DNA of 64,000 bases, taken from contig CP136064.1 in NCBI GenBank assembly GCA_032622095.1, positions 146,570,864-146,634,863 on the forward strand, given 5' to 3'. Shown here piece after piece: positions 1-64,000 of the stretch (its first letter is position 1; each line of letters starts with the position of its first letter). Source of the stretch: Siphonodentalium dalli. Its lineage: Eukaryota; Mollusca; Scaphopoda; Gadilida; Siphonodentaliidae. The notes under the pieces are model-generated. The model was given only the letters and a program-made list of their open reading frames with translations, was not told the origin of the DNA and searched no databases. The position numbers and the translations under genes were made by a program.

Positions 1-19
1 TTCTTCAAGACATACTCGA

Positions 20-759
20 CAGTGTTTGCGCTGGACTGAAAAATATTTTAGCCAAATGAAAATTTTATTAGCCAAATGAAAAAAACTTTAGCCAAATGTT
101 TTTTGGCCAAATTAAATCCTCATTTTCTGGGCGGTTCACAATTAATGACTAAAATATTCGCTTTAAACTTTATTTGTTATTCAGTATAAAAACATAATTA
201 AAACAACACAAAAACAACTTTAAAAACAATATTATACGAACATATGTATGTATTATATCACACAAGCAGATCAATTCATAAAACATTACTATAGAATACG
301 GCGGGATTTCACATCGCAAAAGCCCGCATAAATTCGCTAAGCTAATTAATTGTAATAACTCTATGTCGTTGACACTTTTATGATGAGAAGCCAGTTTATT
401 AAACGGGATGCAGATTACGCAACCATTGATTAAGAACTGCTCTTCTGAACAAAGCATTTAGGTATTTTATCTTACAGACGGCTTAATCAGTTACATAACC
501 AGTATACAGCTTAAGCGTTTTGACGATTAGGCTGGTTAAATGTCATCAACGGCGTATTAACATAAGTACAAAATACTTTCGTCACATAACTTCGATCTAT
601 TCAGCGCTTTTATTAATTAGCTTTACGACTCCATGCTTTCCGTCTCCATTTGGGGTAAAAATAAGTTTAGCCAAAAGTTTAGCCAAATGAAATTTTTATT
701 AGCCAAATTCAAATAATATTAGCCATTGGCTAATTTGGCTACCGACAGCGCGAACACTG
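20..759. mobile_element. hAT-type non-autonomous element, 740 bp
   Basis: Seen: an identical 8-bp direct repeat ATACTCGA lies at 12-19 and 760-767. The enclosed segment begins CAGTGTTTGCGCTG and ends with the inverse of CAGTGTTCGCGCTG. Both ends carry repeats of TTAGCCAAAT (about 48-110 and 664-745), which look like subterminal binding sites. Known: CAGTG ends with an 8-bp target duplication are typical of the hAT superfamily. No transposase frame is visible, so it would depend on another element. Confidence 0.85.
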
Positions 760-767
760 ATACTCGA

Positions 768-1264
768 ACTGCAATGCCACGTGTGTTGTTTCCAGAAACG
801 TAAATATCAATGACCCTAATTCCTGGAATCGGGCTAAAAATAGAACATACACATCTCATGTTAAGACTGCACTCGATTGCATGTGTCGTCGGCGATTCGC
901 GAATAAATACAAATTGTTTACATAAATTTGCTATAATATATTTATATCTTTATTTCCTCCACATTTAAAAGTCGGATGTATTTATACATATTACAAACAC
1001 AAGCTTTGAGATAGTATACAACTGCATACCATATTTGGGTATGCTCCCCGCGAATTGATTTTGTAGATTTCCCGATGGGTGGGTGTATTGTCTGGGTAAA
1101 ATACCGATATTGTACGAACGTAGCACCTACTGATAACCACAGTATAACATATAATAGTTCTACGACACGTGTCCCCCAGCTGATACTGTAAAACTTTATG
1201 ATACTAACGATTTCTCATATTAGGAAACTATTAAATCAATAATATAAAAGATAGGCCTATAAAA
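768..1264. other. unrecognised spacer
   Basis: AT-rich sequence without a recognisable coding frame, inverted repeat or tandem repeat. Confidence 0.5.
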
Positions 1265-1520
1265 CATAAAATCCCGATAAAAGTCCGGAGTAATCCCGAT
1301 ACAGAAATTTTCCAAACAACATGTGAGTTGTTTTCGGAATATGATACTCCGAAATGAAAGTAAACTCCGATAGAATCCCGATAGACTATGTAAATATTCC
1401 GATAATTTCCCGAAAAACGTTGCGTCATTTCCCGATAATTTCCCGATAACTGCATATATATGCTATCGGGATCTATCGGGAAATAGGCTGATTTCCCGAT
1501 AGTAGTTTTGAGATGACCCC
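1265..1520. mobile_element. Harbinger-like terminal arm (one end only)
   Basis: At least eight copies of TCCCGATA-type words lie between 1271 and 1502. The segment ends AGTTTTGAGATGACCCC followed by TTA. This resembles the terminus of the 5627-12793 element (CTTTTGAGACGCTCCC followed by TAA). I infer the right end of a related TIR element whose left end is lost or diverged. A small inverted repeat (TATCGGGA against TCCCGATA) sits at about 1440-1480. Confidence 0.45.
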
Positions 1521-1779
1521 TTAAATGGTTTCAATCATACTGAATTCATCTATACTTTGATACAACATATCCTGATTTGATCAATATGGGTTCAAATGTT
1601 TAATGTTGCTTCAAAATGATGTTTTAAATTATGTCTATAATTATTCAGTTAAATTCTGATAAATTAACTTGTTTTGCAATGTCTGCAGTAAAACTAGGAT
1701 GATATTGTTATGAAATGACATACAATTTGATAATAGTAAAATACAAATAATAACTGATCCATTTATTACACCATTGTAC

Positions 1780-2880
1780 CAGGCCTCAGCCTAGGGGTCC
1801 AGAACAGGGAGACTTGAAGTCTCCCTCCAGGAAATTTAGGGAGACTTCAGGGAGAAGTGGGGAGACTACCAAAAATTGACAATTTTCAAATATCGCTTTA
1901 TTTTATAACATCTGACAATAAAATTTTTAAAAAGATAAAATAAGAAATAAAACTAAAAAAATTTGACTTTATCTGAAATTAGCTTAATTAATTGTTATTA
2001 TACATTTAAATTTTTTGGAAATGTTTTGTGTAGCTATCATTTAAGCAAGACAATTATCAAGTTACAGTAGTAGTTAATTTTTTAACTAAATGAAAGTAGT
2101 ATTATTTCCTAGACTGCAGTGCAGCTTGGAAGATACGTTTGTAAATTGTACAGTCTGAATCATGCATGTAACTTTGTAAGTTTAATTTGGTCACGACTGT
2201 AATGTGGGTGTCCGCTAAAATAAACAATAAGGACTAAGTAACAAAGGAGTTGCAAAAGCTTTTATTAATTAATGGCCTCCCTTAATTAATGCCAGCATCA
2301 CTGGTATAATCCGATTAAAGCAATAAACTTGACATTATTTTATTTACGGAAGCGGTCTCTTCAAAAAGTCCGACACGGTCTCTTCAAAAAGTCCGACACA
2401 TTACCGAAACGAACTTCCGAAGCGCCTGGTACATACTCTGATAATGTCGTAATTGTTTTATATCTGAAAAGCGGGACGGCGGTCTTTTAAGTTAATTAAA
2501 ACATTTATTTGTGACACTCACGATGGTCAGTAACAACACAGATGCGAACATCTCATCGTGTTTTCAGCGTGTCAAAACATTTGTGATTAACATTCATTAC
2601 CGCAAAGGGAACACAGGCGACTGAATAACAACACAAAACAATAGGTCATATTTTATTTTTTATTTTAAACACTTGGGTATTTGTCTCTGCGTCGTCTGTT
2701 TCTTTTTGGGATGGCCGCCACAATTCATCTATATACGGACATGTCCGGAAAAAAAACTAGAAAAAACATTTCACCCTAAAATTGAAGGCGACTTCGATTT
2801 CGCCTTAGAGCGACGATAGGGCGAAGTCAGCGACAGTAAGGCGACAATCTCGCCCGAATCGCCTTGTGAGCTGAGGCCTG
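1780..2880. mobile_element. hAT-type non-autonomous element, 1101 bp
   Basis: Seen: a perfect 8-bp direct repeat CATTGTAC at 1772-1779 and 2881-2888 flanks a segment starting CAGGCCTCAGC and ending GCTGAGGCCTG, an 11-bp perfect TIR. The left end has repeated GGGAGACTT words and the right end GGCGA/CGCCTT words. The interior is AT-rich with no transposase frame. hAT assignment rests on the 8-bp duplication and the CAG... end. Confidence 0.88.
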
Positions 2881-2888
2881 CATTGTAC

Positions 2889-3479
2889 ATAAATTAGTTT
2901 TGTGGAGTAATTATTACCCCTGAACCAACATGCTGCCACCATGTGCGCAATTTCCTATTGAGTATTTCTGCTCCAAGCCAGGTTCTCGATTTATGGGTGA
3001 GTCCCACACGACTATTGCAGTACAGAATCACTTGTTAAAGGCAACTAACATAGTGTAACATACACATGAAAGCAGTTGGGACTCAATGCATGACGTCAAC
3101 AGACCACAATGTTATAGAGTCAAGCACGCTAACCAATGAACCATGAAATCGTCAAAACAAATATGACACTTTCATCTTAGAGTAAAGTTTTGAATAGTGG
3201 TAATTAATCAAAATGCTTGAGTTTGGAAACAGGAAGTCTAAGGCAAGTAATCAATTCCTAGATTTACAGTGTTATTGCTGTTCCATATTTACATATGTTT
3301 CATATGCACCCCGGTGATGTTATATGACATAAATGGTGTTCCCCTCAACCATGAAACCGGAATTATAAAATAAAAGTATCATCGTACATGACAAAACAAG
3401 GCATGTGTGTGTCTGAATAAACCTTGTTTACAAGTCTAATTTTTTAAATGCACTGTTCTAGGACAGATGGCGTGTAATA
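2889..3479. other. unrecognised spacer (upstream intron of the vWA gene)
   Basis: No coding frame or repeat recognised. It would lie in the intron preceding the exon at 3692 if the gene extends to the left. Confidence 0.4.
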
Positions 3480-3623
3480 AACACAGAACAACACATATTT
3501 TAATGGGTTTGTCGATATAGCAGTTGTGCCATCCCAGAAGGATAGAACTCGAGGCTGTGCCTCTTGTTCTATCCTTCCACGTTTGCGCTCATGCCGTATC
3601 AACACACTCGTGTTGTTCTGTGT
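3480..3623. repeat. imperfect foldback hairpin, MITE-like
   Basis: An inner stem of about 18 bp pairs AAGGATAGAAC...GAGGC (3538-3555) with GCCTC...GTTCTATCCTT (3559-3576) around a 3-nt loop. An outer arm ACACAGAACAACACA (3480-3494) pairs with TGTTGTTCTGTGT (3611-3623). The material between the stems is diverged but still partly complementary. It lies 68 bp upstream of the vWA exon, so it could fold in the pre-mRNA near the acceptor. No clean target duplication was found. Confidence 0.6.
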
Positions 3624-3691
3624 ATATATGTGGGGCAACATCTCGTACTAACCATGCTTTTATCTCATACCACAAACTCTTCATTTTGCAG

Positions 3692-3892
3692 ACAACTAGA
3701 AGCGTTATACACAGACTGCCCGGAGAAGAGAGTCGCAATCATACTGTTTGAGTCAGAAGTTCACTACCTCGGAGACTGCACACATGTGAAGAAAACAATT
3801 AGAGGGAATAAGAGCAATTTCGATGCCCTCATCCAACAGGGAAAGGACCTCATGAATGAGTATTCACTCAAACCACTCAGCGAGTCTTACGA
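3692..3892 (+). CDS. vWA-domain protein, internal exon (circularly permutated Ras protein-like)
   Basis: A 201-bp exon preceded by a T-rich tract and CAG (acceptor, 3689-3691) and followed by a strong donor GTGAGTAT (3893-3900). It holds 1 nt, 66 codons and 2 nt. The peptide has the central beta-strand and helix of a vWA fold: RVAIILFES, then GDCTHV, then a segment ending KPLSESY. The following stop lies beyond the donor and is not used. The N-terminal DxSxS part of the metal site is not in the window and must lie in upstream exons. The vWA call follows from this peptide together with the exon at 63043, which supplies the TALGPAL and FTDG motifs. Membership of the circularly permutated Ras protein group is a weaker guess from remembered family style; Sec23-like or other vWA proteins remain possible. 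Confidence 0.75.
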
Positions 3893-4185
3893 GTGAGTAT
3901 AACTCCAGAATTTACCACAATTTAACTAAAAACTCTGTAAATCGTCATCAAGATGCACACACTTCCAGTCAGTATATATATAACGGGATTATTTTTCTCT
4001 TCATTACAGATGTGAAAGAAAATCTTCAGCTACAATTAATTCAATGCCCTATGTATTGGTTATATTTATGTAAATGAAATCTTGAGACATTGAAGGCCAC
4101 ATGTGTGTAGCTGTGTTACACTTCCTTTCTTAACCGTTTGAACGCGTCTGACCGGTATTCTGGCCAGAAATAAATTACATGTATA

Positions 4186-4400
4186 TGCTGACTTTATTTT
4201 TTATGTGTACCCATGTATGGTACACATACTGCCGACATCCGGATCAACCAATCGTCATTGGTCTGTCCGTCATTCTGTCTGTCTGTCCATCTATCAGTAG
4301 ACACTTGCTAACTGAATCAATTACTCAAGTGTTTTTTATCGGATCATGTTCAAATTTAATGTGCATGTTTATGATGACACACTCCTCACCTGTATAGTTT
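4186..4400. repeat. dispersed repeat with GTCTGTCCGTC core
   Basis: A stretch containing GTCTGTCCGTCATTCTGTCTG followed by sequence of the kind seen many times in mollusc genomes. No second copy with enough identity is in this window, so the boundaries are approximate and the repeat status is from general knowledge. Confidence 0.4.
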
Positions 4401-4844
4401 TTGGTATCCATCAGTTGATCGGTTTAGTGTAAACAATATTTATTATTGTCCAATACCACCACATATACATGTAAACAAAGATGAATGAAGAGGGGTTCGG
4501 ACAACAAGCATACCTTGCTTGTATTCGTCTTCTCCCCTCTGATTGTAAATATCCGGATGGTAATAACAATAAAGAAAAGGAAAGAATTGGGTGGAAAAAA
4601 ATAGAAAAGATGCACATCTGTGCATGGTTACCATCCTGGTGAAATAAATGTGATAGGCGGTAGAAAATAATAGTGGATGAAGACAGGATAGTTGGATTAA
4701 GAAAGATGGTAGAGAGAGAGAGTGAGTGAGTTAAGTGTCAGACTGAAGAGAAGAAGTACTATGGGAGACACATTTCCGGTTAGAGTGAAGTTATATTCTT
4801 TCATAGTAATTTTATATATAGACGTCACCATTCATCGTTGTGTA

Positions 4845-5626
4845 TCAATAAGTTTTGAATCGGTTTGTGGCAGTTATAAATTTCTGCACTGCAATAAGGA
4901 TTTCACAGTTGTCGTCCATGGTTATTGAGTCAGAGACTTTCAATAATATATCGCAGGTGATTGGTGTCGGCAATGGTAACTCTCTAAAACACTCCATCCG
5001 CATAGTCTGGAAGAAGAGATAATAAAGAAGAAAATGCTTGGGTGTTTCGATCTTTCCACAGGGGCATTCGGGGCCGTCTCTAAGGTGATTTATATTTTAG
5101 TGATAGTTCAGGTTACTGCAGCCTGCTCGTAATCGTGTGTGATATATCTGATTTTCGCGGGAATATGATACATACCAATAAAAGGGGAATTTTAGGTAGG
5201 GCTGTACTAAATGTTTGTTTTAAAACAGTGGGCATGTTGCGTTGACTGTCGCCTAACCCGTTCCACAGGGCAGTTGTTGATGCTAAGAATGAATCATGGT
5301 ATAAATTAGTGTCATAATGTGGGATTTCTAGCAATACATTTCTCATGGCATATCTGTTTGAAGAATGATTTGCTTTTGGTGCAAGGAGAGACAAATAAGA
5401 AGGAGTGGTCCTGTTAACCATTTTATAAAACTGTGTAAGTTTTGCGTTCTTCCCAGTTCTTCCTACAGATTTTGAGGGTCTCCCTTCCTACTTCTTGTAA
5501 AAGTTTTTCATTACTCAAGCTTTTTGTAGCACCTGAAACCATACGAGCCACTTCATACTGTATTTTTTCAAGAGCAATTTTTTGTTCTTCAGTACAATTA
5601 TCCCAGACGGGGCTTGCATGTTCTAA
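4845..5626 (-). pseudogene. LINE-A, 3' half of ORF2 (RT thumb to C-terminal knuckle)
   Basis: Read on the minus strand this continues the LINE frame that breaks off at 12797. It starts with the LEHASPVW segment downstream of the polymerase domain and passes a one-base frame change near 5420. It then gives a long segment with NRTTPSYLSLL and a later TALWNGLG typical of the C-terminal region of CR1/Jockey-like elements. A further frame change leads to a CPCG...ETPKHFLL zinc-knuckle-like motif near 5040-5070, and the frame ends at a TGA (4845-4847). Broken by frameshifts, it cannot encode an active polymerase. The clade is not certain. Confidence 0.8.
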
Positions 5627-5905
5627 GGGAGCGTCTCAAAAGTCTTTGCGGAATCCGCAAATATTTTCCGAAACGTCGAGATTTCCGCAACGCTATCGTC
5701 TGAATTTTCCGAAAATGTTCCGAAAAACGCCATGAGTTTTCCGCAAAATTACCGAAACGTTACATCAAGATTTCCGCAAACGCCATGAGTTTTCCGCAAA
5801 AATTACCGAAACGTTAAATAAAGATTTCCGCAAACATTCCGCTATTTTCCGCAAAGTCCGTAACGTCGACATTGCGGAAAGTAATATTCCGAAAACGTTG
5901 AAAAT
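5627..5905. repeat. left subterminal array of TTTCCGCAAA words
   Basis: About ten degenerate copies of TTTCCGCAAA / TTTCCGAAA with intervening AACGTC and GCCATGAG words. The right arm at 12484-12793 holds the same words, so these are probable transposase-binding repeats. Confidence 0.7.
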
Positions 5906-5934
5906 TCATGATGGGGGACTGGACTCATTGCCGG

Positions 5935-6612
5935 AAGTAAATTTCGCCGGAATGGACATTTCGCCGAAAGTCATTTTCGACGGAGTGACAGTTCGCCGGA
6001 ATATTATAATCCCGTAATTAGTCATTAGTGAAGACTGATTGACATAGGTATTATAATCCTGCGAACTGCTAATTAATCATTAGTGAAGACTGTTTGACAT
6101 AGGTACTATGAAAACAAACTTCGGGCTTCCTTCCTGGCACGTGTGATTATTACCATCATTTGTGTTTTACCGACAATACTGTTACCTGAGGTGTGTTCAT
6201 ATTACATATTACAATTCACCGAAGCCATTGGTGATCCATAGTAAGTATGTTGTTTTAGCGGTGGTGATCCGTAGTAACTAGGTTGTTTTAGCGACTTTCA
6301 TATATATGGTATATATATCACTGGCTTTACAACATTTACCATATCATCCAAAATGGATAGAACTACGAATGTTGAGTTGTTTATTGCTTGTCATAAAACT
6401 GTCCCACAATACACCTACATATAAGTAAATTTATTTCGGCGAACAGTCGTCCATTCCGGCGAAAAATCGTATATCTCGGCGAAATGTCTTAAATTACGGC
6501 TAATAGTCCCGACCTTCGGCGAAGTTGTCGTCAGTTTCCGGCGAACTGTCCCAAATCTCGGCGAAGTGTCCGGAAAATTGTTCGGCGAAATATACTTCCG
6601 CAAATCGTGACG
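5935..6612. mobile_element. foldback element with TTCGCCGGAA arms
   Basis: The left arm (5935-6005) has GGAAGTAAATTTCGCCGG and further TTTCGCCG words. The right arm (6424-6612) has the inverse, ending CGGCGAAATATACTTCC. The AT-rich middle has a 60-bp imperfect direct duplication (GTAATTAGTCATTAGTGAAGACTG and a copy near 6063-6095). Target duplication not resolved. Confidence 0.6.
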
Positions 6613-6931
6613 ATAACGTCGCAATTAAGAGACAAGACGCATCACAAACGCGCACCTGACACACAATGCATTAAAGGGATTGTTAATCAGCACTGTAAAT
6701 ATAATTGCTCGAATCAACAAACAAACGTGCTATATTTTAATATGATCATTCAATACACTGTATCCACAGTTTTATAAACTCTTCTATCATTATGATAGTT
6801 TTATCAGAATAGTTTTACTATTATCGTTTTATATACCCAATATACTGGGGTGCTTCTCACCTAAATGAGGGATTACCATAATAAGCAATTAGCTACCACG
6901 CTGGACAAAACAAGTGTCCACTTAACTGCGG
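6613..6931. other. unrecognised interior of the Harbinger-like element
   Basis: AT-rich, no recognisable feature. Confidence 0.4.
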
Positions 6932-7110
6932 TGCAGTTAATTTGTGTTTCCACTGCGGCCGAACTGCAACAACATCGCGGCCACACCGGCTAACTGCAGT
7001 TGGTCCGCGGTTTAATTGCCGTTCGGCCGCGGTGTATGCCTATACTTGCCGTCCGGCCGCGGTATCCTTGCCTTTCGGCCGCGGTGTACTTGCCGTTTTT
7101 AGAATGATGT
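6932..7110. repeat. GC-rich tandem array with GGCCGCGGT core
   Basis: Five to six degenerate units of about 20-25 bp related to TTGCCGTTCGGCCGCGGTGT. They stand out from the AT-rich surroundings and contain several CCGCGG palindromes. Confidence 0.65.
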
Positions 7111-7459
7111 TGAAAAACACAAAGCGTGCACTATAAATGTGGTTTGATTGAGCCCATTGTTTAGCCTGACGATCTATTCAGTGTGTTGGAGATCTGATAC
7201 GTCAGGCGACAAGGTGTGATAATCTTATAAGTATATAGTCGACGTCCTACCGGTATATTAAATTTAATTATACTAATTTAAACTATAATTATTTGGTTTG
7301 AAATTACATTGACTACATCCGTCCATGTGGGCCTCCTTTTGGAATTTACTGCCGGCCAGAATTTTCTTCACAATAAAAAATAAAGAGCGTTTGTGCGTGG
7401 TAAGGTATGTTTCGCCCGCGAACATTTTATGAACCCAAGGGGCTTGTTACGGTCTGCCA
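7111..7459. other. unrecognised spacer inside the Harbinger-like element
   Basis: No recognisable coding frame or repeat. Confidence 0.4.
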
Positions 7460-7757
7460 GGACAACTCGGTCGCGCTGTTAAATGAGTCGAGACAACTCG
7501 GTCAACCGGGACTACTCGGTTGACGTGCACAAAACTAGCTGTCAATCACCGAGTCACGGCGTAATGTGGGTGGTCATTAGACGTCACTCACATGACGCAA
7601 ACATTATATTGGCTGACGTCATGAAAGTCACAACGAATCGTGTAACGTTCCATGTCTAGCCGGGATGGCTCGCTGTTAGCATAGACTAAAAATCCTTCCT
7701 TCATCTATGCTGTTACATGGACCAAGTTGTCCCGGCTAACAGAGTTGTCCCGGCTAT
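7460..7757. repeat. inverted-repeat cluster with GACAACTCGG / GTTGTCCCGG words
   Basis: Three GACAACTCGG- or GACTACTCGG-type words lie near 7460-7522 and two GTTGTCCCGGCTA words at 7728-7757 in inverse orientation. A small hairpin (CATAGAC / atctatg) lies at about 7680-7710. It is probably a decayed TIR element into whose edge LINE-B inserted. Boundaries uncertain. Confidence 0.4.
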
Positions 7758-8095
7758 TCAATTCAATTCAATTAAGTTTATTCTGGTAGTCAATTATAGA
7801 CATTACAGAAGAGTTGTATACATAAATACAATATATATGATTTCGGGAGTTAACCCTTTGAACCCCAGCGGCCGGAAAACCGACCGCTGCATGAACCTCC
7901 AAATACCCTAGCGGACGGTATACCGGCTGCTGAACCGGCCATTATAACGACCGCCACGTGTTTATAGTTTATAGCTATGCGATTCAATAACAAATCGACG
8001 TCTAAACTCTAGTTATATATATCAAATATAAAAAGCCTGTTCAAATTATATTTATATGGTGAAGGGCCTCGATCGCATATCAAGTTGATTTCTTC

Positions 8096-8105
8096 GCGCA
8101 TGCGC
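8096..8105. promoter_or_regulatory. NRF1-type palindrome GCGCATGCGC in MITE copy 1
   Basis: Perfect GCGCATGCGC, with a second perfect copy at 8255-8264. Both are retained in MITE copy 2. They match the known NRF1 binding consensus; activity is not shown. Confidence 0.5.
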
Positions 8106-8769
8106 AGAGCAGCAAAATGCGAAATAAATGGTTTATAGTGTACTTATGCACGACATACCCACTAATATATGTTTAAATGGCCACATAGACATCGGCGGTG
8201 GTCAGAGTGTGTATATGGAATGTCTACCCGCTATAGTATCGGGTAGGAATATATGCGCATGCGCAGAACATAGGTTGTAAATGACAAAACATGCGTTTTA
8301 AGCGAAATATGGTGTTATATATAGGACATATAGCTGCATCATAACTGCAGTTTCTTGCTAATGCCGGGTAGTTGTCTGGTAACCGTTACTAAGGAGAGAT
8401 TGGTTGGCAAAGTGTCCTTATATTTTAATGATCATAGAATGGTCCATGCATTAACATACATCATATGTTTGCACAGTTTCAAACAGGTGCCCCCATTGAA
8501 CATATACAGCATTATGCGACTAGATATTGTATAAATTAAGGGAACACTACCACTTAATGGTTAGTGCAGTGGTGTCATCCGTTCATTTGTGGTACTTGAT
8601 TAGCAACCGTTGCTACCTTAAATAATTAATTTCATTCGATCTCTCTTAAATTCTTGTCAGATATATCTCAAATTTCACATTAGGGTATTATCGTCATCAA
8701 AAACTCAATCACTGGCATTGAGTTATGACATACCATGCTATAGTTGCCTTTTCCAGTCAATTTGGGGTA

Positions 8770-8782
8770 GTTGCCTAGCAAC
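8770..8782. promoter_or_regulatory. X-box-like GTTGCCTAGCAAC in MITE copy 1
   Basis: Matches the RFX X-box pattern GTTGCC-N-AGCAAC. Weaker half-site versions lie near 8370 and 8610. The identical 13-mer is present in MITE copy 2 (59620-59632). Confidence 0.5.
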
Positions 8783-9275
8783 CGTTACCAAGATGCTGCC
8801 GCATGGCAAAGTCTCCCGATTTTATAATGATCAGTGATCAATGGGGGGGACCTGTAAAGTTTCATACCTGTGTCACAAATTAAACATAACCAACATCATC
8901 CAACAAGACACTATAAAATTTTAAGGAAAATCCCACGAGGAGCCCAGGGTCAGGGTGTCGGTCGTGGTAGGGTGTCAGGGTTCAAAGGGTTAAATAGAGC
9001 GGTTAATTTATAAGTGTTTGATCTCTGATAGAAGTAGGGTTTCAGATATTTTATTCTTAGTTTGCTAAGTTCCCTACAATTCAGTACCATGTGGTATTCA
9101 TCGCCGATTTCGAGATTACAGAGAGTGCAGATTCTGTCCGAATAATCCGTATTCGTCCAAGCGCTGAGTTCTTTTGGGAGTTTGTGGTTTCTCTTGCGGA
9201 AAGCTAAATTATTGTGAACTGCTCTATTATCATCAGGGGATATAGGTAATTCTCTCATTCAAATTTGACTTTATA

Positions 9276-9592
9276 ATCCTGCAAAATGCGAATCTGCTTG
9301 TACAGCGTAAACCGGAACCACCCAGCGCCCGGGGGAATGATTGGAATTGGTGAAATCGAGCATTGTTGACCACGTACATTCTTGAATGTATGTTCAAATC
9401 TTTTCAATAGTTACTATAAAGACAAAGTCGTGGGGCATCGTGCCAGTGGACTTTTGATTAAACTTGAAAGAGAATATCGCCGAGAAAGTGACATACAATC
9501 ATGTTCACTCAAACAACGGTATACGATGTAGCAAACCATGTTCATTGCTACACATTCCTCGTGCCCAATTTCTGAATAATTAATGTTGACGT
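9276..9592. other. unrecognised interior of the Harbinger-like element
   Basis: No recognisable feature between the LINE-B 5' truncation and the foldback hAT. Confidence 0.4.
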
Positions 9593-9941
9593 AATTCGCG
9601 GGTGTCAGACCGATTCTCCGAAGACCTATTACTACGAAGGCCCACAACTCCGAAGACCCGATTCTCCGACGGCCCACAACTCCGAAGACCCGATTCTCCG
9701 ACGGCCCATAACTCCGAAGATCCGATTCTCCGAAAGCCCATAACTCCGAAGGGCCGATTTTCCGAAGACCTATAACTCCTAGGACCTATAACTCCGAAGG
9801 GCCGATTCTCCGAAGACCTTTAACTCCGAAGGCCCGATTCTCCGACGGTCCATAACTCCGAAGGTCCGATTCTCCGAAGGTCCGATTCTCCGAAGATTTT
9901 GTTTTATCGGGGTGTTATCGTTTACTAAATAGTGTACAGTC

Positions 9942-10133
9942 CAGTGGCGAAGCCAAGGAGTCCCAAAATTCCTACTGCCCCCAATAAACCTCTACTTGCT
10001 ATTTCAGACAATATGGGCCCCTACCAAAACATGTCCAATGTCATGTAAACGCCCGGAAATCGTTCATGGGGCATCAACATATTCAAACTTTTCCTACTGC
10101 CCCCACCTAAATGGGAATCCTGGCCCGCCACTG
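9942..10133. mobile_element. short TIR segment with CAGTGGCG ends
   Basis: Begins CAGTGGCGAAGCC and ends GGCCCGCCACTG. The interior has CTACTGCCCCC words in both halves. The CAG ends suggest a hAT-type MITE. Flanks (TACAGTC / TACAGAC) resemble a decayed duplication but do not match cleanly. Confidence 0.45.
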
Positions 10134-10515
10134 ACTACAGACCAGATACTATAACGTTACGTTGGCCCATGAGATGCCAGAGTAAAATGTACAGGGGTGA
10201 ACGGGGAAGAACTTGTCCTTTTTCATATATAAAATGAACTTGATTGCATCAAATCACCCCAATGCAGTCGGATGTGCACAGTTTAATCATATTAATTGTA
10301 TTAAGACGTACATTGTGGCAAAATAATTGTATTTCTTACATAAATTTAAGCATTCTGTCAGCATCCCGAGTTCAAACAGAACGCATTTCTTTGAAGTATT
10401 TTCAGTCGCCAGAAAAAAGGGCGAGTTCTGCCCCTTTGGCACCCATTCGCCCCTGTGCATGTTGGACTACTCTGACATTCTTGCAGCGTTTCGTTATAAT
10501 TTACCCGGTGCACAC

Positions 10516-10811
10516 CAGTGGCGGAGCCAGGGTTCCCATTTAGGGGTGCACATTAATTAGCATATGTGGGGGATATGTGGGGGATATATCATGCATATGA
10601 TATGCCGAAAGCATATCACGAAGGCCTGATTTGGGGAGCGCATGCATGGGAGGGGTTGCCCCCAATCGTTGGTCCGATGGCTCCCCTGGGCAGGAACACT
10701 GTGAATATTTGAATGCCTAGGAGGGATTTCCGGACGTTTACATGACATTTGACATGTTTTTTTGGGGGGGGGGGGGCGGTCTTCCCTAGGGCCCCATTGA
10801 CTCCGCCACTG
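10516..10811. mobile_element. second short TIR segment with CAGTGGCG ends
   Basis: Begins CAGTGGCGGAGCCAGGGTTC and ends GACTCCGCCACTG. It contains a run of about 14 G (10764-10777). Same terminal motif as the segment at 9942. Target duplication not clean. Confidence 0.5.
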
Positions 10812-11062
10812 GACTGTACACTATTTAATAAGCGATAAAATTCGGAGTTATAGGCCTTCAGAGTTATGGGCGTTCGGAGTTGTAGGCCTTCGGAGTTATG
10901 GGCTTTCGGAGTTATGGGTCTTCGTAGTTATGGGATTTCAGAGAATCGGGACTTCGGAGTTATGGGCTTTCGGAGAATCGGGGCATCGGAGAATCGGACC
11001 TTCAGGGAATCGGACCTTCAGAGTTATGGGCCTTCGGAGAATCGCTACGTAACCAATTCGCG

Positions 11063-12483
11063 TGCACCTGGCATTTGAGAGATACAGATGCGCGCAAAAA
11101 TAATGGCGATTAACAAGTTCCCAGTCATGGGTTTTATTCACTTTTTTGTGGCAATGTTTGTAAGATTACTACAGTAAATGGGCATATATAATAGGTTTAC
11201 CGCCTCTTAATGATATAAATATATGATATAGGTCATCAACTGACCACATTGGTAGGCCTAATCTTTATTGGCTTGTCAAAGTTACCCAAGTGTGTCAGTG
11301 TATGACCTGCTTATACTGAGATTTGTACTTAATTTCTACCCATGCCATTTCTGACGGATTTATTAATTGAAGGTCACATTAATTTTCGCAGTTGAATTCA
11401 CACAACATGTCCAGAAAAACAGTGGTCGGATTAATTTGAATGGACATGTCTTCCAATGCAAATCGTCTGAGTAAACGTTACAGTTGCAAATATAGTTGGG
11501 TGTGACTTAATAATGCAGTATTGGGAACAATACGTATTTATCTGGCTGAAGATACATAATAATATACGGAACGCTCTTTATTAAATTGTTAGGAGTAAAG
11601 CCGAATTAAAGCCGGGACCTAATGTATCTAAAATGTAATATGCAAAAAGTGTTTCGGAAGATAAAAAATATGTCATTCTATGGCGATAACTAGATTCGAG
11701 AATTGGCAGTATTATATGCTATTACGACTGTATTAGGTTCCCCTACTTGCGAAAAGGTGGGGGGGTCCACAATTGGCAACATATATCATATACTTTAAGT
11801 GAAATATAAAGGATGCAGTCACACCTCATCGCATATTCTGGTCTCGTTAGCTAAACGAGAACGGAATCCACAAAAGACATGCACTTTGCATGGGCAGAGC
11901 TCGATTTAACCAATCAGTGGTAACTCCATTCAGACTGGGATAGAGGGTGGGAACACCTGAAATACTATGATTGACGTCGGTGTTTGTTTGTTGTCTAACC
12001 AATCACAATGCGACTATTAATGAAAGAAGTCAGTACACGCATTGCACGGACTTCAACGGGGAGGACAGTGTTGACATTGCAAACAGTGTCAAACTGACAT
12101 CATTGCTATAATTAACTAGGTCAGCCGTGAACTTTTTCAGTGTCATGGAACTTGTTATACATGTAGCGATAATTGCGCACTCTCGTGTCAAATATATCTG
12201 AGTACATGTCAGGAGGTTTATATAGGGTACCGGTACTCACTCCCTGCATGCCATATTTACATGATTCGTGCTTGTGAATTAAAACAGGTTTTGACTATAT
12301 AGCTGTGGCAGTGACTGCTTGATGGAGCCATACCAAGAATCATCAAGGAAAAGTATTTTAATTGCTGTATCGTTTTTATTAAGTTAATAAACACTGCAAA
12401 CCTAATAAATAAATGAACCCAATAGCAATAGACCTATATACTCTAGTATGCGGTGATGTTTATGATTTTACCGGCCCGACACC
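11063..12483. other. unrecognised interior of the Harbinger-like element
   Basis: About 1.4 kb of AT-rich sequence with scattered CCAAT motifs near 11910-12005, no coding frame and no recognised repeat. If this element ever encoded a transposase, no trace is readable here. Confidence 0.4.
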
Positions 12484-12793
12484 CATGAATATATTCCGCA
12501 AATTTTCCGGAACGAGGTCCGCATGCATTCAAATTCCAATAACGTTGGGGTGAATTCCGCAATTATTTCCGCAAATTCCGAAAGAGGAAACTAAAATGCT
12601 GAAAACGTCGGACGTATTCCGAAAAAAATCCGCAAATGTCGTCTTCTTTTCCGCAAACCTTAGCGCTATTTTCCGAAAGAAGGAACGTAATTACCGAAAA
12701 ATATCCGCAAACAGTTTTCCGCAAAGTGTTCATAACGTCATTTGTTTTCGGAAAATACTTTCGGAATTCCACAAAGACTTTTGAGACGCTCCC
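12484..12793. repeat. right subterminal array of TTTCCGCAAA words
   Basis: Degenerate TTTCCGCAAA, TTCCGAAA and GGAAAATACTTTCGG words, mirroring the left arm and ending in the inverted terminal sequence. Confidence 0.7.
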
Positions 12794-14077
12794 TAATAGT
12801 GGCCGAATGTGTGAAATATAAATTCTTTCAAGGCTTTTTCGGTGTAATGAAAATTTCTGCCTTCTAAGTACATTCACCCTTTTCCAGGCCTTGTCGGTTA
12901 TGTCTCTAATATGTTCTGTCCAATCACAGTTATTACTGAATGTGACGCCTATAAAGTGTTTATGTGAGTTAACTTCACCTACAGTTGAATTTCCCATCAT
13001 TAATGGAGAGTGGTTTATTGTTGTGCCCTTCCTAGTTATTAATAGTGATTCGGTCATCAATGGGTTGAATTTGACTAACCATTTTTTGGCCCATAATGAA
13101 ATAAATTCTAAGTCTTTATTGATAACAAAAGCCGCCTGATTTGGGTCTTCTATAGTTAGGTAAAGAGATGTGTCATCAGCAAATAGGCGTATGTTGCAAG
13201 TTACATGCTCAGTTATGTCATTAACATAGATCAAAAACATTAAAGGGTATAAGATCGAGCCTTGGAGAACACCAGCTGTTATGTCTAGCCAATCAGATGT
13301 GACATTTTCAATGATGACTCTTTGTTTTCTTCCCGAGAGGTATTGTTCTAAATGTCTAAGAAGTTTTTGCCAATTTTGTTAAGTTTGTATATCAATCCCT
13401 TGTGCCAAACTCTGTTGAAAGCTTTGCTAAGAAAACTGAGCCAATTGTCAAACTTGGAATGCCTTTCTACTATCTCGAAGTACAAACTTATTAAAAGTTC
13501 TCCACCAGAGAGCTGAGTCAGATAATTTGTTATTAATAGTTGTCTCAAATTTAAAAATGTGATCAGCCTTGGACTTCCTTATTGCTCCTACTACTTCATT
13601 TCTCTTTGATCTAAATTCAGCCCAAGAGCTCTCAGTGTCTAGGCGTTTTGCTCTTTTGTGTAATCGTTTCCTCTGGCGTATCAATTTTCAAATGCCACAA
13701 GTTAACCATTCAGGTGAATCTAGATGATACACCCAACCAAACTGATTCTAAAGATGGAATATTCAAGTTATGTCGAATTTCAAATGGAAGTGATTCTCTT
13801 ATGTAAATGGCTACACCCCCACCCACATGTCCAGATCTATCACAACGAATTGGGTCATGGAATCCTGCTAATTGAATATCGATGTCTTCAACCTTATCAT
13901 TAAGCCATGTCTCGGTAAACACCAAAATGTCATAATCAGGTGCTTCACCAAAATGTCATAATCAGGTGCTTCACATGATATTAGATCCAATTTTGGTTGT
14001 TGGCTCTGGACATTTAATTGAAAAATTGTCAAAGATGGAGTATGAGTCAGCTCAATGTTTCGCGAGGGATCAATCAA
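12794..14077 (-). pseudogene. LINE-A, endonuclease and RT part
   Basis: Minus strand. From 14077 downward it encodes an AP-endonuclease-like start (QLNVQSQQ, then FTETWLND, GGVAIYI), a linker (RAKRLDTESS, LSKAFNRVWHKGL) and the RT core with FADDT (about 13160-13185). It continues to IRPLL at the border of the Harbinger-like insertion. Several frame changes, one of them a 26-bp tandem duplication at 13921-13972, show it is dead. It lacks a recognisable GDFN segment because the middle of the endonuclease is deleted or shifted. CR1/Jockey-like by style; clade not certain. Confidence 0.82.
13921..13972. repeat. 26-bp tandem duplication inside LINE-A endonuclease
   Basis: Two perfect copies of a 26-mer starting ACCAAAATGTCATAATCAGG. 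Since 26 is not a multiple of three, it shifts the LINE frame. Confidence 0.9.
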
Positions 14078-14999
14078 CCGCTATACTTGTTGAGCACATT
14101 TATTGAATTGCTTCCAGCTGAAAAACAAATAACAATGGAATGAGATATACATGCACATACAGTAAATCCAGGCTTTGATGTTGAATACAAGGCCAATGGA
14201 ATCATTAAACGGAATGGTATATTCGTATGTGTGCTTCTTCTGAACAACATTTCCTACCTTCGACAATACGAGCTGAACAGGCTTTCCTTTAAATTTAAGT
14301 ACAGTCATTCAGGCAGTAACGGGTCACAGGCAGTAACGGGTCAGTTGCTGTTTATCGTCGTGGCAAAAGCCACAGATGCACTTGATCTCCCAAAATCCTG
14401 TTGTTTCTTGAGAATGAATATGTGTTGGAGATCATGTGCAATTTGTGGCGAGTTATGACTGTAATTTCCGATTTAATTCAATTTTTTTTATGGACAGTGG
14501 AAATGCATCGGAGGAAAGTAGGTCAACAAAATATGTAAAGTTGCAGATCGGCTGCTGCCAATAAAAAACAGAATAAAATACACCCAAACTAAGCACTGTA
14601 AAATATTAACAAATTATTGATTTTCAACTCCCCAGATCCCCACAAAAGTTAAATTGTCTTATTGTGTAAACATTTAATTTGTTTCGACCTACTTCCGTTG
14701 TCAATAGCGGGTCACATGCTTTTGTTGACGTGCAATCACGGACTGAATAAAAACATGTCAATTGAATTCTAATGATTAGCATACATTGGAAATAATAAAA
14801 CATAGTAACATTTCATGCCTTCATTGGCAATTTGAGACAGTAGGCTGAAATTGTTCTCATATAATAGTATAATTTTCCAACCAGAATTGAATGAAGAGTG
14901 AATTTTTTTTGTTAGACCAACAGTCAAATATTTTCCAATGGTGGGTATGGGTAAAATAATTAGATTGGAATGGCTATCAGTTGGAACATTTCCAACTGT
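14078..14999. other. region upstream of LINE-A, little recognised
   Basis: Contains a 17-bp perfect tandem pair CAGGCAGTAACGGGTCA (14310-14343). A minus-strand open frame of 75 codons (14308-14081) starts VLKFKGKPVQLVLSKVGN and might be a LINE ORF1 remnant or an exon; I cannot assign it. Confidence 0.35.
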
Positions 15000-15540
15000 G
15001 AAACTTGGCACAGACATCAACCACCATGGGAATCTGTGCACCTGCGATTATGATGTCTGTCGGACTATTTTTGGTGGCCTTATCCCCTCTTTTTCAACTT
15101 AGAAAATTTTCGCGACATGTATAATTTTGTCCAAGCTTTTATTCCTACATTTTTAGGTCAATTTTTCTTTAACATGGCACAGATATTTAGTATCATGGGA
15201 ACCTGTGCACCTGCGATTATGATGTCTGTCCGACATTTTTTGGTGGAGTTATCCCCCTTTTTCGACTTAGAATTTTTGCAACATGCATAATTTTGTCCGA
15301 TCTTTATTCCTACATTTTTAGGTCAATGTTTTTTAATCTTGGCACTGATATTTAGTACCATGGGAACCTGTGCATCTGCGATTATGATGTCTGTCCGACT
15401 TTTTTGTGTGGAGTTATTCCCCTTTTTCGACTTAGAACATTTTCGCAACATGCATAATTTTGTCCGAGCTTTTATTCCTACATTTTTCAGTCAATAGGTT
15501 TAAGATTAAGGTTAGGGTTTGTGCACCTGCAATGGGAACT
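15000..15540. repeat. tandem repeat, period about 165-170 bp, three and a half units
   Basis: Recurring words: GTGCACCTGCGATTATGATG (near 15035, 15207 and 15375), CCCTTTTTCGACTTAGAA, ATAATTTTGTCC and TTTTATTCCTACATTTTT. Units differ at a few percent to 15 percent of positions. The CGACTTAGAACATTTTCGC part resembles the repeat at 63721-64000. Confidence 0.8.
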
Positions 15541-16458
15541 GTTATTTTAGTATTTTAACTAAATGTTTACTGACATGTGAAACATCTTAGTATTTTAAAA
15601 ACACGGGGGGTATCCTTAGTCCCATTGGGCCAGTCATACCTCTAGTTTTATTTCCAAATCCAACAAAACATGATATACAGATTCATACAAATATGCAAAA
15701 TAGAAGAGATAATGTATGGAAATGGGGATCAGACAACAAGGCTTATGTGAAGTCTTCTCCTGGAAAATTTCGCAAATAATGGACATTTTCATACCAAAAT
15801 TTTAAACAAAAAATAGAAAAATATGTTGCTGTTGGTCTAAAAACAACTTATTCCCCACTATATAATAACTGGTTGGGCATATATACAAATAATTGAGAAC
15901 AATTTCAACCTATGCGGGAAATTGTGGTGTAAAATACTCTTAACTATTAAAGTTGTGTTTAGACCGGGTCAGGCATGATTTTCTAGCTTGAACATTTTTA
16001 TCAATGTTGGGGAGGGGGAGAGTCACCCCAACACAAGACCTGTAACTACATCCTTGAGGAGGGGTGCAAGGAGGGTGTGTATAATTACCTGGATTCAGGA
16101 TGTTGGGTCTCGCCCTAGGGATGGTGCCCATATGAATATGCTAAGGTCCATCCACCAAATGGAGTGCCCAAGCCATAATTATAATCCTCCACGAGAAAAC
16201 CACAAAATAAAAAGAATATATAAACACCAAATGATAATTTCGCGACATCTTTGGTTGTAACGTTTATCTTTGTTTTTCTGGATCGGAGCAAAAAGAAAGT
16301 AATTGCAAGTCCCACTTCTCAGTTTTGTCGTTGCTTCTTTCTTGGTGTATATGTTGAATACAAATGTAATCTAAATTGCCTGAATCGTGATCCACAAATA
16401 AAGCGATAAGTGGACTAGCTCACAAACGAATAATATTTATTTGATACATGTATATGTT
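15541..16458. other. unrecognised spacer
   Basis: No coding frame, TIR or tandem array recognised. Confidence 0.4.
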
Positions 16459-16814
16459 ACAGTCAGATTGTGAAACCAGTCATTTCGTGAAATGACTAAA
16501 ATTTTCAGTCATTTCGCAAAACCACTGTGAGGGCCAGTCACTTCGTGAAATTACTGAAATTTCCAGTCATTTCATGAAATGACTGAAATTAGTGGTCAGA
16601 CATTTCACGAAATGACTGAATACTATTTTTGGTTCGGGACTTCAATTGACGAACATCAGATTATTGACTGACAATGGTAACTGGCCAATCGCGTTACAGC
16701 TAACGAAGTTCAAGGACGATGCATTGCAAAACAAGAACCTCTCGGCGATGCATTTACACTCATTTTAAAACGTTGTTTAACACGATAATATAACTTCTTT
16801 CCGAGCTATTAAAG

Positions 16815-17035
16815 ATGTCTAGGTGTGCGTATGCATCATGTAATAGTGACAGTCGTTTATATATAAAACAAATTGGAGCCAGATTCTAACGTTAAATCAA
16901 ACGGTGATATTTTGGCCAATTTCGAAGCCGAAAACCAACAATGAACGATGTTTACGTTGGATCAGACTGTGTAACAAAAGTCACGAAAACTTCAATATTG
17001 ACAGGATTACAAGGAATACATATGTTTGTTCAAAG
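16815..17035 (+). pseudogene. THAP zinc-finger exon, frameshifted
   Basis: Starts MSRCAYASCNSDSR (C-x4-C of the C2CH module). After a frame change between 16880 and 16907 it reads PISKPKTNNERCLRWIRLCN and then TYVCSK immediately before a donor GTATG (17036). The order C..C, FPxP-like SKPK, RCxRW and VCSK matches a THAP module; the terminal histidine would lie in the next exon, which I could not find with confidence. The stop codons in the first frame and the shift show that it is not functional as written. Confidence 0.65.
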
Positions 17036-17931
17036 GTATGTTAATATAGTTTATATGTGTATTTCGGATTTTTAAAACAGAACAATGATGCAAACAAATC
17101 ACCACCGTTCTTTTTTCGGTAGACAACGCCTCAAAGAAATCCAACCTTCTACAATATTATAACGGATTCAGTAATTATCGTTTCGATGCGGTATACAAGT
17201 TTCTTGTTTCAAATGATTCTACTCGTCCGTTACCATATATGTACAAGGCATCAAGAAATCAGACATGGGGAAGTTAGATTTGAAGGAGCGGTTCTATCTG
17301 ACATTAATTATGTAACCTAAGACAAAACTTCAACTTTAGACGATGCGTATTATAAACACTACCGAGATTCGACTACATAAACTGGCATTGTTGAATGTAC
17401 AAATTAAGTCACACTTAATAGTGACTAAAAATTAGAGCAAAACATATTGTTATTAGTCGATGCATATATGCAGATAGTTGGTTGGAAGTACAAACAGTTT
17501 AAACAATATCTTTCTTCCAGAAGGCATATAAGTTTATCACTTCCGTGTTATTAAAGCTCATTTTGTTATATTATGCAACAACTAATATAAAGCTCTATTA
17601 TTTCTCTAGTGTCGATTGCCAATGCCTTCGCGGATCAAACGTGTGAAAAATCAAATGAAATGCAGCCTCGTTTCCTGTGTGTTAATCCGACACATCCGTT
17701 ATAGGTTGTGACATCCATTAGTTCATAACCTCTTTAAACCAACATATCAAGTTGAATAACACGGATGCTTGTCTGGGCGATTCGAAATGGCCATCGGCTT
17801 AAAATTACACTCAAAACCAAATACCATATATCTTAAGAACAGTTTGCTTCCTTTGTGTGGCGTCACATCGGTACTCATCTGTCTTATGGCACAATCTGAT
17901 TAGCACGTGCACTGCTTTCTGACGTCATTTA
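17036..17931. other. unrecognised interior of the THAP element
   Basis: A T-rich tract and TAG near 17117-17123 could be a splice acceptor. No domain is recognised downstream of it. Confidence 0.35.
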
Positions 17932-18557
17932 TGCTATGATTGTGACTCAGCTAAAAAACTTGCTTCATTTCTGATTCTCAGTCGACTTGACTATTGCAAC
18001 TCTCTTTTGGCTGGTATACCATCTATCCAAATTACCAGGCTTCAGCGTCTGCAACACACTGCTGCAAGGATAGTTCTGTGTCGTAAAAGATCTGACGACA
18101 CAGATGAAATGTTGCAAGAACTACATTGGCTACCTGTGACAGATAGGATTATTTATAAACTTGTTACATATGCATATCAAGCAACCCATGACCCAAAATC
18201 TCTTCCAGCATACTTCAGTGATATCCTTGTTCCGTATGTCCCACACCGATCACTTCGTTCTGAGGACAAACTTCTTTTGACACCAGCTGGTGCTAATTTG
18301 ATCACGGTTGGCTACCGATCTTTCAAAGTAACATGCGCAAATGCATGGAATCCTCTGCCATTGAACATAAAAGAGTCACCATCTCTCGACGACTTTAAAA
18401 AGACATTGAAAACTTACTTGTTTGCGCGGCGTTTCAGAAAGTGACTTTGATATTGTGTATATTTATATTTCTTGTTTATGTTTATGTCAAGCGCTTAGGG
18501 CCCGCTTATTGGGGATAAGCGCTATACAAATATTATTATTATTATTATTATTATTAT
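17932..18557 (+). pseudogene. L2/CR1-like LINE 3' end with (ATT)n tail
   Basis: Open frame from about 17932 to 18444: SRLDYCNSLLAGIP, RLQRLQHTAARIV, LHWLPVTDRI, YVPHRSLRS, then WNPLPLNIKESPSLDDFKK, the classic C-terminus of L2/CR1 polymerases downstream of the catalytic core. The 3' end GGGGATAAGCGCTATACAAA runs into an (ATT)n microsatellite (18529-18557), the usual tail of this clade. 5'-truncated, so non-functional despite the clean frame. It lies inside the THAP element. Confidence 0.85.
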
Positions 18558-19377
18558 TTCTTTTGAGAAACTGACATGTTTGGCTGGGTAGGGCCAGTTA
18601 CTTGCTAAAATACCGGCACATGTGTGGAAATTAAGATTGAAAGGGAGGACTACTTTCACTATGTATATACATTGGCCCCTACATGTTATCCTTTACAAAT
18701 AGGTTTTCTCACTTCATAATCATTGCTAGGACGGACGAGCGTTACCGTGCGAATTTCATTCACACCGAAGAAAAAGAAATCACTTTGGACGAAATCATTT
18801 CGCATAATTTTTGTCTGGCACATTATTAATTATTATTGTGCACAGACGTGTCCTGGAACATGAATTGAGTCAGTCCTAAATCATATCAAGACATTATATT
18901 GTTTCCCTCCTTTGTATATCGTTTTTATTTTATTTTTATCAATTCTGGCAATTAGCACCATGCACTCGCTCCAGCTCACAGTCTCATAAACCGCCCCAGC
19001 CGCCAGCGCTTGCAAGAGTTAGCGACAATATCTAGGAAGTAATTACGGAGGCGTGGTTAAATCAGAAACGAGATTCCCCAATTGTGTACATAAAATTAGG
19101 ACTTGATTTAATTTTTATTCATAATAATAAATCATAAATGTATTAAATAGAAACATAAAATATACATTGAAATAGTTTGATTTCTTCTATTGTCTTAAAG
19201 TAATCATCCTTGGGAATAAGGTATTTCGGACATTTACTGTACCTCTCAAACAAATCACTACAGAACCTAAACTCTACACTGTCTGACATTTTAATTGTAG
19301 GCAAAGAATAGTAGTTTGAGCAATAAACTGAATCAACAGTGGAAATGAGCTAGAAGATCTGTCTTAAATACATGTAC
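18558..19377. other. unrecognised interior of the THAP element
   Basis: AT-rich; no domain or repeat recognised. Confidence 0.4.
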
Positions 19378-19459
19378 TGACCAAGTGACCACAGTTCAGT
19401 TGTGTTTTCTTAGTATCAAACAGTTCACCTACATGTCTTAATTGTAATCGAGTGACTAC
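19378..19459. repeat. minisatellite unit, left of the LTR element
   Basis: One degenerate unit containing AGTTGTGTTTTCTTAGTATC and AAACAGTTCACCTAC. Related units continue at 22233-22350, so the LTR element split a short array. Confidence 0.55.
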
Positions 19460-20157
19460 TGTAACCGCCAACAATTCTCTACTCTATGTGTTGTGGTCAT
19501 TTTCCCATGATTCTTATTCCCCGAATTTCCAAATGATAATTCTACTGAGTTTAATTACTTTTATTAACCAAAATATCCTATATAAGTCTGGGAGGGTTCC
19601 TACCTACTAATGGCCAACTGAATGAGTTCAGTTTTCGCCGTTAAATGTAGATGTATGTGTACATCTTTGCAATTTGTTAATATGTCGGGAATTTGTTGAA
19701 AGCGTTCAACATTTATTCCCCAAAACTTATCTAGTTCCTGGTTAAATGATATTAACCTTTGAAACTGTTATGTGGATTTTGTGACCAGATCGAAGAGGTG
19801 GTAAAATATAAAGAGCCGATACTACTTCTTTTGCGAATGCGCCAAAAGATGGTGTGATAACCACACAATAGAAATTTTCACCTTAACGCGCAATTAGAAG
19901 TGCTCAGTGCAGCCCCGATACACCCAATGCACAATCCCGAAAACAAAGTGCATCGTGGCTCCACCGAACACCACTCCTTGCGCGCTAATAGGTAATAATT
20001 AACGGAATGAGATTGCACCAGGTTAATTACCACTAAGGCGGGATAACTCTACTTCCCACCACAATCTTCGAGGAGCTCCGCCGACTTCCGGAATCACCGG
20101 AACTCCCCGGAGATTGTCGTGAATGTGGTCAACCTGGTAGAACCTCACTCCGTTACA
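19460..20157 (-). repeat. 3' LTR (698 bp)
   Basis: Starts (minus strand) TGTAACGGAGTGAGG and ends GGCGGTTACA. Nearly identical to 21535-22232. Contains TATAAAG-like and CACAC-rich parts; the promoter position was not determined. Confidence 0.92.
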
Positions 20158-20169
20158 CTCCCCCCTCCC
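20158..20169 (-). promoter_or_regulatory. polypurine tract
   Basis: Minus strand GGGAGGGGGGAG abuts the TG of the 3' LTR, the expected site of plus-strand priming. Confidence 0.85.
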
Positions 20170-20345
20170 AGACACATTTACAATCTGTCCATTGTAAATA
20201 CAACATACAATATAAACATAAATAAAATAAATTATATAGTTCTCCCCGCCGATGAGCCATTATCGTGCTGTCACTGATCACTGTTTCTGCTGCGCGAACT
20301 ATTTACGGAAAACTTTGTCAAATCGTAACTGTTTGTCCTTTGCTA

Positions 20346-20900
20346 TTACCACCTCCTGTCTCCCAGCCGATTTACGATGCTCGATGCAGCACTGCTTGCT
20401 TGGACCACCACTCTGGCGCGTTCCTCCGCAGCTTTTTCTCTTTCGGTCACTGCTGTCCGTTCCGCCACCGTCTTCTTACGAAAAGGCAGAACACCATTTG
20501 GATGCCTATATTTAGAGTTTTTGATTGTTGAAAAATCCTGATAGAGGGATCGTTGTTTCGCATCGATTATACTCATTTTATGAGCTGTATGCAGATGCAA
20601 ATGATACATCTTCATTACAAAAAAAACTTTATTGCAATGACATTTAATAGCCTGAACATTCTGTTCATGAAACTTCCCCCAGTGGGCTATAAAGGTGTTG
20701 AAGGAATTAAAGTTATGGTCATCACAGTCCTTGACTGGGCATGGTGTAGGCTTTTCCGGCCACACACCCCTGGATAAATATCCAGGTACTATTGAACCGT
20801 CATCCACGGCGATGACATCACTGTCCAACATCCTCATTTGATCATCTGGCACCATTAACTGTAGAACATCCTTCTTTCTGGTAACCCGATTGGACGTCAT
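20346..20900 (-). CDS. zinc-finger ORF in the env position of the LTR element
   Basis: An open frame of 184 codons between the integrase fragment and the 3' LTR. Two zinc-finger-like modules: C54-x4-C59-x13-H73-x4-H78 (starts CPVKDCDD) and C87-x-C89-x12-H102-x4-H107. The C-terminal third is a charged helix rich in Ala, Glu and Arg (ERTAVTEREKAAEERARVVV). No signal peptide or membrane segment, so it is not a typical env. DNA or RNA binding is an inference from the fingers. The first finger has the same C-x4-C...H-x4-H style as the finger in the TatD protein at 44481-47165. The intact frame fits the young age of the copy. Confidence 0.7.
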   Translation of the reverse strand: MTSNRVTRKKDVLQLMVPDDQMRMLDSDVIAVDDGSIVPGYLSRGVWPEKPTPCPVKDCDDHNFNSFNTFIAHWGKFHEQNVQAIKCHCNKVFFVMKMYHLHLHTAHKMSIIDAKQRSLYQDFSTIKNSKYRHPNGVLPFRKKTVAERTAVTEREKAAEERARVVVQASSAASSIVNRLGDRRW

Positions 20901-20963
20901 CTACAATAAACAAATAACCCTCAGGAACTGCTTGTGAATCAGAAGACAGTTTTCATTCATATT

Positions 20964-21515
20964 TTAATTAGGAGAATACCTCTGGGGCGGTTTTATCAGC
21001 CTTCCAATTCGGGTTTGTTTTGGAACTATTAGATGGGTAGTGTTTTTATCAAGTTCGGATTTGGACATATCATGATCAAGTTCGGATTTGGACATATCAT
21101 GATCAAGTTCGGATTTGGACATATCACTTTCCACAGGCCCGTTTCCAATATCAAACTCATCTGAAGAATCATCCAAAGATCGAGATAACTCATCGGCATC
21201 AATTACCCCATAATATGGTTTCAAATGATCAATGTGTAATGACAATTTCTTCCCATCATCGACCCTCTCACATACATATATTACCGAAGATTCATTACTA
21301 ATAACATGATAAGGCCCAATCCAGGGGGTAGCAAATTTCTTATTCGCTAATGGTGGATACCATCGCCAAACCAAATCATTTGTAGCAAATTCTCTAGGTT
21401 TCAACCCTCGATCATATACAGATTTTTGTCGACGGGCATTTTTCTTCAAATTATCAAAAGCAACCTGAAAGCCCGTTCGAGAGCTCTCTCTGACCCATTC
21501 AACATATGCAATTGG
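20964..21515 (-). CDS. integrase C-terminal fragment fused directly behind the primer site
   Basis: Minus-strand frame with KSVYDRGLKPREF, NDLVWRWYPP, WIGPYHVI and LHIDHLKPYY, the C-terminal region of Gypsy integrases, followed by an acidic tail. The frame is open into the LTR but real translation would start after it. The tail contains three copies of a nine-residue unit MSKSELDHD. The integrase core is absent; the deletion joins the leader straight to this region. Confidence 0.8.
   Translation of the reverse strand, partial: PIAYVEWVRESSRTGFQVAFDNLKKNARRQKSVYDRGLKPREFATNDLVWRWYPPLANKKFATPWIGPYHVISNESSVIYVCERVDDGKKLSLHIDHLKPYYGVIDADELSRSLDDSSDEFDIGNGPVESDMSKSELDHDMSKSELDHDMSKSELDKNTTHLIVPKQTRIGRLIKPPQRYSPN
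21051..21126. repeat. 27-bp tandem repeat in the integrase tail
   Basis: Nearly three copies of a 27-mer starting AAGTTCGGATTTGGACATAT, in frame (nine codons per unit), identical where complete. Confidence 0.9.
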
Positions 21516-21533
21516 ATCCCGGACGAGCCCCCA
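21516..21533 (-). promoter_or_regulatory. primer binding site, tRNA-Pro type
   Basis: Minus strand TGGGGGCTCGTCCGGGAT, one base after the 5' LTR. This is the known sequence complementary to the 3' end of tRNA-Pro. It fixes the orientation of the element. Confidence 0.9.
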
Positions 21534-21534
21534 G

Positions 21535-22232
21535 TGTAACCGCCAACAATTCTCTACTCTATGTGTTGTGGTCATTTTCCCATGATTCTTATTCCCCGAA
21601 TTTCCAAATGATAATTCTACTGAGTTTAATTACTTTTATTAACCAAAATATCCTATATAAGTCTGGGAGGGTTCCTACCTACTAATGGCCAACTGAATGA
21701 GTTCAGTTTTCGCGGTTAAATGTAGATGTATGTGTACATCTTTGCAATTTGTTAATATGTCGGGAATTTGTTGAAAGCGTTCAACATTTATTCCCCAAAA
21801 CTTATCTAGTTCCTGGTTAAATGATATTAACCTTTGAAACTGTTATGTGGATTTTGTGACCAGATCGAAGAGGCGGTAAAATATAAAGAGCCGATACTAC
21901 TTCTTTTGCGAATGCGCCAAAAGATGGTGTGATAACCACACAATAGAAATTTTCACCTTAACGCGCAATTAGAAGTGCTCAGTGCAGCCCCGATACACCC
22001 AATGCACAATCCCGAAAACAAAGTGCATCGTGGCTCCACCGAACACCACTCCTTGCGCGCTAATAGGTAATAATTAACGGAATGAGATTGCACCAGGTTA
22101 ATTACCACTAAGGCGGGATAACTCTACTTCCCACCACAATCTTCGAGGAGCTCCGCCGACTTCCGGAATCACCGGAACTCCCCGGAGATTGTCGTGAATG
22201 TGGTCAACCTGGTAGAACCTCACTCCGTTACA
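21535..22232 (-). repeat. 5' LTR (698 bp)
   Basis: Partner of 19460-20157 with two mismatches seen. Confidence 0.92.
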
Positions 22233-22350
22233 CTACAATTCATACGTGTTTTCTTAAGATCAAACAGTTTTTCTATCTTAATATTGATTAGGTGATTACA
22301 ATTCAGAAGTGTTTTCTTAAGATCAAACTGCTCACCCACTCATTTTGTGA
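22233..22350. repeat. minisatellite units right of the LTR element
   Basis: Two degenerate units of about 75 bp sharing TGTTTTCTTAAGATCAAAC and a GTGATTACAATTCA-type joint with the unit at 19378-19459. Confidence 0.6.
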
Positions 22351-22545
22351 ATTATAGCAGTATACAAGTGAAATTACACAAGTTGACTGAAATTAGTCAG
22401 ATTGTGTAAAGAATATAACTAAATTTCAGTCATTTCATGAAATGACTGGAAATTTCAGTCAAATTACACAAGTTGACTGTAATTAGTCAGATTGTGTAAA
22501 GAATATAACTGACTGAAAATTTTCACAATCTAACTGTACACATAT

Positions 22546-25500
22546 ATATGTCAATCAGATTTGGCACTGGTAAGTGCTGCACATGCATTGCAATGAAATG
22601 AGTACACCACATTTACTATTCATGGTCATATAAACATGTAGGCCAAATGAATATCTTGTCAGTTTTGTTTGTGTCATTAATTAATTTAGAAACTACAAAA
22701 CATATCGGACAGACCACACAGATGAAACATGCCACAAACAAAACAGTGTCTGGGTGTAGACCATATGGTTGCAACAATATAAACACAGACACCGCATGAA
22801 ACGGCCTGCCCATACACATATGAGACATAAACAATGTACACTCAATTACACTACAAAAAACATCTAATATTAATGTATAAACACGTTGGAAGTATAGTAC
22901 AACAATATTATCACAACACATTAGGCTATCATCTTCGGCTGTATAAGCAGATCAAAATACCAAGTAGGGAAACATAATATAGCAAGATAAAATGAGAGTC
23001 AAGAGTGTGAAGTGCGATCAGAGTACAATGTCAGATATCTGAATATCAGTCATGATGGCAATAACCTATTTTATATATCAAACAATGAACGAGCTCCATG
23101 CATTGGCAAGAATGAGAGCACAACTCAATCTCAGAAACCCAAGTAGTATAGAATGTAGGCTCCACTGAACATCAGCAATAGACGAACATACGTACACATT
23201 GGCGGGATTAATCATCGACGGACATGCAGCAACATTGTCTTCGGTTCATCTTATCAGTCTCGCAGATATCAATCTATCACATCCACAGGTAAGCAGCAAC
23301 TGTCGGTCAAATGACTGTTTCAATAAAAAAATTATTAAAAAAACCCAAAACAACTGTCGGTCATATTCTCATTTCAGATCAGACACAATCAAGCTTGTTT
23401 CGCGCCAACAAATACGATCAGTGTCTCTTTTCATATAATCTGGTTGCACACAACAGAACCAGCTATTGAGAGGAGATGAGAAACTCAGTTACTCGATAAG
23501 ATCAGCTATTGCACATCCAGCGTAATACACTCGATAGGCCTAGGGTTTTTTCCAACATCGTTTTGCGAGTAATAGCACTATGAGCACTATACTCATAACA
23601 TAATACGGAATACATTTTGAAAGCAGTGAGTCAAGCTTTGGTAAGGACTGGCTGTTAAGCGAAGAATCCTTTCATGCTATTAGACTTTCAGCTGAGGATT
23701 TTGGAAGCGAGAATGTGATTAAAATCAGTGCGTTCCAAGAAATCGGGCGAGAGACCCCTCGTAAGCGCCAGCTAGTGTATAGTAAGCCGAGTAGAGATTG
23801 CAAATAGGACAAGCAGTTTTGGGCGACCGTGTAATAGCTTTGCCATGAAAACATCCCATACATGCCCTATAGAAGTCAAGGCTAACTATTGGGGATGGTT
23901 ATGTATAACCTCACCCGTGTCACCTATTCCTCCAGGGACGCATAGGATATTTTTGCCAGGCTCCGTAATAGAATTTTGTTTTTCACAATCACCAGCAGAT
24001 GTGTCTTCTAAAGCAAGGAACATTAAAGATAATAATATTGTAGTAAAACAAAAACAAATTAATTTTGTATACATAATAATTTGTACATGAGGTACATCCA
24101 AACTGGGTTTGTCCTTTATAGCATTGATGGGCTTCATTTATTTATTAATCTATTAATTAATGTGCCAAGTTATTTGTTGTCCGAAGTACGCGAAAGTGAG
24201 TTGTGTTGAGAACTGACTTATTCCATCTGCTTTCATGCACATTGGGGACTGAAACCATATTGGTCTATAACTCAAGTGGATATAATTTCATAGTTCCATC
24301 TTGTTCTATTTCAGTATTGGCAATGTCTGAAGAATTCTACGTGTATGAGTCTTCTTCCCACATGTAACAATATGGATCTAAAATATGATCGAAGCCGATA
24401 CCTTATCATATTTAAACTATATAGATAGGTTTATATAAAACTACTCCAACCTTCGCAGTGCAAAACAGACTATAATGTTGTAATTGAGTAGATGAATAAC
24501 CACCCAGTTTCTTGGTGGCTATATTCCGTTTCCCAAACAAGGTACATATAAATTTTAATATGTTAGTATTCTATATTATTCATGCAATGACATAACTGGT
24601 TAATTATATTTGACATACATACAATCTTTCGATGTTATAAATACGTGTAGTCCCAACATGCCTAGTATTTCAGTCAGCCATCACTGTGCATGTCTAACGT
24701 TCTGAATGTTTGTATTGGTTTGATATTTTATTTATAGTCATTCCCGCTTCTAGGACATACACCACTCTCATTTACAAATAATGATGCACAGATGGTTAAT
24801 GGTATGCAGAATCCACTCCACGAACAGTAGCACGTTAATACGGTTTTGTTACTTTTCGTCACCCTTATAATTTGCGATTTTATAGACATTCAAAACACAT
24901 ATATTCATGAGACTTAATGCTGTTGCCTTGACGGTATCTATCCGTTAGTCGTCTGTGACTATGGCCATGGTATCACCATATATGAAAGTCACCAGAACTA
25001 CACATACACGCACATGCATACACTCTATCAACGACTTTCTGGTGTTCAGTTTATGCACCCAGTTTTGGATATACACCAGAGCACCTTGGGTGCCACAGTA
25101 GTGGATATATAATTCATAATAATTAGAAAGTTATCGTGTGTTGGACAGCATACTTATATGCTCAGCCCCAATTACTGACCGCTCATATCAAGGGATTCAA
25201 TAAATTCAGTCATGCCAACAGAAACGTCAACTTCAGCAATCAACTACCACCCAGCCTAGCCACTCCGAACACATGATCAGCCATTGGGTGAAGACTGCTA
25301 TACATGTAGCAAACCAACGCCACCCTTCCCCGATGACGTTATATATTGACTGTTCATAAGCGCACATCAGCCGATATATCCCAGGTTGATCCACCACACT
25401 ATGCACATCAGAATAAAGTATTGTAAATGCGAAACAGTCAGCAAACGCGCACATACATCAACTTGGTCTTCATCACCAACATACATCACTCGCTCCACCC

Positions 25501-27534
25501 ACGTTAACATTAAGTCATTTCATAATTCCGTTAGGCAACTCCATCCAAGCTCCATCCATCCCAGTTCCCTCTACAGAAGAACGCACAGAGGATGTCACAA
25601 TAACCATGCAGCTCTGTAATACGCGGTACATCGGCAATTGGATAGCCCAAAGGAAGGGCGAAAACTTACTACACTCACAGGCACTACATATAAAGCGCCA
25701 CGCATGCGACAGGCAATCGACAGAATGGAGCACATGGAACCAGCACCACATCATACCAATGGATGTACAAATCTATTCAGAAATGCAAGAATTCACTCTT
25801 AACACAACCACAGGACAACACCAATAAGGCATAAAGCGCAACGAATTTAAAGCCCAACTTGAACATAGCCGACCTGACACTGGCCAAGGCATGCATATAT
25901 ATACCGTGACCGTCGACGTCAACAAAGGTTCGTGTACGAGGAGGACGATGGAATATTGCTGGCTCATATAAAGTTACACAATGTCACAATTCGTGTCAGA
26001 ATAAGATTTGGACGGATATGATGTCTGGATTGGATGTCTCAAAACACATCCACCATAGATCCTGGAGACAGCAAGTACATTCGACCGATGCATCCACAAC
26101 CCAGAAACAGTAGTACACGGCAACTATGTTACAACACTGCAGACAGCTGCACAGCTTCGCACATTGATATGACCCAACAATATCCACTTGCTAAAAAGAC
26201 ACACACCACCTATGGCTTGTACATTGGTTTTAAAGACTGGCAAACACAGTATACGAAACAAAATGCCGCTGTGAGACTCTGAACCACAGTACAAAGGCCA
26301 CAACACGATACACCCACGGGACAACATTATTCTGCAATATGGGCGCCTCCTATATTCCCATATATCCACATTGAAGGGCGCATCAGCCTACCGAAGACAC
26401 TCGATTCCGCAGGTAAGAAACCGAAATACGCGCCATGTATGAATATGTAACAGCATGGTGGAATGTTGTGGGTTCTGTGTTTAGCATACACTCTTTAATA
26501 ATATACCCATTGTGATAATTCAATAGGATAGCATTTATACGCATGTGACTGATATATAATTACAACTACTTTCGTTTTGGTCGAAATGCGGCCATTTGAT
26601 TGGTCGAGAGGCTAACGCTTGACCTGATCTATCAGTGCATAGACGTTGCAGTAGACGAGTCACACCGCGTAGTGACACTTTAAGAAAAATGGGCGAGTCT
26701 ATAACAGTCGCCCCACACGACGTCGCCGGATGACGTGAAAGCGCAGAACGAGAATTCCATTATAATTTCAGTGAAAAATCAACTCGAAAACTCAATGCTA
26801 GAAACATTTGAACAAGTAGTTGATGTCTATATTGCATGTTTCTGTTTCTTATGGACACTATACTATACTTATATCTGTTCATTTCAGCCGTATTCATGTT
26901 TTTGTAACGCTCGACTGAACACTCAAAGTTCATGCCGCGTTTTTCATTTGTCCAATTTTCGAAAGAGCGTCCATGACAACGTGTATGTTTACTGTGAACA
27001 CAAATTATCATGAATCAGGCTGATCAACATGGCAAATTTTATTGGAAATAAATAAAATGTGTTACCCGATTACAACCCTATTAACATTTTCCAGCTTCAT
27101 AACAATGCTAATGACATTTGTCACGAGAAAGTTACTTAGTATAATCCGCTTCGCGGAATTATACAGTATGTTATTCGTCTACTGATCGGTCTATAGGCTT
27201 ATAGATCAACCGAAAAAACGACATTGATGGCATATATAGACCAATGAGTCATACATTTGGCACACAAAATACATGTAACATCCTAGCTCACTTATACGCT
27301 GCATTGCCGACCACCCCAAAGACACTTGTAGAGAACAGCTATTTAGACCCACCAAAAAAAAACACAGCAAGCGACACATGCAGAGCTTTGCAGATGTCGA
27401 ACACAAGACAGGCATAATAACATAGATGTTTTGTTCATTTCCGTTACCAGTATCCATGTTATCCAAGGAGATAGATTTCTATGAATAGCTTTCCTTGTGG
27501 TATTTGAATTTTGGACTTCACATAAAATCGCAAT
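22546..27534. other. about 5 kb without recognisable genes
   Basis: Many short open frames but none with a domain or motif I recognise. A 24-bp near-perfect palindrome (TATAATCCGCTTCGCGGAATTATA type) lies at 27140-27163. A microsatellite-like A-run is near 23325. This stretch may be old, decayed transposon DNA. Confidence 0.4.
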
Positions 27535-27542
27535 AAGTTGGA

Positions 27543-28591
27543 TAGAGATGGGCGGTTTTGATTTTTTACGTTCGGTTTCGGTTTCGGTTTTTTTGGGAGA
27601 AAAAACCTCGGTTTCGGTTCGTTTTTTTTTTTTTTTTTACTAGATAGTGAAATTATACTGAAATACATACAATTTGAGTATATACTTTCAAAGTAACCGT
27701 AATTAGAGTCAATAATGTCCCAATAACGTTGAATATTTGAGGAAGGAACTGCGATCACCGGTAAACAACGGGACAAAATGCCGACGCAAAATGAATCCAA
27801 TGCGATAAGATCATAAAGATGATACAATTCGGTATTTAAAAAAATAAACACCCCCATCTTCACTGTTCAATCTTCATCCCTTTCTGACATGTTTAAAACA
27901 TATTTATCATATTATATGCATTATAGTATCTGAGAATTCAACCGCAAACAGCAAATTCACAAACAGTGGGCGTCCTTGACCTGACTGTGTAACAATCCTT
28001 GACACGTGCATGATTGACCCACATTCAATGACTGCGGTGTGATCGCTTTGATTTTGCGACATAGTTTACAAGCTGCACATGATTTGCCCAGATTACGTCA
28101 CATCGGAATGTCCAGACGATCAAAGTGTTCATACCATTTACTTGGTTTAGTTTTCGACTGTCTGGCCAGGTTGCTGGTATTTGCATGCTCTGATACGTTT
28201 TTATGACATATTAAGCAGCGACATTTTTTGGAGTCGTCTCCAGTTAGACGCGTAAAATAACTCCAAACAGGGCTTTTTGTTGAACCCTGTTCGTTATTTT
28301 GTTCGGCAATGTTTTGAAAAAGAACAAAAACAGTCGCCTACGATATTATAACAACACATATCTAAGACAAAATGGACACATTCCGATATAATATTGATCA
28401 GAGAGGCCGATAATTTGATAACAATATCAACTAATAAGTACCTGGGGAGGTATAATAAGTAGATTTAAGTGAAAAATAAACATATATAATAAAACCGTAA
28501 TGTCGGTTTGAGCAGAATCGCGTCGGTCGGTTTTCGGTTTATTGTCAAAAACCGAAACCGAGTTGTTTTCTCGGTTAACCGCCCATCACTA
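27543..28591. mobile_element. hAT-type non-autonomous element, 1049 bp
   Basis: A perfect 8-bp direct repeat AAGTTGGA at 27535-27542 and 28592-28599. Starts TAGAGATGGGCGGTT and ends AACCGCCCATCACTA (one mismatch). Subterminal CGGTTTCGGTTT words in the left arm are mirrored by AAACCGAAACCG words on the right. No transposase frame. Confidence 0.88.
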
Positions 28592-28599
28592 AAGTTGGA

Positions 28600-29366
28600 A
28601 GATCCCTGACAGCAGCCCAGACACCAGCAATATACAGCGTCCCGAGTTAGCAAATATTTAACACTGTTACATGATCATATAGGCTATGGTCATCTTGAAA
28701 TTATATGGCAGTTTCCGATAGGCGTTATACGTGTATGTTGTATATCAGATGCATGTGAAGTGTCCATAGCCCACAATGATCCACATCATCAACCGCCGAC
28801 ATCGCACAGCGATGTCTCCGCGCCAGTATTCAATGCGAGCATGTTTCCAAACGACTGACTCCACCATTTGCTCATAGTCGGGGAAACTAATGCACGGATT
28901 ACAATTTTAACCATACACCTACTTAACTATTGCAGCAATACCATGAAATCAGTCAATCAAAGCACACCCCCACATTGCAGCGAACACATAGCAGCGCTTC
29001 ATCCAGACACCGTCCAGTCATTAAAATACCATGAACTGTCCATGACATCAATCAGTCTAATCGTGGGTATGTTCGCCGCAATATGAGGACCCCCCACGTC
29101 CAACACGTCGAATGCGTATTGTGTACGGTCCCCATCGATAGTTCTCTACGAAGTCACGTTCCCATGAACCGGCACGTGAGCACATGTACCACATAACAGC
29201 GGCGGTAGGCACCCCGGAAGGGCGCGGATCGTCACTATGGAGAGGTAAAAACGGTTCACAACATCAATCAATGTGAAACATGTATTTTTCACTACCTTCA
29301 ATGTGCGTTCAACAGCACATTGCTATATTCCTCACAATAAAGTATCAACATTGGTGCACAAACAAC
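28600..29366. other. unrecognised spacer
   Basis: No gene or repeat recognised. Confidence 0.4.
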
Positions 29367-29374
29367 ATACAAAG

Positions 29375-30574
29375 TAGGGCCCGACGAATCGGCAATTTCA
29401 ACATCGAATCGAATCTCGAATCGAATCAGGATAATGATTCGAAATCGAATCGAATCTCGAATCAAATCTTTTTCAAACACTTTAGTAGATTCGCGGTACC
29501 GATCGGTGGAAGGTACGAGCAAAAATGGGTGCAAATGTCAGATGATTTTATAACGTCAGTGAGATAACTCAGATTACAAAGAAGGTTCATTGAACTTAAT
29601 TTCTATGACATGATATATATAAATACAATATTTAATCACAGTTTAAAACAGTTTAATATATGAGAATGGCACGACACCATTTCATATTTTGTGCCACTGC
29701 CAGTATGCGTGAAATTCGCGAAAGAAAGCAGTTTGGAACTTTGGAGTTAATGGAGTCTGATTCGAGTCATTGCAAACGGGAACTCTTCTGAGCATGTACG
29801 CTTCACCCTGTCGCGCACAGCAGGCACGTGCTATATCAAAATTGTGCATCGTGACTTAATTGGGAATAGCGCATACGTAAACAGAATTACAGAGAACTAT
29901 ATATAGTATCCCAACTTGGGCCTGTCTGTCGGAAAGCTGAATGGTTAACAAATTTTATTCCATTTCCCGGATAAAGATGTTGGTCGGATTTGGAGATGGC
30001 ATGATGGAGCCCAAAATGTTTATTTAATATATTTATATCGTTTTAATTTTGAGTTAAAAAAAATATGATATTATTTGATTGATCTGAGTAACGCAATATA
30101 GGCTTTTCTGGTAAGAATGTCAGATACCGACATACAAATATGTCCCACAAGAAATTCACTAACTTCAGTATCGCGACATTTCTGGTTTTATGTGGTGGAG
30201 GAAACCGTGTACAACCGCGATGAACACGCAAACCATCACATACCTATACCTGCATGCTGCACGAGTTGCACCGACCTTCCACGAGTAACCAGCACTGGGA
30301 CTGCATGGTGGGGCAATATATACGAGCAGTGAGCTTTTGGGCAACTTACCCTATACACATTGGACCATGGTGGTCACACATTGTCGTGGAAGGAGACTTG
30401 TGTTAAGTATTGGGGATAATATGAATAATTTTTATAGACAATGCAGTCTATTTCCAGTGATAAAGAACTTGTATATAACGATTCGAAATATCCCGAATCA
30501 CCCGACCGCTTTCGAATCGAATCGGAACGTAAGATTCGAAATCGAATCGAATCTCGAAGATTCGTCGGGCCCTA
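29375..30574. mobile_element. hAT-type non-autonomous element, 1200 bp
   Basis: A perfect 8-bp direct repeat ATACAAAG at 29367-29374 and 30575-30582. TIR TAGGGCCCGACGAATC is perfect over 16 bp. Both arms are packed with GAATCGAATC / CGAAATCGAAT words. TAGGGC-starting TIRs plus an 8-bp duplication are typical of Ac-like hATs. No transposase frame. Confidence 0.9.
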
Positions 30575-30582
30575 ATACAAAG

Positions 30583-32035
30583 CCAACCTGATCATCACAC
30601 TTTCAGGTCAGGCAATGGTCAGATAATGAACTGTCGAATCAACAAACAATGGCCCTCTCGCAAAGAAAAAACTGTATGAGAAACATTTCAGATAACACCC
30701 CTGATTGATCAAGACAAAAAAGTAAATTTGAAGATTCTTACTCCAGCTTAAATAGTAGATGCAGATACCAAGGTGTACCAAGACATGAGAGTCTACATTG
30801 GAAGCACGTTTGGCAAAACAAAACCAACGCATGTGCTCTTGGAACAATCATAGCTGCCACAAGTTGTCCATGTTCAAATTGCCATTGATCCAAACAGGGA
30901 TGCCCTTAGCACAGTAGATTGAGTGAGTGAACACTTCTGGATCATTTGGCCACCTGTCCTTATTAGTAACGTGCATGAATTGCACTATGGTAACCACATA
31001 GCTGTTCATGCTAGTGTTGCAGGTCGTGTGGCTGGAAGCTACTAATATGGTGTGCAATGCTGAACACATTGATGGTATCCAAATATTAGCGTAGCAGCTG
31101 AAATGAGTGTGTCAAAAGACCAACTTTAATGAATGGGGTGATAAATTTAGTTCATATTTCACCTGGCACTTTATATATATTGCTAATTTCCAATATGCAG
31201 GTAGGACAACTCCGTTCATCTGGTAGATTACAAAATTTTGGTGAGTATACGTGAACTAATTTCCTACCAATGCTGACGCAATACATTATTATGGTCTGCA
31301 CGATGTGTAAGTCCATCTCTCGAGTAGCATTGTATTTACAGTGATGTTGGTACTCATTTAAATGCATCATACTGTAAACCAACATGACCAAAGTAGTGTA
31401 CTTGGGACAATTGCGGCTTCCAGAAGTGTCGAAAATCAATTTGTTATTCTGGTGAATAGTGTGTATAGTTTAACTCTTAGTTGTCCTAAGTTCCAAAATG
31501 ACATATTTTTCGGAACATGGGACAACCTTGCCCTAAGATATAGTTAAGGTCTGAATTGTCATTTGCGTGTTCAACAACAACTATTTAGTTCTATTTTGCT
31601 CCAAGTGCTAAATTTCACACCCTAATGCACTTAGAACAGATTGGAACTCAGGTCGCGAGATGTCAGCCATTGTTGAATCATGGCTATTTAATTAAATCGT
31701 TTATTTCTATTTTTCATTAATAGCATAATGTAGTTATTGAGGAATTACAATATTCTTATATGCATATATATTCAAAGTAATTTATTTAGCATCTATGTGA
31801 TTTCATCATCTTTCAGCATGTGAAGGCAGGTCGGAAAAATATAAATGAAAAAAACAAAAAAAACAGTCAATAATGAAAGTTGGTTATTTGTTCCCAGGTC
31901 TAACTCATCACCTCGTCCCTGTTTGCAGGCTGAATAAGTGGAAACAGTGGTATACAGTACTCATTGAATAGTTTCATCCTGGTCTCACTGGTTACACGTT
32001 CTAATTTACCATCATAATGTTGCATGTAATTCTGG
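30583..32035. other. unrecognised spacer
   Basis: A minus-strand open frame at 30848-31069 (with DRWPNDPEVFTHSIYC) looks protein-like but I cannot place it. The remainder is AT-rich without recognised features. Confidence 0.35.
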
Positions 32036-32899
32036 ATGAATATAACACCATCATGTCATTCCTCAGAAATATCATATATGTCTTGGAATATACAGGGAAT
32101 TCAGGACAAATTAAATGAAGACTGGGATTTAAAAGATTTGATGGTTAAGTATGACTTTATTACACTTTCTGAAACTTGGCATTCGAAAAGAGATCAAATA
32201 ACAATCCCAGGTTATCGATTGGTGGATTTACCTAGGAAAGCAGACAAAGCCGATCGCGGCGGATTAGCACTCTATTATAAAGAAGAATTCTCAATCTTTT
32301 ACAAGGGAAAATCTAACATAGGAGATATGGTACTAATCACCAAATTTGATGGTGCTCTCTTTAACATGAAGGGATCAAATTCATAATTGCCTCTGTTTAT
32401 ATTCCACCATATAACTCCACTTACTGGGCAAACAGGAACAACAATTCATGTATATTTAAAGACCTGGAGGGTTTGTTGAGTAAAACACATCAAGATGATG
32501 TAATTATAATAGGTGGTGATTTTAATGCCAGAACGGCAAATATCGCTGATCATATTGCACTTGGAGACGATGACCGGCACGTGCCACTGCCAGATAATTA
32601 TGTCACAGATATATGCAAACCGAGGTGCAATAGGGATACAAAGGTCAACGCCTTCGGGCGGAAACTAAACTCATTATGTCGGGCAACACGAATGTGATTA
32701 CTAAATGGCCCGCACAGCGGGAGACTGCTATGGAGAGCTTACAAGTTACCAGTATAACGGAACTAGTACGGCCGACTACCTACTAGTACATGAAAATCAA
32801 CTCTCAAATGTGAGCTACTTTTGTGTTAAAACCCCGAATGAAATGTCAGATCACTGTCCATATATATCAATGCATTTTCGAACAAATCAAAATTTAAAC
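32036..32899 (+). pseudogene. LINE-C endonuclease domain
   Basis: AP-like endonuclease of a non-LTR retrotransposon: SWNIQGI, LSETWHS, then (after a frame change near 32375) ASVYIPP and IIIGGDFNART, then (after a stop and a one-base shift near 32700) STADYLLV and MSDHCPYI. These are the expected catalytic motifs N, E, GDFN and SDH in order. At least two frame changes break the domain. Confidence 0.88.
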
Positions 32900-33489
32900 A
32901 AAATAAATATAGTCCATTATAAATTTACACTGGCTGCGAGTAAACGTCTCTGGACTAAACAAAGCAGAAACCGAGCTCAAATGGAACTACTCAGTCCAGG
33001 TTTGCGTCAAAAGCTAGCAACATTCAGAATAACGGATTATCAAATAAGTCATAACGTCACTTCTGAATGTATTCGCGACATGGCTGATATACATAGATCT
33101 GTCAACGAAAAAGCGACCCGACACATAAATCAAAACAATCAATCGAATCGAGGTAAGAAGCGAAAGTGGTTCGATGAATCATGCAAAATAGCGAAAGAGT
33201 CCATGCGCAAGGCTTACCAAACAATGAAGAGTGATCCGTTTAATAGGACACTCATTATAAACTATTTCGTAGTGAAGAAGAAATACAAAAAACTAGTGAA
33301 ATACAAACTAAAAACGCATAAGAAAGACATTGTTGAATCAATCGCTGAGTTACAAAATGAAAACCCAAGGGAGTACTGGCGAGTGATTAACAAATTATGC
33401 GGCCGGGGAGTACGGTCTTCGGCAGAACCAGATCCTGATAAATTGGTCAACTTCTTCCAAAAACTTTACGGAACGCAGGGCAACGGTAA

Positions 33490-35480
33490 TATTATGTATC
33501 AGCCCGATGTATGGGTCCCAGTGAATGATACTGCAATAAACTATGACCCAATAACCCAAGACGAGATATATAAATGCCTATTAAACTTAAGCACAATAAA
33601 ACCTCAGGACAGGATAACATCTCAAACGAATTTCTCAAGGTAGTTCTCCCATCAATGATGAATGAAACAATCAAATTATTCAATCAAGTTCTCATATCAC
33701 GTCATTACCCAACAGAATGGAGCGAATCTGTCCTGTCCGCGATACACAAAAAAAGGCGACCATAAAGACTCAAATAATTATAGGGCAATAGCGGTCAGTA
33801 ATACAATTGGAAAGCTTTTTAACAAGATATTGAACAACAGAATCAATGATTATCTAGAAATATTATAAAATGGAATTATTAGTAAACCAATTTGGTTTTA
33901 GGAAAAATCATGGTACCCAAAACTGCATGTATGTCGTAAAGTCGATTATAGATAAGTATAAAGCTAAAAACAAACTAGTGTACATCGCGTTTGTTGACTT
34001 TAAAAAGGTAATTGACTCAGTTAATAGACACCTGCTTTTCCAGAAGATGCAGGACCGACAGATTGAAGGTGATATATTAGAAACAATGCGTTCTTTATAT
34101 GCATCCAATAATTATGCGGTCAAAACATCCAACGGTATTTCCGGTATTTATATCAAAAATAGGCGTACGTCAAGGGTGTACACTGTCACCCACACTCACA
34201 CTATTCAAAATATTTATCGACGATGCAAATAAGTGCTTTGATGATACTTGTGATCCATGCGCATTACACCATACACGAGTTAATCACCTACTTTTCACAG
34301 ACGATCTTTTGCTGATATCGGAAACACCGGATGGATTACAAAAATGTTTAAATAAGGTTTCTCAATTCTCAAATGACAATAGTCTACCGGTCAATATTGA
34401 CAAGACAGAAGTTATGGTAATTACGGGAAAGAAGAAGAAAACGCAATCGGTATTCAAACTAAATGATAAAATATTAAAGAGTTGTGAACAATTTGCATAC
34501 CTTGGACTGTTGTTCACTTCAAATGGAAAATTTAAACTCGCACAGGAAAACTTGGCAAACCGCGCACTTAAAGTGGTTCACAAACTTAGGAAAGCAATAA
34601 ACAATCAATATCACCTGCCAGTAAAATTACTACTAAAACTATTCCGAGTTCTCGTCAAACCTGTTTTACTATACGGTAGTGAAATATGGACACCGGAGAT
34701 GTCATGGAGAGACGACAGTCCAAGTGAAAAGATACATCTAAACTTTTGCAAAATGGTATTAGGTGTGGGTTCAAAAGCTGTGAACCATGCTGTAAGACTA
34801 GAACTCGGAGAATATCTATTATATGTGGACTGCATAACACAAGCTATGAAATTCCTTTCAAAAATTGAAAATGAGAACAAAAACACACTGGTGCATGCCG
34901 CATATAGAACAATTCATAATAATTCAATGAAACGCTCTCTTAATCAATTGTCATCTAGTTTCATGGCATCTATGGACACATCATCGCTTAATACTGAATC
35001 AAACTTAAACGATACGATCATCGCAAACATAGAGGAAGGTCTGAAAAACGAATATCTCAACACGTACATTGATAACACACAAAACGAACATAGTAAATTA
35101 CGAACGTACAAAAATATTAAAGAAACTATGGGAATTGAACAGTACTTACTAGACTTATATACGAGGGAGAAGAGAGAAATGTTGCCTACGGATAAGTGCA
35201 CATTCACTTAGGATTGAAAAGAGGCTGCATCAACGACCTCTCATTCCAGCTGACGAACGCAAATGTCAGTTTTGTACTTCGGACGAAGTAGAAGACGAAT
35301 GGCATTTTGTAATGAAATGAAAGAAATATTCCGATGTAAGGGAACCATTATTCAAAAAAACTAGAATATACAAACCGACAATTTCAGAAAGCCGACGAAG
35401 AGGGTCGCTTTCTATACATAATGCGGAATGACAATTCAACCGAGTGCAACTTGATCGGCGATACCATTGCCGAGTTCTTC
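33490..35480 (+). pseudogene. LINE-C reverse transcriptase and C-terminal region
   Basis: RT motifs in order over several frames: SGQDNISNEFLK (about 33600), NNYRAIAVSNTIGKLF (33776), VNQFGFRKNHGTQ (33880), IAFVDFKK (33985), VRQGCTLSPTL (34165), LLFTDDLLLISET with the catalytic TDD (34285), NIDKTEVMV (34395) and YLGLLF. A long C-terminal frame runs to 35211. A knuckle CQFC...EDEWHF follows at about 35260-35320, where a stop (TGA) occupies the place of the last cysteine. At least five frame changes, one at a seven-A run (33750), so the copy is dead. Style of the I/Nimb-like LINEs common in molluscs; clade not certain. Confidence 0.88.
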
Positions 35481-38400
35481 TCAATTCGGAGCAAAAGTTG
35501 AGACTGAGAGATATTTAGATACGTGCAGACTGATACAAATATAATTAGAGAGAGGTTTATTTCTTCTAAAACTGAAGAACTACATACATTGCCAAATACT
35601 TTACAAACATACATAACAGTAAATGACATCTTTTCAATACATGTTTGCCTAGATAAACATTTCTTTATTGTTTATGTTTACATTGAAATACATAACTATC
35701 CAATGAAAAATTCACAATCTATATGTATATATATATATTTTATGTAATTCATCTTGCATACTGCTCCTAGAGAGTGTTTATGTTAATAAAGAATCTATGT
35801 CCAACAATCAGCAATTAATTTTTTTTATTTCAGTTCATGGGCAATTTTCAACATTTTCGCTCCGCTTCGTGTCAGATCCTCGTTTAGGTACATTCTTGGG
35901 GTACCATTAGCTGTGTCAGTTAATTAAGAGCCCTGCGGTTTTTATTTACTTGGGCATGTTTTTTGTATGATGGAAGTCAAAAGGTAATTTGTCTTGGAGG
36001 TCCATCCTCTTTTGTAGGGCCGACACGATGACTTCTGTGAATATCCTCATTATGCAAGTTTACACCTATGTCTTTTATAGTTTTTAGGACAATATCATCT
36101 GTGTTTTCTCCTTCAGTTTCTGTTTCCCCAGACAGATGAAGATTAGTATTATGCCCATACTGCTACAAATCGTCGATAGTTTCAGTCAACTTAGTGATTT
36201 GGTATCCTTTTTTTCCAGTTCTTGTTTCCCTTAGTACACTCTTCATTTTGTATGGATTTTGGTTTTGATTAATCAACCCTTAATACTCTTTAACCACGGT
36301 TATAAATGAACACTCTATTTGATAGTTTTATACTGTTAGGTGTGATGTCCTGTTTTGAAAATATGAAGATTTTATTGCAATAGTTGCATGCAATATAATG
36401 ATATCAATAAATTACCATGTGAATATCCAATATCCAGAGTATATGAGCTTACATTTTATAGATGTTTTCATTCCAAGTGAAATATGTTATAATGAGGGAT
36501 GACATATGGTACAGAGCTCTCTCTGGCTGGTGGTTAGATGGAGGCAAAGATAAACTGTGGTGTCTGGCTAATTGTTTATCTGTATCTGTCCTATCTGTCA
36601 AATTTGATTAATGGCAGCATGAGACTCTTGTTTCTCCTATTCTTGAAATTTCAGTATAGGGTGTGATAAGGGACCCTTCACCTATATAAATGTCTTCTAT
36701 ATTCCATTTGATCTGCTTAGAAAATAATTAACCCTCTCCAATGGTTATCTTTGTACACTATTCACTTCTATCGATTTTGGTATTGACTGATTAATTGATT
36801 TTTAAGAGGCAGATAAATCCACATGACTATTGTAGGTGATGCCTTGTTTTGAAAATCAAGATGTAAATGTTGTTAATATTTCCAGGAACATTATTTTCCC
36901 ATTTGTTCATATTGTCATAGTTGATTGAATTTTAGGGGGCCACAGATCGCTTAGAAGATTAACATTGAAGGTTATGGATTTTAGTGTCCAAGCTACTTGT
37001 AAAACATTGTAATATGTGAAACCATTTGATTGAGGGCTACTTACTTTATTTTATATGAACTATGGTAAATCTGTTTTGATTTAGGGTTCATAGGGGCCAG
37101 CATCCTCATCATATTATGCCTGTATAACATTATATAGATAACAATTTTGTATTGTATAAACTACATATATTTTTGAAAACCATACACCCCTATTATGAAA
37201 CACTTACTCTTGTATGTACCTAACAATATAAGCATTCCTTATCACACAGGTCAGATCTGATAATATCTGTCTGACATGTTTGATAAACAAATAAAAACTG
37301 GGGAGAATGGGTGGGGTGGGTAATTAAAGTACAATTTAAATAAGAGATGGAATCCCATGTATGTTGTTTTAAGCAGTTTGCATTGTCAACAAATTATAAT
37401 TTCTCTTTAGAAGTGAATGAATTTTGAATATCTGGCGGGTCAAAAGTGGCAGAGATAGGGATTTATCACTTTGATTCCAATGAGTTAACTTAACTCCTGA
37501 ACATATCCTCCAAAATCACTAAACCATTGGATATCTCACAGTGAGAGGTCACATAGGGACAGAGTTATGAGATTTAAAACTACTCATCCCCACCCCAAAT
37601 ACTTTAACCTCTATATTATTTGAACTTTTGAATTCAAGTTGGGTACTGATATATGGATTCATGTGATCATATCTTTGACAAATTATCAGTTTAATATAGC
37701 TAATCGCTATCACCAAGGTATGGGTTAAACATCTGCCGATCATGAATGGCCTCTCGTTATATGTTGATAAATACACGATGGTAGTAATATAAAATTCATA
37801 TTGCTACTGTTTTAGCTGTGTCCAAAAATTATCGAGATTAGGTTTGGCACAACGAAGTTTCAGCCAATTTAAAACTGGATACAGTCTCCATTTTATCAAA
37901 TTTCTGCAATTACGGGTGCCGCCATCTTGCTTCTCGTGTCCTCTCATTGCACGTTAGGTCATATCGCCTTCTATGGCTTATAAATGACCTGAAAACTATA
38001 TTTTATGGGTAGAAACTTTAGTGACGTATTCTTGGGGTACGTATTTATTACTCACAATTTGTGAAGAAATTCCCGCTTATTTACATAATTCACGCTAGCG
38101 ATTGTCTGATGTAAACACATGTCATACAAGTTTTGTTCTAGAATATACAAACTTCTAAGTTTTTTGCGCAAGGGTACATGCTAAATAAATTTACATGAGT
38201 ATAAAGCTCAGAATCTTGTCTTTAAGTTGGTATAAGCCAAAAGACCTTGCAATGTCGCACATTTTAGTTATAGGTGGGGTATCTAGTGAACACCCGGATT
38301 TATTTTTACTAAAACCCATACAACATCATGTATTTACATTGGGATTGCGATGTTACTTAACATTTCTTGGCAGTTTGTATAATGAATCCAGTCAAGTTTT

Positions 38401-38639
38401 CAATATTTTATAACTTTTTCTGGATTTAAGGTATTGAAATGGATTTCACTATATAAGTCTGCTCCAGACTAAGTACAAACACAACATCATGCAATTGGTA
38501 AATATCTTCTCAATTCAAGATGTTCAAACAACTATATTGAACTGACAGCCGTTTACAGAAGGCATGCATTCAGGCATTAAAACAGAGATAAAACTACTGT
38601 GTGAAGAAAACAACTCTGAAAGCTTTGAATGCTCATGCC
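35481..38639. other. LINE-C 3' flank and unrecognised DNA
   Basis: AATAAA near 35786 may mark the LINE-C 3' region. The remaining 2.8 kb holds no gene or repeat I can identify. Confidence 0.4.
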
Positions 38640-39050
38640 TGATTGATTGATTGTTTATTAGCAAAGCCAACAGTTAAGTTGGAACATGCAATAACATATA
38701 TACATACTATACACAAGGCACACATAACATATAAGTCATATCAATAAAAATACATACACACACAATTATATTGTAATCCATGATGCCATTTACATTAAAG
38801 TAGTATCCTTTTTAAAGAAAGTTTTATAAATATGCATACTTTTTTAAGAAGGCTCAAATATTCAATTGAGAGCAAACGATGAAATTTATTCCTGTTAGGG
38901 TTCTCCCAGTAATATTTGGGAATGTGGATTTCGCGTAAATCTTTTGGCATAGGATTATAAAGTGATATTCGTCGCAAGGACTGTTCTCACATAAAACACA
39001 CATTAAATTCCTGCATACATGTAGTACATCAAACATATACTCTTGATCAA
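38640..39050 (-). pseudogene. LINE-D 3' fragment with (AATC)n tail
   Basis: Minus strand: CVLCENSPCDEYHF...C knuckle (about 38955-39000), a frame change, then KYYWENPNRNKFHRLL and a stop near 38795. The 3' end finishes in AATCAATCAATC at about 38640-38652. Same type of C-terminus as LINE-B and LINE-C. 5'-truncated and frameshifted. Confidence 0.75.
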
Positions 39051-40109
39051 CGTAACATTATGTTCATATATAAACATGATCACTATAAAGCATCCTACAC
39101 GATTATTTCCATTCGTAATAATTTGATTCCAGCAATGCACTGAATTCCAAAATGAAGAAATTTCTACATAATATAATATAATACACTTTGTTGCTTATAA
39201 TATATGATGACTAATCATGATAAAAATATGTGAAACGTTCTGCTTTGTATACTCGACTTTGGTACCGGGAAAGACATATACATGAGTTCCATTTACTTGA
39301 AATATCCACATGTTCTTTAATTAAAATTAAAATTTGATACGTGCAGCTTGCGAGACCACACCAGCTAAGGTGACCAGGAAAGTATCTCACTCAGTAAGCC
39401 CGACCATGGCTTACACTCATTAACACTAATCACCTGCCTTTAGCATGTGATTGACAATGAACAACCACTCAGTTGTACTCATACGTTATGCTTCAGACAA
39501 AAGTTTTGTACTGCGAAATGTCCAAAACGATTGTGAGATGGTGACACCAAATCATATCAGTTCGAAAATATGAGAATCGTGATACAGATTTGGTGTCGAT
39601 CTCAAATAGGATATTGTCACCACAGTGACGTACATAAAATTAAATTTTGAACATTTGCTGGATTCTACATTGGTTAATATCTTGGCTGCATGCTATATAT
39701 GTACGTTGGCCGTACTGACGTAAAATGTCACACTGTGTGCTATACGTTCTAATAGATTCTACTGAGTACGGATTTCAGCACACTAGCAATCGGCCATTAT
39801 TCATAACTCAAACTCAGAGATTGGTGCATTTTAACCATTGTATCTCAAAGTTTGAAACATATGGATGATGTTCCAGGATTGTGAATGATATAAATAACCT
39901 TTCAATGGTGTCAGTTTTAGGGTTTTCATGATATTCACGTTATATTTTTATGCTGGAAAATATACATATATATAAATGGACATATATGCAGGGTTCACGT
40001 TGCCCGGGTAAATTATTTTGGCCAACATTGTAGCCATTTTTCAGTATGTTTGTCCAAATTGAATAAGCAACATTTGCAATCATCAAGAAAACAGAATCTG
40101 AAACGCTTC
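39051..40109. other. unrecognised spacer
   Basis: No recognised feature. A weak inverted pair around GGTGACACCAAATC / GATTTGGTGTCGATC (39540-39600) may be a decayed hairpin. Confidence 0.35.
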
Positions 40110-40225
40110 AATAGCTATAATTGTCCATTGACCGAGACGGCTGTTGTCATCTTGGAGCATTTCTGTCTTTGGTACAGGTTTTATTATACCAGGCCTAACT
40201 CATGAAACCCATAAATACAACACTC
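40110..40225. repeat. dispersed repeat, partner of 62532-62650
   Basis: About 115 bp with roughly 80 percent identity to 62532-62650 in the same orientation. Shared blocks are GCTTCAATAGCTATA, GAGCATTTCTGTCTTTGGTA and CATGAAACCCATAAATACAA. Could be old LTR remnants of an element surrounding the TatD element, or an unrelated dispersed repeat. Confidence 0.6.
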
Positions 40226-42249
40226 TTCCCCACTTTAATAAAAAGAACAACTAACCTACTCTGAAATTGAGGGAAGGTGTATACCAATACCTCTTGACCC
40301 AAATTGAGGCAGCAAAGTTCTCAGGTTAACTCCTCTCTGAGACCTCTCAATGAACACTTCTCTGATGGGTTCCAAAAGCCTGTGTTACAAACCCACGAGC
40401 CAAACAGGGTTAATTGCTTATGTTAAACCCTTAACAAATTCCAGCAAATGAATTTTGAACTACAGAATTTTGAACTTTGATTGTAGGATTAGACTATTAC
40501 CAATCGGTAATATGAGGTACCATTGATTGTCACGAGATTGTCATGAGTGCTGAGATTTCTCTCATGCCATGCATGTTTTGCGTCAAAAGGACAGCAGCCA
40601 TCTTCATCGGAAACTTATCAAATCACTGACCTTAGCATTCATTAAAACAAATGCAACTGTATGAGATAAGATTTTACATATGTCATTTGACTCTTATTCT
40701 TGCTATGTTTAATTTGATATATTGCCCCGATCCGCATCATATATTCAGTTAAAGCACATCATATTCAGAATGCAGCTGCAGTCGTAACCAGCTTCAATAA
40801 TTATGCGATTATTTGAACATTTAAACGATATCGTGTACCATTGATGATAGTTAGCAAACGCTCATAAATTTTTCCTTGGGTAGGCCTCCTCTGAGCTGAT
40901 AAATTAATATGTGCTATGCTTTGATATTTTGTTTTATTTTAGTGTTTATATTATTCTTTATTAAATGTTACTGTTAAGGATTCTTGAGTCTCACATTTGG
41001 ATGATAATACGATTGGAAACTATTGTGTGAGTGGATATCATGGAATATGTGTCAAATATATACATGCCCAAACAATGTACGGTTACCAGAAAGTAGGAAT
41101 ACGACAACTTGTGGATCGGCGGGTGCCTATAGCTGCTACTAAAAAGAGAGTGCAGACTTCACAACAAAAACAATCCCTTACTCTCATATCTAATCAGGAC
41201 CAATGGGTGATCCTGTTAGTTGGCTCTATACTGCTGGGTGATAATGTTATCTTCAGCATGAGTGCCGACTCCCGTGCACTTATAATGATACACACACAAA
41301 TGAAGGCAATGTTAGTGGTGAATTGGAAGAAACAGAGAATTTAGTTAATCCCTATTTAATTTCTACTGAACGCCAATCCACTAGACACAACACAAGAAAG
41401 GTATATAGAAACATAAGATATAAAAATAAACTCATTGGTAAGATTCAAGCCGTAATCGTATTCATTATGGCCACGTTGTTTAACGCTCTTTATTGTCTAT
41501 TCAGCAGAACAGAATGGAGGTTAGCTTAAGGCATACTGTTGTAACAATATTGCAATTAGGCACTCACAAAATAACAGAAAGTACAGATCCTGCTTCATTC
41601 CAATTCTTGTAAACATTACTTTCTGTTGCTATATAATTCTGTTCTGGCAATATGCAACAATGATGCAATGCATATGCAACTTTAACAATAGCCTAATAGT
41701 ATTCTCTTCTGAACAGCAGGTCAAAAGAGACAGACGGAGATTAATGTGCAATCATTACAGTATCAAGCCTGCATTGTGTTCTAGGAAATAACATTCAGCT
41801 GAAGAGAATCCGGTCACATAGGCGAAGGTGACCTTGACCTCGGTATATCCAAGTTTTTTTAATTGTCACTAACCTGTCTAATTTATCAGACAGGCTCACC
41901 TTGAATTGGTGGATTACATAGAAAATACCATTGCATTTTAAGGAATGCATGTCACTATAATTATAGACGCGGGCGACTGAGAACGATAGCAGCAGCTCTG
42001 TCTCTTGTGTCTTCTTGTGTTATACGCCCCTGTTCTGTGTTAGGACTGATTTTTATTATAACTTAGGACTTCTGTTAACATATTGCTTCATTCGATTGAT
42101 CCTTAAATATTTTGGCGTGAATTGCACCGTGTGAATATTGCGCGATTCCGAATGATCGGACTCTGGAATATAACTCCTCGCACTGTTTGTCGCGATCGCT
42201 ATATATGAACCCCAAATTGCTACCGGTATTTGGGTGCAATGATAAAGTA
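40226..42249. other. unrecognised spacer
   Basis: A plus-strand open frame at 40997-41344 and short frames beyond it show no domain I recognise. The sequence is compositionally ordinary. Confidence 0.35.
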
Positions 42250-42587
42250 TAATTTGTCATTATGGCTCCATTCCCCCTTTTTCCATTAAGAGGCAGGTAA
42301 CAATGTGAAAACAGCAGTTATCACCCAAAACAATAATGCAGCCATTACATGTGAATGGAATAGAATTACTGGAGCCCATTCTGCTGAATGGTGCATGCAG
42401 GATTTGAGGTTGGATGCATCCCTGTGCTGGAAGACGCATATTGGCTCGTGGTACTTTTTAGGTGTGACATTATATGACTCCATTTTCCCATGTTTCCTTT
42501 AAGACGCAGGGCATAATGTGAAAACAGCAGGTGTCACCAAAACAATGCAGTTATTGTATATGTGGAATAGAATTACCCAAAATAATT
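42250..42587. repeat. imperfect tandem duplication, unit about 215 bp
   Basis: Two copies start near 42258 and 42471 (TATGGCTCCATTCC / TATGACTCCATTTTCC) and share AATGTGAAAACAGCAG and TGGAATAGAATTAC. The second copy is cut short. Confidence 0.6.
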
Positions 42588-43110
42588 TACTAATTATTAT
42601 CCAGCATGGTCAAGGAAAAATTAGAAAATGAGGCATAAAAACAGTAATTTATTAAATTGATGTCAACAAATCGGCAAAAAATGACGTAGTAAACACAAAA
42701 CATTGTGACGATATCATGAGATATCTGAGATCATGCCTTCATTATTGTCGCGATCGTATGGGGTCCATTGTTTTATTATGGTTATTGTTTTAGATCGAGA
42801 ATGTGTGATCCACGATTGTAGTAAAGAAATGATTGTTTTGCATATTGTGTAACTGTTGGCATTTTTCTTTGCAAGAAGTCTGTGTTACTTGCAAAACGTG
42901 ACCCATTTGATGTTATCAAGTCAATTTTGTCATTTAAATAGAGCACGTCACTTGCTTGCAATGAAATTGGCGACAGAGAGATCGGAATTTGTAAATTTGA
43001 TGTGTACGATTGCGATTTTAACAGAAATCATTCATGAGATTTGATCACGATTTCAGCAGATTAAACATTACCTCTCCAGTTATTACATTGAGTTGATGAT
43101 ATGGATTTAT
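42588..43110. other. unrecognised spacer
   Basis: No recognised feature. Confidence 0.4.
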
Positions 43111-43377
43111 CTACAACATGTATGTTCTGGTTCGCGGCAGACCGTCATTTTCCGATTCAAAAGAATCACATGATAAATCTACCAAATCTTGTTTCGTAAT
43201 ATTGGCATCTCCAAAAATTACGTTTCGGTCAAATTGGTGGAATCGAACATGTTCTATGGCAGCAGCCATAGACTCTGTCGAAGTAGATGCTTGTCGCAAC
43301 TTTAGTTCTTCGATTTGAGGCAGATCATTATCACCGAACCTATTCTCCAATTCAATAAGGATTTCTTCAAACGTCAA
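43111..43377 (-). pseudogene. gag-like fragment of a second Gypsy-type element
   Basis: Minus strand: FEEILIELENRFGDNDLP parallels the ALENRFGFHDLP segment of the gag at 52325-52837. After an internal deletion, AAIEHVRFHQFDRNVIFGD parallels the gag end (SAINQIRWHQ...AIYG). It is related to, but clearly diverged from, the TatD element, so it belongs to another copy or family. Confidence 0.6.
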
Positions 43378-43579
43378 AGCAGACTACTTGCTTCGAGCGA
43401 CTTGTAATAGTCAATGACAAGATATCAGTGCAACTTTGCACTCAACATTATTCCAACGTTGAAATTCAGCAAATGAACAAAATTCAAAGTCAAAAGTTTG
43501 CCAGGTTACTTTACCACCGTATGAAAATGGTATTTGAGGCGGTAAAGAGTTCGCTACATTTGTAAATTATAGGTACATC

Positions 43580-43867
43580 TTACACATTATTTTGCATGGG
43601 ACCTGCGTCAGCAGAAACAGAAACAGTTTGGGCTGGATTGGCATTAATTTGCTTGCCGCCTAAAATTTGACTGATAGTAGGTCCCTGGAATAAGTTTGGG
43701 TTAGGCCAATTATTTTGTCTGGGCCCTGCGTCAGCAGACGCAGGAACATTTTGGGATGATTTGGCCTTAGCTTGCTCGCCGCTGGATGTTACTGAAATTT
43801 GTTTGGTTGTTGGTTCCAATAATGTGTTTTGGTCAGACCAAGGATGATATTGTTTTGTCAACTTCAC
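43580..43867 (-). pseudogene. repeat-bearing gag-like fragment
   Basis: An open minus-strand frame with two diverged copies (about 126 bp) of a unit containing SADAGPRQNN / SADAGPMQNN. It lies between the fragment at 43111-43377 and the 3' LTR, probably N-terminal to the same gag. No domain assigned. Confidence 0.4.
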
Positions 43868-44064
43868 CTTTTTCTGGCGATTTGGTTAGATTAATATATT
43901 AATTATCACTACATGAATTATACATTAGGCAATAGCATACTTACCTATCTAGTAGGTCGGGAACTCTTATAAGTTATACATCATTGTAGAATATTTATCA
44001 TGCATCATTGTAGAATATTTATCATTAGTCAATTTAGTCGTAGTGGTCTGGTCCGAGTTTAGAT

Positions 44065-44243
44065 TCTTTCTGTTGAGATTATATCAACCCACAATCCTCG
44101 GCTCTCGCTGTAGTCAGCAATTGGCTGCGATATCGTCGGTTTGATTGGACCGCACCCAATGTTTATTGATGACGTATTTTGACAGCGGCACATTGTTTAT
44201 ATTCGACCACGTGGAATAATTATTGTTTACCAAATTCACTACA
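44065..44243 (-). repeat. short LTR, 3' copy (179 bp)
   Basis: Minus strand begins TGTAGTGAATTTGG and ends CAACAGAAAGA. Contains TATAAA (about 44205) and AATAAA (about 44160) as possible promoter and polyadenylation signals. The preceding AACTGGGTGGTG is a weak polypurine tract. The end is not the canonical CA. Confidence 0.65.
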
Positions 44244-44480
44244 CACCACCCAGTTTTATTTTGAAAAGAATGAAGATAGCCTGCTAAACCAAAATGGGTA
44301 GAGTGCCTATGACTACATGAGTCAAAACCCTGACCTCGCAAAAATAGGGTTATGATGTTTTCCAATCATAGCTGGAACCAGTACAATTTGGTTTGGTATT
44401 TCAAACCTTACATGTACCAGACCCTGCCAGTATACAAACTATTGGAATCAAAGTATACTGCAGGCTGCTGACTCGGTTTT

Positions 44481-47165
44481 TCAAGTCATTCTATAAAAGT
44501 ACTTGGCATTTGCAGTAGTGCGCGCAAGTACCTCTCGGAGGGAACAACCTTTAATAGTGGCGATGAATTCGGCAATATCTCCTATTAAGGCTGGAGATGT
44601 ATATGGATGTCCCATTTCTTTGCCAAAATATGGGGCATCAGTTTCCAATAGAAGGCGGTTCATAGGTATTGATCTTATGCCTTCTTTTTGTAAGGAGTTA
44701 AATTTGAAGCACGACCCAGATATTCCGAAGTGTGCATTATGGAATTTGCGGGACCATGCCTCGACCATATCTGAACTTCCCATGAAGGAATGGAGATGGA
44801 AGTGTTGGTCGGGATAACACTCCTTTTCACACAGGTGGAGCGCGGTGAAGGTTACATCCCTATTCATTTTGTCAGTTTTTTCTCCTCTTATATGCAAGAT
44901 GATCGGTTTTTCGATCTTTCTTGCATCTCTGAGGAGGGATTGAAAGGCCATATCTTGGTCATATCGATCTTCGGAAGTAAGATCCATTGATCGATCTAGT
45001 CCAATTTCACCAACGGCAGTTGTTGCTGGGTGGTGAATCAATTGATTCCACTGGGTTCTTAGTGCCGGATTTGACAGCAGTTTGAACTGTTTAGGGTGGA
45101 ATCCTATGGCAATTTTCCACATGGGCTCATTGGTGACCATATTAGGGTATTGAAAGGGGTCACACATTACGTCGACTCCGCCAATCACCTGCACAGCGTT
45201 GTTTGGGAAAATAAACTTTGCTGCACTTAAAATTGCCTCGACTGGGGTGTTAACTTTGTGGGGCAATCGCTTCGTCAACCGGTTGAGGTGGAAGTGGGTG
45301 TCTACCCCTACCGGAATCAAAGGGTGGATCAGCGGTGACATCGTGACTTGTGTCGGTTGCTGAACTTGTGATGGAAAAATTGGCCTTACAAAACTTGGAG
45401 TGCCGATGGAACCCTGCGGTTTGGTTGGTACCGGTAATAATACTTTAGCAATCACCTTTGGTGGCGGTATCCATGACATTAACTGCTGAACTGCATTATC
45501 CCTATTGGATACTGACGGTCCGCCTGTAAATCCTGGGGGTGGTGGCAATGGACATGATGTCCAGGCTGCCACCTTTTGTGGTGTTGGTGGTGGTGGTAAT
45601 GGGCATGTTGCCCAGGCTGCCACCTTTTGTGGTTTCAGTGGTGGTGGCGGCAATGGACATTTTGACCGATCTGCCGCCCTCTGTGGAGGTTTTATTGGGG
45701 AAAGTTGAGCTGCTTTACCCATTGTGGATGTTGACTGCTCTTTAACGCACCTTGGGAATAACAATAAGGCCACTGCGGTTTGAAGGTCAATAGCTCTTTC
45801 AGGGATGTTGTCTGGCATTTCTGATGTTATCAGTCGCTTAACTGTATCCCTGACTCCAGCATCATTCTTAACCTCTTTGACCTTAGTCATTATGTGGTGA
45901 CGGCCTATACCATGACATGGAGCTCTACAAAATTTCTTGAGACATTGCTCGGAGGTATCGTTATTGCACACGCCTTTATTTGGGTTTGTAATGATATTTA
46001 TAATTGCGGCATGACACCTCCAGAAAATTAGACAGGCTGGGTGGTTAACAGGGTTGATTTTGAAAGAACTTGGGATCTTCCAGCCTTGTTTTTTGCAAAT
46101 TGTAGTCATGGTTTTAATATATATTGGGTTGTAAGATGTGGACCGGGGGAATACAGTCTGATCATATGTTGTCTTATTGACGGCATCCAACAATGTATTT
46201 AATTGTTTTAGGAGAGGCAAGTTGGGGTCTGGACGACTGATGACCATTGCCATTTCTGACAGGTCCTCCAGCGTCTTCTGTAACCACTTAGGGTGGGGTA
46301 CCTCATCTAAGACCCACCAGTAGGTTGGTAGGTGGTTGGTCATCACATGGCCTTTTACCCCACCTCTGTGTACCCATCTTGCACAATAATTGTAGGGGCA
46401 TGGCGCACCTGCTTTTTGTTTGGGTGGCGTCGGCTGAGACTCTATATTGTCTTGTGCCAGCCTTTTATTTCTTTTTTGTATTGCGCCCTGAGTTTTTATC
46501 GGTTGCGACTCCTTACTGAACACAGAAGGAGGAGTTTTTATTGTTTGCGACTCCTTACTGAACACAGAAGGAGGTACTACCCTATTTATTTGAGGAGGTT
46601 TGACGTATTGGATTTCATCGTCTATGATCTCCCCTTCTTCCAGTTCATGGGTGTAATGTTTTACCTCGGGGACTATGTTTTGACTTGTTGGGTCACTAGA
46701 AACAGTCGCCTGGGGGCCAGAGGAGTAATTACCTCTTTTTCTAAAGCCTTTAGCTTTTGGTCGCTGTTCTTTGGGGAGGGGGCCCATATTTTTTTCTACC
46801 CATTCGCGGGACAGACACATGTGTTCATGTGCGCACTTGCGACATTCGTAGAGCCATTTGATTTTTGACTTGGACTTTGCCAATTCATATTGGGAGAGTA
46901 AAATGCTTTCCCTCTTTCTATTGTCCCAGCTAGTTCCCAATAGCTTAACTATTAGTTTCACTGGGTCTTCCAATAAACGGCCTTGGGTTACCGTGTATTC
47001 TATAGCATATTCTCTCTCAAGTTGCTCTGCATTTGGCTGACATGAGGAAGTTGACTCAGTTTCTGGGTCTTCGATTTCCTCTTTATTATTGTCAGCGGTT
47101 TTTGTCGTGCTTACAGAGGAAGTGGACTCGGTGATCAAGTCTCTATTATCCTCTTTTTGCGCCAC
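44481..47165 (-). CDS. ORF3: zinc-finger protein with C-terminal TatD-type nuclease
   Basis: An open frame of 894 codons at the env position. Residues 1-150 are acidic then basic, with a Cys/His cluster C108-x2-C111-x-H113-x3-C117. A C2H2-like finger is C256-x4-C261-x11-H273-x4-H278. Residues about 495-560 hold three CPLPPPP repeats. Residues 619-894 form a TatD fold: THFHL (H624, H626), VGEIGLD (E720), IILHI (H758), HLHSF (H792), LLETDAPY (D843). All five metal-ligand positions of TatD DNases are present, and the GFHP and VGEIGLD blocks are well kept. Known TatD enzymes are Mg-dependent DNA exo- or AP endonucleases; action on retroelement cDNA or target DNA is an inference. The start given is only the frame limit; see the N-terminal extension at 47146-47499. 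No membrane segment. Confidence 0.9.
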   Translation of the reverse strand: MAQKEDNRDLITESTSSVSTTKTADNNKEEIEDPETESTSSCQPNAEQLEREYAIEYTVTQGRLLEDPVKLIVKLLGTSWDNRKRESILLSQYELAKSKSKIKWLYECRKCAHEHMCLSREWVEKNMGPLPKEQRPKAKGFRKRGNYSSGPQATVSSDPTSQNIVPEVKHYTHELEEGEIIDDEIQYVKPPQINRVVPPSVFSKESQTIKTPPSVFSKESQPIKTQGAIQKRNKRLAQDNIESQPTPPKQKAGAPCPYNYCARWVHRGGVKGHVMTNHLPTYWWVLDEVPHPKWLQKTLEDLSEMAMVISRPDPNLPLLKQLNTLLDAVNKTTYDQTVFPRSTSYNPIYIKTMTTICKKQGWKIPSSFKINPVNHPACLIFWRCHAAIINIITNPNKGVCNNDTSEQCLKKFCRAPCHGIGRHHIMTKVKEVKNDAGVRDTVKRLITSEMPDNIPERAIDLQTAVALLLFPRCVKEQSTSTMGKAAQLSPIKPPQRAADRSKCPLPPPPLKPQKVAAWATCPLPPPPTPQKVAAWTSCPLPPPPGFTGGPSVSNRDNAVQQLMSWIPPPKVIAKVLLPVPTKPQGSIGTPSFVRPIFPSQVQQPTQVTMSPLIHPLIPVGVDTHFHLNRLTKRLPHKVNTPVEAILSAAKFIFPNNAVQVIGGVDVMCDPFQYPNMVTNEPMWKIAIGFHPKQFKLLSNPALRTQWNQLIHHPATTAVGEIGLDRSMDLTSEDRYDQDMAFQSLLRDARKIEKPIILHIRGEKTDKMNRDVTFTALHLCEKECYPDQHFHLHSFMGSSDMVEAWSRKFHNAHFGISGSCFKFNSLQKEGIRSIPMNRLLLETDAPYFGKEMGHPYTSPALIGDIAEFIATIKGCSLREVLARTTANAKYFYRMT

Positions 47166-47499
47166 TCACTTCGGCTTCTACTGAGGAAGTTGACTTGTTA
47201 ACCAGGTCTTTGATTTCCTCTTTGTCTATTTTAATGTCAGCGGTGTCACTAGTTATTTCCATTGATTCAGGTTCTGAATCTTTTGGAATGACTAGCACTT
47301 TTACCTGCTCTTCAACCGCCTTACCTTGCTCAGTATCCATCGATTCAGGTTCTGAATCTCTAATGGATACTGAGCTTGACGCCGTCAACTCTGTTGGATG
47401 TTTCGCCTCACCAGTCAAAGTCAACTCAGTATCTGAATTGTTGTCGCTAGTGAGGCGATTTATCGCAGCTATGGTATCCTGATAATCCGTTTCTTCCAT
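47146..47499 (-). CDS. ORF3 N-terminal extension
   Basis: A frame from ATG at 47499 (MEETDYQD) to a stop at 47146. Acidic, with two RDSEPESM/KDSEPESM repeats and the phrase STSSV that recurs at the start of the TatD frame. It meets the TatD frame in a five-A run (about 47155-47160), where one extra A would explain the break. I infer a single ORF3 of about 1,010 codons with a frameshift. Confidence 0.6.
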   Translation of the reverse strand: MEETDYQDTIAAINRLTSDNNSDTELTLTGEAKHPTELTASSSVSIRDSEPESMDTEQGKAVEEQVKVLVIPKDSEPESMEITSDTADIKIDKEEIKDLVNKSTSSVEAEVSGAKRG

Positions 47500-47533
47500 T
47501 TTGAGCACGGAAGGTGACTGTAAAGAAAAGGAA

Positions 47534-47773
47534 TTAGTCTGAACACTTGGTACATTTATATGTATCCAAACTTTCTCCCTCTTCAGCGGTAATGTTGACA
47601 CAATGTCCATGAAACCAGTCTAAACAGTGGTCACATTGAATCATGAACTTTCCTCTGTATGCCTTTTTACATATGCAGAATATATTTGTACTTCGGTTGA
47701 CGGAGACTTCTCCAGTCTTATTGAAGTTCTGCTGGCATTTTACTAACCAAGGTGGTAACACTTTGTCATTGCA
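47534..47773 (-). CDS. PHD finger at the integrase C-terminus
   Basis: Minus-strand frame beginning just behind an in-frame TGA (47774-47776) that ends the integrase tail. VLPPWL, typical of the end of Gypsy integrases, precedes a complete C4HC3 PHD finger: C29-x-C31, C43-x2-C46, W49, H51-x2-C54, C70-x2-C73 (counted from the LPPWL start). PHD fingers bind histone H3 tails, often K4-methylated or unmodified; tethering integration to chromatin is an inference by analogy with integrase chromodomains. The single stop between the parts suggests a broken fusion or, less likely, readthrough. Confidence 0.85.
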   Translation of the reverse strand, partial: CNDKVLPPWLVKCQQNFNKTGEVSVNRSTNIFCICKKAYRGKFMIQCDHCLDWFHGHCVNITAEEGESLDTYKCTKCSD

Positions 47774-48060
47774 TCATTTGATTCGATCATGATTCACCAC
47801 CGTTATTGTGTTTTTGAATATTACTTTAAAAAGATATGGTGTGAATTTGGCAGAAATGATTCCTGGACCTTTCCATATTGGTTGCAACTTTTTGGTCTTA
47901 CCTTTGACATTTGCCGTGTCTAACAGATATACCAGGTCACCCACATTGTATGTGTGCTTAGAGAAGTGTACGTCATAATTACGTTTCATTACCGCTTGTG
48001 ATGTTTTAAGGGTTGATCGTGCGATTTCATGACATGTTTTCATCTCTTTTTCTAGACTGT
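47774..48060 (-). pseudogene. integrase C-terminal domain (frame-shifted continuation)
   Basis: Contains NVGDLVYLLD, LQPIWKGPGII and VVNHDRIK, the GPY/F-type integrase C-terminal module (WKGPGI in place of W.GPY). Out of frame with the catalytic core by one shift near 48060, and ended by a TGA before the PHD part. Confidence 0.85.
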
Positions 48061-49056
48061 TTATACATACTCTGGGAGCTCTGGTTTTTGTTGATCGGTT
48101 TTGAAATTGAAAACTAAATCAGCGGGATGGTTTACCTCGCGACCTAGCATGAGTTTATTTGGGGTAAAACCGGTGTTACGGTTGACTGAGGATCGCAACG
48201 CTCCAGCAAGCTGGGGTACGTACTTGTCCCAGTCTTTCTGGTTTTTATCCACGTAACATCGGACGGCATTCATAAGAATACGATTCTGGCGTTCAATTTG
48301 ACCATTTGAACTTGGTCGATAGGCTGTGGTGCGGGACTTATGAATTTGGAAAAGTTCACAAATTGCTGTAAACAATTTACTTTCAAAACAGGACCCTTGA
48401 TCTGTGAATACTTGAAATGGGGCTCCAAACCTTGCAAAAAATTCGTTCACTGCTATGAGTGCCGTTGTTTCTGCTGTTTGGTCTGGAAGCGGTATACATT
48501 CTACCCATTTGGTAAATTGATCAATCATTATGAGAATGTATTTATTCCCTTTATCACTAGTGTGTAATGGTCCTAGAAAATCTAAATGAACTCTTTCCAT
48601 TGGGGCACCTGCATGATACTTGGTCATATCCGATTTTGAATGTTTTGTTGGTTTTTTAGATTGATTACATTTTGGACAAGCCGCGACGAAGGATTCTACG
48701 TCTTTAGACATTCCATACCAACAAAAATTCTGTTTTATTCGTGATAAGGTACGTGCAACACCTTGATGGCCAGAAGCGGGTATGTCATGGGCTAATTCCA
48801 ATACTTCGGAAGCATATTTACTTGGTATGACCAGAATTGAACCTCCGGATTTCGGGGTTTTATGTAGAAGTCCATTTTTAAAATGGAACCTTGACCGGTT
48901 TATCCAACAGTGTTTGGCAGAAGGTCCAGTGATGAATAAATCACCTTCACTGGGTTCTTCTCCTGTTTCCAACCAAGTAATAATTATTTCCAAGTCGGGG
49001 TCAGCTCTTTGAGCTTTTCCCAACTCTTCTGAGCTTCCTAGGCTGGATAGTGCCAA
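48061..49056 (-). CDS. integrase zinc-binding and catalytic domains
   Basis: Residues 90-130: H90-x6-H97-x29-C127-x2-C130 (HHCC zinc module). The catalytic triad D159 (HLDFLGP), D219 (FTDQGS) and E255 (GQIERQ) has 35 residues between the second D and E, as in active retroviral-type integrases. It inserts element cDNA into the genome. The N-terminal residues continue the RNase H frame after a one-base change near 49062. Domain intact within itself. Confidence 0.92.
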   Translation of the reverse strand: MALSSLGSSEELGKAQRADPDLEIIITWLETGEEPSEGDLFITGPSAKHCWINRSRFHFKNGLLHKTPKSGGSILVIPSKYASEVLELAHDIPASGHQGVARTLSRIKQNFCWYGMSKDVESFVAACPKCNQSKKPTKHSKSDMTKYHAGAPMERVHLDFLGPLHTSDKGNKYILIMIDQFTKWVECIPLPDQTAETTALIAVNEFFARFGAPFQVFTDQGSCFESKLFTAICELFQIHKSRTTAYRPSSNGQIERQNRILMNAVRCYVDKNQKDWDKYVPQLAGALRSSVNRNTGFTPNKLMLGREVNHPADLVFNFKTDQQKPELPEYV

Positions 49057-49060
49057 ATTA

Positions 49061-50219
49061 TCAGGAGGTTAATTGTTGAATTAGCACTCCGGGCTGCATA
49101 AGTGCTTTGTTGGCAATTTCAAGTTGGGTATGGGTCCAACCAGTTTCTGGTTCTATCCCACTCCACTTTGAGGTTTTGTATTCCCACTGATCAAAATTAG
49201 TATGGATATTTATTGTTGATATTGTAGGGCTAGCGTTTTTATTAACTTCTGGATCAAATTCTGACTCGAATTGACACGATCCTTTTGCTAATGGTACTGC
49301 ATAATCAACATCTTCTTCAAATTTTGACCAGTTGGTATGTATTCGGGTACAGTATTTGCATCCCCCACATGGCAAATCTTCAAGTTTTGTGTCAGCGGTA
49401 TAACTGTGACACACTGGATGGGGTGATGCAATACAAGATAATGCATCCGCATTGGAATGTTTTATCCCAGGCCTATGTTGTACTACCATATCATACTGGC
49501 TGAGTTCCTCGAGCCATCTCGCAATTTGACCCTGAGGCTCTTTGAAGCTGATCAGCCATTTTAATGAATTATGGTCTGTTCTTAGAATAAATGGCCTTCC
49601 CAACAAATAGTGCCTGAACTGGCGTGTGAAACGAACTACTGCTAGCAGCTCCTTTCTCGTCGTACAATACTTTATTTGTTCTCCGGATAAACCATAACTT
49701 CCATAGGTAATAACCTTTTCTTCCCCTTGTTGTACTTGAATTAATTCGGCGCCAATTGCAAAATTTGAGGCATCGACATCCAAAACAAAGAGATCAGTCT
49801 TGTTGGGGAGGGTTAAGATTGGCGGATTTATTAAATCCACTTTCAGTTTTTCAAAAGCTTGTTGTTGCTCACTTTCCCAAACAAACTTTTGTTTACCCGT
49901 AACTGCATATAGAGGCTTTGAGGTTTTAGCATAGTCTTTAATGAACATTCTGTGATAATTTACTAGGCCACAGAATTTTTCTACGTCTTTTGAACACGTA
50001 GGGACTGGCCAGTGTTTTACCACTTCGCATGAAGAATTAATCATTTCAAGACCATGCTGGCTCACAGTTCTGCCGAGAAATTCCACTTTTTTCTGACGGA
50101 AAGTACATTTTTGGGGTTTTAATTTTAATTTGTACTTGCGCAGTCTTTGTAAAACTAGGCGCATGTTTTGGAGATGCGAGATAAAATCCTGGCCTAAAAT
50201 AACCAAATCGTCTACGAAC
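49061..50219 (-). pseudogene. RT palm/thumb (FVDD) and RNase H
   Basis: Starts at the catalytic FVDD box (50208-50219), followed by FLGRTVSQHGLE and the connection. RNase H follows with VLDVDAS, TTRKELLAVV, LRTDHNSLKWL and HSNADALS, i.e. all four acidic positions. The frame is open to 49061 but is separated from the first RT half by a one-base change near 50237. Downstream of RNase H is a Cys-rich patch CGGCKYC of unknown role. Confidence 0.9.
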
Positions 50220-51843
50220 GATAGAACAATGTCCCAGTTAATAGTCCAGCTAGTACTAGGTTCATTACTCTACAGTACGTTTGGGCAGCATTGCAGAGAC
50301 CAAAACTCATTTTACGAAATTCCCACAAACCGTATTTTGTTAAGAAGGCTGTCTTGGGGCGATCTGATTCTTGGACATTTACCGCCCAATAAGCTGACTG
50401 ACAGTCTCCCTGACTAAACCATACATTACCGGATAACGAGTCAATACACTCGTTTATTAATGGTAATGGATAACAGTCTTTTACGGTGACCGCATTTACC
50501 AATCGATAATCAAAAGCCCATCGAACACTTTTGTCTCGTTTCCGAATCAACACTGGAGGGCTACTCCATTCACTTATTGAAGGTTGAATCACTTTTGATT
50601 CTAACATTTTCTTTAAGTGTTGTTCTTCTTCGTTTACGAAGCATAGTGGTGTTCGACGCATGCGCTGTTTAACGGATTTAGCATCTTTAGTATCAATATT
50701 GTGTTCGATTTCGGTGAAATCACCAATGTCGAAATCGCTTTTAGCAAATACATCTTGAAATTCACTTAATACTGATGCTAGTTCCCCAGCTTCATTGTCA
50801 TTTAGTAGGGTTCTTGATCTGTCGAACAGATCTTTTAAATGATCAGGCATATTGATTGCGGTTTTGCATATTTTTATTTTGGATGAATGGGAATCATCGG
50901 ATGAATGGGAATCCTCATCACTGGAACAGTTATTTGTTCCTTTTCCGAGGTTTTCTTCGATTGTTATTTCATTTAATTGGTTTTCATCTGCCGGCATGAC
51001 ACGGTCAATTTCAGAGGCTAGTGAAATAATTTCATGTCTTTTAAGTTTCACACATGCATCATTGACGTTAATTATGCCAACTTTAGGTTTTGTGTGTGCA
51101 CCATGTACTGTTCTAAAAATTAGCAAGTTATACCAGCAGTTGGGTTCAATGATGTATTCATCATCTAAAGCGGTTTCTAGATTGCATTGCAATAAAACTA
51201 CTGAGTTTGGTGGAATAGTTGTAGTTTGATTTACAATAACTCTAGATATTTTTGGATTTTCGGTAACAACTTGTTGTATTTTGAAGTCCAAATTTGGCTC
51301 TAACTGAAGAATACCTTTGCATACATCAATTTGGGCTTGATGTTTTATCAGAAAATTCAAACCTAATAGCATTGGGTCTTCAATTGGTCCTACATAAATT
51401 TTCTCGGAGAAGTGTTTTTCTCCTATTGTTATTTCTATTGGACCTATTATTAAATGACCTTTGAATTTGGAATTTCTAGCGGCTGTATTAATGGAAATTG
51501 TTTTTACAATTTGGGGTGTTGGTCTCAAATTTGAGAATGTTTCTTCAGAAATTATAGTAATATCTGCAGCGGTATCGATCACTGCTTCTGTACTATAATT
51601 GGATATATTGATGGGTGTTCTAATTGCAGATAATGATTTTATTCTATTAATTGTGAGAATGGTTTCATCCTCTTCTGGTACCAAATAACTTTTATCATCA
51701 GAACTTGTTTTCTGCGATTTAACATTGCTGTTTTTCACAAATTTTTGTGAAGTTTCATCAGATAAGTTATTGTTGTTTATGGTTTGATCAATATCCTTTG
51801 TAATTTCTGTAATGAAGTCATTTTGCCTATCCGGGCTACCCAT
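50212..51843 (-). pseudogene. aspartic protease and RT fingers
   Basis: A frame of 543 codons. Protease active site VIDTAAD (D90; DTA variant of DTG) and the later MLLGLNFL flap-end motif (about 158-165). RT part from about 385: KQRMRRTP, WSSPPVLIRKRD, RWAFDYRLVN, YPLPLI, and the first catalytic aspartate D480 in FSQGDCQSAYW (usually LDL). Then TAFLTKYGLWEF and MSFGLCNAAQTY. The frame leaves the RT just before the FVDD box by a one-base change. Confidence 0.9.
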
Positions 51844-51859
51844 CAGACTTCTTGATCGG

Positions 51860-52324
51860 ACCCCTTCTTGTTTAAATTAAAGGATACCCCTTTTCGGTCC
51901 GAACTAGACTTGTTTTTGGAATTATTTGAGGGACAATCTTTCATAAAATGGCCATAACCTTGACATTGGAACAGCGAGAGTTGCTGCCCCTTGATGGTGA
52001 TGGAGATCGGTCCGCATAAGGCGGTTTGCTCTCCTTTTGCTCCATTTTGGGCGTAATTTCTAATTTTTCGGAAATTTTACCCAAAGTTTCCACTAACGAC
52101 CCAATCTTGTCTTCCATGAAGTACATCCGGGATTTTAATGAGTGTACCTCAGTAGACATAGGCTTGTACGGTGAAGGTGAGCGCGAATTATCACTATTAC
52201 CTTCTTTTGTATTTTGGGAAAATCTGGGCTTAAATTCCCTTCTGGCATAATTTGGTTTATTTTGCCAATTTTTTCGATCATCTCTTCGAAATGATCGTGA
52301 CCTATTTATTGAGCAGACAGTTGA
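51860..52324 (-). pseudogene. gag C-terminus with broken CCHC knuckle
   Basis: Continues the gag frame after an in-frame TAA (52325): arginine-rich RSRSFRRDDRK, then a coiled-coil-like stretch with KSRMYFMEDKIGSLVETL. A CCHC zinc knuckle follows whose first cysteine is in one frame and whose remaining part (QCQGYGHFMKDC) is in another. A one-base change sits in the knuckle near 51985. The knuckle would bind element RNA. Confidence 0.8.
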
Positions 52325-52910
52325 TTATGCTTCATCATCTTCGGAGTCTGACGACAATACGGTTTGGCGCACCTCACGTCGCGTCTTTGTTGCACCATAA
52401 ATTGCCTGGTGAGTGTATTGGTGCCAACGGATTTGATTGATGGCGCTTTCTACACTACGAGGCTTCTTATTGGCAACAAATTGACCTGCTTCTCTGTCAT
52501 TACATCCTTGACAGATGCGCATGATTGCTTGTTGCAATGTTAACTCTTGGGGCAAGTTCTGAAAAGCTCTTGTGGCTAGAGTCAAAGCGGTATCTGCCCA
52601 ATCTTCTAAAGATTGACTGGGATCCTGCTTTGAATGGACAAATTCCAACTGCACGGTCTCTGGTAGATCATGAAAACCAAAGCGATTTTCTAAGGCTATC
52701 ATGGTTTCGGCGAAGGTTGCTTCAGGATTTTGATCCATTAACAGGGTGTAATATTCGCTGGCTTTGCCTTTTAAGAACCAGCATAGTGCATTCATGCTTT
52801 CAATTTCATTCCATTGCTCGACATTTGCAAAGTTCATAAACTTGAGTCGGAATGATTTCCAATCATCATTGCCTTCAAATGTAATGTGCTTTGGGGTGTA
52901 TGGTTTACGC
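52325..52910 (-). pseudogene. gag (retrotransposon gag domain)
   Basis: Frame with RKPYTPKHITFEGNDDWKSF, ALCWFLKGKASEYY, ALENRFGFHDLP, SLEDWADTALTLA and IRWHQYTHQAIYG: the helical gag domain of Gypsy elements. Separated from the Gln-rich part by a frame change near 52912 and ended by TAA at 52325. Confidence 0.85.
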
Positions 52911-52914
52911 CTCT

Positions 52915-53472
52915 CTACCTATTAAGATTGTTCTGATGAGCCTGTACTGGCTGCAGGTTATACATTTGTGGCTGTTGAAATGGTTGCGGTTGTTGAAATT
53001 GTTGCGGTTGTTGAAATTGTTGTGGTTGTTGAATTGGTTGCGCTTGTTGAATTGGTTGCGCTTGTTGAATTGGTTGAAATGGTTGTTGCATTTGTTGTGG
53101 TTGTTGCATTTGATTAGGTTGTTGCGGCTGTGGTTGAAATTGTTGTTGTTGTGGTTGAAATTGTTGTTGTTGTTGAAATTGTTGTTGTTGTGGTTGAAAT
53201 TGTTGTTGAGGTTGTGGTTGAAATTGTTGTTGTTGTTGATATTGTATACCTGGGGTTATCAACGTTTGGTTACCATTGGCTGACACCGGCGGTAAACCTT
53301 TTGATGTTGAACCCGTGCTATACAATGTTTGTGTTGGTTGCGAAAAACCTTGACCCAGTGACATCTGATTTTGATTGTATTGCACACTTTGACGACTTTG
53401 TTTCCAATCAAAATGTGGTGGTGGCATATTCAAATTTGGCATGTTCGCCACAAATTGTGTCTGTGCATGCAT
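52915..53472 (-). pseudogene. Gln-rich part of gag N-region
   Basis: Repeated QQFQPQ and QPIQQA units over about 100 residues, encoded by CAA-rich DNA with near-microsatellite character. It is prone to length change and perhaps to phase-separating behaviour; the latter is inference only. It overlaps the end of the HhH frame in another phase, with a frame change near 53430. Confidence 0.75.
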
Positions 53473-54712
53473 GACTGTTCATACTAGTGGGTGCTTGTGA
53501 AATTGGTGGATTGTATGTCGACACTGTTTGCGGCTGTTGTATTGGCACTTTGTGTGGCAAAATGTGTTTTCGTCTATTGGCCGGTGCAGTATTTTGCACC
53601 TTCGGTGGAGTCTTACTATTAGTATTACCAAAAGTGAATGTTGGTTTACTAGTTGACATATTTGGCAACTGAAAAGTTGTTTGAAATGGCTGTGACATTA
53701 CTGGTAGTGTGCTGTACTGTACTGCACCAATATTATTGTAACTTGTAGACATTGTCAAACTGTGGTTACTAACATTTACTGGCATTGCTTGCGCTGGGCC
53801 AGTACTGTAATGGCTAGTGATCACATTTTGTGATGCCATGGTTGTGATGACTGATGTGCTTTGTATAACACCATGGTTAGAAATAATGGTTGAGGTCTTA
53901 GATGGTGTTGTTGTTACTGCGCTCATGGGAAATGTCGCAGTGTAACTTACACTTGGTGGCGTCACTATTCTTGTACTCATGACCGGTAAACCGGTTGTGT
54001 TTACCAAAGTTGTTTTGGTATCACTCCCTTTAATACCTGTCACATGATTACCTGTTGCAGTATTTGCAGCTTTTGTAATAGAGTATAACGACTCATTATC
54101 ACTATCTGAGTCCATCCCTGGTAAATCACCCAACCATTTGTGTCGTTGCGGTGTACCGGTGTTGCTATGACTTGGTGTCATGGGCTGGTAATTCTCAACC
54201 CTTCTATTATAATTCCCTATACATGGAGGTGATATGGGCTGGTATTTTTCAACCCTTATATCTTGACCATATTTCATGGGCTCATCATAAGTAATATATA
54301 AATCTGATGACCTATTCATACCTGTGTTAACTAGATTTTCAGGAGATATGTATCCTGCACCGAAAATTTGTTGTGGGAATGTCGGTGAAGGTACTAATGG
54401 TATTGGTGATCTAATCACATTTGGTATGGGATTTTGTGTCACCATGTCATTGTTGATGGAATTATCAACATATATTGGCTTTGGTGGTACTGAAAAATCA
54501 ATAACTGCCATTTGATCCCTTGACCCTCTGAAAAATGGTATCATAAACAAATCTTCCTTTGAAAGAAAGCTTATTTCCTTTCTTCTTTCAATAATGGACT
54601 CGGCAACTTTGGGTCCGACACCGGGAATTGCTTGCAAATCATAAAAATTTGCTGTGTTGACATTTACTTTATTTTTTATGGAAGCCATCTTCAAAAGTAA
54701 ATAAGTTAACAA
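53408..54712 (-). CDS. HhH-domain gag N-terminal protein
   Basis: 434 codons. Residues about 16-62 form a ComEA-like helix-hairpin-helix domain: VNVNTANFYDLQAIPGVGPK then KEDLFMIP, with the PGVGPK hairpin at 30-35. HhH domains bind DNA backbones without sequence preference. The rest is Ser/Thr/Pro/Asn-rich low complexity. Either ATG at codon 1 or the second at codon 9 (MASIKNK) could start it. A truncated copy (219 codons) lies at 57043-57702. Confidence 0.8.
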   Translation of the reverse strand: MLTYLLLKMASIKNKVNVNTANFYDLQAIPGVGPKVAESIIERRKEISFLSKEDLFMIPFFRGSRDQMAVIDFSVPPKPIYVDNSINNDMVTQNPIPNVIRSPIPLVPSPTFPQQIFGAGYISPENLVNTGMNRSSDLYITYDEPMKYGQDIRVEKYQPISPPCIGNYNRRVENYQPMTPSHSNTGTPQRHKWLGDLPGMDSDSDNESLYSITKAANTATGNHVTGIKGSDTKTTLVNTTGLPVMSTRIVTPPSVSYTATFPMSAVTTTPSKTSTIISNHGVIQSTSVITTMASQNVITSHYSTGPAQAMPVNVSNHSLTMSTSYNNIGAVQYSTLPVMSQPFQTTFQLPNMSTSKPTFTFGNTNSKTPPKVQNTAPANRRKHILPHKVPIQQPQTVSTYNPPISQAPTSMNSHACTDTICGEHAKFEYATTTF

Positions 54713-55815
54713 TGAAAAATAATGAATCTGTTAGAACTATCTGTAACAAATGCCCTGAAGTAGTATTTTACTTCTTACGAGCTTGATGTTACCTTTAAAT
54801 ATGTGTTGACATTCATTATGGCAATAACATAAATGCAAAATTGAACTTGAAACATCTGAATCATATGGAATGCATTTAGGATAAACATGGCAAAATTGGA
54901 TGTCAAAATCTGGATTGGCATACAAAAATGGATAATAGGCATTGTAATATTTGTATATGAAAAATATATGGCAAAAATGGCAATATCAGAGCAAAAATTA
55001 TCAAAAATTTCAACTATCTAAAAAATAGCAAAAATGGACATTTTATCAGGCAAAAATAATTTATGCAAGGTAAACAGGATCAATTACATCAAAATTGGAC
55101 AAAATATAGGGTAATTTAACAATTTATAGGAAAATAGGACAAAATATATCAAAATTTTGACAAAAATGGAGCAAATTATCAAAAATGGACAATATTCTCA
55201 AAAATTGGCAATTAATAATCAATCAATCATTCAGTTTAATGAACAATGGCAATATTCAACAAAATGGGCAATATTAATGCAAAATTAGACAAAATATGGA
55301 TATTTATCAAAAATATATGAAAAAGCTATCAAAAATAGAATTTAATGCAATATATGGAATTAATTTGATACAGAATATTAATTAATTGGCAATATGAGTA
55401 ATCAATACATTTTATAGCAAAAATTGGCAAAAATGGAAAAAAAATATATTTTGGACAAAAATGGCAAATAAAAATGAACTCAAAAATCACATTTTCAGTT
55501 TTCACTACTTATACATGATACAATGGCTTACAATTCAATATGACACTGTGTTTAGTGTCCCTGATATTGAATTGCAAAACACGTGGATTGCCAATTGAAA
55601 AAATCAATATGGCCTCCCTCGCCGATTCGTTTGTTAGCGAACGACGTCATTTGTAGCAAAGTTGTAATGGATATTATTGAACAAGGAATGCACTTACATA
55701 AATTTATTATCAGGAATATGTCAACATCATTTATAACGAATCATCATAAGTCAGTGTTAATATATTGAATTGAAGAGTTGCTATTAAGTTCAAGTTGTTC
55801 TTGTCGTGGTTCGAG
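54713..55815 (-). other. A/T-rich leader between 5' LTR and gag
   Basis: About 1.1 kb built of degenerate words such as CAAAAATGG, AAAATTGGCA and ACAAAATATA (plus strand). No coding frame. In the second copy it is interrupted by the piggyBac MITE. Confidence 0.6.
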
Positions 55816-55994
55816 TCTTTCTGTTGAGATTATATCAACCCACAATCCTCGGCTCTCGCTGTAGTCAGCAATTGGCTGCGATATCGTCGGTTTGATTGGA
55901 CCGCACCCAATGTTTATTGATGACGTATTTTGACAGCGGCACATTGTTTATATTGGACCACGTGGAATAATTATTGTTTACCAAATTCACTACA
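55816..55994 (-). repeat. short LTR, 5' copy (179 bp)
   Basis: Matches 44065-44243 with one mismatch seen (TTCGACC / TTGGACC). Followed on the minus strand by CTCGAACCACGAC, which does not look like a normal primer site. Confidence 0.65.
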
Positions 55995-56778
55995 TAGCTG
56001 TTGTTGCGACTGAGCAGAAAAGTTATGATTTGTGACCACCGGTGCGCCATAATTAAGGTAAGGCGAACCTAACATTTGCATATTATGTGGATTGAATACC
56101 AGCAGATTCCAATATGGCAGTGGTACATATGGGTGACACCAAAATTGTGGCATGCACGGTTGTGCGTCTCTTGGTTGATATGAGATTGATGAATCATTTT
56201 TTGTCAGATATGATGTCAAATTTGTGTCAGATTGTGGAATTGTTACAGTCATTACTGGAATTGTGGACATCAGCAGATTTCCCATCCCATTTCCCGATAA
56301 GTTAGGTATAATGGACATATTTTGCACACTGGTAACTTGGGCTCCTGACTCTGAAATGGTACCATCAACAGCAGTTGGGTACAATCACTGTTGGTGTCAT
56401 GTCATGATTGAATTCGTTCCAATGGCCATTTGTTCTGTATTCGTGGTTTGGACATTGTTAGCCCGACAAGTGTTAAATTCCGTTGATATTAATGACAGCG
56501 CATTAAATTTATCATTTGATGCCCCACCAATGTTACTCACTTGCGAATATCTGTTTTCGCAATGATGAGTGTCATTCCTGATAACCCCTGAGTGCATGAA
56601 CGTTTGATTTGGTGGGTAATTGTACATTATCGTACATTATTCCAATTGGGATGTTTGAACCCATGTGATTAGAAGCTCCGAGAACAGATCCGGACAATGA
56701 ATCATTCTTCTGGCTAATCAGCGGATTAGCGATGGAGTGCGCTCGGTGAGTTGTGTTCTTGAGTGAACAATGGCTCAA
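55995..56778 (-). pseudogene. gag-like low-complexity coding remnant next to the 5' LTR
   Basis: Three minus-strand frames in succession (MSHCSLKNTTHRAHS..., YNYPPNQTFMHSG..., YPTAVDGTISES...) with Ser/Asn/Gln-rich composition like the gag N-region. The first break is a 10-bp duplication (AATGTACGAT / AATGTACAAT near 56620-56640). The last frame runs into the LTR after AQSQQQL. I infer a coding region of another element disrupted by insertion of the TatD element. No domain identified. Confidence 0.45.
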
Positions 56779-57042
56779 CCCACTGGCTGGATACTGGATT
56801 ATACGCCCTGTTCACATTTGTACTGATGTTTTGAATCATCGTGCAAATGACCTCTTTCCGTTTCAACGAAACAACGATTGACTGTTTGCCGATATGAATA
56901 TTTCAGAAAATTCCAGCGGGAATGTCCTATTTTATATCACAGCGTTATTATAGCAACATCCCTTGTTGTTGGATTGTTTGTGAAAATTATTTTTGACCTC
57001 CCAAATAATTAGCACAAATAAAAACTCAGAAATTTGCTAATT

Positions 57043-57702
57043 TCAGAGATCCTGGGCAGCTTTTGTAATAGAGTATAACGACTCATTATCACTATCTGAG
57101 CCCATCCCTGGTAAATCACCCAACCATTTGTGTCGTTGCGGTGTACCGGTGTTGCTATGACTTGGTGTCATGGGCTGGTAATTCTCAACCCTTCTATTAT
57201 AATTCCCTATACATGGAGGTGATATGGGCTGGTATTTTTCAACCCTTATATCTTGACCATATTTCATGGGCTCATCATAAGTAATATATAAATCTGATGA
57301 CCTATTCATACCTGTGTTAACTAGATTTTCAGGAGATATGTATCCTGCACCGAAAATTTGTTGTGGGAATGTCGGTGAAGGTACTAATGGTATTGGTGAT
57401 CTAATCACATTTGGTATGGGATTTTGTGTCACCATGTCATTGTTGATGGAATTATCAACATATATTGGCTTTGGTGGTACTGAAAAATCAATAACTGCCA
57501 TTTGATCCCTTGACCCTCTGAAAAATGGTATCATAAACAAATCTTCCTTTGAAAGAAAGCTTATTTCCTTTCTTCTTTCAATAATGGACTCGGCAACTTT
57601 GGGTCCGACACCGGGAATTGCTTGCAAATCATAAAAATTTGCTGTGTTGACATTTACTTTATTTTTTATGGAAGCCATCTTCAAAAGTAAATAAGTTAAC
57701 AA
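57043..57702 (-). pseudogene. truncated copy of the HhH gag N-terminus
   Basis: The first 216 codons equal the HhH protein at 54712-53408 except one residue. The frame then crosses the duplication junction and stops three codons later. The HhH domain itself is complete. Confidence 0.85.
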
Positions 57703-58489
57703 TGAAAAATAATGAATCTGTTAGAACTATCTGTAACAAATGCCCTGAAGTAGTATTTTACTTCTTACGAGCTTGATGTTACCTTTAAATATGTGTTGAC
57801 ATTCATTATGGCAATAACATAAATGCAAAATTGAACTTGAAACATCTGAATCATATGGAATGCATTTAGGATAAACATGGCAAAATTGGATGTCAAAATC
57901 TGGATTGGCATACAAAAATGGATAATAGGCATTGTAATATTTGTATATGAAAAATATATGGCAAAAATGGCAATATCAGAGCAAAAATTATCAAAAATTT
58001 CAACTATCTAAAAAATAGCAAAAATGGACATTTTATCAGGCAAAAATAATTTATGCAAGGTAAACAGGATCAATTACATCAAAATTGGACAAAATATAGG
58101 GTAATTTAACAATTTATAGGAAAATAGGACAAAATATATCAAAATTTTGACAAAAATGGAGCAAATTATCAAAAATGGACAATATTCTCAAAAATTGGCA
58201 ATTAATAATCAATCAATCATTCAGTTTAATGAACAATGGCAATATTCAACAAAATGGGCAATATTAACCCTTTGAACCCGTAACACCGATATTTAGGTGC
58301 AAACGAACCGTGACTATATCCCGTAACACCGATATTTCGGTGCAGCGACGACATGATTCGGTAGCAAATTTATATATAGTATAACGAGCGTCAGACCCAC
58401 TGATTTATATTTAAATTGCTCCCACATATGTCAGCGGCGGCCATGGTGCGTATGGAATGGTTGACCGCTAGTATCGGGTAGAAATATAT

Positions 58490-58499
58490 GCGCATGCGC
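58490..58499. promoter_or_regulatory. NRF1-type palindrome GCGCATGCGC in MITE copy 2
   Basis: Perfect motif, with a second at 58703-58712. Conserved between diverged MITE copies. Confidence 0.5.
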
Positions 58500-59619
58500 A
58501 TAGCATATAATCTACAAAAACATACGATATTTTAAGCGAACTGTGCCGCTATATTTACGGCATATAATTTCGTGTTCCCCGTGTGTGTACAGAACAGACA
58601 TAATTTAAACACACAATTTCAGTTTAAATTACCCTCGCGTATATTAACCAGTGTTCTGCTACATATGGGGAAGGGTCTATCGCATATGAAGTTGATTTAT
58701 TCGCGCATGCGCAGACTAGCGCAATGACAAATAAATGGTTTATAACGTACTTATACACGACATACCCACTAATATATATATTTAAATTGGCCAATTGAAG
58801 TCAGCGCTGGCAAAGGTGTCTATATGGATTGGCTGCCCGCTAGAAACGGCTAGGAAAATATGCGCATGGGCGCAGGCTATAATTCATTTTTTTTAAATGC
58901 GTTTAAGTGAAATGTGGCGCTATATATGACATTTTGTTGCATGTTTCACATGTTAGTACAGTAGACACAATCTAGACAGCTTACTTGAACAATGGGGCCA
59001 CGATATGTTACGGGAAATTACGTTGTTTCTGGTCTCTGTAATATCAGTCTCTGTTGTGCCACATGCAGCAAAAAGTCTATTGCATATCAAGTTGACTTAC
59101 TCGCGCATGGTCAGGTATATCTTAATTTCACATTAGGATATTGGTTGCATCGAAACACAATTCGCTGATGTATAAACGTTATAAGCTAGAATTCGTTTAT
59201 CCTGCAAATGTCGGGTAGTTGCCTAACTTGCCTAGTAACCGTTTCTAAGGCGAGATCGGGTGGCAAAGTCTCCCGATCTTACAATGATCAGTGGTCCGTG
59301 CATGCATAGGCCTATATATCATGCCTTCACAGTTTCAGGTAGGTGTCCACTTTCAACATAACCAACACCATGCGACTAGACACTGTCTAAATTAAGGCAA
59401 AACATACCACTGAGTGGTTAGTGCAATTATGTCATTCGAGCAGTTGTGGTATTTGCTTAGCAACCGTTGCTACTCTTAAATGGGATATTTGGTTCACTAT
59501 TCTGGTCGGGTATATCTCAAATTTCACGTTAGGGTAGTACCTGCATCAAAAAACCCAATCACTGAGGTTGAATTACGACGCTATAAGCTATATTTACATT
59601 CTCCAGTCAATTCCGGGTA

Positions 59620-59632
59620 GTTGCCTAGCAAC
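59620..59632. promoter_or_regulatory. X-box-like GTTGCCTAGCAAC in MITE copy 2
   Basis: Identical to the 13-mer in MITE copy 1. Related half-sites lie near 59225 and 59458. Confidence 0.5.
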
Positions 59633-60383
59633 CGTTACCAAGGAGTTGCCGTGAGGCAAAGTCTCGCGATCTTATAATGATCGCTGATCCATGGGGGACA
59701 AACCTGTAAAGTTTCAGACCGGTGTCGCAATTTGAACATAATCAACACCATGCTACTAGACACTGTCTAATTTAAGCGGACATACCACTGGGAGCCCCGG
59801 GTCAGGGTGTCGATCACTGTGGGGCGCCAGGGTTCAAAGGGTTAATGCAAAATTAGACAAAATATGGATATTTATCAAAAATATATGAAAAAGCTATCAA
59901 AAATAGAATTTAATGCAATATATGGAATTAATTTGATACAGAATATTAATTAATTGGCAATATCAGTAATCAATACATTTTATAGCAAAAATTGGCAAAA
60001 ATGGAAAAAAAATATATTTTGGACAAAAACGGCAAATAAAAATGAACTCAAAAATCACATTTTCAGTTTTCACTACTTATACATGATACAATGGCTTACA
60101 ATTCAATATGACACTGTGTTTAGTGTCCCTGATATTGAATTGCAAAACACGTGGATTGCCAATTGAAAAAATCAATATGGCCTCCCTCGCCGATTCGTTT
60201 GTTAGCGAACGACGTCATTTGTAGCAAAGTTGTAATGGATATTATTGAACAAGGAATGCACTTACATAAATTTATTATCAGGAATATGTCAACATCATTT
60301 ATAACGAATCATCATAAGTCAGTGTTAATATATTGAATTGAAGAGTTGCTATTAAGTTCAAGTTGTTCTTGTCGTGGTTCGAG

Positions 60384-60562
60384 TCTTTCTGTTGAGATTA
60401 TATCAACCCACAATCCTCGGCTCTCGCTGTAGTCAGCAATTGGCTGCGATATCGTCGGTTTGATTGGACCGCACCCAATGTTTATTGATGACGTATTTTG
60501 ACAGCGGCACATTGTTTATATTGGACCACGTGGAATAATTATTGTTTACCAAATTCACTACA
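60384..60562 (-). repeat. third copy of the 179-bp LTR
   Basis: Part of duplication copy 2. Same sequence as 55816-55994. Confidence 0.85.
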
Positions 60563-61346
60563 TAGCTGTTGTTGCGACTGAGCAGAAAAGTTATGATTTG
60601 TGACCACCGGTGCGCCATAATTAAGGTAAGGCGAACCTAACATTTGCATATTATGTGGATTGAATACCAGCAGATTCCAATATGGCAGTGGTACATATGG
60701 GTGACACCAAAATTGTGGCATGCACGGTTGTGCGTCTCTTGGTTGATATGAGATTGATGAATCATTTTTTGTCAGATATGATGTCAAATTTGTGTCAGAT
60801 TGTGGAATTGTTACAGTCATTACTGGAATTGTGGACATCAGCAGATTTCCCATCCCATTTCCCGATAAGTTAGGTATAATGGACATATTTTGCACACTGG
60901 TAACTTGGGCTCCTGACTCTGAAATGGTACCATCAACAGCAGTTGGGTACAATCACTGTTGGTGTCATGTCATGATTGAATTCGTTCCAATGGCCATTTG
61001 TTCTGTATTCGTGGTTTGGACATTGTTAGCCCGACAAGTGTTAAATTCCGTTGATATTAATGACAGCGCAATAAATTTATCATTTGATGCCCCACCAATG
61101 TTACTCACTTGCGAATATCTGTTTTCGCAATGATGAGTGTCATTCCCGATAACCCCTGAGTGCATGAACGTTTGATTTGGTGGGTAATTGTACATTATCG
61201 TACATTATTCCAATTGGGATGTTTGAACCCATGTGATTAGAAGCTCCGAGAACAGATCCGGACAATGAATCATTCTTCTGGCTAATCAGCGGATTAGCGA
61301 TGGAGTGCGCTCGGTGAGTTGTGTTCTTGAGTGAACAATGGCTCAA
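60563..61346 (-). pseudogene. duplicate of the gag-like remnant
   Basis: Duplication copy of 55995-56778, with a few substitutions and the same 10-bp duplication and frame breaks. Confidence 0.5.
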
Positions 61347-61626
61347 CCCACTGGCTGGATACTGGATTATACGCCCTGTTCACATTTGTACTGATGTTTT
61401 GAATCATCGTGCAAATGACCTCTTTCCGTTTCAACGAAACAACGATTGACTGTTTGCCGATATGAATATTTCAGAAAATTCCAGCGGGAATGTCCTATTT
61501 TATATCACAGCGTTATTATAGCAACATCCCTTGTTGTTGGATTGTTTGTGAAAATTATTTTTGACCTCCCAAATAATTAGCACAAATAAAAACTCAGAAA
61601 TTTGCTAATTTCAGAGATCCTGGGCA

Positions 61627-62531
61627 AAATTTGCAATACCAGGTTTAAATGCACGAATATTGAATATATGGGGATATTTTATCAGAAATTTGCCTACATA
61701 AATGCTATTGGTAACATTATATAATAGACAAATTCACCCAAATTCCTATAACAATTTGAAAAATTCAAGAAAAATGAAAAACAAATTCTAAGAAAATTAG
61801 CAAATATAACACTCTGAGAGAAAAATAATTCAATTGCCTGAAATTGAAAAAAATGAAAAGAAATTTCCTTGAAAATGGGCCAAAAATAAAATTCAGTGCC
61901 GTTTAATTGAAAAATATGATGAATTGGATTGAAATATCCGAGCAGCGAAATGAAAACAAAACAGCCTTCATTCCTCACTAACAAATAGGTTAGCTAGTAA
62001 CAACTGACTTGAAAAAAAAATTAATATATTCAACAAATTGGCATAAACTGGTGTGGAAAATTGCAAGCAAAAACAATCAGAAAAATTGCAAAAATGGATG
62101 ACAAAAAGCAAAATTATCTAAAAAAATATATATATCGGAATAATAGTATGCAGTATAAACTAAGAATATCGAAAAAACATGGTGCAGATCGAAGAAATTA
62201 TCATATATAATGAACGGATTGAAAAAAAAAAAATTTAACACTCTAAAAAAATTCAAGAAAAAATGCACAAAAGCACCGCAAAAGATTCGAGTAAAATCGA
62301 TGACGTCATTTGTAAATATTATTGGGGTACATTGCATTAGTGCTGCATAGTTATACATGATAAAAATAGTGTGCAAGTGTGAAATAATACCTTTAATACA
62401 CGATGAGACAATAAACAATGTTGACAATAAGAGGTTCTGTTTTCGACTGACAGTCTTCATTCGCATGGTCACCTTGTCAGCTTTGGGGTATCTTCGGGCA
62501 TCCTCAGTGGCTTTCGGATTTTCCCGTATCT
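61627..62531. other. A-rich sequence resembling the leader
   Basis: Degenerate AAAATTG, GAAAAATG and CAAAAATGG words similar in style to the leader at 54713-55815. No reliable coding frame. It may be the leader of the older, related element. Confidence 0.4.
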
Positions 62532-62650
62532 TTGCTTCAATAGCTATATTTGTACTGTTGGCCGAGATGGCTGTTCTCGTCTCGGAGCATTTCTGTCTTT
62601 GGTACAGTCTTATTAACCCAGGCCTAATTCATGAAACCCATAAATACAAC
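62532..62650. repeat. dispersed repeat, partner of 40110-40225
   Basis: Shares GCTTCAATAGCTATA, GGAGCATTTCTGTCTTTGG and ATGAAACCCATAAATACAA with the copy at 40 kb. Confidence 0.6.
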
Positions 62651-63042
62651 AAAATAACTGAAAAATTTTGAGTTGGACAATGGAAATGCGCACAGATGGG
62701 ACCGCAAAAACTGAAATAGGTCTTGGCGGCAACTTATATCAAAGCAGTAAATTGTTGTCACTTGATTAAGAAAGTAGACCGTTCTAGCATTTAATCATCA
62801 TTTATTTGATATGTAAGCATGCTTGACTTTAGATAATTGTTATTTATACACAGGCGAGCAGCTACTGATTACCTGATAATGGTTTGATGGAGATCTGATG
62901 ATAATTTGAGAGACGATTGTTGAATAATGTATGAACCCTGCACATATGCCCATATATAAGGAATGAAATTCTTATTAATTAATGACCAGACATTGTATAG
63001 GCATGACCACAACGTTGATATCCAATTGCAATCTAATTTCAG
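62651..63042. other. end of the giant intron
   Basis: No repeat recognised. Ends with AATCTAATTTCAG as splice acceptor. Confidence 0.6.
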
Positions 63043-63226
63043 ATCAATTAGCACAACTTTAGATGGGTTGTCCACAGCAGGGTGTACTGCTCTAGGACCT
63101 GCTCTCTCTGTATCTTGTGGATTTGTGTCAACTACACCGATGTCAGAAATCACGTTGTTTACAGATGGCGCTCCTAACGCGGGTGTGGGATCCCAATCCA
63201 ATCACAGTGACAATTTCTACAATAAG
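63043..63226 (+). CDS. vWA-domain protein, next internal exon
   Basis: 184 bp: one base completing the codon begun at 3891-3892, then 61 codons, then donor GTAAAA (63227). It encodes LSTAGCTALGPALSVS and MSEITLFTDGAPNAGVGSQ. The Thr of TALGPAL and the Asp of FTDG are the second and third metal-site positions of a vWA MIDAS. TALGPAL and CTDG/FTDG with NxGVGS is the style I associate with circularly permutated Ras proteins and related vWA proteins. The gene continues past the window on the right. Confidence 0.8.
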
Positions 63227-63659
63227 GTAAAACATACTCAATTGTTCACAATATGTTTGTATTATTATTCAACCTGATGAGTGATGGTGGGTGTCTGTCT
63301 GTGCTGCAACATAATATATATAAAGTGTGATAAAGGCCCTCACACCAAAGGCCCTTGCGGCACTGCATGCCATCCCTATAAGTTACACAGCTTGTTGAGG
63401 GGGGATATGGTGTGGTATGCCCCGGTAGAGGCTCGTATCCCCCGAGGCGATGTATTTATCCCAGGTCTCTATTAACAAGATATTTCCACAGACATAAAGC
63501 GTGGAAACGAGCCAAGAAAAGTAACTCTATTTTGTTAGACTGCTTTAATATGATGAATATGAATATATAACTGTTCCCACAATTTGTCGGTAAATACTTG
63601 CTGGCTTCGCTTTACTTTTGGAAACTATCTGTTAGTGGATATAGAATGGAATAACATAT

Positions 63660-64000
63660 TTGTCCCCCGACGTTTCCGTCGGAGGACTATACAAATGACC
63701 CTCGTCTGTCCGTGCGTCCGAGATTGGGTACCTTCATGGTGTAATCAACTCCTCCTACAGTTTTAAACGTAGAGATTTGAAACTCTGGGATATTGTTCCT
63801 AACATGTTGGTGATTTGCAACATCTATATAGCTAATCAAAAATATAATTTTTTCCATATTTTTGGGGGGGTTTTCGACTTGGAACATTTTTGCCTTTTGG
63901 ATGAGATTGGGTACCTTCATGGTGTAATCAACTTCTCCTACAGTTTTAAATGTACAGATTTGAAACTCTGGGATATTGTTCCTAACATGTTGGTGATTTG
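63660..64000. repeat. dispersed repeat with 183-bp tandem period
   Basis: A hairpin CCGACG...CGTCGG at 63668-63686 followed by GACCCTCGTCTGTCCGTGCG. A unit starting AGATTGGGTACCTTCATGG at 63721 repeats at 63904 and runs off the window. Related words (CGACTTGGAACATTTTTGCC) occur in the array at 15000-15540. Confidence 0.8.

What the first reader, a model, noticed from the sequence alone, without database searches (positions are those of the whole stretch)
44065..55994. A Gypsy-type retroelement with a TatD nuclease domain in the env position
Seen: after protease, RT, RNase H and a DD35E integrase, the same strand carries an 894-codon open frame whose last 276 residues form a TatD domain with both HxH histidines, the GEIGLD glutamate, two further histidines and the ETDAP aspartate. 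Known: TatD proteins are cellular Mg-dependent DNases. Inference: a captured nuclease that processes cDNA ends, removes host or competitor DNA, or assists integration. I know of no description of such an element but cannot search.
Basis: partly seen in the sequence, partly recalled or inferred. Interest (0 to 1): 0.88.

Follow-up and report, generated by a model that had tools for sequence, protein, structure and literature searches.

The report
Retrotransposon clade carrying a TatD nuclease
Many related virus-like jumping genes in this genome carry, where a virus would keep its coat gene, a nucleic-acid-cutting enzyme of a kind normally found in cells; its cutting site is intact in most families examined and lost in a few.

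Summary
Confirmed and extended. The window holds a Ty3/Gypsy LTR element (173-nt LTRs, one difference) with HHH-gag, capsid, PR-RT-RH-IN and, in the env position, an 894-codon frame ending in a TatD domain (E 2.5e-35) with a complete active site. In the same genome 66 of 121 scored relatives of its integrase have one of 150 scored TatD hits within 12 kb downstream on the same strand; none lies upstream or on the other strand. Integrase and TatD trees of 11 families share 7 of 8 splits (0 of 20,000 shuffles), so most simply TatD was acquired once and descended with pol. TatD dN/dS is 0.06-0.17 in three families. ORF3 carries a C2H2 finger in every family read that far; three families add a Tpt1/KptA RNA 2'-phosphotransferase; two keep a TatD-like domain with the active site destroyed. 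ORF3 shows no sign of an envelope. Best mechanism: nucleic-acid end processing on the element's RNA or RNA:DNA intermediates; unproven. Enzyme-bearing ORF3s are known from rotifer LTR elements; my searches listed no paper on TatD in a retroelement.

The parts
55822..55994 (-). 5' LTR, 173 nt, TG...CA
   Evidence: direct comparison, 1 difference from 44071-44243
53408..54712 (-). gag N-terminal frame with helix-hairpin-helix motif
   Evidence: HHH_3 E 1.4e-9; same motif in gag of L017, E 1.1e-7
52915..53472 (-). Gln-rich gag frame, no Pfam match
52325..52837 (-). capsid-like frame (PNMA family)
   Evidence: PF14893 E 2.8e-6; matches in L016, L017, L019, L021, L024
50212..51843 (-). aspartic protease and N-terminal part of reverse transcriptase
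   Evidence: gag-asp_proteas E 1.3e-6, RVT_1 E 2.1e-11
49061..50206 (-). end of reverse transcriptase and RNase H
   Evidence: RT_RNaseH E 4.8e-30
48061..49056 (-). integrase, H2C2 zinc domain and D-D-35-E core
   Evidence: H2C2 E 5e-19, rve E 1.7e-14
47560..47680 (-). PHD finger at the C-terminus of integrase, in a shifted frame in this copy (ends approximate)
   Evidence: read by eye; PF00628 E 2.9e-9 in sibling L035
47146..47610 (-). ORF3, N-terminal piece, out of frame with the main part in this copy
   Evidence: continuous 1047-aa frame in sibling L035
44481..47165 (-). ORF3, main frame, 894 aa, in the env position
46320..46400 (-). C2H2-type finger of ORF3
   Evidence: pattern match at residue 256; a like finger in the ORF3s of the other families read that far
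44493..45305 (-). TatD nuclease domain with complete active site
   Evidence: PF01026 E 2.5e-35; catalytic columns
44071..44243 (-). 3' LTR, 173 nt
57056..61638 (-). tandem duplicate of the 5' end (54066-57070) with an insert at about 58268-59841; contains a third LTR at 60390-60562

Best explanation
The element belongs to a deep Ty3/Gypsy clade whose third gene is not an envelope but a nucleic-acid-processing protein: variable, often acidic N-terminus, in some families a Tpt1/KptA RNA 2'-phosphotransferase, a C2H2 finger, a further weakly conserved region and a C-terminal TatD nuclease. SHOWN: position, architecture, active site, agreement of TatD and integrase trees, low dN/dS of TatD in three families, and loss of the active site with retention of the domain in two families. 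INFERRED: one acquisition from a cellular HxH-type TatD gene. INFERRED, moderate to weak: the protein binds the element's nucleic acid through its finger and trims 3' ends of RNA, or of RNA in RNA:DNA hybrids, during or after reverse transcription (a helper to RNase H, clearing primer and fragment RNA or damaged ends before integration), with Tpt1 dealing with 2'-phosphates (or capping ends by ADP-ribosylation) where present; families with a dead TatD use the domain for binding only.
For: Linkage: 66 of 121 IN hits, 0 upstream or opposite; 80 of 150 TatD hits with both IN lists. Trees: 7 of 8 splits shared, 0 of 20,000 shuffles; with the two dead-TatD families 7 of 10, again 0 of 20,000. TatD dN/dS: W/L035 0.13 (16 syn, 8 nonsyn), L020/L021/L022 0.08-0.13, L023-L028 0.06-0.17, 7 pairs in all; four of these seven were tested against an assumed synonymous share of 0.25, p 2e-5 to 3e-4. 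Active site: 12 of 13 element rows keep the metal ligands (T becomes S in ETD of L030 and L031; one histidine that also varies in bacteria is Y in L017), the 13th, L043, does not. Tpt1 in ORF3 of L033 (E 1.4e-47), L049 (1.6e-44) and L021 (1.1e-32), aligning to solved tRNA 2'-phosphotransferases. C2H2 finger. HxH is the group of TATDN2 and TATDN3 (PMC10085689, passages); TATDN2 is described as an RNA 3' exonuclease and endonuclease that resolves R-loops (PMC12709183, introduction and discussion read). In 13 frames tested the highest 19-residue hydropathy mean is 1.74, inside the Tpt1 domain.
Against: No activity, expression or localisation data. TatD enzymes also cut ssDNA and AP sites, so RNA is not the only candidate substrate. 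Two families (L043/L044 and L045/L046) lost most of the active site, so catalysis is not required everywhere. Human TATDN2 was not in the tree; the link to TATDN2 rests on the HxH group and on the nearest rows from the same genome. L017's place is a long branch, and its TatD dN/dS of 0.35 is not significant. Tree distances correlate weakly without L017.
Confidence: 0.45

Rival explanations
1. ORF3 TatD trims 3' ends of the linear cDNA before integration (a DNA role).
For: TatD enzymes are 3'-5' exonucleases, primarily on single-stranded DNA for TATDN1 and TATDN3; ORF3 lies beside an integrase that carries a PHD finger.
Against: Integrases make their own ends in known LTR elements (recalled); Tpt1 in three families is an RNA enzyme; two families lack the TatD active site.
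Confidence: 0.2
2. ORF3 is a counter-defence protein that degrades or sequesters host small RNAs or cleaved element RNA; the dead-TatD families only sequester.
For: RNA-directed TatD relatives; Tpt1; dead nuclease folds kept for RNA binding, Maelstrom and EXD1, are named as a parallel for rotifer ORF3s (PMC5408684, passages).
Against: No direct evidence here on small RNAs; animal piRNAs carry a blocked 3' end (recalled).
Confidence: 0.2
3. ORF3 is a passenger: a host TatD gene carried along without a function for the element.
For: In bdelloid LTR elements ORF3 evolution showed no significant departure from neutrality (PMC5408684, passages).
Against: TatD and integrase trees agree across families whose integrases are about 43-60% identical to each other, dN/dS is low, and 82 of 150 scored TatD hits lie in open frames of 600 aa or more.
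Confidence: 0.05
4. ORF3 is a divergent envelope or an entry protein.
For: Position after pol.
Against: No env match in Pfam, no convincing membrane segment in 13 frames, C2H2 finger and nucleic-acid enzymes instead.
Confidence: 0.02

Closest known systems
Bdelloid rotifer LTR retrotransposons (Vesta, Juno) with DEDDy-exonuclease or GDSL ORF3 (PMC5408684, abstract and passages)
   Same: Gag-pol LTR elements with an enzyme-coding ORF3 in the env position; one enzyme is a 3'-5' exonuclease of RNA/ssDNA type; two enzymes can share one ORF3
   Different: DEDDy or GDSL there, TatD and Tpt1 here; there the ORF3s are family-specific, missing from early branches, the DEDDy type acquired at least twice and without significant departure from neutrality, whereas here a TatD ORF3 was found in every family read and its tree follows that of integrase
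Cellular TatD group II nucleases (TATDN2, TATDN3, YcfH, YjjV)
   Same: HxH motif and complete metal site
   Different: Here the C-terminal domain of a finger-bearing retroelement ORF3, in many copies
Tpt1/KptA RNA 2'-phosphotransferase
   Same: Pfam match over nearly the full profile, aligns to solved tRNA 2'-phosphotransferases
   Different: Fused upstream of a C2H2 finger and TatD in a retroelement ORF3
Ginger1 transposases with PHD, OTU or Ulp1 C-terminal domains (PMC2836005, passages)
   Same: Gypsy-type integrase with an added C-terminal domain; PHD in one listed family
   Different: DNA transposons without RT; the word TatD does not occur in the text

Membership tests
Ty3/Gypsy LTR retrotransposon | LTR pair with TG...CA ends | tested here: met
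   173 nt, 1 difference
Ty3/Gypsy LTR retrotransposon | domain order PR-RT-RH-IN | tested here: met
Ty3/Gypsy LTR retrotransposon | target-site duplication around a fresh insertion | tested here: inconclusive
   none seen (flanks CTTTC and TAGCT), but the 5' end is rearranged by tandem duplication, so this copy is a poor test
Ty3/Gypsy LTR retrotransposon | RT or IN tree placing it in a named clade | not tested
   no reference Gypsy set on hand
TatD nuclease, group II | HxH and complete metal ligands | tested here: met
   window copy and 12 of 13 element rows; L043 fails, L045/L046 fail by eye
TatD nuclease, group II | nuclease activity | not testable with these tools
   -
TatD nuclease, TATDN2 clade | groups with TATDN2 in a tree | tested here: inconclusive
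   element rows are next to TatD rows of the same genome that look cellular, but human TATDN2 was not in the set
Env-bearing LTR element (retrovirus-like) | env glycoprotein with membrane segment after pol | tested here: not met
LTR element with an enzymatic, non-env ORF3 (broad kind) | separate enzyme-coding frame after pol | tested here: met
Bdelloid Vesta/Juno-type ORF3 | the enzyme is DEDDy or GDSL | tested here: not met
   only TatD and Tpt1 enzymes found in ORF3
Tpt1/KptA | full domain with conserved Arg and His motifs | tested here: met
   PF01885 profile 3-177/177 in L033 and L049; RH, QGH, RxHIH and SGMRS seen in L033 (that these are catalytic is recalled); L049 read by eye

The most novel reading that the evidence does not exclude
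A retroelement lineage carries its own RNA end-repair or RNA-evasion protein: TatD trims damaged or host-cut 3' ends of element RNA (or the RNA strand of hybrids) and Tpt1 erases the 2'-phosphate scars left by RNA healing-and-sealing, so that reverse transcription can pass; in side lineages the nuclease became a pseudoenzyme that only binds, a repeat inside a transposon of what Maelstrom and EXD1 are for DEDD nucleases.
Probability: 0.15. Interest if true: 0.88.

Novelty: new variant of a known kind. Interest (0 to 1): 0.72.

Why it matters
LTR elements are usually described by gag, pol and sometimes env. Here a nuclease gene appears to be an inherited, constrained part of a whole clade, joined in some families by a second RNA enzyme and in others turned into a pseudoenzyme. 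That gives a ready comparison of active and dead forms for asking what an ORF3 nuclease does for a retroelement. It may also matter for annotation: some 'TATDN2' gene models in invertebrates could be retroelement ORF3. In the giant squid paper a figure legend lists TATDN2 beside ZMYM1 and a pogo element among the non-Hox genes of the Hox cluster (PMC6962438, one passage); that this is such an ORF is my guess.

Tried and rejected
Single-sequence AlphaFold of the window TatD gave pLDDT 38 and was not used. An ORF3-upstream dN/dS was out of frame and is void; the corrected value is 0.50. The one-frame pol-TatD of L036 (2082 aa) looked like a polyprotein family, but copies with the same integrase have separate pol (1685-1687) and ORF3 (950) frames and about 2.7 kb between IN and TatD against 1.0 kb here, so I take it for a deletion copy. 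Families first seen without TatD (rows 14-24; the 1434-aa pol family) were effects of the capped list or hold a dead TatD; one or two copies of each were read. A tRNA gene in the window was looked for and not found. PMC3286476 (passages) had PHD only as a neighbouring host gene.

Results that weaken the case: a control with the window's other Gypsy-like frame (20964-21575) and a search with the L017 integrase never got an answer, so specificity rests on the 0 upstream or opposite-strand pairs and on my own arithmetic for chance (121 x 150 x 12 kb / (2 x 2.227 Gb), about 0.05, random placement assumed). Tree-distance correlation: Pearson 0.87 and Spearman 0.60 with L017, Spearman 0.29 without it (385 of 10,000 shuffles as high). 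Integrase dN/dS used as comparison was 0.81 for L020/L022 (1 syn, 3 nonsyn), 0.17 for L026/L028 and 0.01 for L026/L027. Of 20 loci, 13 show Gypsy pol near TatD and 7 do not (L009-L014 and L025). 70 of 150 scored TatD hits had no listed integrase; L015-L018, L021 and L023 among them do have one when read; most of the others were not read.
Full report
1. The observation. The minus strand of 44071-55994 reads LTR, gag with HHH motif, capsid, protease, RT, RNase H, integrase, ORF3, LTR. Residues 621-891 of the 894-aa frame are a nearly full-length TatD domain, E 2.5e-35, with the metal-site residues in place. The integrase spacing D-35-E was counted by hand on the translation. The LTRs differ at 1 of 173 positions. 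This copy is defective: pol is spread over several frames and ORF3 over two; siblings with open frames exist (pol 1445 aa in 2 of the 15 IN hits at 95% identity or more; ORF3 1047 aa in L035). The 5' end is tandemly duplicated with a third LTR.

2. It is not a one-off. The genome holding the window has 2.23 Gb in 9 contigs. A PF01026 search gave 529 candidates; 150 were scored, all over the cut-off, 82 of them in open frames of 600 aa or more. A search with the window integrase gave 4730 candidates, 121 scored. Joined by coordinates, 66 of 121 integrases have a scored TatD within 12 kb downstream on the same strand, and none upstream or on the opposite strand; by my arithmetic about 0.05 is expected by chance. 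In the window's own family (IN 95% or more) it is 12 of 15 copies; the other 3 were not read. With a second integrase query (123 scored; 44 places that I picked by eye as new were added) 80 of 150 TatD hits have an integrase. The lists are capped, so absence from them proves nothing: three families without a listed TatD were read first, and all three have a TatD-like ORF3 (L029 873 aa, L030 890 aa, L043 754 aa). Of 20 ten-kilobase loci read around TatD hits (all ten top hits, then every second rank from 11 to 29 of 150), 13 have Gypsy pol matches on the TatD strand; L009-L014 and L025 do not. L009-L014 carry a TatD domain in a frame of about 300 aa, preceded by a CCCH-like stretch, and look like cellular genes, although L010 and L011 are 99.6% identical over 10 kb on two contigs, which I cannot explain.

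3. Descent with pol. Trees of integrase and TatD for 11 families share 7 of 8 splits, and none of 20,000 label shuffles reaches that. With two dead-TatD families added, 7 of 10 are shared, again 0 of 20,000; the splits that differ concern the deep order of L017, L020, L033/L036, L026/L034 and L043/L045. Element TatDs other than L017 form one clade (100/99); L017 joins it with 85/86 to 90/87, a long branch. L017, with an integrase 43% identical, has the same make-up: HHH gag, PR-RT-RH-IN, then an ORF3 with C2H2 fingers followed by TatD. A single acquisition is the simplest reading. Distances agree less well than topologies (figures in Tried and rejected).

4. Selection. Between near copies TatD has dN/dS 0.13 (window/L035), 0.08-0.13 (L020-L022), 0.06-0.17 (L023-L028), and 0.35, not significant, in L015/L017/L018. 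The part of ORF3 before TatD is looser (0.50). Between families synonymous sites are saturated; in five TatD pairs third positions differ 1.8 to 2.9 times as often as second positions.

5. What ORF3 is. A C2H2-type finger, about Cx2-4C...Hx3-4H and mostly followed by a proline, was found by pattern in the window family, L029-L034, L020/L021, L026 and L017 and by eye in L043 and L049; it is missing from the deletion copy L036 and was not reached in L045/L046. Three families (L033; L049, which has the same integrase as L036; L020/L021) add a Tpt1/KptA domain, E 1e-32 to 1e-47 for full-length matches. The L033 domain aligns to solved tRNA 2'-phosphotransferases with RH, QGH, RxHIH and SGMRS kept (that these are catalytic is recalled). 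Two families, L043/L044 and L045/L046, about 33% identical to each other in this part, keep a TatD-like domain (L043: PF01026 E 1.1e-7; L045 matches L043, E 6e-29) whose active site is destroyed. L043 lost the first histidine of HxH, the GE glutamate, both further histidines and the ETD motif and keeps the second histidine of HxH. L045, by eye, lost both HxH histidines, the glutamate and both further histidines and keeps the last aspartate. The frames are open in L043 (754 aa) and L045 (397 aa in the piece read); L044 and L046 have a frame break in the piece read. L045/L046 show 9 synonymous to 6 nonsynonymous changes (dN/dS 0.23, p 0.004), L043/L044 3 to 1. The integrase ends in a PHD finger by Pfam in L030, L035 and L043 and by eye in L029, L031-L034 and L049, with similar tails in L020 and L026; none was listed for the L017 pol frame. 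No env match or convincing membrane segment was found.

6. Mechanism. Shown: architecture, active site, agreement of trees, constraint. Inferred: origin from a cellular HxH-type TatD. The RNA reading rests on TATDN2 being described as an RNA 3' exonuclease and endonuclease on R-loops (PMC12709183, introduction and discussion), on Tpt1 acting on RNA 2'-phosphates (PMC13247085, passages) and its relatives being studied for RNA ADP-ribosylation (PMC6582358, search listing only), and on the finger. TatD enzymes also act on ssDNA and AP sites (PMC10085689, passages), so the DNA rival stands. The dead-TatD families argue that binding alone is enough in some lineages.

7. Prior knowledge. Bdelloid rotifer LTR elements carry DEDDy-exonuclease and GDSL ORF3s in the same place (PMC5408684, abstract and passages). 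Searches for TatD with retrotransposon and LTR (1 paper), with gypsy (3 papers), with retroelement (2 papers), and for TatD DNase with expanded and transposable (0 papers) listed no paper on such an element, judged from titles and abstracts; the loose searches (30 of 3,874 and 40 of 2,742 listed) and the TATDN2 search (40 of 69 listed) showed none either. A mollusc and an annelid LTR survey do not contain the word TatD in the main text held. Tpt1/KptA in a retroelement: one loose search, 12 of 11,710 listed, nothing relevant seen. The library is open-access only; Repbase-type reports are not held.

8. Limits. One genome, not named; no other animal genome could be searched; no expression or biochemistry; two planned genome searches, one of them the control with another Gypsy, did not complete; family counts come from capped lists.

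Noticed in passing
window 20346-20900 and 20964-21575 (-), between 700-nt repeats 19460-20159 and 21535-22234 (99.7%): A second Gypsy-like fragment by eye (integrase C-terminus; no Pfam match) followed by a frame with C2H2-like fingers in the same ORF3 position and no TatD match; the repeats look like its LTRs.
   Followed up: partly
L033, L049, L020/L021: Tpt1/KptA RNA 2'-phosphotransferase fused upstream of the C2H2 finger and TatD in ORF3.
   Followed up: yes
L043, L044, L045, L046: TatD pseudoenzymes in ORF3 of two families.
   Followed up: yes
L010 and L011 (two contigs): 10 kb 99.6% identical, with a 1125-aa frame (weak Agenet match) and a TatD frame with a CCCH-like stretch: recent duplication or another mobile unit.
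   Followed up: partly
window 54066-61638: Tandem duplication of the element's 5' end, with a 1.6-kb insert in one copy, parts of which are 76-77% similar to 8054-8339 and 8372-8993.
   Followed up: partly
window 43150-43476 (-): Weak second capsid-like match (26% identity, E 2e-5) just outside the 3' LTR, near an 81% repeat pair at 43586-43782.
   Followed up: no
G000:C9:88521179-88522749: Two TatD frames of 222 aa facing each other about 0.26 kb apart; not linked to any listed integrase.
   Followed up: no
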